Of a DNA stretch of 64,000 nt, positions 1-64,000 are shown one piece after another. The stretch comes from an uncultured Tateyamaria sp. (GTDB taxonomy: Bacteria > Pseudomonadota > Alphaproteobacteria > Rhodobacterales > Rhodobacteraceae). The notes beneath the pieces are model-generated. The model was not told the DNA's origin and searched no databases. It saw only the letters and a program-made list of their open reading frames with translations. The first letter of the stretch is position 1; each line of letters opens with the position of its first letter. The translations under genes and the position numbers were made by a program. The DNA lies in the NCBI RefSeq assembly GCF_947503045.1, contig NZ_CANNCF010000003.1, forward strand, positions 62,001-126,000. Reading direction: 5' to 3'.

Positions 1-374
1 ACACTGTCATTCAGGATGCGGGCAAGGCGGTGCATCCCTCGTATGTCGAAGGGCAGTATCAGGGCGGGGCCGCGCAAGGCATCGGCTGGGCGTTGAACGA
101 GGAATATGTCTATGGCGCGGATGGGCGTCTGCAAAACCCCGGCTTCCTCGACTACCGCATTCCCGTGTGTTCGGATTTGCCGATGATCGACACGCAGATC
201 CTCGAAATCCCCAACCCCAACCACCCTTACGGCGTGCGCGGTGTGGGCGAGACGTCGATTGTGCCGCCCTTGGCCGCCATCGCCAATGCGGTATCAAACG
301 CGGTGGGCGTGCGCATGTCTCATATCCCGATCTCGCCGCCCCGCATTCTGGCGGCACTGGACGGGAATGGTTGA
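1..374 (+). CDS. Xanthine dehydrogenase/aldehyde oxidase-type molybdopterin-binding large subunit, C-terminal part (5' truncated by window edge)
   Basis: Frame open from base 3; VHPSYVEGQYQGGAAQGIGWALNEEY and NPNHPYGVRGVGETSIVPPLAAIANAV are typical of the CoxL/XdhB family C-terminus. Confidence 0.85.
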   Translation, partial: TVIQDAGKAVHPSYVEGQYQGGAAQGIGWALNEEYVYGADGRLQNPGFLDYRIPVCSDLPMIDTQILEIPNPNHPYGVRGVGETSIVPPLAAIANAVSNAVGVRMSHIPISPPRILAALDGNG

Positions 375-612
375 TGTCACGCTTTGGGCCGGGCTACGGC
401 CCCTTGCGGACGATCAAAAGACGCTGAGGATCGAGGCCACGACCATCCGCGAGCTGCTGCGCAAGCTGGAGGCGCAGTACCCCGCGCTGGCCGGTCCGAT
501 CCGAAATCAGATCGCGGTGGTTGTGGACGGTGTGATCTATCGCGACGACTGGTCAGCAACCATTCCCGAAGGGGCCGAAGTGTTTCTGATGCGGCGATTG
601 GCGGGGGGATGA
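367..612 (+). CDS. MoaD/ThiS-family ubiquitin-like small protein
   Basis: ATG at 367 overlaps upstream stop; ~81 aa, MVDVTLWAGLRPLADDQKTLRIEATTIRELL...IPEGAEVFLMRRLAGG; C-terminal Gly-Gly. Confidence 0.75.
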   Translation: MVDVTLWAGLRPLADDQKTLRIEATTIRELLRKLEAQYPALAGPIRNQIAVVVDGVIYRDDWSATIPEGAEVFLMRRLAGG

Positions 613-657
613 AGCAATGTACGGGCGTGGCGAAACCCGTTCAGAAATTACTTGAGG

Positions 658-1269
658 TCAGCACCTCAACCCATTGATCAAAAATGATTTCAGCGCTTTT
701 GATGTCGTATGATCTTCATTCTTGAGCGACAGACTGCGCAACCCATGGCCCTCCAGAGCATCAAGGAACACGCAAGCCACCGCCCGCGTGTCATTGAATG
801 AAGCAAACGCGCCTGACCGTGCACCCACCTCAAGGCAATGGGCTAGCGCGTCGATCAACCGGTCACGGTTCTCGGCAAACACATTAGCAATCGCCGGATT
901 GCGTGTGGCTTCGGTCAGGATCTCGACCCCTAGCAAGGCGTTTTCGGGCAGTGACACGTAGGCCGCATAGCCCTCGATAAACTGCTCTATGGCTGCGCGC
1001 GGGTCGGCAGGGTCTGACAGCGCCGCGATAAATCCGGCCAGCTCCGCCCCTTCGATCTGCGCGATAAAGGCGAGGACCCCCTCCTTGCCTTTGAAGTGAT
1101 TGTAGAGGTTGCCAAGGCTCACTCCGGCCTTGGCGGCGATGTCGCGTACCCCGGTCTGGTGGTATCCGTTCTCCAGAAAACAGGCCACGGCGGCCTCCAC
1201 GATTTCAAGCTTGCGCGGATGGATAGGCTGTTCGGTGTCCGACACTGGGTTGACGCTCCTGTTTTTCAT
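658..1269 (-). CDS. TetR/AcrR family transcriptional regulator
   Basis: N-terminal HTH (IVEAAVACFLENGYHQTGVRDIAAKAGVSLGNLYNHFKGKEGVL). Confidence 0.92.
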   Translation of the reverse strand: MKNRSVNPVSDTEQPIHPRKLEIVEAAVACFLENGYHQTGVRDIAAKAGVSLGNLYNHFKGKEGVLAFIAQIEGAELAGFIAALSDPADPRAAIEQFIEGYAAYVSLPENALLGVEILTEATRNPAIANVFAENRDRLIDALAHCLEVGARSGAFASFNDTRAVACVFLDALEGHGLRSLSLKNEDHTTSKALKSFLINGLRC

Positions 1270-1278
1270 TCCTAAATA

Positions 1279-1298
1279 ATGAACGATCGTTCGTTCAT
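1279..1298. promoter_or_regulatory. Candidate TetR operator, inverted repeat ATGAACGA-TCGT-TCGTTCAT
   Basis: Perfect 8-bp arms with 4-bp spacer in the divergent promoter region next to the TetR gene. Confidence 0.65.
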
Positions 1299-1428
1299 AT
1301 CCGTTAACTCATCACATGGAAAGAGAAATTATGGCCACTCTCCTATCGGCACGCCATCCAAGATGCTTGCGGGATGCCCAATGCCTCGCACATACGCCCC
1401 ACCCGGCCCGCACCAGACAAACCGGAGT

Positions 1429-2358
1429 ATGACCATGTCACTCGACCACCTCGTTTCCCTTTTTGACCTGCACCAGATGATGCTGGTTGTCGCCGGTCTT
1501 TTCCTGATCAACATCAGCCTCACCGGGTTTGAGGTCATCCTCGACCTGACCACCAAAAAGGAACGGCGCTGGAAGGACACATTGGCAAATTGCGCCATTT
1601 TCATCGCCCATCAGGTGATCGAGCGGACCGCCATTGCGTCTTTGGGCTTTGTCGCGCTGCTGCCGTTATACTACCTCACGCCGCTCTCCATTCCGATGAC
1701 CGCGTGGACCTGGGTGCTCGCCATTCTCGCGGCCGATTTCACCTATTACTGGATGCATCGGCTTGAACATGAACACCGAATCCTCTGGGCCAGCCACAGC
1801 GTCCATCACAGCTCGCAAGATTATAACCTGACCGTGGGTTTCCGGCTGAGCGTGATTGAGGGGTTTTACGAATGGGCCTTTCTCATCCCGATGATTCTGC
1901 TGGGTTTCAACCCGTTTCAAGCCATTGTCGGCCTGATCCTTGTGGCGCAATACCAGCACTGGATACACACCGAACGGGTGGGCAAACTGGGCTGGCTGGA
2001 CGAAATCTTTAACACGCCCTCGGTGCACCGGGTCCATCACGGTTCAAACGCGCAATATCTCGACAAGAACTATGGCGGTATTCTGATGATCTGGGACAAG
2101 CTGTTTGGCACATTTGCGCGCGAAGAGGACAAGGTTGTCTATGGGCTGACGCGCAATATCCGCAGCAACAATCCGGTCACCATCACCTTTGTCGAGTTCG
2201 CGCATATCTGGGCGGATTTGAAAAAGTGCCGGACCTTCTCGGATCGGATGCGGATTATATTTGGCGGTCTATCTTGGCGCCCCGCCTATTTCTCCGACGG
2301 CGAAGCGACACCGGCCAAGCCCAAGCTGCAAGGGTCATCGACGAAACAGGGGCAGTAG
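1429..2358 (+). CDS. Sterol desaturase / fatty acid hydroxylase family protein
   Basis: Histidine motifs HRLEHEHRILWASHSVHHSS and HRVHHGSN; start chosen at ATG 1429 rather than 1279. Confidence 0.88.
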   Translation: MTMSLDHLVSLFDLHQMMLVVAGLFLINISLTGFEVILDLTTKKERRWKDTLANCAIFIAHQVIERTAIASLGFVALLPLYYLTPLSIPMTAWTWVLAILAADFTYYWMHRLEHEHRILWASHSVHHSSQDYNLTVGFRLSVIEGFYEWAFLIPMILLGFNPFQAIVGLILVAQYQHWIHTERVGKLGWLDEIFNTPSVHRVHHGSNAQYLDKNYGGILMIWDKLFGTFAREEDKVVYGLTRNIRSNNPVTITFVEFAHIWADLKKCRTFSDRMRIIFGGLSWRPAYFSDGEATPAKPKLQGSSTKQGQ

Positions 2359-3384
2359 ATGGCACGTCTGATCAGGCCCGCTGTGGCCATCCTCGTTGTG
2401 GTCCTGATCGTCACGGGGGCTTGGGCGTGGCGCGGCCTGTCCGATTTTGATCTATCGGGCCACGTTGTGCACGAGGTGTCCTTTGAGGTCGGCGACACCG
2501 TGCTTTCGGGCAGTCTGATTGCCCCCGCGAGCGATGCGCCCTACCCCGTTGCGATCATTGTGCACGGCGACGGTCCGCAGGATCGGTTTGCCGGTGACAG
2601 CTACTTGCCGCAGATCAACACCCTGCTGGACGCGGGCATCGGCGTGTTTTCATGGGACAAGGCGGGGGTCGGGAAAAGCACGGGCCAATGGCTGCATCAG
2701 AGCATGGATGACCGCGCAGATGTTGCCATCGCGGCCCATAATGCCGTGTCCCGGATGCGGGATGTGGATCCGCGAGGCGTCGGGTTCCTCGGCTTTTCCC
2801 AAGCCGGTTGGGTCTTGCCCCGCGTGGCCAACCGGATGACGCCTGCATTCACGGTGCTGGTTGGGGCAGCGGTCTCATGGCGTGATCAGGGCCATTATTT
2901 TGCGCGCATGCGGATGGCGGCTGAAGGGTCCAGCACGGCCCAGATCGCCGCTAAACTTGCGGCACAAACCCAGCACAACGATGCCGTCTTTGGCACGCCG
3001 GACGTGCGCCCGGTGGATGTGGGCATGGATGCGGACCGGTTTCGTTTTGTCACGGCGTCCTATTTTGAGGACTCGACTGGCCTTTTGGCAGGAATGACGG
3101 GCCCGATCCTTGCCATCTGGGGTGCGGCGGACCTGAATGTTGATGCCCTCGCCGATGCAGCCACCTATCGGGCGCAACTGGCGCCGCTCTCGGAGCAGAG
3201 GCGCGTCGCGCTGGTGCCTGATGCCAGCCATGGGCTGTTGCGCGCGGACCTCTTCAACTATCAACTGACGTCCCAGTGGCCATGGCACCGTAAGCTGCTG
3301 TTCGCAGTCCTCGGACGGCGCGCCTATGCCGACAACTCCATGGACCTGATTCGCGATTGGATCGAGGCGATGGTTCGGCCGTGA
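2359..3384 (+). CDS. Alpha/beta hydrolase (S9/BAAT-like)
   Basis: VAIIVHGDGPQDRF...FSWDKAGVGKST...GFLGFSQAGWV nucleophile elbow; catalytic His region DASHGLL. Confidence 0.85.
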   Translation: MARLIRPAVAILVVVLIVTGAWAWRGLSDFDLSGHVVHEVSFEVGDTVLSGSLIAPASDAPYPVAIIVHGDGPQDRFAGDSYLPQINTLLDAGIGVFSWDKAGVGKSTGQWLHQSMDDRADVAIAAHNAVSRMRDVDPRGVGFLGFSQAGWVLPRVANRMTPAFTVLVGAAVSWRDQGHYFARMRMAAEGSSTAQIAAKLAAQTQHNDAVFGTPDVRPVDVGMDADRFRFVTASYFEDSTGLLAGMTGPILAIWGAADLNVDALADAATYRAQLAPLSEQRRVALVPDASHGLLRADLFNYQLTSQWPWHRKLLFAVLGRRAYADNSMDLIRDWIEAMVRP

Positions 3385-3390
3385 GCCGAC

Positions 3391-3828
3391 TCACACAGAT
3401 GGTCCATGCGGCACGACACGCCTGCGCTGCAGCGCCCGGACAACCGTAAACGCGAGATACCCCGCCGGGCCAAACATGAACGTCACCGCAAGGCAGGGAA
3501 TGACACCCCAGAACCGCAGGCCCTCTGCCCGCGCCGTGCGGCACATCCACGCGCCGATCCACAGATCGAAGGCGAGAAAGTGTATCCAGCCCAAGAGCAC
3601 CCCTTCGGGACGGCTGAACAGCTGCAACACTCCGGCCAAATCGCCATAGCTTCCCTCGCCCATGCCCCAGACCAGCAATAGGGCAGAATAGCCGACAGAC
3701 AGGAAGACAGGGATGGCAAGACCGGCAATGCGGTCTGACCAAACCGGGGCGAGCGGCGACAGCAACAGCGCCACCCAGCCAACCATGGCGAGGACCGAAG
3801 CCAGCGAAAAGATCGTGTCAGGTGTCAT
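3391..3828 (-). CDS. ABA4-like (DUF4281) membrane protein
   Basis: About 4 TM helices; EGVLLGWIHFLAFDLWIGAWMCRTARAEGL...FGPAGYLAF signature. Confidence 0.75.
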   Translation of the reverse strand: MTPDTIFSLASVLAMVGWVALLLSPLAPVWSDRIAGLAIPVFLSVGYSALLLVWGMGEGSYGDLAGVLQLFSRPEGVLLGWIHFLAFDLWIGAWMCRTARAEGLRFWGVIPCLAVTFMFGPAGYLAFTVVRALQRRRVVPHGPSV

Positions 3829-3882
3829 TGGGCGTATCCTTGCATGAGGGGATAAAATTGCAGCCTATATGCTTCCGATTCG

Positions 3883-3896
3883 CTTGCATATGCAAG
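3883..3896. promoter_or_regulatory. Candidate MarR operator, perfect palindrome CTTGCATATGCAAG
   Basis: 14-bp perfect palindrome 23 bp upstream of the MarR start codon, in the shared divergent promoter. Confidence 0.6.
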
Positions 3897-3918
3897 TATA
3901 TTGAACTATTAATCCGCC

Positions 3919-4365
3919 ATGACAGATATCTTCACCCCCCCCGTCCTCCGCCTCCTGCAATCTGGCGACGCCATCAAAGCCCGGCTAGCGGGCGAGTTTT
4001 CCGCCGTGCACGGCCTGTCGGTCAACGAGATGTTCCTGCTGATGCAGTTGGAACGCGCCTCACTCCATCGCTTGTCGCGAGTCGAATTGGCGCGCAGGCT
4101 GCACATGAGCGCATCGACCGTCACGCGCATGACCGCCCCGATGGAAAAGATCGGGCTGGTGTCACGTCAGGCGGATGAGCGGGACGCGCGGCTGTCCTTT
4201 GTGGTCCTGACGGATGCCGGGCGCACCAAGGTCGAAGAGGCGCGCGCGACCTTTGCCAAACAGGCATCATACGTCTTTCGTGACCGCTGGACGGAGGACG
4301 AGGTCGCGATGTTGTCCGATCTGCTCGGGCGGCTTGTGGCGGACATGCCCGGGAGTCTGACCTGA
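3919..4365 (+). CDS. MarR family transcriptional regulator
   Basis: Winged helix: RVELARRLHMSASTVTRMTAPMEKIGLVSRQADERDARLSFVVLTDAGR. Confidence 0.9.
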   Translation: MTDIFTPPVLRLLQSGDAIKARLAGEFSAVHGLSVNEMFLLMQLERASLHRLSRVELARRLHMSASTVTRMTAPMEKIGLVSRQADERDARLSFVVLTDAGRTKVEEARATFAKQASYVFRDRWTEDEVAMLSDLLGRLVADMPGSLT

Positions 4366-4492
4366 GGCCTGAGCACGAACTGCGCCCTGCCCGAACGCAT
4401 ACGGCATTCAATGCGGCTCGCCCTGCGGTTCGCATTGGCTATAGTGATCCTGTCGAGGCCTCTTTCGGAGGCGCAGATGAAAGGCCCAAAAC

Positions 4493-5542
4493 ATGAAATC
4501 GCTGGTTCTTGAAAAGGTAGGCGCACTGTCGCTGCGCGACGTCCCGATTGAAAAATGCGAAGAGGTCCTTGGCCCCCGAGATGTGCGCATCAAATTGCAC
4601 ACGGTCGGGATTTGCGGATCGGACGTACATTACTACACCCATGGCCGCATCGGGCCGTTTGTCGTGAACGCGCCCATGATCCTTGGGCACGAGGCCTCGG
4701 GGACGGTGATCGAAACAGGTGCAGACGTGTCCACGCTGGCGATTGGCGACCGGGTCTGCATGGAACCGGGCATTCCCGACCCGCACTCCAAAGCGACTCG
4801 GTTGGGGATGTACAACGTTGATCCGGCTGTCAAATTCTGGGCCACGCCGCCCGTGCACGGCATCCTGCGCGCCGCTTGCGTACACCCCGAGGCATTCACC
4901 TTTAAACTGCCCGACACGGTCAGCTTTGCCGAAGCGGCGATGGTCGAACCGCTGGCCGTGGGCGTGCATGCGGCAACCAAGGCGCGGATCAGCCCTGGCG
5001 ATATTGCCGTGGTGCTTGGAGCAGGCCCCATCGGGCTGGTCACCGCCCTTTCTGCCATCGCGGCGGGCTGCGCGCGGGTCTACGTGACCGACATCGTCGG
5101 GCGCAAACTGGAGATCGCACAGGGCCTGCACCCGTCCATCACAAGCGTGAATGTTGCTCAAGAGAGCATCGCAAAACGGATCGCCAGGGATACCGATGGC
5201 TGGGGTGCAAACGTGGTGTTTGAGGCCACGGGATCGCCGCGCGCCGCGCAGGGCATCTTTGAACCGCTGTGCCCGGGCGGGTGTGTGGTGATGATCGGCG
5301 GCCAGTCCGAGCCCATCTTGTACGATGCAGGTGCGGCCATGGTGCGCGAGGCGCGGGTCGAAAACATCTTTCGCTACGCCCATGTGTTCCCGCGCTGTGT
5401 CGCGATGCTGGCATCGGGCAGCATCGACGTGAAACCACTGATCACCCGCACCTTTGCCTTTGATCAGTCCATCGAGGCCTTTGAACTTGCCGCCACCGCG
5501 CCACCCGCAGATGTGAAAATGCAGATTGAACTGCCGCAATAG
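4493..5542 (+). CDS. Zinc-dependent alcohol dehydrogenase, sorbitol/xylitol dehydrogenase-like
   Basis: [47 protein letters not shown] Rossmann motif. Confidence 0.9.
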
Positions 5543-5575
5543 GCGGAAAGGGTTTCTCCCCTCTATATCCAACAT

Positions 5576-6073
5576 TCAACTGTCGGTATTATCCCGATCA
5601 GACGCCGCGGAAAACGCCTCGAGCAAGTCCAGCAATTGTTCGTATTTCTCTGCACCGATACGGTCCTTGAATCCGTCGACAATCCGCAGCGCGTGCACAT
5701 GGTTGTCGGCGATGATCCGTTGGCCCACCGGGGTGATCGCCAGCACCTGGCGGCGGCGGTCCTTCGGGTCGGACTGGCGTGTGATCAACCCCTTTTGGGA
5801 CATGCTGCGGGCAATCCGCGTCAGGCTGGGCAACAACAGCCCCGCCCGGTCAGACAGTTTGGTGGCATCAATCGGCCCCGCCTCGGCCAGCACCCGCAAC
5901 ACCCGCCATTGCTGTTCGGTCAGGCCCGTCGCGGCCAGCATTTCACGGATCGGCTGCATCGCCTGTTCGCGCGCCCGGATCAGCGCGATGGGCAGCGAAC
6001 GGCGGGTCGGAGGAAGCGACGAGTTCAATGCAATATCCTTGTTGGATTGCCCGCACAGGGATTTACTTGACAT
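5576..6073 (-). CDS. hpaR: MarR-type regulator of homoprotocatechuate degradation (HpaR-like)
   Basis: LPIALIRAREQAMQPIREMLAATGLTEQQWRVLRVLAEAGPIDATKL; divergent from hpa operon; start ambiguous (6073 or 6106). Confidence 0.85.
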   Translation of the reverse strand: MSSKSLCGQSNKDIALNSSLPPTRRSLPIALIRAREQAMQPIREMLAATGLTEQQWRVLRVLAEAGPIDATKLSDRAGLLLPSLTRIARSMSQKGLITRQSDPKDRRRQVLAITPVGQRIIADNHVHALRIVDGFKDRIGAEKYEQLLDLLEAFSAASDRDNTDS

Positions 6074-6083
6074 GTTAACAAAT

Positions 6084-6103
6084 ATCCTTGACCGAGCAAG
6101 GAT
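6084..6103. promoter_or_regulatory. Candidate HpaR operator, inverted repeat ATCCTTG-N6-CAAGGAT
   Basis: Perfect 7-bp arms between divergent hpaR and hpaF; a second ATCCTTG half-site at about 6036. Confidence 0.6.
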
Positions 6104-6146
6104 CAACTACTTAACATAGCAAGCAATAGCCCGCACGCGAGGTCAC

Positions 6147-6530
6147 ATGCCGCATTTTCAGATCGACTATTCCGCCAATCTTGACGGCGTCGTGGACATG
6201 GGCGACCTGTGCGAACACATCCGCAGCGTCGCAGCCCAAATCGACACCTTTCCCATGGCCGGGATCCGCGTTCGGGCGGTGCGGGTCGATCACTATGCCA
6301 TCGCAGACGGCAATTCCAAACATGGGTTCATCGACATCTCGGTCCGGCTGCGCGCTGGACGTCCGCAGGATGTAAAACGCGACGCCACTGCGCGCCTTTT
6401 CGAGGCGGCGCGCGACCACCTCGCCCCGGTGATGGAGACCCGATCCATCGCGCTCTCTCTTGAAATGCGGGAAATCGACGCGGACCTGTCGCCCAAGGCG
6501 GGCACCATTCGCGACCATCTGGAGGGGTGA
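6147..6530 (+). CDS. hpaF: 5-carboxymethyl-2-hydroxymuconate delta-isomerase
   Basis: Starts MPHFQIDYSANLD with conserved Pro after Met; CHMI family length and context. Confidence 0.9.
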   Translation: MPHFQIDYSANLDGVVDMGDLCEHIRSVAAQIDTFPMAGIRVRAVRVDHYAIADGNSKHGFIDISVRLRAGRPQDVKRDATARLFEAARDHLAPVMETRSIALSLEMREIDADLSPKAGTIRDHLEG

Positions 6531-6531
6531 C

Positions 6532-8043
6532 ATGGGCACAGTAGATCAAAACATCGAGAAACTGACCGGCTTTCTGACCCGCTTTCGCGAACAGGGCATC
6601 GCGAACCGTATTGCCGGGCAAGACGTGGCCGGATCGGGCGGCGTATTCCAGAGCGTCTCTCCGGTTGATGCCTCGGTCATCTGCGATGTGGCGCGCAGTA
6701 CGGATGCGGACGTGGACAGCGCGGCACAGGCCGCATCAGACTCCTTTCCCGCATGGCGCGACATGCCCGCCACGCAGCGCCGCCGCATCCTTTTGAACAT
6801 CGCCGACGCCATCGAGGCGCGGGCCGAGGAAATCGCCCTGTGCGAATGTTGGGACACGGGGCAGACGATCAAGTTCATGTCGAAGGCCGCCTTGCGCGGG
6901 GCCGAGAACTTTCGCTATTTCGCCGATCAGGTGGTGCAGGCGCGCGACGGGCAACACCTGAAATCGCCGACGCTGATGAATATCACGACGCGCAATCCAA
7001 TCGGCCCCGTGGGGGTGATCACGCCTTGGAACACGCCCTTTATGCTGTCGACATGGAAAATCGCACCGGCGCTGGCTGCGGGCTGTACTGTGGTGCACAA
7101 ACCGGCCGAAGATTCACCGCTGACCGCCCGCCTGCTGGTCGAAATCTGCGAAGAGGCGGGCCTGCCGCCCGCCGTGCTCAACACCGTGAACGGCTACGGC
7201 GAAGAGGCGGGCAAGCGGCTGACCGAACACCCGCTGATCCGCGCAATCGCCTTTGTCGGCGAAAGCCGCACGGGGTCGATCATCACGAAACAGGGTGCCG
7301 ACACACTGAAACGCATGCACCTGGAACTGGGCGGCAAGAACCCGGTCATCGTCTTTGACGATGCCGATCTGGACCGTGCGCTCGATGCTGTGATCTTCAT
7401 GATCTTTTCGATCAATGGCGAGCGGTGTACTTCGTCCAGTCGCCTGCTAGTACAGGACACGATCCGCGCCGAATTCGAGGAACGGCTTGTGGCACGCATC
7501 AATGCGATCAAGGTCGGCCATCCGCTTGACCCTGCGACCGAAATCGGCCCGTTGATCAGCCGCGATCACTTTGACAAGGTGACTTCCTATTTCGACATCG
7601 CAAAGGCAGACGGTGCCACCATCGCCGCCGGGGGCGAGACGGTCGGGAATAAGGGCTATTTCATCCGCCCCACCCTGTTCACCGGCGCCAACACCGCCAT
7701 GCGTATCGCGCAGGAAGAAATCTTTGGCCCCGTGCTGACCTCAATCCCCTTCGCGAGCGAGGAGGAGGCGCTGGAAATCGCCAATGACACGCCCTACGGT
7801 CTGACGGGCTATGTCTGGACCAATGACCTCACCCGCGCGCTGCGCTTTACCGACCGGCTTGAGGCGGGGATGATCTGGGTGAATTCCGAAAACGTGCGCC
7901 ACTTGCCCACCCCCTTTGGTGGGGTCAAGGCCAGCGGCATCGGGCGGGATGGCGGCGATTGGTCGTTTGAGTTCTACATGGAACAAAAGCACATCGGCTT
8001 TGCCACCGGTCAGCACAAGATCACCCAATTGGGGGCTCTCTGA
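6532..8043 (+). CDS. hpaE: 5-carboxymethyl-2-hydroxymuconate semialdehyde dehydrogenase
   Basis: ALDH motifs MHLELGGKNPVIVFDDADLD, FSINGERCTSSSRLLVQ; hpa operon position. Confidence 0.92.
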   Translation: MGTVDQNIEKLTGFLTRFREQGIANRIAGQDVAGSGGVFQSVSPVDASVICDVARSTDADVDSAAQAASDSFPAWRDMPATQRRRILLNIADAIEARAEEIALCECWDTGQTIKFMSKAALRGAENFRYFADQVVQARDGQHLKSPTLMNITTRNPIGPVGVITPWNTPFMLSTWKIAPALAAGCTVVHKPAEDSPLTARLLVEICEEAGLPPAVLNTVNGYGEEAGKRLTEHPLIRAIAFVGESRTGSIITKQGADTLKRMHLELGGKNPVIVFDDADLDRALDAVIFMIFSINGERCTSSSRLLVQDTIRAEFEERLVARINAIKVGHPLDPATEIGPLISRDHFDKVTSYFDIAKADGATIAAGGETVGNKGYFIRPTLFTGANTAMRIAQEEIFGPVLTSIPFASEEEALEIANDTPYGLTGYVWTNDLTRALRFTDRLEAGMIWVNSENVRHLPTPFGGVKASGIGRDGGDWSFEFYMEQKHIGFATGQHKITQLGAL

Positions 8044-9026
8044 TGCCCGTGCCCGCGCCAAATCTCTATCCCGATTTCAACACCCTTCGCCTGTCCCATG
8101 CTTGCCTGAACGTCGCTGATCTGGCCGCCTCGCGGGCCTTCTATGTCGATACGCTGGGTCTGCAGGTCACGGATGAGAGTGACACCCATATCTACCTGCG
8201 CGCGATGGAGGAACGCGGGCATCACTGCCTGATCCTGCAAAAATCCGACCAACCGGGCACGGTCGAGGTACTGGGCTTCAAAACCTTTGACGAGGATGAT
8301 CTGGACCGGGCCAAGAGCTGGTTTGAGGGCAAGGGCCGCCCGGCAGTTTGGGTCGAACGCCCCTATCAAGGCCGCACGTTGCTGACCTCGGACAACCTTG
8401 GGATACCGCTGGAATTTTATCACAGGATGGACCGTCTGCCGTCGGTCCATCAGAAATATGACCTCTATCGCGGGGTCAAGCCGTTACGCATCGATCACTT
8501 TAACTGTTTCTCCCATGACGTTGATGCATCAGTGGAATTCTACTCTGGCTTCGGCTTTCGCGTAACCGAATATACCGAAGATGACGATAGCAAGCGTCTG
8601 TGGGCGGCGTGGATGCACCGCAAGGGCGGCGTGCATGACATGGCCTTTACCAACGGCACCGGACCACGCCTGCATCACGTGGCATTCTGGGTGCCGACCC
8701 CTCTCAACATCATCGACCTGCTCGATCTGATGGCGACGACCGGTTATGTCAGCCATATCGAACGTGGCCCCGGTCGGCACGGAATTTCCAATGCCTTTTT
8801 CCTTTATGTGCTGGACCCCGACGGGCACCGGATCGAGATTTATTGCTCGGACTATCAAACTGTCGATCCTGATCTGGAGCCGATCAAATGGGACTTGCAG
8901 GACCCTCAGCGCCAAACGCTGTGGGGGGCACCTGCGCCGGAAAGCTGGTTCAAGAACGGATCGCATTTTGTCGGGGTGGAGACGCAAGACTCCACCATTG
9001 CCGCCAGCCCGATCATCGCGCCATGA
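8043..9026 (+). CDS. hpaD: 3,4-dihydroxyphenylacetate (homoprotocatechuate) 2,3-dioxygenase
   Basis: Extradiol dioxygenase (VOC): RLSHACLNVADLAASRAFYVDTLGL; LHHVAFWV; DPDGHRIEIYCSDYQTVDPDLEPIKWDLQDPQRQTLWGAPAPESWF. Confidence 0.95.
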   Translation: MPVPAPNLYPDFNTLRLSHACLNVADLAASRAFYVDTLGLQVTDESDTHIYLRAMEERGHHCLILQKSDQPGTVEVLGFKTFDEDDLDRAKSWFEGKGRPAVWVERPYQGRTLLTSDNLGIPLEFYHRMDRLPSVHQKYDLYRGVKPLRIDHFNCFSHDVDASVEFYSGFGFRVTEYTEDDDSKRLWAAWMHRKGGVHDMAFTNGTGPRLHHVAFWVPTPLNIIDLLDLMATTGYVSHIERGPGRHGISNAFFLYVLDPDGHRIEIYCSDYQTVDPDLEPIKWDLQDPQRQTLWGAPAPESWFKNGSHFVGVETQDSTIAASPIIAP

Positions 9027-9907
9027 GTGCCCCAACGGCAAAAGGCACGACCATGCGCTTTGCAACCTACTCGCATGCGGGCGAGACGTTTTATGGCGCC
9101 GCCACCGAGGCAGGCATGATCGCGCTCAACGACGTTTTTCCGCGGTGGCCAACCCTGTTTGATGTTGTGATCAACGGTGGGCTCAGCGCCCTCGAAGCAA
9201 CGGCGCAAACCCGCAGCGTCACCCACACCGATGTTACCTATGAGATGGTCCTGCCAAATGCCCGCCGCATCCTCTGCGTCGGCGTCAATTTCCCGGACAG
9301 GAATGCGGAATACAAAGACGGCAGCGAACAGCCGAAATACATGTCTCTGTTCCCACGCTTTGCCAGCGGGTTCACAGGCCACGACCAACCCCTGATCCGG
9401 CCCCCGGAAAGCCATATGCTGGACTATGAGGGCGAAGTGGCCATCGTGATTGGCAAGGTCGGGCGGCGTATTGCCGAGGCTGACGCCTATGACCACATCG
9501 CCGCCCTCACCTTGTGCAACGAGGGGACGATCCGCGATTGGGTGCGCCATGCCAAATTCAATGTCACCCAGGGCAAGAACTGGGACAGGTCGGCGTCCAT
9601 GGGGCCGTGGCTCGTGCCTTTCTCCGACGCCCGCCAACTGGACGAGGCGCGCATTCTCACACGGGTCAATGGCGAGCTGCGCCAGGACGACACGCTGAGC
9701 CGCATGATGCACCCGATCCGGCGCGAGATCGCCTATATCTCGACCTTCATGGCCCTTCAGCCCGGCGACATCATTGTGACCGGCACGCCCACAGGGTCCG
9801 GTGCGCGGCTGGATCCGCCGCAATTCCTCAAACCCGGCGACGTGGTCGAGGTCGAGGTCAACGGCATCGGCACCCTGCGCAACACGGTCGAGGACGAGGT
9901 GACATGA
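9023..9907 (+). CDS. hpaG: Fumarylacetoacetate hydrolase family protein, HpaG-type isomerase/decarboxylase
   Basis: FAH fold: ILCVGVNFPDRNAEY, LDYEGEVAIVIGKVGR, PGDIIVTGTPTGSGARLDPPQFLKPGDVVEVE; start 9023 (or 9053). Confidence 0.85.
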   Translation: MSAPTAKGTTMRFATYSHAGETFYGAATEAGMIALNDVFPRWPTLFDVVINGGLSALEATAQTRSVTHTDVTYEMVLPNARRILCVGVNFPDRNAEYKDGSEQPKYMSLFPRFASGFTGHDQPLIRPPESHMLDYEGEVAIVIGKVGRRIAEADAYDHIAALTLCNEGTIRDWVRHAKFNVTQGKNWDRSASMGPWLVPFSDARQLDEARILTRVNGELRQDDTLSRMMHPIRREIAYISTFMALQPGDIIVTGTPTGSGARLDPPQFLKPGDVVEVEVNGIGTLRNTVEDEVT

Positions 9908-10704
9908 CCCCCGACGAGCACGCACAGGCCGCCGCTGACCTGCTGGCCGCCGAGGCCCGTGGGCAGCAGATCGGCCTGCTGTCGCAGCGCTTTCCCGACA
10001 TGGGGATGGATGACGCCTATGCCATCCAGAACGCGATCTACGCCCAAAAGCTGGATCAGGGGCGCCACGTGATCGGTTGGAAGATCGGGCTGACCTCGAA
10101 AGCGATGCAATATGCGCTCAACATCGACATCCCCGACAGCGGCATCCTGTTTGATGACATGGCGTTTCAGACCGGCAGCACAGTGCCACAGGGGCGCTTT
10201 ATCCAGCCCCGGATCGAGGCCGAGATTGCATTCGTGATGAAAGCGCCCTTGAGCGGAGCAGACATCACCCGCGCCGACGTACTGGCGGCCACGGATTATG
10301 TCGCCCCCTCCCTCGAAATCCTCGACACCCGGATCGTGCGCAAGGACGCGCGGAGCGGCCAAACCCGCAGCGTCTTTGACACCATCGCGGACAATGCCGC
10401 CAATGCGGGGCTGGTTTTGGGCGCGCAGCGTCACGCACCCGACGCGTTTGATCTGCGCTGGGTCGGCGCAATCACAACACGCAACGGCGAGGTCGAGGAA
10501 ACCGGCCTTGGCGCCGGCGTGCTGAACGACCCGGTCGAGAGCGTCGTCTGGCTCGCCCGGCGCATGGCGCAATACGGGCAAAGCATCGCGCCGGGTCAGA
10601 TCATCCTGTCCGGCAGCTTTATCCGTCCCGTCGAATGCCCGCCCGGCAGCGTGATCCACGCGAATTTTGCTGATTTCGGATCGGTCGACATCCAATTCGC
10701 CTGA
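9904..10704 (+). CDS. hpaH: 2-oxo-hept-3-ene-1,7-dioate hydratase
   Basis: YAIQNAIYAQKLDQGRHVIGWKIGLTSKAMQ; PRIEAEIAFVM; ILSGSFIRPVECPPGSVIHANFADFGSVDIQFA. Confidence 0.93.
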   Translation: MTPDEHAQAAADLLAAEARGQQIGLLSQRFPDMGMDDAYAIQNAIYAQKLDQGRHVIGWKIGLTSKAMQYALNIDIPDSGILFDDMAFQTGSTVPQGRFIQPRIEAEIAFVMKAPLSGADITRADVLAATDYVAPSLEILDTRIVRKDARSGQTRSVFDTIADNAANAGLVLGAQRHAPDAFDLRWVGAITTRNGEVEETGLGAGVLNDPVESVVWLARRMAQYGQSIAPGQIILSGSFIRPVECPPGSVIHANFADFGSVDIQFA

Positions 10705-10708
10705 CGCA

Positions 10709-10727
10709 GCGCACAGTACCGGTGCGC
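10709..10727. promoter_or_regulatory. Hairpin GCGCAC-AGTACCG-GTGCGC between hpaH and rdhA
   Basis: Perfect 6-bp GC-rich arms, 7-nt loop, no T-tract; possible attenuator or processing site. Confidence 0.35.
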
Positions 10728-10817
10728 AGCCCTCGTTGGGCTTGAACTCTGCGCCCGTCGGCGTGACTGTGAGCCACATCGAGGAACCGCATCCCGTGCG
10801 GAGCCCTTGCCCGACCG

Positions 10818-13800
10818 ATGGATCACTTTGAGGCCCCCATGAACGTGCGCTTATTTTCTGACAAGGACCGGCCTGTGCACATGGGGCCTTACCCGACCGA
10901 GCGGCTGGCGCGGCTGACCACCCTGCCCGATCTTGGCGATGTGCCACCCATGACGCAGTTGGCATTTGACCGCCCCGATGATCCCCGCTCCATCGTGAAT
11001 GCGATGCGCGAGCATCAGGCGATGCTGGATGCGATCCGCGGCGGGTTGATCAACAAGGCTATGGCCGAGGCCCCCACCGACCCGCAAGAGCGCGCCAACC
11101 ATCTGAAAGCGTTTGGGTATTTCGCCGATGCAGCCATCGTCGGAGTGTGCGCGCTGCCCAAAGCCGCCCTTTTGGACCAGCCGTTCGAGAACCCGGACAT
11201 CGCCCGCCTCGCAGAGGACCTCAAGACACGCCAGACCAAGACACTTGCCTCGGGCATCGACACGATCATGGCCGATCTCAAGGAGTCGATGGAGGCCCCG
11301 CCCACCAGCATCGACCCCCACACCCATGCGCTGGTCTTTCTTTATGAAAACCCCCGAGAGGTGCGGCCCGGGGAGCCGGGAAGCGGCTGGATTCGCGACG
11401 CCCAAGATCACCGCGCCGGGCTGCTGGCCGCAGAAACGGCCGTTGTTCTTTCCAATTACCTGCGCCTTCTGGGCTATGACGCGCGCGCGCACACGGTGTC
11501 GAGTTCGGATGTCGATCTGGGCCGTCTGGCGGTCGCCGCGGGGCTCGCCCGGGTCGAAAACGGCGTGCTGTCCCATCCTTATGTCGGCACGCGCTTTGGG
11601 CTCGCCGCCGTCACGACCAGTTTTGAGCTCGCGCCCGACCAGCCTCTTGCTGCCATGGCCGAGCAGCCGAAATCCGCCTTTGGGGTGGCGTGGAAATTCG
11701 GCACCGGAACGCGCAAGAATGCCATGAACGCAGTGCCTTACGCCAAGCGACGCTTTGTCGATGGCGCGCATCCGTTTGAGCGGCTCAAACGTGTGGACAC
11801 CCCCACAACCTATATCGACGAGCCCCACGTCGCCCGCGTGCCCAAACGCGCCGACATGTTCGCGCGCGCGCAGTTCGGCGACATGGGCAAAAAGATGCAA
11901 GAGGCCTCCAAGGGCGGACACTACGTGCGCAAGGCGGCCCCTTCGATGGCGCAGCGGCGCGCACTGGCTGCCTTTGTGCTGCTGCAGGACGGTGAACCGG
12001 ACGCCGAAAAGACACAGCTTGACCCGCAGGAGGCTGCTGACCTCGTCAAGGCGACCAGCTATTGGCTGGGCGTTGATGCGGTGGGCATTTCGCGTTGCCC
12101 GGACTGGACGTGGTACAGCCACGATGCACGCGGCGAGGTGATCGATCCGCCCCACGATCAGGCGATCAGCATGATCATCGATCAGGGGTATGAGACTATG
12201 GAGGGCTCCTCTGGCGATGACTGGATCGCGGTGGCCCAATCCATGCGCGCCTATCTGCGCTTTTCCCTGCTGGGCGGGGTCATCGCGCGGCAAATCCGCA
12301 ACTTGGGCTATTCGGCCAAGGCCCATACGGTGATGGACGGCGAGGTCTTGCAACCACCCCTGCTGCTGCTCTCGGGACTGGGCGAGGTCAGCCGCATCGG
12401 TGAGGTGATCCTGAACCCCTATCTTGGCCCGCGCCTCAAATCCGGGGCGGTCACCACCGACCTGCCCATGGCCCATGACAAGCCCATCGATTTCGGCCTG
12501 CAAACGTTTTGCGAGTCCTGCAACAAATGCGCGCGCGAATGCCCGTCAGGGGCCATCACCGCAGGGCCGAAGCTGATGTTCAACGGCTATGAAATCTGGA
12601 AATCCGACAGCCAGAAATGCGTTACTTACCGGGTCACGACCCCCGGCGGGGCCATGTGCGGGCGCTGCATGAAGACGTGCCCGTGGAACCTCGAAGGGAT
12701 TTTTAAGGAAAAACCGTTCCGCTGGGCGGCGATGAACGTGCCCAAACTGGCACCTGCCCTCGCGCGGCTCGATGACGTGGTCGACAATGGCACGCTGAAC
12801 CCGGTCAAAAAGTGGTGGTGGGATCTGGAGATCGACGAGGACGGCGGGTACCGCCCGACGCCGGCGCCGGTGAACGCCCGTGCGCTGCAAAAGGACCTTG
12901 ATCTGAAATACGAGGATCAGACGCTCGCCGTCTATCCCGCCCCTCTGGCCCCGCATCCCGCCCCCTATCCTTTCGCGATGGACCGCGAGGCGGGGATCGA
13001 GGCCTATCAGGCGATGATTACGGCCGATGAGTACAAGGCCCGCCTTGCCCGGGACGACGACAGCGCGTTGCACCTATACACTGCTGACGGCGAAAGCCCG
13101 GTCATGCAGGTCGAGATCACCTGCGCCGAAGAAACTGCGCAAGGCGTGATGAAATACGAGTTTCGCCCCGTTTCGGTCGGCGATCTGCCCCCATGGACGG
13201 CTGGTGCGCATCTCGACATCGTCGTGGCACCGGAATTCCTGCGCCAGTATTCCATGTCTGGCGATCCGGCGGACCGCTCCAAATACCAGATCGCCGTGTT
13301 GCGCGAGGATGCGGGGCGCGGCGGGTCGGCGCTGATGCATCGCATTTTTACCAAAGGGCGGCGCATCTTTATCTCGCGCCCGATCAATCATTTTCCGCTG
13401 GCACCTGACGCAGCCCGCACGATCCTGATGGGCGGCGGTATCGGCATCACGCCGCTCATTGCCATGGCGCATACGTTGTATGCTGAAGGGCGCGATTTCG
13501 TGATGCACTATTCGGGCCGATCCGAGGACAGCATGGGGCTGCTCAAGGACATTCAGGGCTTTGACTGGGCCGACCGTATGCATCTGCATGTGAGCGACAA
13601 AGGCACGCGCGCCGATCTGGATGCGATCCTTGCGGGCTACCAACCGGGCTGGCATGTCTATACGTGCGGGGCAGAGCGCTACATGCAAAGCGTTCTGGAA
13701 GCCGCTGAAAAGGCGGGCTTTCCCGAAGAGGCGCGGCACCTCGAATACTTCTCTGTGCCCGAGCAACCCGACTATGTGAACCACGCCTTCACGCTGAAAC

Positions 13801-14048
13801 TGGCGCGTTCGGGCAAGGAATTGCATGTGCCTGCCGACCGTTCGGCGACGGATGTGCTGCAAGAGAACGGGATCAGCATTGATGTGAAATGCAGCGACGG
13901 GTTGTGTGGCGTGTGCCAATGCGGGCTGGTCTCAGGCGACGTCGAACACCGGGATTTCGTCCTGTCCAAGGCGCAGCGGGACACAACCGTGATCCTGTGC
14001 CAATCGCGCGCCGCCGAGGCGGACGGGGTGATTGAGGTTGATCTTTAA
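10818..14048 (+). CDS. rdhA: Self-sufficient catabolic reductive dehalogenase: RdhA (corrinoid + two 4Fe-4S) fused to FMN/NAD(P)H reductase and C-terminal 2Fe-2S ferredoxin domain
   Basis: CESCNKCARECPSGAI and CGRCMKTCPWN 4Fe-4S motifs; GEVILNPYLGPRLKSGAVTTDLPM RdhA/QueG-like motif; RQYSMSGDPADRSKYQIAVLRE FMN and GGGIGITPLIAMAHTL NAD motifs; CSDGLCGVCQCGL plus CQSRA plant-type 2Fe-2S; no Tat signal. Start could be 10839. Confidence 0.9.
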   Translation: MDHFEAPMNVRLFSDKDRPVHMGPYPTERLARLTTLPDLGDVPPMTQLAFDRPDDPRSIVNAMREHQAMLDAIRGGLINKAMAEAPTDPQERANHLKAFGYFADAAIVGVCALPKAALLDQPFENPDIARLAEDLKTRQTKTLASGIDTIMADLKESMEAPPTSIDPHTHALVFLYENPREVRPGEPGSGWIRDAQDHRAGLLAAETAVVLSNYLRLLGYDARAHTVSSSDVDLGRLAVAAGLARVENGVLSHPYVGTRFGLAAVTTSFELAPDQPLAAMAEQPKSAFGVAWKFGTGTRKNAMNAVPYAKRRFVDGAHPFERLKRVDTPTTYIDEPHVARVPKRADMFARAQFGDMGKKMQEASKGGHYVRKAAPSMAQRRALAAFVLLQDGEPDAEKTQLDPQEAADLVKATSYWLGVDAVGISRCPDWTWYSHDARGEVIDPPHDQAISMIIDQGYETMEGSSGDDWIAVAQSMRAYLRFSLLGGVIARQIRNLGYSAKAHTVMDGEVLQPPLLLLSGLGEVSRIGEVILNPYLGPRLKSGAVTTDLPMAHDKPIDFGLQTFCESCNKCARECPSGAITAGPKLMFNGYEIWKSDSQKCVTYRVTTPGGAMCGRCMKTCPWNLEGIFKEKPFRWAAMNVPKLAPALARLDDVVDNGTLNPVKKWWWDLEIDEDGGYRPTPAPVNARALQKDLDLKYEDQTLAVYPAPLAPHPAPYPFAMDREAGIEAYQAMITADEYKARLARDDDSALHLYTADGESPVMQVEITCAEETAQGVMKYEFRPVSVGDLPPWTAGAHLDIVVAPEFLRQYSMSGDPADRSKYQIAVLREDAGRGGSALMHRIFTKGRRIFISRPINHFPLAPDAARTILMGGGIGITPLIAMAHTLYAEGRDFVMHYSGRSEDSMGLLKDIQGFDWADRMHLHVSDKGTRADLDAILAGYQPGWHVYTCGAERYMQSVLEAAEKAGFPEEARHLEYFSVPEQPDYVNHAFTLKLARSGKELHVPADRSATDVLQENGISIDVKCSDGLCGVCQCGLVSGDVEHRDFVLSKAQRDTTVILCQSRAAEADGVIEVDL

Positions 14049-14103
14049 GGCAGCGCGATGACGTCTCTAAAACTAGCTAAGCCAATGAGTTACACGGCAT
14101 ACC

Positions 14104-14286
14104 TCACTTAGATACCGCAAGCGCCGCACGTAACACCTCGCGGTCTCCGATCTGGTTGGCCAATGTCAGGATCAGTCGGGCATTGAGCGCTGCACTTTCT
14201 TCATCACTCAACCCTTCATGGGCGCGCAACAACTCGTCATAGAATCCGTCCGGGTCTGGGATATTTGGGGTCAGGATCAGGTTCAT
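14104..14286 (-). CDS. DUF2783-like small protein
   Basis: 60 aa, MNLILTPNIPDPDGFYDELLRAHEGLSDEESAALNARLILTLANQIGD; overlaps the FAD monooxygenase start region. Confidence 0.75.
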   Translation of the reverse strand: MNLILTPNIPDPDGFYDELLRAHEGLSDEESAALNARLILTLANQIGDREVLRAALAVSK

Positions 14287-15914
14287 GACATCTTCTTTCC
14301 TATCGCGTTCTCAAGGGCTTGCGAGACAGCCTTCGCGTCATGCTCCGCCCAGCGCGCGACCACGTGTTGATCAGGGCGGATCAGGTACAGCGCCGATGGC
14401 GAACTGCCCAGGTAACGCTCCGCCAGCAAGGGCGAAGGGGCCTCGATATGCAGCACGTTCGCCGTCACATCCCCCTCCTGCACGGGCTCTGGCGCGTCGC
14501 ACCCGATGGCCATCAAGACAAACCCATCCCCCAGCGCATCCAGCAAGAAGCCTGAGCCCAAAGGCGCGTCGGGACAGGTCGCGCCGGGTCGGCTGACCTG
14601 CGGCCCACCGTCCAGGGCATCCGGCCCGAACAGCGCAAAGCCGTCGTAGGAACAGGGAACCGACAAGCGCCCTGAATTGACGAAAGGCCGCGCAAAGGCA
14701 TGACGCCCCGCCAGCTCCAGCACCGCATTGCGAAACAGCATGCTGTTGGCGCTTTTCGGCGTCATGAAATCCGTCGCTCGGGATGAGTTGAGGATGTTTT
14801 CATCTGCTGCGTGTTCCCGCTCGGTCGCGTAGGTGTCGAGCAACGCCGCACCCGCCGCGCCCTTCAAGACAAGGTCCAGCTTCCAGGCGAGATTTTCAGC
14901 ATCCTGCACCCCCGAATTGGCCCCGCGCGCACCAAATGGCGACACCTGATGCGCGCTGTCCCCGGCAAAGAATACGCGACCATGGCGGAACTTTTCCATC
15001 CGACGGCACTGGAACGTATAAATTGACGTCCACTCCAGCTCATAATCGGGCACGTCGCCCGTTTGGCTTGATAGCATCGCGTCCACCCGCGTGCGGATGC
15101 GGTCGGGGTCCAGTTCCAGATCACGGTCGATGTCCCAGCCCAGTTGGAAATCGATACGCCAGATGTCGTCGGGCTGTTTGTGCAGCAAAGCCGACTGCCC
15201 GGCCCCCTCAAAAGGCGGATCAAACCAGAACCAGCGTTCGGTCGGAAAATCGGCCTTCATCCGCACATCGGCAATCAGGAAATTGTCCTCAAACACCCGC
15301 CCGTCAAAGCTGAGGCCCATCATGTCACGGGTGGGCGAACGCGCACCGTCACAGGCGATGAGCCAGTCGGCCTCAAGCGTGTAGCGACCATCCGGCGTGT
15401 CGATATCGACACTCACAAACTCCATGCCCAGACGGACCGAGGCCACCCGATTGCGTCCGCGTATTTCGATCGGGGCGCCCTCCTGTTGGGCGGCCTGAAT
15501 GGCCTCGAACAGGAACTTTTCGAAATAGGGCTGCTGGAGGTTGATGAAGGCCGGGTTGCGATGCCCGTCTTCCGGCAACAGGTTGAAATCAAACAGCATC
15601 CCGTCCCGATGAAAGACCTTGCCGACGTTCCAGACCACGCCCTTGTCCAGCATCTGCGTACCCGCACCAAGGCGATGCGCGATGTCGAGCGTGCGTTTGG
15701 CAAAACAGATCGCCTTGGAGCCTAGCCCCGCCCCCTCGTGATCATCCAGCACCAGTGCAGGCGTGCCCCGTCGCCCCAGATCAAGTGCCAAGGCAAGGCC
15801 CACGGGCCCACCGCCCACGATCACCACCGGATGGCGCACGGGGGCGGCATCCTGCGCGGGCACGCGGACGTAGGGGTAAAGCTCAAATGCCGTCTGATAG
15901 CGCGTGGCAACCAT
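14283..15914 (-). CDS. FAD-dependent aromatic hydroxylase (PHBH/MhpA superfamily)
   Basis: HPVVIVGGGPVGLALALDLGRRGTPALVLD; CDGARSPTRDMMG; VFFAGDSAHQVSPFGARGANSGVQDAENLAWKL. Confidence 0.9.
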   Translation of the reverse strand: MVATRYQTAFELYPYVRVPAQDAAPVRHPVVIVGGGPVGLALALDLGRRGTPALVLDDHEGAGLGSKAICFAKRTLDIAHRLGAGTQMLDKGVVWNVGKVFHRDGMLFDFNLLPEDGHRNPAFINLQQPYFEKFLFEAIQAAQQEGAPIEIRGRNRVASVRLGMEFVSVDIDTPDGRYTLEADWLIACDGARSPTRDMMGLSFDGRVFEDNFLIADVRMKADFPTERWFWFDPPFEGAGQSALLHKQPDDIWRIDFQLGWDIDRDLELDPDRIRTRVDAMLSSQTGDVPDYELEWTSIYTFQCRRMEKFRHGRVFFAGDSAHQVSPFGARGANSGVQDAENLAWKLDLVLKGAAGAALLDTYATEREHAADENILNSSRATDFMTPKSANSMLFRNAVLELAGRHAFARPFVNSGRLSVPCSYDGFALFGPDALDGGPQVSRPGATCPDAPLGSGFLLDALGDGFVLMAIGCDAPEPVQEGDVTANVLHIEAPSPLLAERYLGSSPSALYLIRPDQHVVARWAEHDAKAVSQALENAIGKKMS

Positions 15915-15938
15915 GATCTGTCCTCCCCATTCGGCCTG

Positions 15939-16889
15939 CTAGCCTTGCAGCGCCTCCCACATTTCCAGATCGCGGGCGGCGGTCCAGATGCGGGGATGGG
16001 CGATGCCGCGCGCCTCATCATAGGCGCGCGCAACGTTGAAGGGCAGGCAGTGTTCGTAGATGGCGTAGTCCTTGAATTTCGGATCGCAGCTGTCGCGTAC
16101 GGCGTCCCATGCCTCTTTCAGCGAACCACCGCGCGCGGCGACCCGCGCCGCAGGGCGATAGGTGCTGTCGACGAAATCGCGGGTGCTTTCAATCGCACGC
16201 TCGACCGCGTCCTTGCCGATCAACGCACCCCCCCGGCCCGGCGCGATAGCGTCCACGTCATAGGCATTGATCGCATCAAGCGTGCCACCCCAATCGCCGA
16301 AATAGCCATCTCCGCAATAGCAGGCCGAGTGATCTTCGACGATGTCGCCCGTGAACATGACGTTTTCATCCCGCACATGCACCACCGCATCCCCTGCCGT
16401 GTGGGCACGCCCGATATGTTTGATGTCGACGCGGCGCTGGCCAAGATAGACGGTCATGCTGTCACTGAAGGTGGTGGTGGGCCATGTCAGGCCCGGAATG
16501 CTCTCGTGCCCCTCGAAGAGGCGGGGAAAGCGTTGGACTTCGCTGTCCCAATCCTCTTGCCCGCGCTCGGCGACCATGCCACGCGCTGCCTCGGACATGA
16601 TGATCTGATCAACGCCGTAGGCGCTGGCCCCCAGCACGCGCACGGCGTGGTAGTGGGTCAGCACCAGATGGCTGATCGGTTTGTCGGTGACGCTGCGCAC
16701 CCGCTCAATCACCTTTTCGGCCAGACGCGGGGTGGCTTGCGCCTCGACCACCATGACGCTGTCGTCGCCGATAATGATGCCCGAATTCGGATCCCCCTCG
16801 GCGGTAAAGGCCCAGAGATCGCGGCCGACCTCGTCAAAGGTGATCGTCTTTTCGGTCAGGTCACCCTGTGAGGCGAATGCTTTTGCCAT
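15939..16889 (-). CDS. MBL-fold metallo-hydrolase
   Basis: LVLTHYHAVRVLGASAYG; HIGRAHTAGDAVVHV; MFTGDIVEDH. Confidence 0.87.
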   Translation of the reverse strand: MAKAFASQGDLTEKTITFDEVGRDLWAFTAEGDPNSGIIIGDDSVMVVEAQATPRLAEKVIERVRSVTDKPISHLVLTHYHAVRVLGASAYGVDQIIMSEAARGMVAERGQEDWDSEVQRFPRLFEGHESIPGLTWPTTTFSDSMTVYLGQRRVDIKHIGRAHTAGDAVVHVRDENVMFTGDIVEDHSACYCGDGYFGDWGGTLDAINAYDVDAIAPGRGGALIGKDAVERAIESTRDFVDSTYRPAARVAARGGSLKEAWDAVRDSCDPKFKDYAIYEHCLPFNVARAYDEARGIAHPRIWTAARDLEMWEALQG

Positions 16890-16952
16890 CGGTCTGGTCC
16901 TTGTCTTGCGGGAGTTGCGGGGGTCGCTTGGAGGTTCAAAACGCCGCCGTCG

Positions 16953-17579
16953 TCATGCGCCTTTCTGGTTTTCAGGCCGCGCCGCGTCAAAGGCCGGAAG
17001 GGCCAGACAGCGCGCCTCAATCTCGCTCAGACGGGCGAACGGGGCAAGGTCCATCTGCCAGCGGCGCGCGTTGAACAATTGCGGCACGAGGCAGATATCC
17101 GCAAGCGAGGGTGCGTCGCCAAATGCAAAGGGCGTATCGGGCCGGATCATCGTCTGAAAGGCCGCGAACCCGTCCTGCATCCAGTGGATCATCCAGTCCA
17201 CCACCGCCTCTTGTTCATGGCCCATCGCCGCCAGCCGCTTGCGGATGCGCAGGTTGTTGACCGGGTGCACGTCGCAAGCCATCACCTGCGCTGCGGCCTC
17301 TACCCGCGCGCGCTCCAGCGGGTCGGCAGGCAGGATCGGCGGGTTGGGATAGGTGGCCTCAATCCATGCTAGGATCGCCATGGACTGGGTCAGTGTATCG
17401 CCTGCATCCGTGACCAGCGCTGGCACCGCGCGCGCCGGGTTTACGGCGGCAAAGGCCGGATCAAGCTGCGCACCCTGCGTGAGGTCCACAGGGATGATCC
17501 GGTGCGCCACCCGCTTGATGTTCAGCGCGATGCGCACCCGATACGCGGTGCTCGACTGGGAAAAGCTGTAAAGGTCCAT
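16953..17579 (-). CDS. maiA: Maleylacetoacetate isomerase (GST zeta class)
   Basis: LYSFSQSSTAYRVRIALNIKRV; CDVHPVNNLRIRKRL; adjacent to hmgA. Confidence 0.93.
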   Translation of the reverse strand: MDLYSFSQSSTAYRVRIALNIKRVAHRIIPVDLTQGAQLDPAFAAVNPARAVPALVTDAGDTLTQSMAILAWIEATYPNPPILPADPLERARVEAAAQVMACDVHPVNNLRIRKRLAAMGHEQEAVVDWMIHWMQDGFAAFQTMIRPDTPFAFGDAPSLADICLVPQLFNARRWQMDLAPFARLSEIEARCLALPAFDAARPENQKGA

Positions 17580-17582
17580 GGG

Positions 17583-18944
17583 CTATTTCTTGCCCGGGGT
17601 GCCGTCGAACTTCTTCTCCAGATCGGCCCAGCAGTCGATGTAGTCGTCCTGCAGCGGTGCCTCATTGGCGGCAAAGCCGGTCAGGTGCTGGGGAAAGCGG
17701 GTTTCGAACATGAAGGACATCGTGTTGGCGAGGAACTCGGGTTCCAGATCGACATTGCTGGCCCCCTCGAACGCCGTCTTGTCCGGCCCGTGGGGCAGCA
17801 TCATGTTGTGCAGAGACATGCCCCCGGGAATGAACCCTTCGGGCTTGGCGTCATAGATGCCGTGGATGTTGCCCATCAGTTCGGACATGACGTTCTTGTG
17901 GTACCAGGGCGGGCGGAACGTGTCCTCGGCCACCATCCAGCGGTCGCGGAACAGGACAAAGTCGATATTGGCCGTCCCTTCGACCCCGCTTGGGGCCGTG
18001 AGCACCGTAAAGATCGACGGATCGGGGTGGTCAAACAGGATCGCGCCCACCGGGCAATAGGTGCGCAGATCGTATTTGCAGGGCGCGTAGTTGCCATGCC
18101 ATGCTACCACATCCAGCGGCGAATGCCCGATCCTGGTCTCGTGAAACTGCCCGGCCCATTTGACCGTCACGGTCGAGGGCGCATCGCGGTCCTCGAAGGC
18201 CGCAACAGGTGTTTTGAAATCGCGCCGGTTCGCCATGCAGTTGGCGCCAATGGGCCCCCTGCCCGGCAGTTCGAACTTCTGGCCATAATTCTCGCAGACA
18301 AAGCCGCGGCATGGGCCCTCAAGCACCTCGACGCGGTAGACCAGACCACGGGGGATCACCGCGATCTCCTGCGGCTCGATGTCGATCACCCCAAGCTCGG
18401 TGGCAAAGCGCAGGCGGCCCTCTTGGGGCACCACCAGCAACTCGGAATCAGCCGAAAAGAAGTAGGAATCCACCATGCTCTCGGTCACCAGATAGATATG
18501 GCTGGCCATGCCCACTTGCGTATTCACGTCGCCAGCCGTGGTCATGGTGCGCATGCCGGTCAGCCATGTCAGGTTTGCTTCACCATGGGGCACCGGATCC
18601 CAGCGGTATTGGCCAAGGCTGATCACGTCCGGATCGACATGGGGCGCGGATTTCCAATAGGGCAGATCGATTTTCTCAAAGCGGTGCGTGTGCTTGACCG
18701 AGGGGCGGATGCGGTAACACCACGTGCGCTCGTTCTGGTGGGACGGCGCGGTAAAGGCGGTGCCGCTCAGCTGTTCGCCATAAAGGCCATAGTTCACCTT
18801 TTGGGGCGAGTTCATGCCCTGCGGCAGCGCACCGGGCAGTGCTTCGGTTTCGAAATCATTGCCAAACCCGGGCATGTAACCGGGATGCGTCCCGGCCGGT
18901 GTGGGCGCGCTGCGCAATGTGGTGCTGGCGGTCACTTTGTTCAT
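17583..18944 (-). CDS. hmgA: Homogentisate 1,2-dioxygenase
   Basis: [64 protein letters not shown]; start set to ATG at 18944 (MNKVTAS). Confidence 0.97.
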
Positions 18945-18981
18945 TTGATGGCTCCCCTCGAAAATCATTCTTGGTGGGTAG

Positions 18982-18999
18982 TAGTTGCTTTTGTAACTA
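18982..18999. promoter_or_regulatory. Candidate MarR operator TAGTT-N8-AACTA between hmgA and marR
   Basis: Inverted repeat in the divergent intergenic region. Confidence 0.4.
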
Positions 19000-19020
19000 A
19001 CAAGGGATAATTCGGAGCCC

Positions 19021-19455
19021 ATGACAAAAAAGAACGACTTCGATCTCAAGGACTTTATGCCCTACCTGCTCAACCAGGCGGCAGAGGTGATGAGCCGCGA
19101 CTTTGAGGTGATCTATCGCAGCCGCTACGGCATGCTGCGCACCGAATGGCGGGTGGTGTTTCACCTTGGGCGATACGGCGCGATGACGGCCAAGGATATT
19201 TGCGACCGGGCCCGCATTCACAAGACCAAGGTCAGCCGCGCGGTACGTGCGCTGGAAACCAAGCGGTTCCTCAGGCGTGAGCAGCAGGTCAATGACCGCC
19301 GCCATGAAAGCCTGTCCCTGACCCCAACCGGGCAGCGTGTGTTCGAGGATCTGCTCAAAGAAGCGCGTACCTATGACAAAGAGGTCATGTCGCAATTCAG
19401 CGACGGTGACGCCGCGCAAATCCGCAAGGTCCTCATTCAGATTGCGCAACTCTGA
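19021..19455 (+). CDS. MarR family regulator, probably of the homogentisate cluster
   Basis: [51 protein letters not shown]; divergent from hmgA. Confidence 0.9.
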
Positions 19456-19503
19456 TCAACGGTCTGGAACAACGCCCATGGGCAGCAATCCGTTCGCATG
19501 GAA

Positions 19504-19857
19504 CTATCCGCGCCGCGCGTCCTCGGCGTGAACACCCATCATAAGCTTGCGCACATCTCCGGACGTTTGTGCGATGAGGTAGATCAGATAGGGCGCGAAA
19601 AACAGCATGCCCAGCGGGGGCGCCAGAACCCCTAGTGCAATGCCACCCCGCGAGAACCCAGCGCGCCATGCCATCCAGATGCCAGAGAGAACAAGATAAA
19701 ATGCGAAATCCGTGTTGAACTGCCCCTGCCAGGTCAGCGCGAAAATGGCGCTGAAATAGGGGGTCAGCAAATCCAGCCCCTCTTTGGCAATCGCCGCCAC
19801 GGTGATCAGGGCAAGGATCGCGGTCATGGCGATCAGAACGGTGCGAAACAGGGTCAT
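19504..19857 (-). CDS. Small integral membrane protein, unknown function
   Basis: MTLFRTVLIAMTAILALITVAAIAKEG...; 3-4 TM; start overlaps the stop of the next upstream gene. Confidence 0.65.
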   Translation of the reverse strand: MTLFRTVLIAMTAILALITVAAIAKEGLDLLTPYFSAIFALTWQGQFNTDFAFYLVLSGIWMAWRAGFSRGGIALGVLAPPLGMLFFAPYLIYLIAQTSGDVRKLMMGVHAEDARRG

Positions 19858-20303
19858 CAGGCGTCTCCTTGTGCAAGGGTTTCTGGGTCCGTAGGCCACC
19901 ACATCGGGCCGATGACCAGCAGCAGAACAACGATATTGCACACCGCATTGGGCCAGTTCCCCGAGGTGATCGACCCAAAGCTGTCCAAGACAAACCAGCA
20001 CAGCGCACTGACCACCAGTGCCTTGCGCACCTGCTCGGGCGCGTGGTCGTGAACCCAGATTGACAGGCACCAGACCATCACGCCCCACCCCACCAGAAAC
20101 CCACCGGTCAGCGCCGACAGAAACCAGATTTCCGGGGCCGCGTAGGATGGAAACCCGTCCAGCGGCCACGTCAGCAGATCCAGCGTCCAGCGCGCCGGTT
20201 CGTTCAAGGCGGGCATCGTGGCCAGCGTCAACAACGGACCAAAGCCCGCAATCAAAACGGCAGAGACCTTGAGCCACATCTTGTGGGTCGCTTGTGTCGC
20301 CAT
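19857..20303 (-). CDS. Integral membrane protein, unknown function
   Basis: MATQATHKMWLKVSAVLIAGFGPLLTL...; 4 TM. Confidence 0.7.
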   Translation of the reverse strand: MATQATHKMWLKVSAVLIAGFGPLLTLATMPALNEPARWTLDLLTWPLDGFPSYAAPEIWFLSALTGGFLVGWGVMVWCLSIWVHDHAPEQVRKALVVSALCWFVLDSFGSITSGNWPNAVCNIVVLLLVIGPMWWPTDPETLAQGDA

Positions 20304-20406
20304 TGTCCTCTCCTTGCTTTTGCGCAGGGCTTAGCGCGCGACAAAGCGGGCTGACAATTACGTCGCAGGTAAGTGAAAAGGGCAAAAAACGTGATAGACC
20401 GGGGGC

Positions 20407-21159
20407 ATGAGTGATTTTGCACAGACCCTCAAAACATGGCGCGCGGTGCGCCGCTACAGCCAGTTGGACCTCGCCCTTGAGGCCGACATATCCGGTCGCC
20501 ACCTGTCATTTCTGGAAACCGGGCGATCCCGGCCCAGCCGCGAGATGGTGACGCGGCTTGGTGATGCGCTGCAATTGCCGCTGGATGCCCGCAACCAGTT
20601 GCTGACCCATGCGGGCTTTGCCGCGCGCTACGCGGGGCGGAACTGGACCGATGCGGATATGGCCCCCATCCGCAGCGCAGTCGAGCGGATGCTGAGCAGT
20701 CACATGCCCTATCCCGGCATCGCCGTAGACCGGCTGTGGTGCATCCGCGAGGCAAATGCGGCGGCACTTGCGTTGTTTGGCATGCTGGGGGTCGGTGTGG
20801 GCGACAGCCTGATCGATCTGACGATGTCAGGCACACTCGAAGCGGTTGTCGAAAACTGGCCGGAGGTCGCACATCACACCGCCAAACGGCTGCGCGTCGA
20901 AAGCCTCGCACAAGGCGGCGTGCCCGAGCTGGATCGCGCCATCGCTTATCTCTCTAAGGTCGATGGCTATACCGAGCGAGGATCGAACCCGGTCATCCCG
21001 ACCATTTTCCGCCAAGGCGATTTGCGCCTGTCGATGTTTTCCACCCTTGCCCAATTCGGCACGCCCGAGGATGTGACGCTGGATGACCTCAGGATCGAGC
21101 TCTTTTTCCCGATGGACGAGGTGACAGCGATCGCACTTGAGACCATGGCGGGCGCGTGA
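20407..21159 (+). CDS. XRE-type HTH regulator with MmyB-like ligand-binding domain
   Basis: LKTWRAVRRYSQLDLALEADISGRHLSFLETGRSRPSREMVTRLGDAL; MLSSHMPYPGIAVDRLWCIREANAAALALFG. Confidence 0.88.
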   Translation: MSDFAQTLKTWRAVRRYSQLDLALEADISGRHLSFLETGRSRPSREMVTRLGDALQLPLDARNQLLTHAGFAARYAGRNWTDADMAPIRSAVERMLSSHMPYPGIAVDRLWCIREANAAALALFGMLGVGVGDSLIDLTMSGTLEAVVENWPEVAHHTAKRLRVESLAQGGVPELDRAIAYLSKVDGYTERGSNPVIPTIFRQGDLRLSMFSTLAQFGTPEDVTLDDLRIELFFPMDEVTAIALETMAGA

Positions 21160-21240
21160 GGGGTGCGGACTGGCTTGAGTGGCTCCAGAAAGCGGACAAT
21201 ACATATCCCACCAAAGCGATGATGTGCGAAGAGGCCAGAC

Positions 21241-21690
21241 ATGCTGACAGACACCGACCGCAAATTCCTGCGCATCGCCTATGACGAGGCGCTAGCAGGG
21301 TTCAACGAAGGGGGCTGCCCCATCGGCTCGGTGCTTGCGCGCGGTGACGTGCTGGTCAGTCAGGGCCGCAATCAACGGGTGCAGCGCGGTGATCCCATCG
21401 CCCATGGCGAGATGGACGCCTTGCGCAAGGCGGGGCGGCAAAAGACCTATCGCGACACGACCCTCTACACGTCGCTCAGCCCCTGCATGATGTGCGCGGG
21501 CACCATCGTGCAATTCGCCATACCGCGTGTCGTCATCGCGGAAAATACCACATTTGGCGGCAACGAAGCCTTCCTGACAGAGCGCGGTGTCGAGGTGATC
21601 GTGGCCGATGATGCGGATTGCATCGCGCTGATGACCCGTTTCATCCAGGAAAAACCGGAGCTGTGGGCTGAGGATATTGCCGAGGACTGA
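21241..21690 (+). CDS. Nucleoside/cytosine deaminase family protein
   Basis: HGEMDALRKAG and PCMMCAGTIVQFAIPRVVIAENTTFGG zinc deaminase motifs. Confidence 0.9.
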   Translation: MLTDTDRKFLRIAYDEALAGFNEGGCPIGSVLARGDVLVSQGRNQRVQRGDPIAHGEMDALRKAGRQKTYRDTTLYTSLSPCMMCAGTIVQFAIPRVVIAENTTFGGNEAFLTERGVEVIVADDADCIALMTRFIQEKPELWAEDIAED

Positions 21691-21710
21691 CGCAACCTGA
21701 CTCGCGCAGG

Positions 21711-22496
21711 CTAAACGCCCCAGGCCCGCAAATACCCTTCGATGATCTCGTCCATACGGGCCTTGTCAAAGCTGGGGTCATGCCCGCCATGCACGCGGCG
21801 TATTGGCAAATCACGCAGGCGGCGCAGCGTGGCGGCATATTCCGCAATGCTGTCCGCTTCGCCGTCATGCAGCAGCGGTCCGTCATAAATCGCATCCGCC
21901 CCGAACAGCGTCCCCGTCTCGGCGTGGAACAGCCCCACCTGACCGGGCGAATGGCCCGGCAGATGCAGCACTTCGCCCTGCCAGTCGCCCAGATCGATCA
22001 CATCGCCCTCTTGCACCATCCCGGTCGCGGGTGCCGGGCGCAGTTGATAAGCGTCCACATCGTAACCCGCGCTTGGCAGCGCATCGATCAGCAACGGCCA
22101 AAGCGGGGGATAGCCTGCGTCCAGAAACAGCGTACGGAAGGCCTCTGATATCCCGTCAGTGCGTAGAGAATATGGGGTGGGTGCGGCCAATTCATCCGCC
22201 TCGACCGGATGGACGAGGCGCGTCTCGAACTCGTGGGCCGACCCGATATGATCCACATGGGTGTGGGTCGAAAGACAGATCAACGGGCGTGCCGGGTCCG
22301 GTCGCAGCCCATCCACAACGGGGCGCAGAGGGGCCACGCCCATGCCTGAATCAATCAGCAAATCCGCATCGCGCCCCAGCACCAGATGCATGTTGGCGCA
22401 AAAGATTGGATGCACCCTTGGTTCGGTGATCAGCCAAAGACGCGGGTCAAGCTGCTGCGTGCGAAACCAGTGTGGATCAACGTCCATAAACGGCAT
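21711..22496 (-). CDS. MBL-fold metallo-hydrolase
   Basis: LICLSTHTHVDHIGSAHEFE (HxHxDH); LPGHSPGQVGLF. Confidence 0.9.
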   Translation of the reverse strand: MPFMDVDPHWFRTQQLDPRLWLITEPRVHPIFCANMHLVLGRDADLLIDSGMGVAPLRPVVDGLRPDPARPLICLSTHTHVDHIGSAHEFETRLVHPVEADELAAPTPYSLRTDGISEAFRTLFLDAGYPPLWPLLIDALPSAGYDVDAYQLRPAPATGMVQEGDVIDLGDWQGEVLHLPGHSPGQVGLFHAETGTLFGADAIYDGPLLHDGEADSIAEYAATLRRLRDLPIRRVHGGHDPSFDKARMDEIIEGYLRAWGV

Positions 22497-22589
22497 GTCC
22501 TTGGGATGTGTGGCGTTGTTCGAACCTATGGCCCACAGCCACGCGGTGGCAACGCCTTTCTAGGCGGCCGACCAAAGGAGGCTCAGCCC

Positions 22590-23888
22590 TCAGGCGCTTT
22601 CCTGACAGGTCCCGAGATCGACCAGCGGCAGATAGATGCGCGCGCTCAGCCCCCCACGGCCCCGGTTTGACAACTCGAACCTGCCGCCGCATTGCTCGAC
22701 CACACCTGTCACCATCGACAGCCCCAGACCTGAGCCTTCGCCCACCGCTTTGGTGGTGAAGAACGGCTCGGTCGCACGGGCCAGCGTTTCGTCATCCATG
22801 CCCGGCCCGGTATCGCGCACGGCGATTTCCACATCCCCCGCCCCGAACGGATCGATGGAAATGACAATCTCGCCGGGCGTCTCACCCATAGCGTCGCGGG
22901 CATTGATCACAAGGTTGATCAGGGCACTTTCCAGCATCGCCGGATCCGCCCGTACAAAAATATCGTTGCCGCAGGCATCAAGGGTCAGCTTGATATGGGC
23001 CGGAAGAACCCGCTGCAACAGACCCAAAAGACGGCTGAACATGTCGGTCAGATTGACGTCGCTCACCACGATCTTGGACTTGCGGGCAAAGGCCAAGAGT
23101 TGCTGGATCAGCACTGCACCCTTCAATCCAGCGGCATGCGCCTCTTCGAGATACTTGTGCGCCTCGATCCCTTCAGGATCGATCTTGGCCAGCTCGATAT
23201 TGCCATTAACAACGGTCAACAAGTTATTGAAATCGTGTGCGACTCCGCTGGTGAACTGCCCAAGGGCGCGCATCTTTTCGTCCTGGGATTCCGCCAGCAT
23301 GCTGCGTTTCATCTTTTGGCGTTCGGTGACGATATCGCGAAAACTGATGCCGAAATAGATCAGCACACAGATGCCCCCAACCAATGTGGCCAACGAAGTC
23401 CACATCGGCTCGATCCGCTGGGCCGCGGCGACCAGCACACCAAGGGCCGTGGCAAGCGTGGTGCAAAAATCGATCAGCGCGGCATAGCTCAACTCGTCAT
23501 ATCGCGACAGGCAATGCAGCCCCAGGCCCATAGCACCGCAACAGGACAAAAGGATGTACTCTCCCTCCCCCAGCGTCGCGATATAGATCACCATCGCCCC
23601 ATACCACGCCCCCAGAAAGACGCTCGCCGCACTGGCGAGGACAATGTGCACGGGCCGGACCGGAAAGCTCTGCCGCCGCAGGTAGGTCACATAGGCCGCC
23701 CGTGCGATCACATAACCGATCCCCCAAACCAACGTGATCAGCAAATCGGTGGCGAGCCACAGCGCGACGCTGACGCACATAACGATGATCGGACGCCCCC
23801 ACAGCTGGAGGCCATGGCCCGCATCGCCAATTTGAAACTGCTTGAACTCGTGGTCGCAATCCGCTGCAGATAGATTGGGAAGCCGCAT
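22590..23888 (-). CDS. Membrane sensor histidine kinase (orphan)
   Basis: N-terminal TM region; H-box QFTSGVAHDFNNLLTVVNGNIELA; N/G boxes NLVINARDAMGE, DTGPGMDDET, GEGSGLGLSMVTG. Confidence 0.92.
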   Translation of the reverse strand: MRLPNLSAADCDHEFKQFQIGDAGHGLQLWGRPIIVMCVSVALWLATDLLITLVWGIGYVIARAAYVTYLRRQSFPVRPVHIVLASAASVFLGAWYGAMVIYIATLGEGEYILLSCCGAMGLGLHCLSRYDELSYAALIDFCTTLATALGVLVAAAQRIEPMWTSLATLVGGICVLIYFGISFRDIVTERQKMKRSMLAESQDEKMRALGQFTSGVAHDFNNLLTVVNGNIELAKIDPEGIEAHKYLEEAHAAGLKGAVLIQQLLAFARKSKIVVSDVNLTDMFSRLLGLLQRVLPAHIKLTLDACGNDIFVRADPAMLESALINLVINARDAMGETPGEIVISIDPFGAGDVEIAVRDTGPGMDDETLARATEPFFTTKAVGEGSGLGLSMVTGVVEQCGGRFELSNRGRGGLSARIYLPLVDLGTCQESA

Positions 23889-24106
23889 ATTGTCTCCAGC
23901 GATCAGACACGCATAGGTAGAAACTAAACCTCTATAAATACAGAATAATTCACTTACCGCCCCACTTCTAGTTGTACATGCGGAGATGTTCCAGATGGCA
24001 ATGCACCTGAATGTCGCGCTCCGGGTCTTCGTGGCAACACACGCATGCGCATGTGCGTTGGCGGTCGGATTGCGGCCTCGGCAGCGAAGATGGCAGCCTG
24101 CAAAAG

Positions 24107-24985
24107 TTAGGGGGCGGTACCGCTTAAGCGGGGGAAATCGCTCACGTGTCCCAGATGATCAAACAGCCAGTCGCGAAACTGTTCTGCTGCCGGAACATGG
24201 GGGTTGGTGCGCAGATAGTACCCTTCGGTGGCAGGCAGGCTGGCCGGGTGGGCGGGCACCAACTGGCCCGATTGCAGCGCCGTCTGTGCCAGCAACGCCG
24301 ACACCAGGGCGACCCCATTGCCATGCACGGCCATGTGCAGCGCGGCCCCGTAAGAGTCCACAAACAGATCGGGCTGGCCCACCTTGCTCACCTGTTTTTG
24401 CCACTTGGCCCAACCGTCCGAGGTGCCCACGGCCTCGATCAGCGGCAAGTTGTCCAACGGCCCTTCCAGCGTCGGGGCCCTGAGCGGAATCAATGCGCTC
24501 GGTTCCAGCAACACGCCCTCCTGCCCCACCTGCTTTTCCGAGCCAAAGGGGATTTCCACATCCGCGCGCAGGGCGTGAAACTCATCCGGCCAGATGGTGC
24601 CGACAAAGCGCAGGCGCACATCCGGTGCGCGGTCGCGAAAGCTGGCCAGATGCGGGGCGATGACCCATTGGGCGACGCTGACCGAACAGGCGATGGTCAG
24701 CAGGTTGTCGCCCTGCCCTGTCTCGTAGCGGCGCGTGGCCTGTGCCAATGTCTCAAGTGCTGTGCCCACCTGCGGTAGCAGTTTGCGCCCCTCATCCGTC
24801 AGCGACAGCCCCCGCGCGCGACGCACAAACAGGCTTACCCCCAACCGCAATTCCAGCGCCTTGACGTGCTGGCTGACGGCCGATTGCGTCATCCCGATCT
24901 CCTGCGCGGCGGCAGTGAAACTGAGACAGCGCGCCGCCGCCTCAAAGGCGCGGAACCATGTCAGGGGAGGGAGGGATTTTGCCAT
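24107..24985 (-). CDS. LysR family regulator (GcvA-like)
   Basis: MAKSLPPLTWFRAFEAAARCLSFTAAAQEIGMTQSAVSQHVKALELRLG; start set at 24985. Confidence 0.92.
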   Translation of the reverse strand: MAKSLPPLTWFRAFEAAARCLSFTAAAQEIGMTQSAVSQHVKALELRLGVSLFVRRARGLSLTDEGRKLLPQVGTALETLAQATRRYETGQGDNLLTIACSVSVAQWVIAPHLASFRDRAPDVRLRFVGTIWPDEFHALRADVEIPFGSEKQVGQEGVLLEPSALIPLRAPTLEGPLDNLPLIEAVGTSDGWAKWQKQVSKVGQPDLFVDSYGAALHMAVHGNGVALVSALLAQTALQSGQLVPAHPASLPATEGYYLRTNPHVPAAEQFRDWLFDHLGHVSDFPRLSGTAP

Positions 24986-24998
24986 GCACAACGTAGCC

Positions 24999-25013
24999 AT
25001 TAGTTCAGCTAAT
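24999..25013. promoter_or_regulatory. Candidate LysR box ATTAG-TTCAG-CTAAT (T-N11-A)
   Basis: Symmetric 15-bp element between divergent lysR and the 25095 operon. Confidence 0.5.
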
Positions 25014-25094
25014 ACCTTGACCTGCGAATCCTTCGTTTGTCAAACGGGGCCGTCCGCGCGGATAGTCAGCAGACACGTGCAGACGAGGACAGCC

Positions 25095-25694
25095 ATGCAG
25101 CCCGAAATCCGAAAACTGGTCACCTATGACGAAGAGGTGCTGATCGAAGGGTTTCGCCCTGCCGACCGCCCCTGGCGGATGTTCGCTCTGGCGGCTGTGG
25201 TGCGCAACCCATGGGCCGGGCGCTACGTTGTTGATCTCAAACCCGAAATTCAGGCCTATGGGCCGATCCTGGGCGAGATGATGACCGCACGCATGATCGC
25301 CCTTGCCGGGTCGGGCGAGGCCATCGAGGCCTATGGCAAGGCCGCCGTGGTCGGCCTGGACGGAGAGATCGAGCATGCCTCGGGTCTTATTCACACGCTG
25401 CGCTTTGGCAATCATTACCGCGAGGCCGTGGGTGCGAAATCCTACCTCGCTTTCACCAACACGCGCGGCGGGGCCAATGCACCGATCATGGTGCCGCTGA
25501 TGGACAAGAACGATGCGGGGCGGCGTTCGCATTACCTGACCATCCAATTCTCCATTCCCGACGCGCCACGCGATGACGAGATTGTCGTGGTGCTCGGGGC
25601 CGCCACTGGCGGGCGACCCCATCACCGCATCGGCGATCGCTATCAGGACCTCAAGGATCTGGGCCATGATGTGGACAACCCGGCCGCGGTCTGA
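25095..25694 (+). CDS. Amino acid synthesis family protein (DUF1185)
   Basis: IRKLVTYDEEVLIEGF...WAGRYVVDLKPEIQAYGPILGEMM...VGAKSYLAFTNTRGGANAPIMVPLMDK. Confidence 0.82.
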   Translation: MQPEIRKLVTYDEEVLIEGFRPADRPWRMFALAAVVRNPWAGRYVVDLKPEIQAYGPILGEMMTARMIALAGSGEAIEAYGKAAVVGLDGEIEHASGLIHTLRFGNHYREAVGAKSYLAFTNTRGGANAPIMVPLMDKNDAGRRSHYLTIQFSIPDAPRDDEIVVVLGAATGGRPHHRIGDRYQDLKDLGHDVDNPAAV

Positions 25695-26445
25695 CGTCGG
25701 CCCCCTCGCCGCGATCACCGCGGGCGACGGGCCGACGATCCTTCTGATCCACGGGGTCGGGCTGCGGGCCGAGGCGTGGGGCGCGCAGATCGATGCGCTC
25801 GGATCGTCCGATCATGTCGTTGCGGTGGACGTGCCCGGCCACGGGTCAAGCGCAGGCCTGCGCGTCGCGCCCGACCTCTCCGCTTATACCGAGACCATCG
25901 CCAAGTGCCTGACCGGACCGACTGTCGTGATCGGCCATTCCTTTGGCGCGATGATCGCCCTCGATCTGGCCATGTCGCACACCGATCACGTCGCAGGGGT
26001 CGCAGCCCTCAACGCCATCTACCGGCGCCCCCCGGACGCACGCACCGCCGTGATGGCACGGGCGCGCAGCCTCGATGGTGTCACCATCGCGGACCCGACC
26101 GCGCCGCTGGATCGCTGGTTCGGGCCTGATCCCAGCCCCGAACGTGCCGCCTGCGAGAACTGGCTGCTGAATGTCGATCCGGCAGGCTACAAGGCCGCCT
26201 ATTCCGTCTTTGCGCAAGAGGACGGGCCAGCGGATACGGCCCTGCGGTCCCTGCCCTGCCCGGCGCTCTTCATGACCGGGGCGGCGGAGCCGAACTCGAC
26301 CCCCGAGATGTCCCGTGCCATGGCTGCGCTGGCGCCGAATGGTCGGGCTGTCGTCATCCCCGGCGCCGCCCACATGATGCCCATGACCCATGCCGAACAG
26401 GTCAATGCACAACTTGCCAGCTTCATACGGGAGTGTTTGCCATGA
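25669..26445 (+). CDS. Alpha/beta hydrolase
   Basis: ILLIHGVGLRAEAWGAQIDAL; VVIGHSFGAMIALDLA; IPGAAHMMPMTHAEQVNAQLASFI; overlaps upstream gene. Confidence 0.88.
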   Translation: MWTTRPRSDVGPLAAITAGDGPTILLIHGVGLRAEAWGAQIDALGSSDHVVAVDVPGHGSSAGLRVAPDLSAYTETIAKCLTGPTVVIGHSFGAMIALDLAMSHTDHVAGVAALNAIYRRPPDARTAVMARARSLDGVTIADPTAPLDRWFGPDPSPERAACENWLLNVDPAGYKAAYSVFAQEDGPADTALRSLPCPALFMTGAAEPNSTPEMSRAMAALAPNGRAVVIPGAAHMMPMTHAEQVNAQLASFIRECLP

Positions 26446-27365
26446 CCATCCCCGACCCCAGCATTTTGCGCAGCGCTTTCGGCGCGTTCATGACGGGCGT
26501 GACGGTGGTGACTGCGCGGCAGGTTGACGGCACGCCCGTTGGCTTTACCGCCAATTCCTTTTCCTCCGTCTCGCTTGACCCGCCGCTGCTCTTGGTCTGT
26601 CCGGGTAAATTCCTGTCGAGTTATCAGACCTTTGCCACCTGCACCCATTTCGCGGTCAGCGTTCTGGCCGAAGGGCAAGAGGACATCGCATCCGTCTTTG
26701 CCCGCTCCAAATCCGACCGCTTCGCCGAAACCGCACACCACGACGACCTGCATGGCGTGCCGGTGATTGACGGGGCCATCGCCCAGTTTTCCTGCACGAC
26801 CCATCAGGTTGTCGAGGCAGGCGATCATTGCGTGTTGCTGGGCCGGATCGTCGCGCTCGAACAAAGCGGTGCGCCGGGGCTCGGCTACGTCTCGGGGCGG
26901 TTCTTCAGCCTCGGGACCGAGCGGGCGGCGCTGGATCACGGCGCAGGTACCACCATCGCCGGGGCCATCGTGCAGGATGGCGACCACGTGTTGTTGCAAC
27001 AAACCCCCGCCGGGCTTGCGCCGCTGCATTGTGCCCATGCCGATCGCGGCGCGCTGTTGGATCATTTGCGCGACGGGCTGCGCGCGATGGGCGTGCAGGC
27101 CACGCTCGGGCAGGCCTATTCGGTGTTTGACGACACGGGCGCACGCACCCATCACAGCTATTTTCTGGCCACAGGCGTGCAGAGCCATCCGCACCCGGAT
27201 GTTGTAGCGCTGCCAATCATTGACTTGCCCACGCACAGCTATGCCAGCCCCGCGATCCGCACCATGATGCACCGCTTTGCCCGCGAGGCCAGCGCGCGCA
27301 GTTTTGGTCTTTACTTCGGCGATACCGAACACGGCGCCGTGCACGCCCCGATACAGAGGATGTAA
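26442..27365 (+). CDS. Flavin reductase with extra C-terminal domain (~150 aa, possibly NUDIX-like)
   Basis: LRSAFGAFMTGVTVVTARQVDGTPVGFTANSFSSVSLDPPLLLVCPGKFLSSY flavin reductase core; unassigned C-terminal half. Confidence 0.85.
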   Translation: MTIPDPSILRSAFGAFMTGVTVVTARQVDGTPVGFTANSFSSVSLDPPLLLVCPGKFLSSYQTFATCTHFAVSVLAEGQEDIASVFARSKSDRFAETAHHDDLHGVPVIDGAIAQFSCTTHQVVEAGDHCVLLGRIVALEQSGAPGLGYVSGRFFSLGTERAALDHGAGTTIAGAIVQDGDHVLLQQTPAGLAPLHCAHADRGALLDHLRDGLRAMGVQATLGQAYSVFDDTGARTHHSYFLATGVQSHPHPDVVALPIIDLPTHSYASPAIRTMMHRFAREASARSFGLYFGDTEHGAVHAPIQRM

Positions 27366-27368
27366 GCC

Positions 27369-28403
27369 ATGGAATTCTCGCTTTTTGCTCATATGGAACG
27401 GCTGACCCCCGGTCAGGACCACAAGGATCTGCGGCGCGAGCTGATCGATCTGGCCAAGATGGCCGATGACGGTGGCATGCGTGCGGTCTGGACAGGCGAG
27501 CATCACGGGATGGAATTCACCATTACCCCCAACCCTTTCCTGAGCCTTGTGGATCTGGCCCATCACACCAAGAACGTGCGCCTTGGCACCGGCACCATCG
27601 TCGCTCCTTTCTGGCATCCGATCAAGCTGGCGGGCGAAGCGGCGGCGGCCGATCTGATCACCGATGGACGGATCGAACTGGGCATCGCGCGCGGTGCGTA
27701 CTCATACGAATACGAGCGCCTCATGCCCGGCATGGACGCGTGGGAGGCCGGGCAGCGCATGCGTGAAACCACTCCGCTGCTGCGCCAGCTCTGGACCGGG
27801 GATTGCGCCCATGAAGGGGAATTCTATGCGTTTCCGGCCACGACCACGGCCCCCAAGCCCGCACAAGCTGATGGCCCGCCCATCTGGATCGCTGCGCGCG
27901 ATCCCAACAGCCATTCCTTTGGGGTCGAGAACGGGTTCAACATTCAGGTGACCCCGCTTTGGCAGGGCATTGAAGAGATCGAAAACCTCATGGCCAAGTT
28001 CAATGACGCCTGTGCGGCCTATGCAGGTCCGCGCCCCAAGATCATGCTGCTGCATCACACCTATGTCGGGTCGGACAGCGATGATGTGAGCCTTGCCGCA
28101 CAACAATTGTCGCGGTTTTACTGCTATTTCGGCGCGTGGTTTCAGAACAAGCGGCCCGTGTCCCAAGGGCTGATCGAAACGTTAAGCGAGGAGGAACTGG
28201 CCGCAAACAAAATGATGTCCCCCGCCAATATGCATCGCGATCTGACCATCGGCACCGCGCAAGAGGTCATTGACCAGATCAAGCGCTACGAGGACCTTGG
28301 CTATGACGAATATTCGTTCTGGATCGACTCAGGTATGGACTTTGAGCGCAAACGCGCCTCCCTTGCCCGGTTCATCGACGACGTGATGCCCGCCTTTGCC
28401 TGA
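27369..28403 (+). CDS. LLM class (luciferase-like) flavin-dependent monooxygenase
   Basis: LAKMADDGGMRAVWTGEHHGMEFTITPNPFLSLVDLAHHTKNVRLGTGTIVAPFWHPIKLAGEAAAADLITDGRIELGIARGAYSYEYERL. Confidence 0.93.
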   Translation: MEFSLFAHMERLTPGQDHKDLRRELIDLAKMADDGGMRAVWTGEHHGMEFTITPNPFLSLVDLAHHTKNVRLGTGTIVAPFWHPIKLAGEAAAADLITDGRIELGIARGAYSYEYERLMPGMDAWEAGQRMRETTPLLRQLWTGDCAHEGEFYAFPATTTAPKPAQADGPPIWIAARDPNSHSFGVENGFNIQVTPLWQGIEEIENLMAKFNDACAAYAGPRPKIMLLHHTYVGSDSDDVSLAAQQLSRFYCYFGAWFQNKRPVSQGLIETLSEEELAANKMMSPANMHRDLTIGTAQEVIDQIKRYEDLGYDEYSFWIDSGMDFERKRASLARFIDDVMPAFA

Positions 28404-28413
28404 GGAGGCCCAA

Positions 28414-29892
28414 ATGAACGATCTGCCCCATTTCCAACTGTTCATCGACGGCGCGTGGTGCGCGGGCGCGAGTGGGCAGGTCATGGCCTCGCAAAACCCC
28501 GCCACGGGCGCGGATTGGGCGACATTTGCCTGCGCGGATGCTTCGGATGTCGACCGGGCGGTGCGCGCCGCCCGCCGTGCACTGAACGATCCGGCCTGGC
28601 GCGACATGACGCAAACGGCGCGGGGGAAGTTGCTCTACCGTCTGGCCGATCTGATCGAGGAAAATGCAAAAAAACTGGGGGAGTTGGAGACTACGGACAG
28701 CGGCAAGTTGCTGGCCGAAACCTCCGCCCAGACGGCCTATGTGGGAGACTACTATCGCTACTATGCGGGGTTGGCCGACAAGATCGAAGGGGCCGTGCTG
28801 CCCATCGACAAACCCGACATGCACGTGTTCACCCGCCGCGAACCCATCGGCGTGGTGGTGGCCATCGTGCCGTGGAATGCGCAGATGTTCCTGACCGCAA
28901 CCAAGCTGGGGCCCGCGTTGGCCGCCGGGTGCAGCGTGGTTCTCAAAGCCTCTGAAATCGCACCGGCCCCGATGCTGGAATTCGCACGGCTGATCGAAGC
29001 GGCAGGCTTTCCGCCCGGCGTCGTGTCGGTGATCACCGGGGATGCGGAAAACTGCGCCATCCCCCTCACGCGGCACGCAGATGTCGACCGCATCGCCTTT
29101 ACCGGTGGGCCGGAGACGGCGCGGCACGTGGTGCGCAATTCGGCCGAAAACTTTGCAGTGATCTCGCTGGAACTCGGTGGCAAATCCCCGATCCTCGTCT
29201 TTGACGATGCCGACCTTGACGGGGCCGCCAACGGGCTGATCGCGGGCAATTTCGGCGCTTCGGGGCAAAGCTGTGTGGCCGGCTCGCGCGGGTTGGTGCA
29301 TCGCCCGATTATGGACGACCTGATTGCCCGCATCCGCGACAAGGCCAAGGGCATCGTGGTCGGTGACCCGCTGGAGGCGGCCACCCATGTCGGCCCGCTC
29401 TGCACGCCTGCGCAAATCGCGCGGATCGAGGACACGCTTGCGAGGGCGCAAGAGCAAGACGCGACCCTCCACATGGGTGGCGCGCCCGTTGATCGGCCCG
29501 GCAACTACATGGCCCCCACCCTCGTCGAATGCGCTTCGCCCGACACCGCGACCCTGCATGTCGAGATGTTTGGCCCCGTCATGTCCCTGATCCCTTTCGA
29601 CACCGAAGAAGAAGCCATCGCGCTCGCCAATGACACGCCCTTTGGGCTCGGCTCGGGCGTCTTCACCCAGAACCTTGCACGCGCCCATCGCGTTTCGGCC
29701 CGGTTGAAGGCGGGGATTTGCTGGGTGAACACCTACCGTGCTATTTCACCCATCGCGCCGTTCGGGGGCTATGGGCAGTCGGGCTATGGGCGCGAGGCGG
29801 GGCTCGATGCGATCCACGACTACACACGCACGAAAACCACGTGGATCAACACCTCTGACAGCCCGATGGCGAACCCGTTTGTGATGCGCTGA
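28414..29892 (+). CDS. NAD(P)-dependent aldehyde dehydrogenase
   Basis: ISLELGGKSPILVFDDADLDGAANGL; FGASGQSCVAGSR. Confidence 0.92.
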   Translation: MNDLPHFQLFIDGAWCAGASGQVMASQNPATGADWATFACADASDVDRAVRAARRALNDPAWRDMTQTARGKLLYRLADLIEENAKKLGELETTDSGKLLAETSAQTAYVGDYYRYYAGLADKIEGAVLPIDKPDMHVFTRREPIGVVVAIVPWNAQMFLTATKLGPALAAGCSVVLKASEIAPAPMLEFARLIEAAGFPPGVVSVITGDAENCAIPLTRHADVDRIAFTGGPETARHVVRNSAENFAVISLELGGKSPILVFDDADLDGAANGLIAGNFGASGQSCVAGSRGLVHRPIMDDLIARIRDKAKGIVVGDPLEAATHVGPLCTPAQIARIEDTLARAQEQDATLHMGGAPVDRPGNYMAPTLVECASPDTATLHVEMFGPVMSLIPFDTEEEAIALANDTPFGLGSGVFTQNLARAHRVSARLKAGICWVNTYRAISPIAPFGGYGQSGYGREAGLDAIHDYTRTKTTWINTSDSPMANPFVMR

Positions 29893-29930
29893 GCGCGGCC
29901 ACAGCACTATTTTCTTGCGCCTTCGTGATT

Positions 29931-29951
29931 TTGTATACTTTATGTATGCAA
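29931..29951. promoter_or_regulatory. Candidate GntR (FCD) operator, imperfect palindrome TTGTATAC-N5-GTATGCAA
   Basis: 7 of 8 arm symmetry, just upstream of the GntR start. Confidence 0.45.
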
Positions 29952-29962
29952 TCCATGAGGGC

Positions 29963-30670
29963 ATGATGACACGATTCTCCAAAGACGATTGCCTGGCCGA
30001 TCTGCGTCGCCGCATCCTGTCGACGGACCTGTCCCCGGGTCAGGATCTGGACGAGGTGGGCCTTGCGCAACACTACGGCATGTCGCGCACGCCGCTGCGC
30101 GAAGTGTTGCAACGGCTGCAGGGCGAAGGCTACGTGATGATGTCGCAAAACCGCGGCGCCAAAGTGGCGGCAATGGATATCGCGGTGTTGCGGACCTTCT
30201 TTCAGACCGCGCCCATGGTCTATGCCCACATCGCGCGGCTGGCCTGCGAGAACCGGACAGCAGGGCAACTTGAGACCCTCAAGGATGCCCAACGCACCTT
30301 CAAAACAGCGACCAGCGCGGACCGACCGGACGAGGCCGCCCTCGCCAATCACCGCTTTCACGCCACCATCGGTCACATGGCGCACAATGCCTATCTGGTG
30401 GCCTCGCTGGACCGTCTCTTGATCGATCACACGCGGCTCAGCCAGACCTTCTATCGCCCCGCATCACCGGCTGAATCCGCGCTGGTGGTCAAGGCCGCCG
30501 AGCAGCACGATGCGATGATCGCCGCTATCGAAGGGGGCGAAGGCGCGCTGGCCATCGACCTCACAATTCAGCACTGGGACCTCAGTCGCGACCGGATGGA
30601 GCGGTTTGTGCGCCCCACCCCGCTGCCCGTCGATCTGATCCCGCGCGAGGACCGCGAACATGCAGTTTGA
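29963..30670 (+). CDS. GntR family regulator (FCD subfamily)
   Basis: LRRRILSTDLSPGQDLDEVGLAQHYGMSRTPLREVLQRLQGEGYVMMSQNRGAKVA. Confidence 0.93.
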   Translation: MMTRFSKDDCLADLRRRILSTDLSPGQDLDEVGLAQHYGMSRTPLREVLQRLQGEGYVMMSQNRGAKVAAMDIAVLRTFFQTAPMVYAHIARLACENRTAGQLETLKDAQRTFKTATSADRPDEAALANHRFHATIGHMAHNAYLVASLDRLLIDHTRLSQTFYRPASPAESALVVKAAEQHDAMIAAIEGGEGALAIDLTIQHWDLSRDRMERFVRPTPLPVDLIPREDREHAV

Positions 30671-31568
30671 AGGCATCTACACTCCGATCGTGACCCCCTA
30701 TCACGACGATTTTTCGCTTAATGAGGCGGCGCTGGCCGAAACGGTGGAGTTGCTGATTGCGGCAGGCGTGAACGGCATCGTCGTGGCAGGCTCCACCGGC
30801 GAATATTATGCCCAGACGCCCGAAGAACGGCTTGAGATGATGACCCGCGCCGCGGGCCTGATTGCAGGTCGTGTGCCAATGATCGTCGGCACCGGCGCGA
30901 TCCGCACCGAGGATTCGGTGATGTTTGCCAAAGCCGCCAAGGCCGCAGGCGCGGATGCCTTGCTGGTCGCCACGCCGCCTTACGCCTACCCGACGGGGCG
31001 CGAGATTGCCCTGCATGCGCTCGCCATCGACCGCGCCGCCAACCTGCCCGTGATGCTCTACAACTATCCGGGGCGCATGTCGGTCGACATGGATGAAGAG
31101 ACGCTGGACCGCGTCGGCCGTTCGCCCAACTTCTGCGCCATCAAGGAAAGTTCGGGCGATATCAACCGCCTGCACATGCTGGCGCGGGATTATCCGCATA
31201 TCGCGCTCAGTTGCGGGATGGACGACCAGGCCCTCGAATTCTTTGCATGGGGCGCGCGCAGTTGGGTCTGTGCGGGATCGAATTTTGCCCCCGAATCCCA
31301 CATCGCCCTCTATCAGGCCTGCGCGGTCGAAGGCGACTTTACCAAGGGGCGCGCCATCATGTCCGCGATGCTGCCGTTGATGCGGGTGCTCGAACAGGGC
31401 GGCAAGTTCGTGCAATGCATCAAATACGGGCTGACCCTGCGCGGTATTGATGCAGGACCGCCCCGTAGGCCCCTGCAACCGCTCAACAAAGACGACAAGC
31501 GCGCGCTTGCTGAGGTGATTGCCACCATGAACACAACAATCCGCAGCATCACGGGGGCACACCCATGA
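30660..31568 (+). CDS. Dihydrodipicolinate synthase/N-acetylneuraminate lyase family protein
   Basis: FEGIYTPIVTPYHDDFSLNEAAL; GSTGEYYAQTPEERLEMM; YNYPGRMSVDM; CAIKESSGDINRL (Schiff-base Lys). Confidence 0.92.
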   Translation: MQFEGIYTPIVTPYHDDFSLNEAALAETVELLIAAGVNGIVVAGSTGEYYAQTPEERLEMMTRAAGLIAGRVPMIVGTGAIRTEDSVMFAKAAKAAGADALLVATPPYAYPTGREIALHALAIDRAANLPVMLYNYPGRMSVDMDEETLDRVGRSPNFCAIKESSGDINRLHMLARDYPHIALSCGMDDQALEFFAWGARSWVCAGSNFAPESHIALYQACAVEGDFTKGRAIMSAMLPLMRVLEQGGKFVQCIKYGLTLRGIDAGPPRRPLQPLNKDDKRALAEVIATMNTTIRSITGAHP

Positions 31569-33037
31569 CCGACCTTTTGACCCATGGCGAATATCAAGCT
31601 TTGGCCGACGCGCTGGACCCACCCCGCAGCCCATTCATCGACGGCAAATACCAGCGTGGCAACGGACCGATGATGCCCACAACCAACCCGGCAACTGGGG
31701 CCGAAATCACGCAGATTTCGACGGCGGATGCGGCGGATGTCGATCTGGCCGTCACAAAGGCACGCGAGGCATTTGATCAGGGCCGCTGGTCAAAACTGGA
31801 CCCCGAGGCACGCAAGGACGTGCTGATCCGGTTGTGCAAGCTGATGACGCGCAACATCCGCGAACTGGCGGTGATGGAGAGCGTGGAATCCGGCAAACCA
31901 ATCCGTGATTGCGTGCAGATCGACCTGCCCGAAACGATCCATTGTCTCAAATGGCACGCCGAGGCGGTGGACAAGATCTATGACCAGACCGCCCCCACAG
32001 GCGACCGGGCTCTGGCGATGATCCTGCGCGAACCGGTCGGCGTTGTGGCCGCCGTGTTGCCCTGGAACTTTCCCTTGATGATGCTGGCCTGGAAGATCGG
32101 CCCGGCCCTTGCGGCGGGCTGTTCGGTCATCGTCAAGCCTGCCGAACAAACAAGCCTCACCGCCCTGCGCGTCGCTGAGCTGGCCCATGAGGCTGGCGTC
32201 CCGCGCGGCGTGTTGCAGGTGCTGCCCGGCGACGGGCCAAGCGTGGGCGAGCCACTTGGGCGGCATATGGATGTGGACATGGTCAGCTTTACCGGCTCGA
32301 CCGAGACGGGGCGGCGGTTTTTGCATTATGCCGCCGACAGCAACCTCAAAAAGGTGGTGCTGGAATGCGGCGGCAAGAACCCGGCGGTCGTCTTTGACGA
32401 AGCCGAAAACCTCGATTCAGTGGCTGAACATGTGGTGAATGCGGCCTTCTGGAATGCGGGGCAGAACTGCTCAGCCGCCTCGCGCCTGATCGTGCACCGC
32501 GCGGTGAAACCGGCCCTGATGGAGCGGATAGAGGCCCGCCTGCGCGACTGGAAGGTGGGCGACCCGCTTGATCCGGCCACCCATATCGGCACACTGATCG
32601 ATGCGGGCCATTGTGCCAAGGTCCGCGGATATCTCGATGACAAAGGCGACGGGCCATACATCGCACCCGCCATCCTTGAGGTATCTCGCAATGACCCAAA
32701 GGCGCGTGAAGAGATCTTTGGCCCCGTCCTGTCGGTGATCGAGGTCGCCAGCAACGCCGAAGCGGTCGAGGTGGCCAACGACAGCGCCTATGGGCTTGCG
32801 GCATCCGTCTTTTCCGCCAATGGCCGCGCCGCCATCCGCGCCGCACGCGACATCCGGGCAGGCACCGTGACGGTCAACTGCTATGGCGAGGGCAACATCG
32901 CCACCCCCTTTGGCGGCTACAAACAATCCGGCTTTGGCGGGCGCGACAACGGGCTGCACGCCCATGACCAATACACCGAGGTCAAGACCATCTGGGTCGA
33001 CCTCACCGACCTTGCCGACGGGAACAACGTCACATGA
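31565..33037 (+). CDS. Aldehyde dehydrogenase
   Basis: VVLECGGKNPAVVFDEAENLDSV; FWNAGQNCSAASRLIVH; 4-bp overlap with upstream gene. Confidence 0.92.
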   Translation: MTDLLTHGEYQALADALDPPRSPFIDGKYQRGNGPMMPTTNPATGAEITQISTADAADVDLAVTKAREAFDQGRWSKLDPEARKDVLIRLCKLMTRNIRELAVMESVESGKPIRDCVQIDLPETIHCLKWHAEAVDKIYDQTAPTGDRALAMILREPVGVVAAVLPWNFPLMMLAWKIGPALAAGCSVIVKPAEQTSLTALRVAELAHEAGVPRGVLQVLPGDGPSVGEPLGRHMDVDMVSFTGSTETGRRFLHYAADSNLKKVVLECGGKNPAVVFDEAENLDSVAEHVVNAAFWNAGQNCSAASRLIVHRAVKPALMERIEARLRDWKVGDPLDPATHIGTLIDAGHCAKVRGYLDDKGDGPYIAPAILEVSRNDPKAREEIFGPVLSVIEVASNAEAVEVANDSAYGLAASVFSANGRAAIRAARDIRAGTVTVNCYGEGNIATPFGGYKQSGFGGRDNGLHAHDQYTEVKTIWVDLTDLADGNNVT

Positions 33038-34584
33038 GCGTGGACGCCGTCGGCACCGTCCGGCGCGGGCGTGGCGCGCGCAAGGCGATCCGCCAGACGC
33101 GCGACATCGCAATGCTGCCCGCCCTCAAGCGTCGCCTGCCCCTGACCGAGCCGATGAGCGGCGAACAGGTGGAAAAGATCGACGCCGCCTCAATGGATAT
33201 CCTAGAAAATGTGGGAGTGGTCTTTCGTGACCCCATTGCACTGGCTGACTGGTCGCGCGCCGGGGCCAAGGTCGCTGGCGAACGGGTCTATCTGGACCGT
33301 GGCCTTGTGCGCGCGTTGATCGCAACCATTCCCGAAACCTTCACCTATCACGCGCGCAACCCGGCCAATAACCTGCCCTTTGGGTCCGATCACGCGATTT
33401 TCGTTCCCATGACCGGTGCGCCCTATCTGCGCGACCTCGATGACGTGCGGCGCAATCCGACGCTCGACGATCTGGCGAATTTCCACAAGCTCAGCCACAT
33501 GCTGCCCGCGATGCACTCCTCCGCGCATCACATCGTGGAACCCTATGATCACCCGATCAGCCAACGGCATCTGCGCATCACATACAGTTCCATGAAACAC
33601 TCCGACAAGACGTTCATGGGCATGACGACTTCGCCGAAAAACGCCGAGGATGTGCTCGACATGGCCGCGATCCTGTTCGGCGCAGAATTCATGGACAGCC
33701 ATCCGGTGGTGACCGGCAATTGCAACGGAAACTCGCCGCTGGTCTGGGACGAAACGATGCTGGGGGCCATGCGCGCATTTTGTCGGCGCAACCAGCCGGT
33801 GCTGTGCTCGCCCTTCGTTTTGGGCGGGGCGAACACGCCCGCCTCGACCGCCGCCACCGTGGCGCAGCTCAACGCTGAAGCGCTGAGCGCACTGGCCTAT
33901 ACCCAAGTGATCCGCAAGGGCTGTCCTGCGATCTATGGCCACTACCTGTCGACCGTGTCGATGAAGTCCGGCGCGCCGATTGCAGGCACGCCCGAGATCA
34001 GTCTCATGAACTTCATGATCGGCCAGATGGCGCGGTTCTACGGCGTGCCATGGCGCACCTCGAACACGCTGGGCGGGGCCAAGACGTTTGATGCACAGGC
34101 GGGTTATGAATCGGCGATGACCCTCAACGCGGTGCTGATGGCCGGGGCGAACTATATCTGGCATTCGGCGGGCTGGAACGAGGCAGGCATGCATTGTTCC
34201 ATGGCCAAATTCATCGTCGATGCCGAAATGTGTGCCATGGGCTATCGCATGGCCGAAGGGATCAACTGGGACGACTTTGACGCCGCCATCGCAACTGTGC
34301 CCGATGTCGGCCCCGGCGGGCACTATCTGGGCCATCCGCACACGCTCGAGCACTTTCAAAACGCCTTCTTCATGCCTGAAATGTTTGACAATAACTCAAT
34401 CGAGCAGTGGCAGGCCGAAGGATCAGTCGAGATCACCGAACGCGCCCTGATCCGCGCACGCGATATGTTGAACGAGTACGAAGAACCGAAACTGGACGCG
34501 GGCGTGAACGAGGAACTGCTCGACTATATCGCGCGGCGCGAACGCGAAATCCCGCCCGCCGACGCGCTCAATCAGGACCTCTGA
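33034..34584 (+). CDS. Trimethylamine methyltransferase (MttB) family protein, non-pyrrolysine
   Basis: ILENVGVVFRDPIALADWSRAGAKVAGERVYLDRGLVRALIATIPETFTYHARNP; continuous 516-aa frame without internal TAG. Confidence 0.9.
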   Translation: MSVDAVGTVRRGRGARKAIRQTRDIAMLPALKRRLPLTEPMSGEQVEKIDAASMDILENVGVVFRDPIALADWSRAGAKVAGERVYLDRGLVRALIATIPETFTYHARNPANNLPFGSDHAIFVPMTGAPYLRDLDDVRRNPTLDDLANFHKLSHMLPAMHSSAHHIVEPYDHPISQRHLRITYSSMKHSDKTFMGMTTSPKNAEDVLDMAAILFGAEFMDSHPVVTGNCNGNSPLVWDETMLGAMRAFCRRNQPVLCSPFVLGGANTPASTAATVAQLNAEALSALAYTQVIRKGCPAIYGHYLSTVSMKSGAPIAGTPEISLMNFMIGQMARFYGVPWRTSNTLGGAKTFDAQAGYESAMTLNAVLMAGANYIWHSAGWNEAGMHCSMAKFIVDAEMCAMGYRMAEGINWDDFDAAIATVPDVGPGGHYLGHPHTLEHFQNAFFMPEMFDNNSIEQWQAEGSVEITERALIRARDMLNEYEEPKLDAGVNEELLDYIARREREIPPADALNQDL

Positions 34585-34585
34585 A

Positions 34586-35917
34586 ATGCGCGTCACCCGC
34601 CTGCCCCGTGATCCCGGCCCTGCGGGCTGGAACCGGCTGTTGCCGGACCCGGACCCCGCTCTGCGGCTTGAGGACAAGATCACCGCCGATTGGCTGGTGA
34701 TCGGCGCAGGCTTTGCCGGGTTGGCCGCCGCGCATCGTCTGTCGCAAAAGGTGGAGGGCGCGCGCATCGTGGTGCTGGATGCCCTGCGCGTCGGGGACGG
34801 GCCTGCGGGGCGGAATTCCGGTTTCATGATCGACCTGCCCCACGATTTGACATCGCATGATTATGGCGGCGCGCTCGATGCCGACATCGCACAAACGCAA
34901 GACAACCGGACCGGGATCGTCCACGCCGCCGCCATGGCCGAGGAATACGGACTGAGCCCCGAGGCGTTTTCGATGTCTGGCAAGATCAACGGGGCGGCAA
35001 GCGCGAAAGGCACCGCCCACAATCACACCTTTGCCCGCCACCTTGAGGCGATGAGCGAACCGCACGAGATGCTGGATGCGACGCAGATGCGCGACCTGAC
35101 GGGGACCGAGTATTACGAAAGCGGTCTGTTCACCCCCGGCTCGGCAATGATCCAGCCTGCCCTGTTTGTACGCGGCGTGGCGCGGGGGTTGCGCTCAAAC
35201 CGCGTGCATCTCTATGAAAACAGCCCCGTGATTGCGCTGGAGCGGCAGGGCGACTGGATCGCGCGCACGCCCAAGGGACAGGTCACCGCGCCCCGCGTGA
35301 TCCTTGCCGTGAACGGGCATCTCAACAGCTTTGGCCACATGCAGGGGCGGCTGATGCATGTGTTCACCTATGCCTCGATGACGCGCGCGCTGAGCCCTGA
35401 AGAAGTCGCGTCTCAGGGTGGAAGGCCTATTTGGGGCCTGACCCCGGCTGACCCGATGGGCACGACCGTGCGCCGGATTTCGGGCATGGGCGGGGACCGG
35501 ATCGTGATCCGCAACCGCTTTACTTTTGACCCCAAAATGGAGGTGAACGCCGCCCGTATTGCCCGCGTAGGGCGCGACCATGACCGTGCCTTTGCGCGCC
35601 GCTTTCCACAGCTTGCAGGGATCGAGATGGAGTACCGCTGGGGTGGACGGCTGTGCCTGTCGCGCAACAACGTGCAGGTGGTCGGCGAGCTTGATCAGGG
35701 CCTTTATTCGGCCTGTTGCCAGAACGGGCTGGGCACGGCCAAGGGCACGCTGGCCGGCGGGCTTGCGGCGGATATGTCCATGGGGCTGTCATCGCCCGCG
35801 CTGGAGCGCGCCCTTGCTGCCGAAGCCCCGACCCGCCTGCCCCCCGACCCCATCACGCGCCTCGGTGCCAATCTGCACATCCGCCTTGCGGAATTACGGG
35901 CTGGGAGAGAGCTGTGA
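34586..35917 (+). CDS. FAD-dependent amine oxidoreductase (DAO family)
   Basis: ADWLVIGAGFAGLAAAHRLSQKV; GPAGRNSGFMIDLPHDL; GVARGLRSNRVHLYENSPV; C-terminal LYSACCQNGLGTAKGTLAGGLAADM. Confidence 0.9.
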   Translation: MRVTRLPRDPGPAGWNRLLPDPDPALRLEDKITADWLVIGAGFAGLAAAHRLSQKVEGARIVVLDALRVGDGPAGRNSGFMIDLPHDLTSHDYGGALDADIAQTQDNRTGIVHAAAMAEEYGLSPEAFSMSGKINGAASAKGTAHNHTFARHLEAMSEPHEMLDATQMRDLTGTEYYESGLFTPGSAMIQPALFVRGVARGLRSNRVHLYENSPVIALERQGDWIARTPKGQVTAPRVILAVNGHLNSFGHMQGRLMHVFTYASMTRALSPEEVASQGGRPIWGLTPADPMGTTVRRISGMGGDRIVIRNRFTFDPKMEVNAARIARVGRDHDRAFARRFPQLAGIEMEYRWGGRLCLSRNNVQVVGELDQGLYSACCQNGLGTAKGTLAGGLAADMSMGLSSPALERALAAEAPTRLPPDPITRLGANLHIRLAELRAGREL

Positions 35918-35954
35918 TCTGCGCCATCCTTGCGTAACACAGCGGGAAGACAGT

Positions 35955-36995
35955 ATGCCCATCGACACCTCTAAGGAAGAAGACCAGCGCGACGCCGCCA
36001 GGCGCCGTGACGCGGGTGAATTTGTGCGGGGCGTCAGCGGGTTTCGCGATGTGATCGGGCAATCTGCAGCCTATCCGGCTGAACCCGGGCGCTATCATCT
36101 GCATGTGGCGCTGAACTGTCCGTGGTGTCATCGGGTGACGCTGGCGCGCAACGTGCTGGGCCTGCAAGACGCGATCACAATGGACATCGCCTTTCCCAAC
36201 CGCACCGGCCCTGACGACCCCGAAGGACCGAACCCATGGGAATTCGCACCCAACCGCATTGCAACAGCCACAGGTGCGCCGCTGCCCGAGTGCACGACTG
36301 AGACGGCGACCGCGCAAGGTGTGCGCTTGGTACGCGATCTATACGCCGCCGAAGGGTCCGCCGAACGCTCGGTCCCTGTGCTGTTTGACAAGCAAAGCCA
36401 GACCATCGTGTCCAATGAAAGCGCCGAGATTGTGCGGATGCTGGGGCGCGAGGCGCGTGCCCTTGGAAGCACCCTAAGCGATGCGGACCTGCCCGCGCTC
36501 TACCCGGATGGGCTAGAGCACGCCGCCTTGCGTGCCGAGATCGACACGTTGAACGACGCGATCTATGTCGCCATCAACAACGGCTCTTACAAGGCCGGAT
36601 TCTCCATCGATCAGGCGGTCTATGACAGCGCGTTCACGGCTTATTTCGACATGCTCGAACAGTTGGAAACCCGGCTGAGCGACGGGCGGAAATTCCTGAC
36701 CGGTGCGATCTTCACCGAGGTGGATTTACGCTTGTTTCCAACGCTTTATCGCCATGATCCGATCTACTACGTCAGGATGAAGTTGAACGGCGCGCGCATC
36801 CTCGACTATCCCAACCTGTGGCGCTGGCTGTGCCGGGTGCATGCCTTGCCGGGAGTTGCCGAGAGCGGGTCGTTGCTGCACTGCCGCCAGGGCTATTTCG
36901 GGCGCTCATGGAACAACGTGGTGCCCAAGGGGCCGATCCGCCCAATGCCATATCCGAAGGCGTATGATCACCCTGAACTGGCCGAGGGCGACTAG
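35955..36995 (+). CDS. Glutathione S-transferase family protein, Xi class (glutathionyl-hydroquinone reductase-like)
   Basis: EPGRYHLHVALNCPWCHRVTLARNVLGLQDAITMDIAFPNRTGPD; LRLFPTLYRHDPIYYVRMKLNGARILDYPNLWRWLCRVHALPGVAES. Confidence 0.87.
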   Translation: MPIDTSKEEDQRDAARRRDAGEFVRGVSGFRDVIGQSAAYPAEPGRYHLHVALNCPWCHRVTLARNVLGLQDAITMDIAFPNRTGPDDPEGPNPWEFAPNRIATATGAPLPECTTETATAQGVRLVRDLYAAEGSAERSVPVLFDKQSQTIVSNESAEIVRMLGREARALGSTLSDADLPALYPDGLEHAALRAEIDTLNDAIYVAINNGSYKAGFSIDQAVYDSAFTAYFDMLEQLETRLSDGRKFLTGAIFTEVDLRLFPTLYRHDPIYYVRMKLNGARILDYPNLWRWLCRVHALPGVAESGSLLHCRQGYFGRSWNNVVPKGPIRPMPYPKAYDHPELAEGD

Positions 36996-37912
36996 GCAAC
37001 GCCGCCAAAGTCCAGTCCCGCAACCTCGCGCATGTAGGCCTCGAAAAAGTCCGAGAATGTCGCGACCAGCGGCGGCAACGCCTCGTAGGGCGGATAAAAC
37101 AGGGTCAGCCAGATTTGCGGCGGGGCCCAGCCCGGCAGGACCTCTTCGACCTCGCGGCGCGCAAGGCCGTCCTTGACGATGAAGTCGGGCAACAGCGCAA
37201 TCCCGTCGCCCGCCTTGGCCAACGCATAAAGGAAATCGCCGTTGTTCGAGATCACCTGCGCACCGGCCCGCACTGTGCGTTTGGCTCCGCTGTCGTGCTG
37301 CAGCACCCAGGTCTCGGGCGTGCCGTCAGACGCGTAGGACAGGCACATCGCGGGTTCCAGATCGCTCGGGTCCGCCGGCCGTGGCGTGCGTGCAAAAAGG
37401 GCCGGTGCGGCGACCAGACGGCGCGGCACCTTGCAGATCTTGCGCCAGATCGTGGATTTGTCACTGGGCGGACCAGAAATGCGGATCGCGATATCACAAG
37501 GCGCATCCACGATGTCGACAAACGCATCCGTCAGGCTGATATCAAGCGCAATGTTGGGATAAGCCAGACGAAAACCACTGACGAGGTCCGGCAACAGCCG
37601 CACCCCCAGCGACAGCGGCGCGTTGAGCCTGAGCCGTCCGTGATCGGGGCGCACTGCCTGCCCGACCTCTTCTGCCACCCGATCAAAGTCCTGCACCACC
37701 GGCATAAAGCGTGCCGCCACCAGCGCCCCGGCACTGGTCAGCGCCACCTGCCGCGTGGTGCGCACAAAAAGTTGCTGGCCCAGATCTTGTTCCAGCCGCG
37801 CCACGATCCGCGTCACCGACGCGGGCGTGAGGGCAAGCGCACGCGCCGCTTCGGCAAAGCTGCGCAGCTCAGCCACCTTGAGAAAGACGCGGATGGATTT
37901 GATGTCCTGCAT
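36992..37912 (-). CDS. LysR family regulator
   Basis: IRVFLKVAELRSFAEAARALALTPASVTRIVARLEQDLGQQLFVRTTRQVALT. Confidence 0.93.
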   Translation of the reverse strand: MQDIKSIRVFLKVAELRSFAEAARALALTPASVTRIVARLEQDLGQQLFVRTTRQVALTSAGALVAARFMPVVQDFDRVAEEVGQAVRPDHGRLRLNAPLSLGVRLLPDLVSGFRLAYPNIALDISLTDAFVDIVDAPCDIAIRISGPPSDKSTIWRKICKVPRRLVAAPALFARTPRPADPSDLEPAMCLSYASDGTPETWVLQHDSGAKRTVRAGAQVISNNGDFLYALAKAGDGIALLPDFIVKDGLARREVEEVLPGWAPPQIWLTLFYPPYEALPPLVATFSDFFEAYMREVAGLDFGGVA

Positions 37913-37931
37913 GGGTCCTCATTGCCGCGTG

Positions 37932-37961
37932 TGCAACAATGAAGGCAAGACTATTGTTGCA
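37932..37961. promoter_or_regulatory. Inverted repeat TGCAACAAT-N12-ATTGTTGCA upstream of lysR
   Basis: Perfect 9-bp arms, 12-bp spacer, directly upstream of the LysR start. Confidence 0.6.
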
Positions 37962-37973
37962 AGCGCAATGATC

Positions 37974-38690
37974 CTAGCGGGACGCGAGGGCCGTGTCGTA
38001 GGCCTCGGGCGTGATCCCCGAAATCTCCAGCACCAGCTTGCGCCGCACCGTCTCGGCAAAGCTGTCGCGCCCTTCGGCCGTCACCATGAACGCACCGGGG
38101 CCGCCGATGATGCGCTGTTCGTATTCCGCCTCAAGGTTGGCCCCGGCCCGCCGCCCGTCTTCGGGGCGCAGGATCGGCAGCGCGTTGATCGTGATGCCTG
38201 CCGCCAGCACTTCGGCGCGCGCGTCGGCGATCGCGGGGCCGGAGGAGTTGCGGATGCTGTCGCCGGAAAAGTCGATCACGGCGCGGGGTGCAAAGATGTC
38301 ATTGCCCTCGATCAGCCGCTTGGCGTCGAGCAAGGCGGCACCAATCGCGTTGCTGCCAAAGGCCTGCCGGGGCGGGCCGGACAGGGCGTTCGCAAAACCC
38401 TCGGCCGTGTCCGGCCCATCGACGATCATCCACGGCACCACGACGCCTGTGTTGGTGGCCCATTCCACGTAAGTGACCGCCACATTGCCATAAATCGAAT
38501 TCTGGATGGCCGAGATCACCGCCGGGTCGGTCATCGCCTGCGCATAACCCGCACGCTGAAATGCCAGCTCGTCCGCATCGATGGAGCCGGAGGCATCGGC
38601 CAGCAGCACCAGCTCCAACCCGGCCTCGCGCTGATTTTGCGCGGCAAGGGGCGTGGCGAGGGCAAGGCAGAGAAGAAGGCGCAGGATCAT
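37974..38690 (-). CDS. Secreted DUF1194 (von Willebrand A-like) protein
   Basis: Signal peptide MILRLLLCLALATPLAAQ; LELVLLADASGSIDADELAFQRAGYAQAM MIDAS-like. Confidence 0.85.
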   Translation of the reverse strand: MILRLLLCLALATPLAAQNQREAGLELVLLADASGSIDADELAFQRAGYAQAMTDPAVISAIQNSIYGNVAVTYVEWATNTGVVVPWMIVDGPDTAEGFANALSGPPRQAFGSNAIGAALLDAKRLIEGNDIFAPRAVIDFSGDSIRNSSGPAIADARAEVLAAGITINALPILRPEDGRRAGANLEAEYEQRIIGGPGAFMVTAEGRDSFAETVRRKLVLEISGITPEAYDTALASR

Positions 38691-38782
38691 CGCATCAGTT
38701 TGTGAGGGATGGACCTGTCGCGCAAGAGTTTGGACGGCATAGCGCCACATCAAGGGACGCATCGTCTAATCCTCAAGCACGC

Positions 38783-39787
38783 TCAGCTCCGCTCTTGCCG
38801 CGCGACGGGCAGAATCGCATCCTCGATCAACCCCATCAGATCGCCGAAATACCCGCCACTGCGCGCAGGTCGTGTGGGATCAGACGTTATGGCGACCGTC
38901 AGCCCAAGGTCAGGCGCGATGCAGATCACCTGCCCGCCATAGCCCCGCGCCAGTGCGTAATCCGTCCCGCCCGCGCGGCCCAGAAACCATCCATAGCCAT
39001 AGGCCAGCCCCGAAAAGGGCGAGCGTGTCACCGCGCGCTGTGACGCAGCGACCCAGGCCGCACTCAGCACCCGCTGCCCGTTCCACATCCCACCCTGCCG
39101 GTACATCTCGCCAAAGCGGACCATGGCAGGCAGGCTCAGCGCCATTTCATTGCCCCCCAGATAGCGCCCTTGCGGATCGCGGGTCCATGCGGGCACCTCG
39201 ATGCCAAGGGGGCGGCCCAGACGGGTGCGGGCAAGGCTCAGCAAGCTGTCACCAGAAACCTCGGCCAACACTGCACCCAGCACGTGAAACGAGCCGGTGG
39301 AATAGAGCATGCGGGCGCCCGGTTCCGCCACAAAGGGGCGCGAAAGCGCATTTGCCACCCAGTTGCTGCTGCTGACCCACCCACCATAGTTGGGCCCCGA
39401 AGTCCGCTCCAAGCCCGCCTGCATGGTGATCAGATTCTCAACCGTGATTGCCGCAACGCGCGGATCGGCACCGCGCGGGATGAGGCGCGGGGCGATCTCG
39501 CCCAAAGTGGCCTGCAGCGACGGAATTTCACCGCGGTCCAGCGCCGCGCCGGTCAGGGCGGCAACGATGGTCTTGGACACGGATTTGATCGGAACAAATG
39601 CCCCAAGTGCTGGCCCGCGAAAGCGCTGTGAGACGACCGCCACACCGTTATGATGCACCCCGATGGCATGACACTGCTCCATGGCATTTGCGCGGGCCAC
39701 GACCCCATCCCAAGACTGCACCTGCCCGCGCGCACGGGTGGCGACAATGGCGGCAGCACTTGCGGCAAACTGGCGGCGGGTGAACAT
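38783..39787 (-). CDS. Beta-lactamase family serine hydrolase (class C fold)
   Basis: Signal MFTRRQFAASAAAIVATRARGQ; SVSK motif in IKSVSKTIVAALTG; YSTGSFHVLG. Confidence 0.87.
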   Translation of the reverse strand: MFTRRQFAASAAAIVATRARGQVQSWDGVVARANAMEQCHAIGVHHNGVAVVSQRFRGPALGAFVPIKSVSKTIVAALTGAALDRGEIPSLQATLGEIAPRLIPRGADPRVAAITVENLITMQAGLERTSGPNYGGWVSSSNWVANALSRPFVAEPGARMLYSTGSFHVLGAVLAEVSGDSLLSLARTRLGRPLGIEVPAWTRDPQGRYLGGNEMALSLPAMVRFGEMYRQGGMWNGQRVLSAAWVAASQRAVTRSPFSGLAYGYGWFLGRAGGTDYALARGYGGQVICIAPDLGLTVAITSDPTRPARSGGYFGDLMGLIEDAILPVARQERS

Positions 39788-39952
39788 CACGCGTCTCGAA
39801 CTCCTTGCGATGCACCATAGGCGACCTCTCCCGCGCGGCCAGTCAGGTTCTCGTGACCACCGCCACGCCGATGTGCATCTTGTGCGCCGCCCCACTCCCT
39901 GTCACCTTCGCCGCAACCGCTCAAAGCGGACGCACGACCAAACGGGGGACAC

Positions 39953-41359
39953 ATGGCATTGTTGAACGAAGACCGGCTGTTTCCGCCTGATCCAGCCACA
40001 CGCAGCATCGCCCGCGACCTTTATGCACAGATCAGACACCTGCCGATTATCAGCCCGCATGGTCACACCGACCCGCGCTGGTTTGCCGAAAACCAACCCT
40101 TTGCCAACCCGGCCGAACTGTTCGTGACGCCGGATCACTACGTGTTCCGCATGCTGCATTCGCAAGGCATCGCGCTTGAGGACCTTGGCGTGCCCCGGGC
40201 CGATGGCGGCGCTGTCGAGAGTGATCCGCGCAAAGTCTGGCGGCTCTTTGCCAAGCACTACCACCTGTTTCGCGCGACCCCGTCGCGGATGTGGATCGAT
40301 CACGCCTTTCAGGAGGTGTTTGGCGTGACAGAACGGCTGGCCGAGCACAATGCCGATGCGATCTATGACCAGATCAACGCGCAACTGAGCGAGGCCGCGT
40401 TTCGCCCCCGCGCCCTGTTCAAGCAGTTCTATATCGAGGCGCTGTCGACCACCGAAAGTGCACTGGACGACCTGCGCTGGCACAAGATGATCCGCGACAG
40501 CGACTGGACGGGCCGCGTGATCACCACCTATCGCCCGGATGCGGTGGTGGACCCGGAATTTGACGGCTTTGCCGACAATGTCGCGCGGTTGGGGGAGTTG
40601 ACGGGCGAGGATGCGACCACGTGGACCGGCTACCTCACCGCCCATCGCACCCGGCGCGCGTTCTTCAAGGACCACGGCGCAACGGCCAGCGATCATGGCC
40701 ATGCCACCGCCCGGACCGAGGATTTGCCTGAGGCCGAGGCGGCGGCGCTTTTTGACAAGGCCTTGCAAGGCAGATGCAGCGCAGACGAGGCCGACCGCTT
40801 TCGCGGCCATATGCTGACCGAGATGGCGCGAATGAGCCTTGAGGACGGGCTGGTTTTGCAAATTCACCCCGGTTCGGCGCGCAATCATTCGGGCGACATC
40901 CTTGCCCGCTTCGGGCGGGACAAGGGATATGATATTCCGACGCGCACGGACTACGTTTCCGCCCTGCAACCGCTCTTGAATGCGGTGGGGGGGCGGCGCG
41001 ATCTGACGATCATCGTCTTTACGCTCGATGAAAGCGCCTATGCCCGCGAACTCGCGCCCTTGGCCGGGGTCTATCCCGCGCTGAAACTGGGCCCGCCCTG
41101 GTGGTTCCACGACAGCTATGAGGGGATGCTGCGGTTTCGCGAGATGGCGACGGAGACGGCCGGGTTCTACAACACTGTCGGCTTTAACGACGACACCCGT
41201 GCCTTTTGCTCGATCCCCGCGCGCCATGACGTGGCACGCCGCGTGGACTGTTCCTTTTTGGCCGGCCTGGTGCAGACCGGGCGGCTGGAACAGGACGAGG
41301 CCGTCGAGGTCGCCCATGATCTGACCTATCGACTGGCCAAGACGGCGTACAAGCTGTGA
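39953..41359 (+). CDS. uxaC: Glucuronate (uronate) isomerase
   Basis: ISPHGHTDPRWFAENQPFANPAELFVTPDHYVFRMLHSQG; QIHPGSARNHS; GLVQTGRLEQDEAVEVAHDLTYRLAKTAYKL. Confidence 0.95.
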   Translation: MALLNEDRLFPPDPATRSIARDLYAQIRHLPIISPHGHTDPRWFAENQPFANPAELFVTPDHYVFRMLHSQGIALEDLGVPRADGGAVESDPRKVWRLFAKHYHLFRATPSRMWIDHAFQEVFGVTERLAEHNADAIYDQINAQLSEAAFRPRALFKQFYIEALSTTESALDDLRWHKMIRDSDWTGRVITTYRPDAVVDPEFDGFADNVARLGELTGEDATTWTGYLTAHRTRRAFFKDHGATASDHGHATARTEDLPEAEAAALFDKALQGRCSADEADRFRGHMLTEMARMSLEDGLVLQIHPGSARNHSGDILARFGRDKGYDIPTRTDYVSALQPLLNAVGGRRDLTIIVFTLDESAYARELAPLAGVYPALKLGPPWWFHDSYEGMLRFREMATETAGFYNTVGFNDDTRAFCSIPARHDVARRVDCSFLAGLVQTGRLEQDEAVEVAHDLTYRLAKTAYKL

Positions 41360-41399
41360 GGAAGAGAATTGTTTCAGTTCAATGAAATACACGTCTTTC

Positions 41400-41414
41400 C
41401 TGATGTCCCATCAG
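41400..41414. promoter_or_regulatory. Palindrome CTGATG-TCC-CATCAG between uxaC and uxuB
   Basis: Perfect 6-bp arms; may be operator or weak hairpin. Confidence 0.35.
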
Positions 41415-41433
41415 ATGATTAAGTCAAGACCAA

Positions 41434-42864
41434 ATGACATCAAAGGTTCCCCACATGCCCACTGATCCCAAGCGCCCGGCCACGGGTATCGTCCATCTCG
41501 GCCTCGGCGCATTTTTCCGCGCATTTGGCTGCGTTTATGTCGCCGATGCCATGGCAGCCTCCGGCGGTGACTGGGGCATTGTCGGCGTGTCGCTGCGCAG
41601 CCCGTCCACGCGCGACGCACTGCGCCCGCACGGGTGGTCTTACGCTTCGGTGTCGCTTGCGCCTGAAGGTGAGAACATTCGGGATATCAGCGTGTTGAAT
41701 GACGTTCTTGTCGCGCCTGAAGATCCCGCAGCCGTATTGAACGCCATGGCCGATCCGGGCGTGCGTATCGTCACCCTGACCGTCACGGAAAAGGGCTATT
41801 GCCACAATCCGGCCACGGGCGCGCTGAACCCCGATCACCCCGATATCCAGGCCGATCTGGCAAATCCGCTGCCCGCCTCCGCCGCCGGCTATCTGGTGCG
41901 CGCCCTGCAAATGCGGCGCGCGGCGGGGCACGCGCCGTTCACCGTCCTCAGCTGTGACAACCTGCCCGACAACGGCAAGCTGGTGCGCGGCGTGGTGCTG
42001 GATCTGGCGCACCGGATCGACCCGGAACTGGCCGGCTGGATCGCGGCGAAGGGCGCGTTTCCCTCCTGCATGGTGGACCGAATCACGCCTGCCACCACGC
42101 CCGAGGATGTTGCGCGCATCGCGGCCCTGACTGGGCGCGCGGGCGGCGCACCGGTGATGCACGAACCCTTTTCGCAGTGGGCCATCGATGACGTGTTTGT
42201 CGATGGCGCCCGCCCAGATTTCGCCGCCGCCGGGGCCGAAATGGTGAGCGATGTCAGCGCCCATGAACAGATGAAGCTGTGCATGCTCAACGGCACCCAT
42301 TCCGCGCTGGCCTACACGGGCTATCTGGCCGGACATCAGACCATCGCCGCCACGGTGGCGGATCCGGTTTTTGCCGCCTATGTCCGCCGACTCTGGGGCG
42401 AGATCATGCCTGCCGTCACGCCGCCCGATGGCGTTGATCTTCGCGCCTACGCCGAAGCCCTGTTTGACCGTTATGCCAATCCCGCGATCCAGCACCGCAC
42501 CTGGCAGATTGCCATGGATGGCAGTCAGAAACTGCCGCAACGCCTCTTGGGCACAATCGATGCCAATCTCGATGCGGGGCGGTCGGTGGAGGCGCTCTGC
42601 CTAGCCGTGGCGGCGTGGATGCGCTATGTCGGCGGAGTGGACGAGGCCGGGGCGTCGATTGATGTGCGCGACCCGCTGGCCGAGGGTTTGGCCGAGATTT
42701 CAGCGGCTTGCGACGGCCCCGAAGACACGGTGGCGGCTTTACTGGGTGTCCGCGAGGTCTTTCCCGCTGACTTGGCCGAGCGGCTGCGCCCCCCGCTCAC
42801 CAAAGCAGCGCTCCGCCTGTGGAGCAAAGGCGCGCGCGCCGCAGTCACGGAGGATCACCAATGA
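41434..42864 (+). CDS. uxuB: Mannitol dehydrogenase family, probable fructuronate reductase
   Basis: GIVHLGLGAFFRAFGCVYVADAMAASGGDWGIVGVSLRSPSTRDAL; operon context. Confidence 0.9.
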   Translation: MTSKVPHMPTDPKRPATGIVHLGLGAFFRAFGCVYVADAMAASGGDWGIVGVSLRSPSTRDALRPHGWSYASVSLAPEGENIRDISVLNDVLVAPEDPAAVLNAMADPGVRIVTLTVTEKGYCHNPATGALNPDHPDIQADLANPLPASAAGYLVRALQMRRAAGHAPFTVLSCDNLPDNGKLVRGVVLDLAHRIDPELAGWIAAKGAFPSCMVDRITPATTPEDVARIAALTGRAGGAPVMHEPFSQWAIDDVFVDGARPDFAAAGAEMVSDVSAHEQMKLCMLNGTHSALAYTGYLAGHQTIAATVADPVFAAYVRRLWGEIMPAVTPPDGVDLRAYAEALFDRYANPAIQHRTWQIAMDGSQKLPQRLLGTIDANLDAGRSVEALCLAVAAWMRYVGGVDEAGASIDVRDPLAEGLAEISAACDGPEDTVAALLGVREVFPADLAERLRPPLTKAALRLWSKGARAAVTEDHQ

Positions 42865-44033
42865 TCGAAAGCTGGCGCTGGTACGGCGATCTTGACCCCA
42901 TCACCCTGTCCGAAATCGCCCAAACCGGCGCGCGCGGCATCGTCACCGCCTTGCACGAAATCCCCTACGGAGAGGTCTGGCCCAGCGACACAATTGCGGC
43001 GCGCAAGGCGCGTATTAACGAGGCCGGGTTCGACTGGGTCGTGGTCGAAAGTCTGCCCGTGCACGAACATATCAAACGCGGTACCGGCGATCTGACGGGC
43101 CTGTTTGCCAACTACCGCCAGTCGATGGCCAATCTGGCCGCGAATGGGGTACACACGATCTGCTACAACTTCATGCCGCTGCTCGACTGGACCCGCACGG
43201 ACCTGACCGCTCCTGTACCGGGCGGGGCGACCTGTCTGCGGTTCGAGGCGGTGCGCATGGCCGCTTTCGAGGTGCACATGCTGGGGCGGCAGGCGGCCGA
43301 GGATGACTATCCACCCGAGGTGCTGGCCAAGGCCGCCGCATGGTTCCAGCAGGCGAGCGAGGCAGACCGTGAAGCACTGTTGGCCTCGATCATGGCCGGT
43401 ATGCCGGGGGCTTTTGATCGATATGATATCAAAGGGTTGCGTAGCGCCCTTGAAGCGTATTCAGGCATTGACCGGGACGTATTGCGCGGCAACTACCAAC
43501 GCTTTCTGGACGAGGTGGTACCCACCGCAGAAGAGCTGGGCATGCGCCTGTGCGTCCATCCCGATGACCCGCCGCGCGACATTCTCGGCCTACCGCGGAT
43601 CGTGTCCAACGGCGATGACCTCGACTGGGTTCTCGGCGCATATGACAGCGAGGCCAACGGTATCACGCTGTGCTCCGGCTCGCTTGGGGCCAACCCGATC
43701 AACGATGTGCCTGCCATCGCCGCGCGCGTGGCGGAGCGCATCCATTTCGCCCATCTGCGCAACGTGGCCAAGGACCCGGACGGCTCGTTCGAGGAAGCGG
43801 CCCATCTGGAAGGTGACACCGATATGGTCGCCCTCACCCGCGTGTTGCTGAAGGAGGAAGCAAGGCGGCGCGACGCGGGGCGCAGTGACCACGCGATCCC
43901 GTTCCGACCCGATCACGGCCACCACATGCTGTCCGACCTCGACCGCGATCTGATCCCCGGTTACCCGTTGATCGGGCGCTTGCGCGGACTGGCAGAGTTG
44001 CGCGGTGTGATCAGCGCGCTGTCGCACGGATAG
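42861..44033 (+). CDS. uxuA: Mannonate dehydratase
   Basis: WRWYGDLDPITLSEIAQTGARGIVTALHEIPYGEVW; CVHPDDPPRDILGLPRIVSNGDDLDWVL; HDHG-type end FRPDHGHHMLSDL. Confidence 0.95.
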   Translation: MIESWRWYGDLDPITLSEIAQTGARGIVTALHEIPYGEVWPSDTIAARKARINEAGFDWVVVESLPVHEHIKRGTGDLTGLFANYRQSMANLAANGVHTICYNFMPLLDWTRTDLTAPVPGGATCLRFEAVRMAAFEVHMLGRQAAEDDYPPEVLAKAAAWFQQASEADREALLASIMAGMPGAFDRYDIKGLRSALEAYSGIDRDVLRGNYQRFLDEVVPTAEELGMRLCVHPDDPPRDILGLPRIVSNGDDLDWVLGAYDSEANGITLCSGSLGANPINDVPAIAARVAERIHFAHLRNVAKDPDGSFEEAAHLEGDTDMVALTRVLLKEEARRRDAGRSDHAIPFRPDHGHHMLSDLDRDLIPGYPLIGRLRGLAELRGVISALSHG

Positions 44034-44075
44034 TGGCGCAAGCCCTCTTCAGGTGGCCGCGCGCCATCAGCGCGC

Positions 44076-44486
44076 TCAGACGTTGGTCTGTGGCTCTTTG
44101 ACCGGGTCGAGGGGGGCGGGCGTGATCTCTGCCTCGGGCGAGTTCAGCGTCGACCACGTGTCATCGCGGGGCGGCGCGGGTGGCGTCTCGCAGGTGCGGC
44201 GGTGGATGTTCACCTTGGCGATGAAATTTGCGGATACGGGCGCTGTCACGAACAGGAACGACATGATCAGTAGCTCGTGCATCGAGGATGAGCCGATCGC
44301 AAAGGAGTGCAGCATCGAGGCCAAGAGCAACATGCCGATGCCGATGGTGCCAACCTTGGTCGGCGCATGCAGGCGCGTCATCGGATCGTTGAACTTGAGC
44401 AGGCCAATGACGCCCACGGTGATAAAGCCAGACCCGATCAGCAGGCTGAGGGCCGAGGCATAGGTGGCGAGGATCTGACCGCTCAT
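44076..44486 (-). CDS. mrpG: Mrp/Pha cation:proton antiporter subunit G
   Basis: SLLIGSGFITVGVIGLLKFNDPMTRLHAPTKVGTIG. Confidence 0.92.
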   Translation of the reverse strand: MSGQILATYASALSLLIGSGFITVGVIGLLKFNDPMTRLHAPTKVGTIGIGMLLLASMLHSFAIGSSSMHELLIMSFLFVTAPVSANFIAKVNIHRRTCETPPAPPRDDTWSTLNSPEAEITPAPLDPVKEPQTNV

Positions 44487-44770
44487 TCGATGATGTCCCC
44501 CCGCAGCAGGAACCGCGCCAGCGCGACGGTCGACACGAAACCCAGCATGGCGATCAGCAGGGTCACTTCGAAGTAAATCTGCACGCCCTGATGGATACCC
44601 AGCACCACCACCAGACCCAACGCGTTGATCACCATGGTATCGAGCGCCAGAATGCGGTCGCCATAGCTGGGACCCAGCACAAGGCGGACCATCGACAGGA
44701 TCTGGCCAATGGCAAGGGCTGCAAATGTGATCAGCAGCGCGATATCCAGAAGGCTCGTCGCAGAACTCAT
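44483..44770 (-). CDS. mrpF: Mrp/Pha antiporter subunit F
   Basis: MVRLVLGPSYGDRILALDTMVINALGLVV. Confidence 0.92.
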   Translation of the reverse strand: MSSATSLLDIALLITFAALAIGQILSMVRLVLGPSYGDRILALDTMVINALGLVVVLGIHQGVQIYFEVTLLIAMLGFVSTVALARFLLRGDIIE

Positions 44771-45270
44771 ATGAAAATCTCCTTGAGGCGGGCCTCGTAG
44801 CGGGTCTTGATCTCGTCGCGCACGCCGTCCGGGTCGTCCGTGTGCAGCACATGCACCAGCAGGCTGTGCCCCTCGTTCGAGAGGTCCGCCGACACGGTGC
44901 CCGGCGTCAGCGTGATAGTGCCTGCCAGAACCGTGATCGCCTCGGGCTGCACCAGATCAAGCGGGATGACGATCCAGGCCGGTTTCAGCTTGGCATTGGG
45001 CACCGAAATCACGATCCATGCGACCTCGATATTGGCCTTGATGATGTCGTAGATCACCATCAGCGCATAGGTGAACATGCGGCCCAGATGAAAGCCCTTG
45101 GGCTGATCCGGCCACCAGATTGAGGTCCCCCACGGAATGATGATGCCGAGGATCAGGCCAAAGACAGCCATCCCGGCGGAAAACTCGTTTTGCAGCAGGA
45201 CCCAGACCACCGCCAGCAGCAGGGTCAGGAACGGGTGCGGCAGCAGCCAGTAAAAGGCGCGGCGAACCAT
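44767..45270 (-). CDS. mrpE: Mrp/Pha antiporter subunit E
   Basis: Start at 45270 (MVRRAFYWLLP); LAGTITLTPGTVSADLSNEGHSLLVHVLHTDD. Confidence 0.92.
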   Translation of the reverse strand: MVRRAFYWLLPHPFLTLLLAVVWVLLQNEFSAGMAVFGLILGIIIPWGTSIWWPDQPKGFHLGRMFTYALMVIYDIIKANIEVAWIVISVPNAKLKPAWIVIPLDLVQPEAITVLAGTITLTPGTVSADLSNEGHSLLVHVLHTDDPDGVRDEIKTRYEARLKEIFI

Positions 45271-45271
45271 G

Positions 45272-46819
45272 TCAGTGGGCCTCCTCTGTCTTGGGTTTGC
45301 TGAGCTTGCCGGGCGTGTCCAGCACGGCCTCCATATACGCGGTCGGCGCAAACAGGTTCGCGGCGATCCGCGTCGTGTAGCCATGCACCTGCCCGGCAAA
45401 GATGGTGTGCAGCGCCAAGAGGCCAATCAGCCCGCCGACCGCAACATAGGACAGGTTGGCCGGGCGCGGCATCACCAACTCGTCCTCGCCATGTTCGACG
45501 CTATGCGATTTCCAGAACAGGATGCTGCCCGCGCGGGCAAAGCCAAGGATGCTGATCAGGCTGGAGGACAACACGATCACCCAGACCCACACCATCTTGT
45601 CCGTCCCGTAGGCGGCATCGAGCACCAGGAGCTTGCCAAGAAAACCCGAGAGCGGTGGCAGGCCCGCCATCGCTATGGCCCCGGAAAAGAACAGCGCCGC
45701 AGTGAGTGCGGCCCCGGCAGCGGGCGCCTGCGTGGTCAGATCCACATTGCCCCGGCCTGTGCGCACGAGGTCTGAGATCAGGAACAACGCCGCCCCTGCC
45801 AGCGTCGAATGCACGACATAGTAAAGTGCGGCCGCAATGCTGGTCGGCGTAAAGAGCGAGATCGACACCATGATCATTGCCATCGACCCGATCACCGAAA
45901 AGGCGACCAGACGGTCGAGTTTCTTGGCTGCAAGCACGCCGATCATCCCGATGGCCAGCGACACCAGTGCAGCAGGCAGCAGCCACAGATCGTGCAGGCC
46001 TGCCGTCACCTCGACCTCTGGCGGGAAGACAAGCGTGTAGACACGGATGATCGCATAGGCGCCGACCTTGGTCATGATCGCAAAGAGGGCCGCGACAGGT
46101 GCGGGCGCTTCGGCATAGCTGGAGGGCAGCCAGAAGTGCAGCGGCACAACGGCGGCCTTAATCGCAAAGACGAGAAGCAAAAGGACCGATGCGACGCGAA
46201 TGCCCACCGTCTCTGCCGGATCGATCAGGGCCACGCGCGCCGCCAAATCGGCCATGTTCAGCGTCCCCGTCTCGGCATAGATCGAACCGAGCGCAAACAG
46301 GAACAGGGTCGAGCCGATCAGGTTGAACAGCACATATTGCACGCCCGCCTGCAGCCGCGCGGTGCCCCCTGCATGGATCATGAGGCCATAAGAGGCGATC
46401 AGCAGCACTTCGAAAAACACAAAGAGGTTAAAGAGGTCGCCGGTCAGGAAGGCCCCCATGATCCCCATCAACTGGAACTGGAACAGCGCGTGGAAATGCC
46501 GCCCCCGGTCGTCCCAGCCGGACCCGATGGCGTAAAGCAAAACACAGAGCGCCAGCACAGCCGTCAGCAGCACCATCAACGTCGACAGGCTGTCACCCAC
46601 AAGGATGATCCCGAAGGGCGCGGCCCAGTCCCCAAGCTGATAGATCGCAACCGACCCGTCCGAGGCCTGCCAGGCGAGGCCAGCAGCGATTACGATCAGC
46701 GCCAGCACCCCGGCCACGGAAAACGCGCGCTGGATGCCGATGTGATAGCGCGCGGCCAGCACGATGAACGGGGCCAGCAGCGCCGGCAGTACAACGGGGG
46801 CAATCAACCAGTGGGTCAT
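45272..46819 (-). CDS. mrpD: Mrp/Pha antiporter subunit D
   Basis: Proton-translocating NADH dehydrogenase-like; FVFFEVLLIASYGLMIHAGG; AVVPLHFWLPSSYAEAPAPVAALFA. Confidence 0.94.
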   Translation of the reverse strand: MTHWLIAPVVLPALLAPFIVLAARYHIGIQRAFSVAGVLALIVIAAGLAWQASDGSVAIYQLGDWAAPFGIILVGDSLSTLMVLLTAVLALCVLLYAIGSGWDDRGRHFHALFQFQLMGIMGAFLTGDLFNLFVFFEVLLIASYGLMIHAGGTARLQAGVQYVLFNLIGSTLFLFALGSIYAETGTLNMADLAARVALIDPAETVGIRVASVLLLLVFAIKAAVVPLHFWLPSSYAEAPAPVAALFAIMTKVGAYAIIRVYTLVFPPEVEVTAGLHDLWLLPAALVSLAIGMIGVLAAKKLDRLVAFSVIGSMAMIMVSISLFTPTSIAAALYYVVHSTLAGAALFLISDLVRTGRGNVDLTTQAPAAGAALTAALFFSGAIAMAGLPPLSGFLGKLLVLDAAYGTDKMVWVWVIVLSSSLISILGFARAGSILFWKSHSVEHGEDELVMPRPANLSYVAVGGLIGLLALHTIFAGQVHGYTTRIAANLFAPTAYMEAVLDTPGKLSKPKTEEAH

Positions 46820-47154
46820 GGCTTGCCCTCTTCGGGTTGATCATCGACGTGATCATCGTTGCTGCCCAGAAAGGCGCCAAGGCCGATCATCACCACAACA
46901 GCTGTCATCCCGAACGAGATCACGATGGCCGTCAGCACCAGCGCCTGCGGCAGCGGGTCGGTATAGACGGTCACGTCATCGCGCAGCACCGGCGAAGCCC
47001 CGACAGTCAGGCGGCCCGAGGCAAACAGGAACACGTTCACCGCGTAAGTCAGCAGCGATATGCCAAGGATCACCGGAAAGGTGCGCAGACGCAGCACGAG
47101 ATAGAGGCCCGCAGCAGTCATGATGCCAATGGCGGAGGCGACGAGAAGTTCCAT
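46816..47154 (-). CDS. mrpC: Mrp/Pha antiporter subunit C (NuoK-like)
   Basis: MELLVASAIGIMTAAGLYLVLRLRTFPVILGISLLTYAVNVFLFASG; DPLPQALVLTAIVISFGMTA. Confidence 0.93.
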   Translation of the reverse strand: MELLVASAIGIMTAAGLYLVLRLRTFPVILGISLLTYAVNVFLFASGRLTVGASPVLRDDVTVYTDPLPQALVLTAIVISFGMTAVVVMIGLGAFLGSNDDHVDDQPEEGKP

Positions 47155-47155
47155 G

Positions 47156-50017
47156 TTACACGGCCCCCTTTGCATTGTCGGGATCCCGTGAGGGGTCGAT
47201 ATCCATCGCATGTTCCGTCTCGGGCTCGTGCGCGCGACGTGCGAGGCGCGAGAAGCTTTCCAGCGACAGCATCACCGCCCCCACAACGGCGAGGAACACG
47301 CCCACATCGAACAGCGCCGCCGTGGCCAGCTCGAACTTTTCAAACGGCGGGATGCGCACATAGGTGAAATCCGACGTCAGGAAGGGTTTGCCCACAAACC
47401 ACGACCCGATGCCGGTCAGACCCGCCACCAGCACCCCTGCCCCGATCACCCCATGATAAGGGTACTTGAGGCGTGCTGACGCCCAGGAGAAACCGGATGC
47501 CATGTACTGCATCACCACGCCAATCGACACGACAAGACCTGCGATGAAGCCACCGCCCGGCTCGTTGTGGCCGCGCAGGAAGATGTAGAACCCGACCATC
47601 ATCACGACAGGCATGATCACCCTCGTCAGCACCACCATCATCATCGGATGCATGTCCCCCGCGCGCGCCTGATCGGGTTTGCGGTTCAGCAGCCGTGCGC
47701 GCACCGGCCCGCCCAGCAGGGTCTGGGTCAGCGCATAGATCAGCAGGGCCGCGATCCCCAGCACGATGATCTCGCCATAGGTGTCAAAGCCCCGGAAATC
47801 CACGAGGATCACGTTGACCACGTTCGTGCCCCCGCCGCCCTTATAGGAATTGGCCAGATGGAATTCAGAAATCGGCGTGGCCACCGCATCGCGCAGCAGG
47901 AAATGGTAGGACAGCGCAAAGGTTGCGATGCCGCCTGCCAGGGCCACTGCCCCGTCACGCACGCGCCGCAGGACCGAGCTTTCGACCGGCGTGTGCTTGG
48001 GCAGGAAGTTGAGGGCCAGCAGCAGCAGGATGATCGTCACCACCTCGACCGTGAACTGCGTCATCGCCAGATCCGGCGCGCTGAAAAAGACGAAGCCGAT
48101 CGAGACCATTAGGCCCGCAATCCCGATCAGGATCAGCGACAACAGGCGGTTGCGGTGCAGGAAGACGAGGCCGCAGGTGGCGGCCACCAGCATGCCCCAG
48201 CCTGCGATGGCGACGGGGTCTGCGGCTTGCATCTCGCGCGTGGCTGGGCCGACGCTGCCCGTACTCCAGGCGTGGAACCCTGCACCGATGATCGCAACGG
48301 ACCCGATGGCGGCATAGCGCGAGAACGCGCCATTGTGCAGCGGCTGGATCAGCTTTTGCGCAAGGCCTGCGGCGGTCTCGACGATGCCTTCGAATATCTC
48401 CTTGGCCTCTGGGCGTGGGGCCGCGTCCCAGGCGCGCAGGGCGGGGTTGAACAGCGCCAGCATGATCAGGCCACCCACAACGGCGGCCATGGACATGAAC
48501 AGCGCAGGCACCAGACCGTGCCAGATCTTGAAATAGGCCTTGGGCACGTCGGCCGCCTCGCCCAGCACCGAGGCGGTGACCAGCTTGACGAAGGGCTCGG
48601 CAAGGAACGGGGCCACACCGATCACCACAACCAGCACCACGAGGAAGGCCGGCGGCAACCACAGGCCCGCAGGTGGATCATGCGGCTTGGCCGGGTAGTC
48701 GTCGCGCACCGGGCCAAAGAAGGTGTGCCCGATCAGGCGGAAACAATAGGCCGCCGAAAAGAGCGACCCGAACGTGGCAAGCGCAGGCACCAGCCAGGGG
48801 ATGTTGAAGAGGACCGTGTGGTTGGCCTCTTCCAGCATCATCTCTTTGGACAGGAACCCGTTCAGCAGCGGAATCCCGGCCATAGACAGGGCCGCAAGTG
48901 TTGCGATCACAAAGGTCACCGGCATCAGCGTGCGCAATCCGCCAAGGCGGCGGATGTCGCGGGTGTGGGCCTCGTGATCGATGATCCCGGCGGACATGAA
49001 GAGAGCCGCCTTGAACGTCGCGTGGTTGAGGATGTGGAACATCGCGGCCATCGCGCCAAAGGCGGTGCCGGTCCCCAAAAGCATGGTGATCAGGCCCAGA
49101 TGGCTGACCGTGGAAAAGGCGAGCAGCGCTTTGAGGTCATGTTTGAACAGCGCAATCACCGCGCCCAGACACATGGTCACAAGGCCTGCGGTGGTGACGA
49201 TCACAAACCACTCCGGCGTGCCCGACAGGACCGGCCACATGCGCGCCATCAGGAAAATCCCTGCCTTCACCATGGTGGCCGAGTGCAGGTAGGCCGAGAC
49301 CGGCGTGGGCGCGGCCATCGCGTGCGGCAGCCAGAAGTGGAACGGGAACTGCGCGGATTTGGTAAAACAGCCCAAGAGGATCAGGATGAGCGCCGGGACA
49401 TACATCGGGTCGGCCTGGATGAGGTCGCGGTTCTGCAGGATGACGGACAGATCATAGCTGCCCACGATCTGGCCTAGGATCAGCATCCCCCCGATCATCG
49501 CAAGCCCCCCCATGCCGGTCACGGTCAGCGCCATGCGCGCGCCTTGCCGTCCTTCGGGCAGGTGTTTCCAATAGCCGATCAGCAAGAAAGAAGAGAGTGA
49601 GGTGAGTTCCCAGAAAATGAGCAAAAGCAGGATGTTATCGGACAGAACAATCCCAACCATCGCGCCCTGAAACAGCAGCAGATAGGTGAAAAACTGCCCC
49701 ATATTGTCATCGCGGCTGAGGTAGTGGCGCGCATAGGCGATGATCAAAAGGCCAATGCCGAGGATCAACAGCGCAAAGAAGAACCCAAGCCCGTCCAGCA
49801 TCAGGGTAAAGTTCAGCCCCAGCACCGGCATCCAGTCAACGCGGGCCATCACAACCTCGCCCGCCAGAACCGAAGGCAGATTGGTCAGCAAGCCGACAAA
49901 TGCCGCAAGCGAGACGGTAAAGGTCACCCCGGCGGTGGCCGCACGGCCCGCCGCGTTCATCAGTCCGGGGAGCAGGGCACCAAGGAAGGGGAGTGCGACG
50001 ATAAAGAAAAGTGACAC
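47156..50017 (-). CDS. mrpAB: Mrp/Pha antiporter fused subunit A+B (953 aa)
   Basis: FPFHFWLPHAMAAPTPVSAYLHSATMVKAGIFL (MrpA); C-terminal MrpB: GHNEPGGGFIAGLVVSIGVVMQYMASG. Confidence 0.94.
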   Translation of the reverse strand: MSLFFIVALPFLGALLPGLMNAAGRAATAGVTFTVSLAAFVGLLTNLPSVLAGEVVMARVDWMPVLGLNFTLMLDGLGFFFALLILGIGLLIIAYARHYLSRDDNMGQFFTYLLLFQGAMVGIVLSDNILLLLIFWELTSLSSFLLIGYWKHLPEGRQGARMALTVTGMGGLAMIGGMLILGQIVGSYDLSVILQNRDLIQADPMYVPALILILLGCFTKSAQFPFHFWLPHAMAAPTPVSAYLHSATMVKAGIFLMARMWPVLSGTPEWFVIVTTAGLVTMCLGAVIALFKHDLKALLAFSTVSHLGLITMLLGTGTAFGAMAAMFHILNHATFKAALFMSAGIIDHEAHTRDIRRLGGLRTLMPVTFVIATLAALSMAGIPLLNGFLSKEMMLEEANHTVLFNIPWLVPALATFGSLFSAAYCFRLIGHTFFGPVRDDYPAKPHDPPAGLWLPPAFLVVLVVVIGVAPFLAEPFVKLVTASVLGEAADVPKAYFKIWHGLVPALFMSMAAVVGGLIMLALFNPALRAWDAAPRPEAKEIFEGIVETAAGLAQKLIQPLHNGAFSRYAAIGSVAIIGAGFHAWSTGSVGPATREMQAADPVAIAGWGMLVAATCGLVFLHRNRLLSLILIGIAGLMVSIGFVFFSAPDLAMTQFTVEVVTIILLLLALNFLPKHTPVESSVLRRVRDGAVALAGGIATFALSYHFLLRDAVATPISEFHLANSYKGGGGTNVVNVILVDFRGFDTYGEIIVLGIAALLIYALTQTLLGGPVRARLLNRKPDQARAGDMHPMMMVVLTRVIMPVVMMVGFYIFLRGHNEPGGGFIAGLVVSIGVVMQYMASGFSWASARLKYPYHGVIGAGVLVAGLTGIGSWFVGKPFLTSDFTYVRIPPFEKFELATAALFDVGVFLAVVGAVMLSLESFSRLARRAHEPETEHAMDIDPSRDPDNAKGAV

Positions 50018-50260
50018 GAGACCCCCTGCCCGACAGTTTCAACAGCCCTTAGATGGGCCGCATTTCGCGCAGATCAAACATAATCGACAGATTTTGTCGA
50101 GTAATGTTGATACCCTCTTCGGCCGCTGATGAATTTCAGACACCGATGCCCTGTGACGTGCTGTCCCCGCGCTTTGTTCCAAACAGTTGCCGATTGGCGC
50201 GGCAGCGTCAAGGCGATGTGCCTGCAAGACAATCCTGAATCCGGCAGGCTCGGCAGGCCG

Positions 50261-51016
50261 TCACAACCAACCCGTCGAAACCGCGCGCGCCCAGTTCGGG
50301 CGGTCGCCTTTTTGCGCCATCGCCGTCATGCGGGCCGTGTCATAGGGAACGGCGTGAAAACGCGCCCGCCAGTGCCTCGCATGTCTTTGCACAACCGCGA
50401 AGCGCGCGAATGGCGAACCGGAGGCCACCACATGCGGGACAGGTTGGTCGTCATCATAGGCAGGCAGACCGACGCTGCCCGGATTGACGATCATGCGCCC
50501 GTCCTCCAGATGCACCACACGCGCCAGATGGGTGTGCCCGCACAGGATCAGCGGGCAGTCGATCCCGTCCGCCGCAGCGGCGATGGCCGCATATGTGTTG
50601 GGCGCCACCGTGCCGTCAGGCAGCACCCGCTCAAGCCAGTAGGTGGTGTCGCTGTACGGGGTGCCATGGCACATGAACACCTGATCGCCGAGCCGGCGTG
50701 TTGCAGGCAAGCCGCGCAGCCAGTCAAGATCGGCCTCGCCCAACTGGTCATGGGCCGCCCTGTCCGAGATGCCCATATCCTCATAGGTCTGCGTGATCAG
50801 CCAGCGGTCATGGTTGCCGCTGATGCTGATCATGTCGCGATCGGCCAGCAATTGTGCCGTCTCAGCCGCGACAAGCGGGCCGCTGAAATGGTCCCCGAGG
50901 TTGAGGATCGTGGTGATCCCAAGCTGGTCGATATCCGCCAGCACGGCCCTCAACGCATCCGCGTTTCCGTGGACATCCGCAATCACCGCGATGGGGTCAT
51001 CAAAGGACACTGTCAT
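50261..51016 (-). CDS. Calcineurin-like metallophosphoesterase
   Basis: IAVIADVHGNADALRAVLADI; NLGDHFSGPL; GNHDRWL; CGHTHLARVVHLEDGRMIVNPGSVGLP. Confidence 0.92.
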   Translation of the reverse strand: MTVSFDDPIAVIADVHGNADALRAVLADIDQLGITTILNLGDHFSGPLVAAETAQLLADRDMISISGNHDRWLITQTYEDMGISDRAAHDQLGEADLDWLRGLPATRRLGDQVFMCHGTPYSDTTYWLERVLPDGTVAPNTYAAIAAAADGIDCPLILCGHTHLARVVHLEDGRMIVNPGSVGLPAYDDDQPVPHVVASGSPFARFAVVQRHARHWRARFHAVPYDTARMTAMAQKGDRPNWARAVSTGWL

Positions 51017-51049
51017 GGGTCTATGCTCCGAACGTGGCGACCAGTGGCT

Positions 51050-52636
51050 TCAGACCGCGGCGGCGTGCCGATCTTGCATCCACGCATCAAGGGTCGCGAT
51101 CTCGTCCGCGCTCAGACGCAAGCCCAGCTTGTTGCGCCGCCAGACCACGTCCTGGGCGGTGCGGGCATATTCATGGGTCATCAGGTGGTCGATCTCGCGC
51201 GCGGTCAGGGTCGCGCCAAAGGCTTCGCCGAGATCGTCAGCACTGACCGCCTCGCCCAGAACGTCCCAGGCATCGGTGCCATAGGCCTTGACCAGACGCC
51301 GCGCCCAGAAATCATCGAGGAACGGGTAGTCGACATGCAGCTTGCGGATCAGGCTGGCCACCCCATTGACCGGAAAATCACCCCCGGGCAGCGGCACGCC
51401 CGCGCTCCAATGGCCCGAGGTGCCGGGAAAGAACGGCACGATCTTGTCCATCGCATCCTCGGCCAGCTTTCGGTAGGTGGTGATTTTGCCGCCAAAGATG
51501 TTCAGGATCGGCGCGCCGCCATTTGTATCCACCTTGAGCGTATAATCCCGCGTTGCTGCCGTGGCACTGCTGGCCCCGTCATCATAAAGCGGGCGCACCC
51601 CGGAATAGGTCCAGACGATGTCGTCCGCACTGATGGTCTGCTTGAAGTATTTGTTTGCGAAATCAATCAGGTAGTCCTGCTCGACATCGGTGCATTCGGG
51701 CCGCACATCGGGGTCGTGATGTTCGGCGTCCGTGGTGCCGATCAGAGTGAAATCCGTCTCGTAAGGAATGGCAAAAATGATGCGCCCATCTGTGCCCTGA
51801 AAGAAGTAGCACTTGTCGTGATCAAACAGCCGCTTGGTGATAATGTGGCTGCCACGTACCAGCCGCACACCCTCGTTTGACTTGAGCCCCAGCTTGCCGT
51901 GGATGATGTCACCGACCCACGGACCACCGGCATTGACCAGCATCCGCGCCTTGATCACTTCGGTGGTGTCCGTGGCCAGATCGCGCACGGTGATATCCCA
52001 ATGATCGCCTGTCCGTTTGGCCCCTTCGACCTTGGTGCGCACCATGATCCGGGCGCCGCGCTGTTCGGCATCACGGGCGTTCAGGACCACAAGGCGCGAG
52101 TCCTCGATCCAGCAATCGGAATACTCATAAGCCTTTTCAAACTTGTCGATCAGAGGCGCGCCTTCGGGGGCGGTGCGCAGGTTCAGCGTAGAGGTGGCGG
52201 GCAGGATTTTGCGCCCCCCCAGATTGTCATACATAAACAGGCCCAGACGTATCATCCACGCAGGCCGCCGCCCCTTCATCCAGGGCATGACGCGGGCGAG
52301 TATTTTCGAGACCGGCGTTTCCCCCTCGAACCTCATATCGGCGCTGTAGGGCAGCACAAAGCGCATGGGCCAGCTGATATGGGGCATGGCACGCAGCAGG
52401 ATTTCGCGTTCCTCCAGCGCGTGGCGTACGAGGTTGATCTCGAAATATTCAAGGTAGCGCAGCCCGCCGTGAAACAGCTTGGTCGAGGCCGAGGACGTGG
52501 CCGAGGCCAGATCATTCATCTCGGCCAGAGCCACGCTCATGTTGCGCCCCGCCGCATCCCGCGCGATGCCGCAGCCGTTGATCCCGCCGCCGATCACGAA
52601 CAGGTCGTAGGTTTTTGTCTCTGTGTCAGCGGCCAT
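51050..52636 (-). CDS. glpD: Aerobic glycerol-3-phosphate dehydrogenase
   Basis: YDLFVIGGGINGCGIARDAAGRNMSVALAEMNDLASATSSASTKLFHGGLRYLEYFEINLVRHALEERE. Confidence 0.95.
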   Translation of the reverse strand: MAADTETKTYDLFVIGGGINGCGIARDAAGRNMSVALAEMNDLASATSSASTKLFHGGLRYLEYFEINLVRHALEEREILLRAMPHISWPMRFVLPYSADMRFEGETPVSKILARVMPWMKGRRPAWMIRLGLFMYDNLGGRKILPATSTLNLRTAPEGAPLIDKFEKAYEYSDCWIEDSRLVVLNARDAEQRGARIMVRTKVEGAKRTGDHWDITVRDLATDTTEVIKARMLVNAGGPWVGDIIHGKLGLKSNEGVRLVRGSHIITKRLFDHDKCYFFQGTDGRIIFAIPYETDFTLIGTTDAEHHDPDVRPECTDVEQDYLIDFANKYFKQTISADDIVWTYSGVRPLYDDGASSATAATRDYTLKVDTNGGAPILNIFGGKITTYRKLAEDAMDKIVPFFPGTSGHWSAGVPLPGGDFPVNGVASLIRKLHVDYPFLDDFWARRLVKAYGTDAWDVLGEAVSADDLGEAFGATLTAREIDHLMTHEYARTAQDVVWRRNKLGLRLSADEIATLDAWMQDRHAAAV

Positions 52637-52867
52637 GGGGCGGCTCTCCTCTGGGATGCGGGGCGAGGACATGAGTAGGCACCGACCCGGTCAAGTGCAA
52701 GTTTCGATTCGGTTTTTCGGATTTTGCGCGGGGTCTTGGCCGCGCCCTGCCAGATGCCAGTGCGGATTGCGCAAGCTGGTTTTCGAAAACGGGTGGTTCC
52801 CCGAACCAAACGGCTGTGCCACAGATGGGCGCACTTGATCTGCCCCTGCCTCGAAAGGTCACATGCG

Positions 52868-53794
52868 ATGATCCCGTCCGCTTTCTCTGCCCCTGGTTCG
52901 TTCTGGCGCGGCAACCTGCACACCCATTCGGATCTGTCGGACGGGGCAATTCCCCCGGCCGAGGTTTGCCGTCGTTACAAGGCGGAAGGCTATGATTTCA
53001 TTGCACTTACCGATCACTTCGTTGGCGAGTTTGACTATCCCATCGCCGATACGGTGCCGTTTCGGGATGACGCATTCACCACCATCCTCGGGGCCGAGTT
53101 GCATTCCGGCGCGATGGAGAATGGCGAGTTGTGGCACATCCTCGCGGTGGGACTTCCCGCAGATTTTGCACCCTCGAATTCGCCCCAATTCAACCCGATT
53201 CCCGATCAGGAGACCGGCCCCGAAATCGCGGCCCGCGCCCGTGCTGCCGGGGCCTTTGTTGCAATCGCCCATCCGCAATGGTCGGGCATGACGATGGACG
53301 ATGCCCGCTCGATCACATCGGCCCATGCGGTCGAGATCTATAACCACGGCTGCGCGGTGGAGTGTGATCGCGCGGATGGGATGTTCTATGCCGATCTGCT
53401 GTTGTCCGAGGGGCGGGACGTCACGCTGATTGCCACGGATGATGCACATTTTGAGGCCCCCGACGCCTTTGGCGGCTGGGTCATGGTCAAGGCCGAGGCC
53501 AATGATCCGGACCTGCTGCTGGCCGCCCTGAAGCGCGGGGAATTCTATGCCTCGACTGGCCCGGATCTGCGCGGGATCGAGGTCACCGAGGACGAGGTGA
53601 TTGTCACCTGTTCGACGGCATCCGTGGTCGTGGTGCAGGGGCACGGGTCGGTCGCCCCGGCAGTGTATGGCGCGTCGATGACCCGCGCCGTGATGCCAAT
53701 AAAGCGGCTGCGCAACTCGCCCTGGATACGGGTCACGGTGATCGATGCGGCGGGCAAACGGGCGTGGTCGAACCCGATCCGGCTGGTTGGGTAA
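52868..53794 (+). CDS. PHP domain phosphoesterase
   Basis: GNLHTHSDLSDGAIPPAEVCRRYKAEGYDFIALTDHF; ATDDAHF. Confidence 0.87.
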   Translation: MIPSAFSAPGSFWRGNLHTHSDLSDGAIPPAEVCRRYKAEGYDFIALTDHFVGEFDYPIADTVPFRDDAFTTILGAELHSGAMENGELWHILAVGLPADFAPSNSPQFNPIPDQETGPEIAARARAAGAFVAIAHPQWSGMTMDDARSITSAHAVEIYNHGCAVECDRADGMFYADLLLSEGRDVTLIATDDAHFEAPDAFGGWVMVKAEANDPDLLLAALKRGEFYASTGPDLRGIEVTEDEVIVTCSTASVVVVQGHGSVAPAVYGASMTRAVMPIKRLRNSPWIRVTVIDAAGKRAWSNPIRLVG

Positions 53795-53795
53795 G

Positions 53796-53818
53796 CCACC
53801 GCGCGCAACGCACGGTGG
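53796..53818 (+). terminator. Possible hairpin CCACCG-N11-CGGTGG after the PHP gene
   Basis: 6-bp perfect arms right after the stop; no strong T-tract. Confidence 0.35.
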
Positions 53819-53890
53819 GTGTTGTGCAGCTTAGGGTGACGAATCAGGGTTAACGGCTGTGAAACAAGGGATTTGGGGAATGCACCATGC

Positions 53891-53919
53891 GTGCACAACC
53901 TGTGCACAACCTGTACACC
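53891..53919. repeat. Tandem direct repeat GTGCACAACCT x2 plus degenerate third unit GTACACC
   Basis: GTGCACAACCT|GTGCACAACCT|GTACACC read directly. Confidence 0.8.
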
Positions 53920-54381
53920 GCTTATGCACGCTTGGTCGGGTTAACAGAGCGTGCGGTGGGGTTTGTTAAGAGAGGGTTAAGGGGCGCCTTTGTGGGACCG
54001 GGCTGGCCCTGAAATACCGCGCCGTCCAACCCGGGCCCACGTCGTCAGGAACGCCAATGTAGAGGTTCGCGTGGCGCGCGGCGAAAACGCGTCCGCCAAA
54101 TGGCAAACGATCGAGAGACGGAAAAGAGCAGCTTTTCAGGCATTCCGCCCTTTAACACCTGCGCGTTTTAGAGAACAATTGACCTGCGCCCTGCCTCCTG
54201 AAGTTACAATTACCCAGCTCGAGTCGAACCATTGCAAGACATCTCCCGCGACAAACGTCCTCTCAATTCGACACACCGTCATCTGGTGGAGCCGCGCGGC
54301 GCTGATTTCTGAAAACACTGCGGCGTCGCAGGCTGCACTCCCACCCCATCAAAATCCTCGCATCCGGATGAAAACGCTCAC

Positions 54382-56085
54382 ATGATTGTTGGAATAGACC
54401 TCGGCACGACCAATTCCCTGGTATCGGTTTTCACGCCAGATGGGCCCATTTTGATCCCGAATGCGCTAGGGTCCACGTTGACCCCTTCGGCTGTCTATAT
54501 GGACGGCGAAGAGCGCATTCTTGTCGGCGCATCCGCCAAGGATCACCTGATCAACAATCCTCACACGGCGACTGCGCGTTTCAAGCGCCTGATGGGGACG
54601 GACAAGACCTCAACACTTCAGGGCAAGACCTATACACCCGAAGACCTGTCCAGTTTCGTGTTGCGCGCCTTGAAAGCCGACGCCGAGGCGTATCTTGGCG
54701 AAACCGTCACCGAAGCGGTCGTTTCGGTCCCTGCCTATTTCAACGAAATTCAGCGCAATGCGACCATCAATGCGGCCAAACTGGCGGGGTTGACCGTGCG
54801 CCGCCTGATCAATGAACCCACGGCGGCGGCCCTGGCCTATGGATTACAGGACAAGGAGGCCGAGAACACGTTTCTTGTCGTCGATCTGGGCGGTGGCACC
54901 TTTGATGTGTCGATCCTTGAGATGTTTTCAGGGGTGATGGAAGTGCGCTCTTCTGCGGGGGATGCGTTTCTGGGGGGTGAGGATTTCACCAACCGCATTC
55001 TGGATCATTTCCAAGAACAACTGGGGCGTAAGGCCACCGATCTGTCAGCCGCTGATCTGTCACGTCTGCGCAAGCTGGCAGATCAGGCCAAATGCCGTAT
55101 CTCTGACGAACCGCGGGTGAGCGTGGACTATCGCGACGGAGAGCAGGCGCACACGCTGACCCTGAGCCGCGATACCTTTGCGACGCTCAGCGAGGACCTG
55201 ATCAACCGAATGAAGGTTCCGTTGCAACGGGCCATTTCGGACGCCAACCTCAAGGCCTCAGAAATTGATCGGATCGTTCTTGTCGGGGGTGCCACCCGGA
55301 TGCCGTCGGTGCGCAATCTGATTGCCAAACTGTTCAAACGGTTTCCCGAGCATTCGATTGATCCAGACACGGTTGTCGCGTTGGGCGCGGCTGTGCAGGC
55401 CGGGCTGGTTGCGCGTGACGCGGCACTTGATGATGTCGTGATGACAGATGTCTGTCCGTTCACTTTGGGCTTTGAGACGTCACACAGAACAGGCCCGGAT
55501 GGTCAGGACGAACACGGCATTTTTTCACCCCTGATCGAGCGCAACACGACGATCCCGGCAAGTCGCAACACAATTGTGGAGGCCTCTCAGAAGGGTCAGA
55601 CGCGGATCGATCTCAAGGTCTTTCAGGGCGAGGCGCCTTATGTGAAGGACAACATTCCGATCGGGTCTTATCAGTTTGCCCTGCCCTACAACCGGCACGA
55701 CTACGAAAAAGTCGATGTCCGTTTCACCTATGACAGCTCCGGTGTGCTTGAAGTCATCTCGACCGTCGTGTCCACCGGGCAATCCAAAACGCTGATCATC
55801 GAAAACGCGCCCGGTGCGATGAGCGCGCAGATGATTGCAAAGCGGTTCAAGGAGTTGGAGAAGATCAAGGTGCATCCTCGCGATCTGGCCGTGAACGAGG
55901 CGTTGATTTCGCAAGCGTCGGCCGCCTATGCAAATGCGCTTGGCGTGCAGCGTCAGGAAATCGGTTTCCTGCTGAGCGAATTTGAGACGGTGCTGCGCAC
56001 CTATGACAATCGCGCCATTGAACAGGGGCGGCGCAAGCTGGGCGAATACCTGAGCGCAATTGACGGGGCCGGTGTGTTTGACTGA
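54382..56085 (+). CDS. hscC: Hsp70-family chaperone, HscC type
   Basis: [114 protein letters not shown]. Confidence 0.9.
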
Positions 56086-57373
56086 TCCGTTCAAATTGCT
56101 TGGTTTGAACCGGGCCACCGCGACAGAGGCAGAGGTCAAAACCGCCTATGCCGCTTTGCTCAAAACCACCCGCCCCGAAGACGATCGCGCGGCGTTTATG
56201 GCGCTGCGCGAAGCTTTTACCAATGCGCGCGCCATCGCGCGGGGCAATGACACCCGTCGCGCAGCGCAGCCCGCACCCGAGATCAGCGAAGATCGCCCAG
56301 AGCCCGCCCCAACGCCCGTCACGCCGGTCAAGTGGACGTTTCACAAGCACATCGGCTGGCGCACCGCTGATAACGCCTATGGGCTTCTGGTAAAGGACAC
56401 GCTGGAATGGATGCTTGGCGGCGGCAAGGATGAAGACGTCTTTGTCGCGCAGGTTTCTGAACGCATGATTGCCAATGAAGACATCGAAGAGGCCCATTTC
56501 CGCGCAGAACTGATCAACTATATTCTGGCCAAGGGCGATACCGAGCATAAGGGCGATCATTTGCCGCAATGGGAACTGTTCGAGATCACCCGCCCGACGT
56601 GGCTGAACGACACCTTGATGGTTGTGTTGGCCAATGACCTGCGTCTCTTTGAAAGCAAACCCACCGACAGCTACAGCGCGCGCGCCTACAACGTCGTGCT
56701 GAACCTTTTCCAACCGGTGCTGGATCGCGCAAATCTTGCGGGTGATGTGCCCGATCCGGTCGATGCGGCAGGTCTGTTTGCAGAAGAACAGAACGCATAC
56801 GGCAAGGACGACCACGGCTCCCACTTTGATCGCGCCGAGATGAAGTGGAAAGACATGTCCCCGGTGGGTACCGCCATGCAGGACATAGACGCGGCTATCC
56901 AGCGTGGGCTGTGGGACCTGCCCGATCAGATCAAGGCCATTCTGGCGCGCGACGAGTTGCAGGTCATTGACGAGTATCAGGACCTCGACAACCGGCTGCG
57001 CGCCAAAATCTGTGAGGCGACCGGTCAGCACAGCAGCGATGGTGAACTGGTCTATCCCAGTTGGCTGACCCGCAAATTGCTTGTGTTGCTGGACGACACC
57101 TTCGGCTGGAGCAGACATCACGGGCGCCACACTTGGGAGCGCCATCAGTTCAGTTGGCTGCACAGGGTCATCGCGCGTAACCGCAAAATTCAAGGCGATG
57201 CGCCCGCCTTTCGCGCCGCACCCGATGCTCGGTTTGCTTCACATGGCGCGCGGCACAGGCAACCATCGGAGTCCCGCGGGCTCTGGTCGATCATCTACAA
57301 CAAACCGATGGTCCTTCTGGCCGGGTATCTGGGGTACCGCGTGCTTCAGATCGTTCTCAGGCTGGCCACGTGA
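56060..57373 (+). CDS. J-domain-like protein with C-terminal TM anchor, partner of HscC
   Basis: [48 protein letters not shown]; canonical HPD replaced; hydrophobic C-terminus MVLLAGYLGYRVLQIVLRL; start codon uncertain (TTG 56060, GTG 56072 or TTG 56078). Confidence 0.78.
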   Translation: MTGPVCLTDPFKLLGLNRATATEAEVKTAYAALLKTTRPEDDRAAFMALREAFTNARAIARGNDTRRAAQPAPEISEDRPEPAPTPVTPVKWTFHKHIGWRTADNAYGLLVKDTLEWMLGGGKDEDVFVAQVSERMIANEDIEEAHFRAELINYILAKGDTEHKGDHLPQWELFEITRPTWLNDTLMVVLANDLRLFESKPTDSYSARAYNVVLNLFQPVLDRANLAGDVPDPVDAAGLFAEEQNAYGKDDHGSHFDRAEMKWKDMSPVGTAMQDIDAAIQRGLWDLPDQIKAILARDELQVIDEYQDLDNRLRAKICEATGQHSSDGELVYPSWLTRKLLVLLDDTFGWSRHHGRHTWERHQFSWLHRVIARNRKIQGDAPAFRAAPDARFASHGARHRQPSESRGLWSIIYNKPMVLLAGYLGYRVLQIVLRLAT

Positions 57374-59256
57374 GAGTGCCGTTCGCCAACTCGGCCCCAT
57401 TGCGGAAATGGCGTGATGCGATCATTGCGCATGTCGCGCGGCACTCTGCTCAGCGGCCCCGATTGGCGCGGTTCGCCAAGTTTTCCGCTGTTATGGGCAT
57501 TGTTGTGGGCATTGAAGCGGTGCTGCCGTCTTCTGTTTTGACGGGTCTGGATCACCCCGATCCTCCTGCGGTCGCGTGGTTTATGGATGACATTGCGATG
57601 CCTGCCGCGCCTTTGACCTATGGGGATGTTGCGGGCAGCGCGGACTGGTTGTGGGCGCTGGGGTCGATCACGCAAAGCGATATGCGGGAACGGTTGGACG
57701 CCGATATAGCCATAATGAGCAAGAAGATGACAGATGCCGAACGCGCGCGGCCGGTCTTGAATTCATGGCTCCGCAATTCAGACAACGCGACAAATCAGGT
57801 CATGCTTGAGGGGTTGAAGGCCGCGCATGACTCCCTTGGTGCGTTTTTCGATGTAAATGTCAAACCTGCGGATGCGGCCATCGACCATGTACTTTTGCAT
57901 GTGCAAGCGACCGCTGACGCAGTGACAGCGGAGCGCAGGGAATTACTGGTAGCCGCAGAAAAAGCGTTTTTGGACTACCGCGCCACGATGGACGAAGGTG
58001 CCAATGTCTCTGAAGATCCTGTCGCCTCCGAGCTGAGGCTTGCATCCAGCAAAGCGAACACTGCATGGTTAAATGCAACCGGCATTGCACTTATCTATCG
58101 TGCAAAACACCGCAGGTATGCGTGGGTACCGGACGCATTGAACACAGATTACGCGTTTCCCCAATTCGAGCGCCCCATCGTAATATATGAAGACCGCCTC
58201 AGGTTCGTTACAGAGAGTGCGTCCGTTGAAACCGGACCTGGCGATAGCAACGGCGCCATCGGAGCTCTTCGGGCTGTGAAACGCGCCGTAACCGGTGCCC
58301 GGCGCGCGCCAGTCCGACACTTCGTACATTTTCGGTGTGGCCTGTCCTTTGTCTCGGACCAAAGCGGCACAACTGCAACACCGGTTTGCGAAATGGCGGC
58401 CCCGTTGGCGATCAACTATGACCTGACCGGGCAAGGTTGCGAGGCTGGCGACTTTGCCCGGGGTGAGATCACCGATCTGATCAAGGCCGGGACCCACATT
58501 GCGGGCGATTTATGCAAGGAAAGCTGGATTTTTCCCCATCTGAACGTCGTGTTCACACCGGACAGTTTTACGGTGCACCCCCCTGTGCCAACCGGGATCG
58601 CCCCAAATACCGGCGTCCGTGCCCCCCTCAGCCTTTGGTCGCTGACATGGAACGGGCAAGCGCATGTGCTGGACCAACCGCGCCGGTTTCCATGGGATGG
58701 GGGGCTGAAAGCGTTGCCAGAATTGACGCTGACCCACGGGGTCCGACCGGGTGTCGCCACGCCACGGATTTGGCGGGATTTTGATGCGGCGCGCCCCGGC
58801 ACGGACATCCCGGCAGCGATCAGCGCCGACGCGGGTCCGGCGCACAGATTTATCGGTACCAGCTACGAAAGACAGGTGTCGCTCGCACGGTTCACCGAGC
58901 CCATGCGACTGATGAAACTGGGCACCGAACCCACGCCACTGCGCGATGCCGATGCATCTTTTGTCAAAAGACTGCGTCAACTGCAGGCTATGGTCAAACG
59001 CGTGGCTTTGGAAACGCGGCAAAGCGCAGCGGAAAATGGTGAAACCTATGCCGGTGGTGAATTCTGTGAATTGGGCCGCTCACAGTCAATCTTGGACACA
59101 AACACCCGGGACCCGTTCTACGAAGAACTCCAGGCGCTCGCGCGTTCGATGTCATCCCCGACCTGCGAAACATATTACGCCTACAACAGGATTTTGGAGC
59201 ACGTGCTGCATACGCGCTCTGATGGATCATGGCTTTGGCTGCTGGAGAGGAACTGA
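57370..59256 (+). CDS. Hypothetical membrane-anchored protein (628 aa), unknown family
   Basis: Overlaps the stop of the J-like gene (translational coupling); one N-terminal hydrophobic segment FSAVMGIVVGIEAVLPSSVL; no recognised domain. Confidence 0.75.
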   Translation: MRVPFANSAPLRKWRDAIIAHVARHSAQRPRLARFAKFSAVMGIVVGIEAVLPSSVLTGLDHPDPPAVAWFMDDIAMPAAPLTYGDVAGSADWLWALGSITQSDMRERLDADIAIMSKKMTDAERARPVLNSWLRNSDNATNQVMLEGLKAAHDSLGAFFDVNVKPADAAIDHVLLHVQATADAVTAERRELLVAAEKAFLDYRATMDEGANVSEDPVASELRLASSKANTAWLNATGIALIYRAKHRRYAWVPDALNTDYAFPQFERPIVIYEDRLRFVTESASVETGPGDSNGAIGALRAVKRAVTGARRAPVRHFVHFRCGLSFVSDQSGTTATPVCEMAAPLAINYDLTGQGCEAGDFARGEITDLIKAGTHIAGDLCKESWIFPHLNVVFTPDSFTVHPPVPTGIAPNTGVRAPLSLWSLTWNGQAHVLDQPRRFPWDGGLKALPELTLTHGVRPGVATPRIWRDFDAARPGTDIPAAISADAGPAHRFIGTSYERQVSLARFTEPMRLMKLGTEPTPLRDADASFVKRLRQLQAMVKRVALETRQSAAENGETYAGGEFCELGRSQSILDTNTRDPFYEELQALARSMSSPTCETYYAYNRILEHVLHTRSDGSWLWLLERN

Positions 59257-59321
59257 GGACCCTGAAATTCAGGTAGTGGTTTGATGCGGGCTCAGGCCGT
59301 TTTGAGTAGCGAAGGCGCCTG

Positions 59322-59722
59322 ATGAACATGCCCAAATCTGCGCACTTAGATGCCAATCGACAAGGGCGTGGCACAACATTGGCGATTTCTGCGACATCGA
59401 CGACTGGCACCCCGACGTGAGCGGTTGCACATTGAAGGTTATGGACGGATCGCTTGTCCACGTTCTGACCACCCAAGACGGGGTCGCCGTCACGCAAAAG
59501 CGGATCGCCCACGAGGCCAGCCTGTCCTACACATACAAGACCGTCGGGGCATCAGTGCCAATCGAGAATTATACCGCGACCCTGTCGGTCGAGCCTTTGG
59601 GCACGTCTATGGTCGAGTGGTATGCACATTTCTCGTCTGATGATCCCGCAATGGAACAACGCGTTGTGGACGAGATCGAAGCGGGCCTTGCCGCGATAGA
59701 AGTGTTGCTGGCGTTGCGCTGA
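59322..59722 (+). pseudogene. SRPBCC-family protein gene with apparent frameshift
   Basis: ATG 59322 (upstream GAAGG) gives MNMPKSAHLDAN; continuation WHNIGDFCDIDDWHPDVSGCTLKVMDGSLVH...LLALR lies in a different frame from about 59368; missing 1 nt near 59356-59370. Confidence 0.7.
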
Positions 59723-60091
59723 GGCGTTGCGGGGCCAGATGGACGGGCGCTTTTTTTTGTTCGTCTGGCTTGCGCACCGACTGGGCCGCTCAGGTTGTCG
59801 ATGCGTTTTTCAGCGCCGAACACGCCGTCCGATGATGCTTTGGCGAAACATGCAAACGGCCCTGAGAGATGCACCACCACGCAGCGCTCGCATACGCATC
59901 GCGGATATGCGCGGCCTGTGCCAGGGACATACCTACCCGATTTTTCGCAGCACATGATCAAACAGGCACACGGCGCATAGTCCGTTTGCGACCACAGGTC
60001 GAAAACGGAACAGACGGTCATGTATGATTCTGGCCAACTGACCCTCGGGCCGCATTCTGGCCTATCACAAATTACGGACAGGAGATGACGG

Positions 60092-61018
60092 ATGGCTTCG
60101 GTGCCACCCGAACAGACGATGGTGCCTCGCACCGTTGCGCGCAGCCATATTGTCTCTGGCAACGGGTTCGCCGTCGGTTCGATGCTGCTGTGGGCGGCGG
60201 GGTTTCCGGCCGCCGAGATCCTGCTTGACGCCTGGCATCCCATCACCCTGATGCTGCTGCGCCTGGCCATGGCGCTGGCTGTGTTGTTGCCCCTCTGGGC
60301 CCTTGTGGATGGTCCAATGGCCTTGGCCAAGGCGAATTGGGGACGTGCGCTTTGGATTGGTGCCATAGGGTTTGGTACGGGCACGAACCTTCTGCTTTTC
60401 GCCCAGTGGTATACCGATCCGATCACTGTGGCGCTCATTGCGACGACGACGCCTATTGCTGCAACCATCGTCGAGGTGGTGGGGCGCAAACGGCTTTTGA
60501 ATATGCGATTCATCCTTGGACTGGCGGCGTCTGTCGCGGGCGGGGCCGTGGCGGTTGGCGGCAGCTATAGTGTGGATCTCGGCCTGGGATTGATGATGGC
60601 CATTGTGTCGGGGTTCTGCTTTGCCTGGGCGTCGAATGCGGCGGTGCGGGATTTCCCGGACCTGACGCCCATCGGTCGAAGCGCCATCACCTTTGTGGGT
60701 GCTGCCCTGTTTACAGCTCTCATCTTTGGCGTCGCCGCGATCACCGGAGATGTTGCCCTCCCGTCCAGTATCGATACCCGGCAACTGGGTCTGCTTGCGG
60801 TCTATTCAGTTGCTGCCATGGCTCTGTCGCAAATTCTATTCATCGCCTCCGTGGAACGACTGGGTGTGGCTCTGACCTCGTTTCACGTAAACATCGCACC
60901 GTTCTACGTGATGATGATGCTTATTGCTCTTGGCGGTGTCTGGGATTGGCGGGCCGCCTCAGGTGCCATGATCGTCGGGCTTGGCGTGTTGGTTGCGCAG
61001 AGTAAGCGCACAGGCTAG
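60092..61018 (+). CDS. EamA/DMT family transporter
   Basis: About 10 TM; duplicated EamA pattern (LLWAAGFPAAEILLDAWHPITLMLLRLAMAL; FCFAWASNAAVRDFPDLTPI). Confidence 0.9.
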   Translation: MASVPPEQTMVPRTVARSHIVSGNGFAVGSMLLWAAGFPAAEILLDAWHPITLMLLRLAMALAVLLPLWALVDGPMALAKANWGRALWIGAIGFGTGTNLLLFAQWYTDPITVALIATTTPIAATIVEVVGRKRLLNMRFILGLAASVAGGAVAVGGSYSVDLGLGLMMAIVSGFCFAWASNAAVRDFPDLTPIGRSAITFVGAALFTALIFGVAAITGDVALPSSIDTRQLGLLAVYSVAAMALSQILFIASVERLGVALTSFHVNIAPFYVMMMLIALGGVWDWRAASGAMIVGLGVLVAQSKRTG

Positions 61019-61121
61019 CGGCAGATGGACGACCGCGAAGTCCGGCACACCGCGTTCAAAACCGCCTTTCGCTATACCACCACCAAGCACCCGGATCAGA
61101 CAAAAGCGTAAAGCGCGGCCC

Positions 61122-62525
61122 CTACCCCGCAAGTGACGGCAGCCACAGCACGATGCCCGGGAAGGCGACGAGCATGGCGATGGTGGCGGCATCGGCGATG
61201 AAGAAGGGGGTGACGCCCTTGAACACGTCCTGCACGGTCAGATCATCGCGCACGCCTGCCACCACGAAACAGTTGAGGCCGATGGGGGGCGTAATCAGGC
61301 AGAACTCGGCCATTTTCACCACCAATATCCCGAACCAGATCGCGCACATCGGGCCGGACATGCCAAAGGCGCTGTCAGCGGCGGCGACGGTTTCGCCTCC
61401 GTTCAGGGCCATGACGGCCGGATAGACAACCGGAAGGGTCAAAAGCAGCATGCCGATGGCGTCCATGAACATGCCCAGCACCGCATAGCCCAGCAGGATG
61501 CAGATCAGGATCAGCATCGGCGACATTTCAAGCGAGGTGATCCAGTCGGAAAAGGCCGCGGGCAGTTCGGCAAAGCCGAGGAACCGCACATAGATCAGCA
61601 CGCCCCAGATGATCGAAAAGATCATCACGGTCAGCTTGGCGGTGTCCAGAAGCGCGCGTTTCAGCTCGCCCCAGCGCATGCCGCGATAGAGCGCCATCAA
61701 AAAGATGATGAAGGCCCCGATGGCGCCGCCTTCGGTGGGGGTGCCCCACGCATCTCCGAACGGGTTGTAGACAAAGAAGATGATGATGATCACGACCGCA
61801 AAGATCGGCATCGCAGGGGGCAGGGATTCAAACCGTTCGCGCCATGTAAAACCACCCACCGGCGGGCCGACCGTCTTGAACACCATGGCGATGCCAATGA
61901 TCAGGCCCGCATAGACGAGGGCCGAAAACGCGCCGGGCACAAAGCCAGCAAGCAGCAGCTTGCCCACGTCCTGTTCGACGATGATGGCGTAGATCACGAG
62001 GATGGCCGAGGGCGGGATCAGCGAGGCCAGCGTGCCGCCCGCGGCGACGACCCCTGCGGCGAACTGCTTGTTATAGCCGATTTTAAGCATCTCAGGGATG
62101 GCGATGCGGGCAAACACCGCCGCCGTGGCCACGGACGCGCCGGACACGGCGGCGAACCCTGCGGTGGCAAAGACGGTGGACACCGCAAGGCCCCCCGGCA
62201 CCCATGCAATCCAGCGCTTGGCCGCGGTGAACAGGGCCGTGGTGAGCTTGGCGTGATAGGCGAGATAGCCGATCAGGATGAAGACCGGGATGAGGCTCAG
62301 CACCTGTGCGGAGACCTTGGAATGCGGGGTGAGCCCTGCGACCTTGACGCTGATCTCGAGCGCTTTCCAGAACCGTTCGGGGTCGTAGTCAAACCCGTTC
62401 CAGCGCAGCCAGACCAGCCCGACAAAGCCCGCAAGCCCGGCGGCAAAGGCCACGCGCATGCCCAGAAGGACAAAGACCAGAAGCCCGGCGCTGACCCAGA
62501 GGCCGATATCAATGGGCTCCATCAA
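61122..62525 (-). CDS. dctM: TRAP transporter large permease
   Basis: MRVAFAAGLAGFVGLV; GASVATAAVFARIAIPEMLKIGYNKQFAAGVVAAGGTLASLIPPSAILVIYAI. Confidence 0.95.
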   Translation of the reverse strand: MMEPIDIGLWVSAGLLVFVLLGMRVAFAAGLAGFVGLVWLRWNGFDYDPERFWKALEISVKVAGLTPHSKVSAQVLSLIPVFILIGYLAYHAKLTTALFTAAKRWIAWVPGGLAVSTVFATAGFAAVSGASVATAAVFARIAIPEMLKIGYNKQFAAGVVAAGGTLASLIPPSAILVIYAIIVEQDVGKLLLAGFVPGAFSALVYAGLIIGIAMVFKTVGPPVGGFTWRERFESLPPAMPIFAVVIIIIFFVYNPFGDAWGTPTEGGAIGAFIIFLMALYRGMRWGELKRALLDTAKLTVMIFSIIWGVLIYVRFLGFAELPAAFSDWITSLEMSPMLILICILLGYAVLGMFMDAIGMLLLTLPVVYPAVMALNGGETVAAADSAFGMSGPMCAIWFGILVVKMAEFCLITPPIGLNCFVVAGVRDDLTVQDVFKGVTPFFIADAATIAMLVAFPGIVLWLPSLAG

Positions 62526-63151
62526 TCTTGTCCTTCCAGCGCTTCGGCCTCGAGCCGGGCCTGTTCGGCCACGGTCAGGGTCAGCGGCACGGCCACCGGG
62601 TTTTCAAGGCCAAGCACCAGTGCCCGCCCATAGCCCCAGGCCTGCAAGAGCAGGCGCAGGGTGAGGATGCCAAAAGCGATAGGCACCACCAGTTTGGAGG
62701 GCCAGATCGGCAACCCGATGTCGATGGAGCTGTCGCGGCTGCACAGCGGGCGCGCGCAGTCAAAGGAGCGGTCGAAATGTTCCCACGCCCCCCATGTCAG
62801 CGCCACGATCAGCACGAGGATCAGCAGCACCGAGACAAGTTCGAAAAACCACAGGATCCGGCCCTTGAGCGCGCTGACCAGCATATCCATGCGCACATGG
62901 GTGCCGTCGCGCTGCACGTAAGAGACGCCCATGATGGCGATGATCGGCATCGCCGCCTCGATATAATCGACATAGCCCATCAGTGGCGAGGCAAAGAACT
63001 TGCGCCCCGTCACCGAATAGGCGGCCAGAAACATCAGGGAAAAGATCGCAAGGCCGGAGAGCAGCGCGCCGAACCTTTCGAGCGGTAACAATGCGCGGTC
63101 CAGCCGACTGAGCAGACTGGAATCCTCAAGCACCGCAGCAGAGCCTGCCAT
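62522..63151 (-). CDS. dctQ: TRAP transporter small permease
   Basis: 4 TM; VTGRKFFASPLMGYVDYIEAAMPIIAIMGVSYVQRDGTHVRMDML. Confidence 0.92.
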   Translation of the reverse strand: MAGSAAVLEDSSLLSRLDRALLPLERFGALLSGLAIFSLMFLAAYSVTGRKFFASPLMGYVDYIEAAMPIIAIMGVSYVQRDGTHVRMDMLVSALKGRILWFFELVSVLLILVLIVALTWGAWEHFDRSFDCARPLCSRDSSIDIGLPIWPSKLVVPIAFGILTLRLLLQAWGYGRALVLGLENPVAVPLTLTVAEQARLEAEALEGQD

Positions 63152-63218
63152 GACTTACCTCCCCCCATGTTTTGTTATTGGCTGGGGCCGCCCGATGTCC
63201 CGGACGGCCCCGCGTTGA

Positions 63219-63992
63219 TCAGCTGCCGCCTTTGGCTTCAGCCAGTGTTTTGACGACCAGATCGTAAAGCTCCTGACCTGGCAGGCCCTGCGCTTCCATG
63301 TCGGCAATCCATGCGTCGTGGATCGGCTTGCCTGCGACCGACTGGAATTCGGCGATCACTTCGGGCGAGACTTCGACCTTTTTCACGCCCTTCTCTTCCA
63401 GCACGGAATCCCAGCGTTCGAGCAGTTCGGCGTAGTTGGCGAGATAGTGGTCGATCGCCTCGGGGATCGAGCTGTCGAGCGCCGCGCGATGTTCGTCGCT
63501 CAGCGAGTCATAGGCGTCGATGTTCACAACCACGGGGCAGTTCACGGTGCCGGGGTTCAGGTTGGCCGTCCACCAGTCGGCCTGATTGATTGTGCCAAAG
63601 GACAAATGCGCGTGCTGGGCAAAGGCCACTGTGTCCACAACGCCGCCTTCCATGGCCTGATAGGCTTCGGTTGCGGTCACGGATGTGGGCACACCGCCGA
63701 CCGCCTCGAACGCCTTGCCAAGACCGCCCGTCGCGCGCACGCGCATGCCTTCGAACTCGGACAGCTCGTCACGCGGCTCGCCGGTGCCGACGAGGTTGTA
63801 TTGCGGCATGGGGCTGGTCATCAGCAGCTTGGCGTTCCACTGCGCCATCTCTTCGGTGGCGGCGGGGTGGGCATAGACGGCGCGGGCCACGGCAACTTCC
63901 TGATCGAGGTTTTCAACCCCGAGGAAGGGCAGTTCCAGCACAGTCACAACCCGGTTCTTGTCAGCGTGGTAGCCGGCACAGAACTGCGCCAT
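63219..63992 (-). CDS. dctP: TRAP transporter substrate-binding protein, C-terminal part (5' end beyond window)
   Basis: LSEFEGMRVRATGGLGKAFEAVGGVPTSVTATEAYQAMEGGVVDTVAF; frame continues to the window edge. Confidence 0.92.
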   Translation of the reverse strand: MAQFCAGYHADKNRVVTVLELPFLGVENLDQEVAVARAVYAHPAATEEMAQWNAKLLMTSPMPQYNLVGTGEPRDELSEFEGMRVRATGGLGKAFEAVGGVPTSVTATEAYQAMEGGVVDTVAFAQHAHLSFGTINQADWWTANLNPGTVNCPVVVNIDAYDSLSDEHRAALDSSIPEAIDHYLANYAELLERWDSVLEEKGVKKVEVSPEVIAEFQSVAGKPIHDAWIADMEAQGLPGQELYDLVVKTLAEAKGGS

Positions 63993-64000
63993 CTCGAAGG

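Follow-up and report, generated by a model that had tools for sequence, protein, structure and literature searches.

Plants and marine phytoplankton contain the nitrogen compounds trigonelline and homarine, whose turnover is read from metagenomes through gene markers. Among the closest described systems is the tgn cluster of Acinetobacter baylyi. Ring opening by TgnA/TgnB is the first step, and R. pomeroyi is able to grow on trigonelline (PMC8269262). TgnB is a luciferase-like flavin-dependent trigonelline monooxygenase (PMC11354265), and TgnF, a homologue of a PF06684 protein, stimulates the TgnE-dependent oxidation of succinate semialdehyde (PMC7913881). For homarine, a pathway that uses Mgd is cited in PMC13390433 as published (Nat Microbiol 2026). 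In the A. baylyi type strain DSM 14961 (locus L094; this strain and not ADP1 was used, and the names tgnA–F were given by family and position), the genes run in the order GntR regulator, DUF1185, hydrolase, flavin reductase, luciferase-like monooxygenase (LLM), aldehyde dehydrogenase (ALDH), NCS1 permease, an open reading frame (ORF) without a Pfam match and a second ALDH. The five genes from DUF1185 to ALDH lie in the same order on S. meliloti pSymA (L079/L080), between noeB and nifT and beside nif and nod genes; judging from its map position, this operon probably corresponds to the region known as trc (trigonelline catabolism). Over 309 residues, the reductase encoded there shows no difference from PDB 3rh7. 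Ruegeria sp. SCSIO 43209 also carries the operon, with the DUF1185 gene first.

Here we describe a five-gene operon of this kind (25095–29892, plus strand) in a 64-kb stretch of DNA from the Rhodobacteraceae, referred to as the window (Table 1). It encodes a DUF1185 protein, an alpha/beta hydrolase, a flavin reductase, an LLM and an ALDH, as a first-pass annotation had proposed: all five are ORFs on the plus strand, their ends overlap or nearly abut (29 nt are shared by tgnF and tgnD) and their families score far above the Pfam cut-offs. The longest ORF of the divergent LysR gene begins at 25000; we prefer the second ATG, which leaves the putative operator outside the coding part. Identity to the A. 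baylyi proteins is 66% for DUF1185, 37% for the hydrolase, 36% for the reductase, 61–62% for the LLM and 56% for the ALDH, and identity to the S. meliloti pSymA proteins is 71% for DUF1185 and 66% for the LLM. The best PDB match of the reductase is 3rh7 (E 4e-57). A GntR gene at 29915 is the head of the next operon.

Table 1. Features of the operon and its upstream region in the window, with refined gene starts
Feature	Coordinates	Strand	Remarks
LysR-family regulator gene	24107–24985	-	Divergent from the operon; Pfam HTH_1 and LysR_substrate
Putative LysR operator ATTAGTTCAGCTAAT	24999–25013	.	Perfect ATTAG-N5-CTAAT dyad, T-N11-A form
Conserved TCGTTTGTCAAA box	25033–25044	+	Maybe a -35 element (TTGTCA) or a second regulator site
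tgnF-like gene, DUF1185/AA_synth (PF06684)	25095–25694	+	PF06684, 240.7 bits
tgnD-like alpha/beta hydrolase	25666–26445	+	Abhydrolase_6, 92.2 bits; longest ORF from 25573
tgnA-like flavin reductase with C-terminal extension	26442–27365	+	Flavin_Reduct, 123.5 bits; alternative GTG start 26433
tgnB-like LLM	27369–28403	+	Bac_luciferase, 181.8 bits
tgnC-like ALDH, separate clade	28414–29892	+	Aldedh, 516.7 bits; longest ORF from 28396 (TTG)

The order F-D-(A)-B-C recurs in more than 100 loci from several proteobacterial classes, so the gene set is not a matter of chance. In the LLM, residues E44-H45 and R108 align with E43-H44 and R107 of LuxA, which are flavin and catalytic residues. LLM families are functionally diverse, and the NCBIfam subfamily matches of the window LLM are general and below cut-off, as might be expected if the enzyme served an unrelated LLM chemistry (desulfonation, secondary metabolism or a reaction of the Baeyer–Villiger type) within a gene set alike by coincidence. 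Across proteobacterial classes the set as a whole is related and syntenic, which makes that explanation highly improbable, and the PDB relatives of the hydrolase, among many, include a deformylase (4l0c) and N-acetylaminomethylene succinate hydrolase (3kxp). We regard TgnAB-type chemistry as very likely for the window operon.

To place the operon within its family, we examined 397 genomes of the Rhodobacteraceae, 103 of which have LLM matches at E 1e-60. By identity to the window LLM these fall into three groups: 73–100% (type II; 29 genomes, or about 7%, the window among them), 60–71% (type I; 37 genomes) and about 35–41%. Type I is A. baylyi-like, its GntR regulator sharing about 50% identity with the A. 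baylyi one, whereas a LysR gene lies upstream of most type II loci. The order F-D-A-B-C is found at 14 of 23 type II loci, and five more have F-D-B-C without the reductase. In the LLM tree, the type II enzymes of the Rhodobacteraceae form a clade (SH-aLRT 99), which two AT-rich genomes (1.4–2.2 Mb) and family f117 join at 97; the sister group of type II (fork support 92) is a clade holding A. baylyi and S. meliloti together with type I (support 80), and the placement of two long branches (L011 and L012) is unsure. The kinship with tgn proteins drawn in the first-pass annotation is thus borne out by phylogeny, as the window LLM groups in one clade with those of A. baylyi and S. meliloti, with the roughly 40% group lying outside it, and the hydrolase trees likewise put the two types as sisters. 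Types I and II have 98 near-invariant LLM positions in common, and only two positions discriminate between them at 85%, namely 38 (H/R) and 190 (C/F).

We favour the reading that the window carries a divergent, type II tgn operon whose most likely substrate is trigonelline. The substrate, the intermediates and the action of the regulator are inferred here for type II, following chemistry that Perchat et al. reportedly described for A. baylyi in 2018. TgnA would make reduced flavin; with this and O2, TgnB would cleave the pyridinium ring between C5 and C6 of trigonelline (N-methylnicotinate), and the product would be an N-formyl intermediate with a masked aldehyde. The aldehyde would then be oxidized by the ALDH, and the hydrolase, with the DUF1185 protein TgnF, would take off the formyl group to leave methylamine, formate, CO2 and succinate semialdehyde. 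Unlinked genes (SSADH and GMAS) would complete the breakdown; the window's own genome has both above cut-off, neither linked to the operon. Expression would be controlled by the divergent LysR regulator, acting at the ATTAG-N5-CTAAT site within the promoter region that it shares with the operon.

A T-N11-A dyad is the expected binding form for a LysR regulator, and Escherichia coli GcvA recognizes CTAAT. Among NCBIfam models, the window LysR protein comes closest to the GcvA subfamily but does not reach its cut-off. In its strict form, the dyad has a single match in the 64-kb window, against 0.00 expected in shuffles. Slightly relaxed, the dyad is present upstream of 18 of the 21 type II loci and of none of the 43 type I loci; among the three misses, L203 and L199 are without an adjoining LysR gene and L194 has an altered half-site. 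The type II upstream regions also have in common a TCGTTTGTCAAA box about 20 nt past the dyad, and TTTG[TC]C lies within 60 bases after it in 17 of the 18 regions that bear the dyad. These patterns point to the dyad as a putative operator to which the LysR protein would bind.

The two types also differ in the enzymes that would act after ring opening. The catalytic triad of the window hydrolase is complete, with the Ser nucleophile and His kept and Glu as the acid in place of Asp. This acid is Asp in all 106 type I hydrolases and Glu in 19 of 23 type II hydrolases, and the residue preceding the catalytic His is Arg in 100 of 106 type I proteins and Ala in 21 of 23 type II proteins; the change of the acid and the change beside the catalytic His could mean a different intermediate. 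In the ALDH, 54 positions discriminate between the types. Two outgroup sequences (L073 and L074) join type I in the ALDH tree (100/99), so that A. baylyi TgnC and the type II ALDH are not sisters, whereas the same two fall outside types I and II in the hydrolase tree (97/94) and in the LLM tree. We read this discordance as an apparent displacement of the ALDH in type II.

Gene context sets the types apart as well. A TgnE-like SSADH is linked at 0 of 22 type II loci compared with 8 of 28 alphaproteobacterial type I loci (P 0.006), no NCS1 (TgnT) gene lies near the window operon or any type II locus, and no transporter is conserved at the type II loci. We did not take a linked SSADH (TgnE), transporter (TgnT) or GntR-type TgnR as defining a tgn operon, and many type I operons are without a linked SSADH or transporter. 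The frequency of GMAS does not discriminate significantly (19 of 25 type II and 21 of 34 type I genomes). Linked gmaS/mgs genes occur at a few type I loci (L141, L145, L147, L149 and L226) and at two loci of the roughly 40% group; there are none at type II loci, numbers too few to decide.

Against trigonelline, then, stand the absence of a linked SSADH or conserved transporter, the non-sister ALDH, the changed hydrolase positions and LysR in place of GntR. Because of the missing links and the changes in ALDH and hydrolase, there is a real chance that the substrate is another N-methylpyridinium. Type II would then perform the same ring opening on a different N-methylpyridinium or N-heterocycle, such as homarine or an isomer or derivative of trigonelline, handing its ALDH and hydrolase another intermediate and yielding no succinate semialdehyde. 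The separate ALDH clade, the altered hydrolase active site, the lack of linked TgnE, the LysR regulator with its own putative operator and the entry of the two AT-rich genomes and family f117 into the type II LLM clade all fit this alternative, which we nevertheless consider unlikely: the LLM is nearly without type-specific positions, types I and II never occur together in one of the 397 genomes, and a hybrid locus combines type II A-B with type I F-D-C. In its fullest form, it would make type II a separate TgnAB-type ring-opening lineage for an N-methylpyridinium other than trigonelline, under a dedicated LysR regulator at ATTAG-N5-CTAAT, in the Rhodobacteraceae and perhaps also in small AT-rich alphaproteobacteria; we think this doubtful. 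Homarine, which the first-pass annotation had named beside trigonelline, gains no specific support, and Heal et al. 2021 argue from steric hindrance that TgnAB is unlikely to act on it (PMC8269262).

The strongest case for trigonelline as substrate of type II comes from the hybrid locus (L208). In this one genome (G803; 100% complete and 4% contaminated by the genome table), a type I GntR-F-D-C set with no room for A and B is followed by an ABC transporter and then, 3.7 kb on, by a type II LysR-A-B set. F, D and C all fall within type I clades in the trees, and the type II LLM, 74% identical to that of the window, is the sole LLM copy in the genome at E 1e-60. On the simplest reading, the type I TgnC and TgnD of this genome take over the product of its type II TgnAB, which suggests that ring opening by type II would yield the same intermediate as in type I. 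We dropped the mutual exclusion of the two types as proof of equal function: no genome among the 397 has both, with 2.7 expected, but P is only 0.05. The conserved putative operator and the hybrid locus make direct tests of function possible.

The first-pass annotation had treated DUF1185 as an added, extra step. We reject this view, because the gene sits at the TgnF position: the operons of A. baylyi, S. meliloti and Ruegeria begin with it too, and it corresponds to TgnF (PMC7913881). DUF1185 is among the slowest-changing proteins of the operon. Between the window and a congener (L191), identity is 96% for DUF1185, 96% for the LLM, 90% for the ALDH, 75% for the reductase and 68% for the hydrolase, and the contrast between DUF1185 and hydrolase within the genus points to an important role for the DUF1185 family. 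With over-long hydrolase frames included, DUF1185 and hydrolase overlap in their aligned regions at all 22 type II loci and at 98 of the 105 type I loci, which suggests that the two proteins work together. RidA and DUF1185 are both of the chorismate-mutase-like fold. The only convincing matches to the predicted DUF1185 structure (pLDDT 87.1) are the two solved DUF1185 structures, and we rejected a RidA-like imine deaminase, as no RidA/YjgF protein is among the best 50 structure matches of the model. A further PF06684 protein in a catabolic operon is HcdD of Pseudomonas mandelii 7HK4, encoded in the 7-hydroxycoumarin operon; its authors compare it with TgnF, but it belongs to another pathway and they could show no stimulating effect (PMC7913881).

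Among the other known systems, the roughly 40% LLM clusters, such as that of Agrobacterium fabrum pAt (L084), also bring together flavin reductase, ALDH, LLM, hydrolase and DUF1185. They differ from the window in gene order and in extra CMD, NIPSNAP and 2-hydroxyacid dehydrogenase genes; many LLM residues that are invariant in types I and II differ in them, and four genomes carry them in addition to type I or II. The operon on S. meliloti pSymA is a member of the type I clade; it differs from the window operon in that genes for NIPSNAP, an ABC transporter and another ALDH come after it. With the A. baylyi cluster, the window shares the order DUF1185–hydrolase–flavin reductase–LLM–ALDH, a tgnF/tgnD overlap of about 30 nt and the conserved LLM residues. 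It lacks the GntR-type TgnR of A. baylyi and has LysR in its stead; it has no linked NCS1 transporter or SSADH, where A. baylyi has a linked NCS1 transporter and second ALDH; its ALDH is of another clade; and its hydrolase has Glu for Asp and Ala for Arg. The window LLM is 61–62% identical to the Acinetobacter query, whereas many alphaproteobacterial type I enzymes reach 73–78%. The tgn-like reading of the first-pass annotation therefore stands for gene set, order and the kinship of LLM, hydrolase and DUF1185, but the operon is not of the A. baylyi type in regulator, ALDH lineage or hydrolase active site, and in view of these three differences trigonelline is put forward as no more than its probable substrate. 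What is new here is that the Rhodobacteraceae hold two versions of the operon, including the type II version with its LysR gene and putative operator; a survey that takes TgnC or TgnR of A. baylyi as its marker would put type II in the wrong class, because neither its ALDH nor its regulator is of the A. baylyi kind.

At the type I loci L141, L145, L147, L149 and L226, which carry tgn operons like that of Acinetobacter baylyi, gmaS and/or mgs lie less than 10 kb from the tgn genes, a fitting arrangement for the release of methylamine from trigonelline. Methylamine genes (gmaS–mgs) also adjoin a kind of cluster, typified by locus L228, whose luciferase-like monooxygenase (LLM) is about 40% identical to that of the window. 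This cluster encodes a 702-amino-acid protein in which a CoA-transferase III is fused to a flavin reductase, together with DUF1185, acyl-CoA dehydrogenase, enoyl-CoA hydratase and 3-hydroxyacyl-CoA dehydrogenase proteins, and is a candidate pathway for an N-methyl heterocycle that would proceed via CoA esters and release methylamine.

The MttB-family methyltransferase encoded downstream of the window's tgn genes matches the Pfam profile PF06253 at 710 bits, and its relatives in the PDB include glycine betaine methyltransferase. The operon looks like one for catabolism of a betaine or an N-methylated cyclic amino acid. A DHDPS–ALDH–DAO set also adjoins tgn and its ABC transporter at the type I locus L222. 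Among the window's aromatic catabolism genes, a homogentisate dioxygenase was also assigned by eye.

Features in the window and compared genomes
Feature	Location	Details
Aromatic catabolism genes	window 6460-19049	ALDH (aldehyde dehydrogenase), extradiol dioxygenase-like, fumarylacetoacetase-like hydrolase, FAD monooxygenase, GST-type isomerase
Operon after tgn	window 29915-35917	GntR, DHDPS-family protein, ALDH, MttB-family methyltransferase, DAO oxidase
40%-identity LLM cluster with neighbouring gmaS-mgs	L228 (genome G697) 12350-15871 and 15973-19999	also L227 (genome G991)
Second DUF1185 gene (L061)	G000:C2:135398-135919	window strain's genome; 38% identical to window DUF1185
Type I LLM match	G988:C88:833-1669	cut to 278 residues, in-frame TAG

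No tgn-like gene was found within 10 kb of the second DUF1185 gene. The shortened LLM may be a copy in decay or may result from faulty assembly.

Paralogous clusters at L084 (Agrobacterium fabrum pAt), L083 and L229 combine an LLM of about 40% identity with a reductase, an ALDH, a hydrolase and DUF1185. At L084 and L229 there are additional genes for CMD and NIPSNAP proteins and for a proline/glycine-betaine transporter; L084 also has a 2-hydroxyacid dehydrogenase gene. These clusters represent a putative sister ring-opening pathway.
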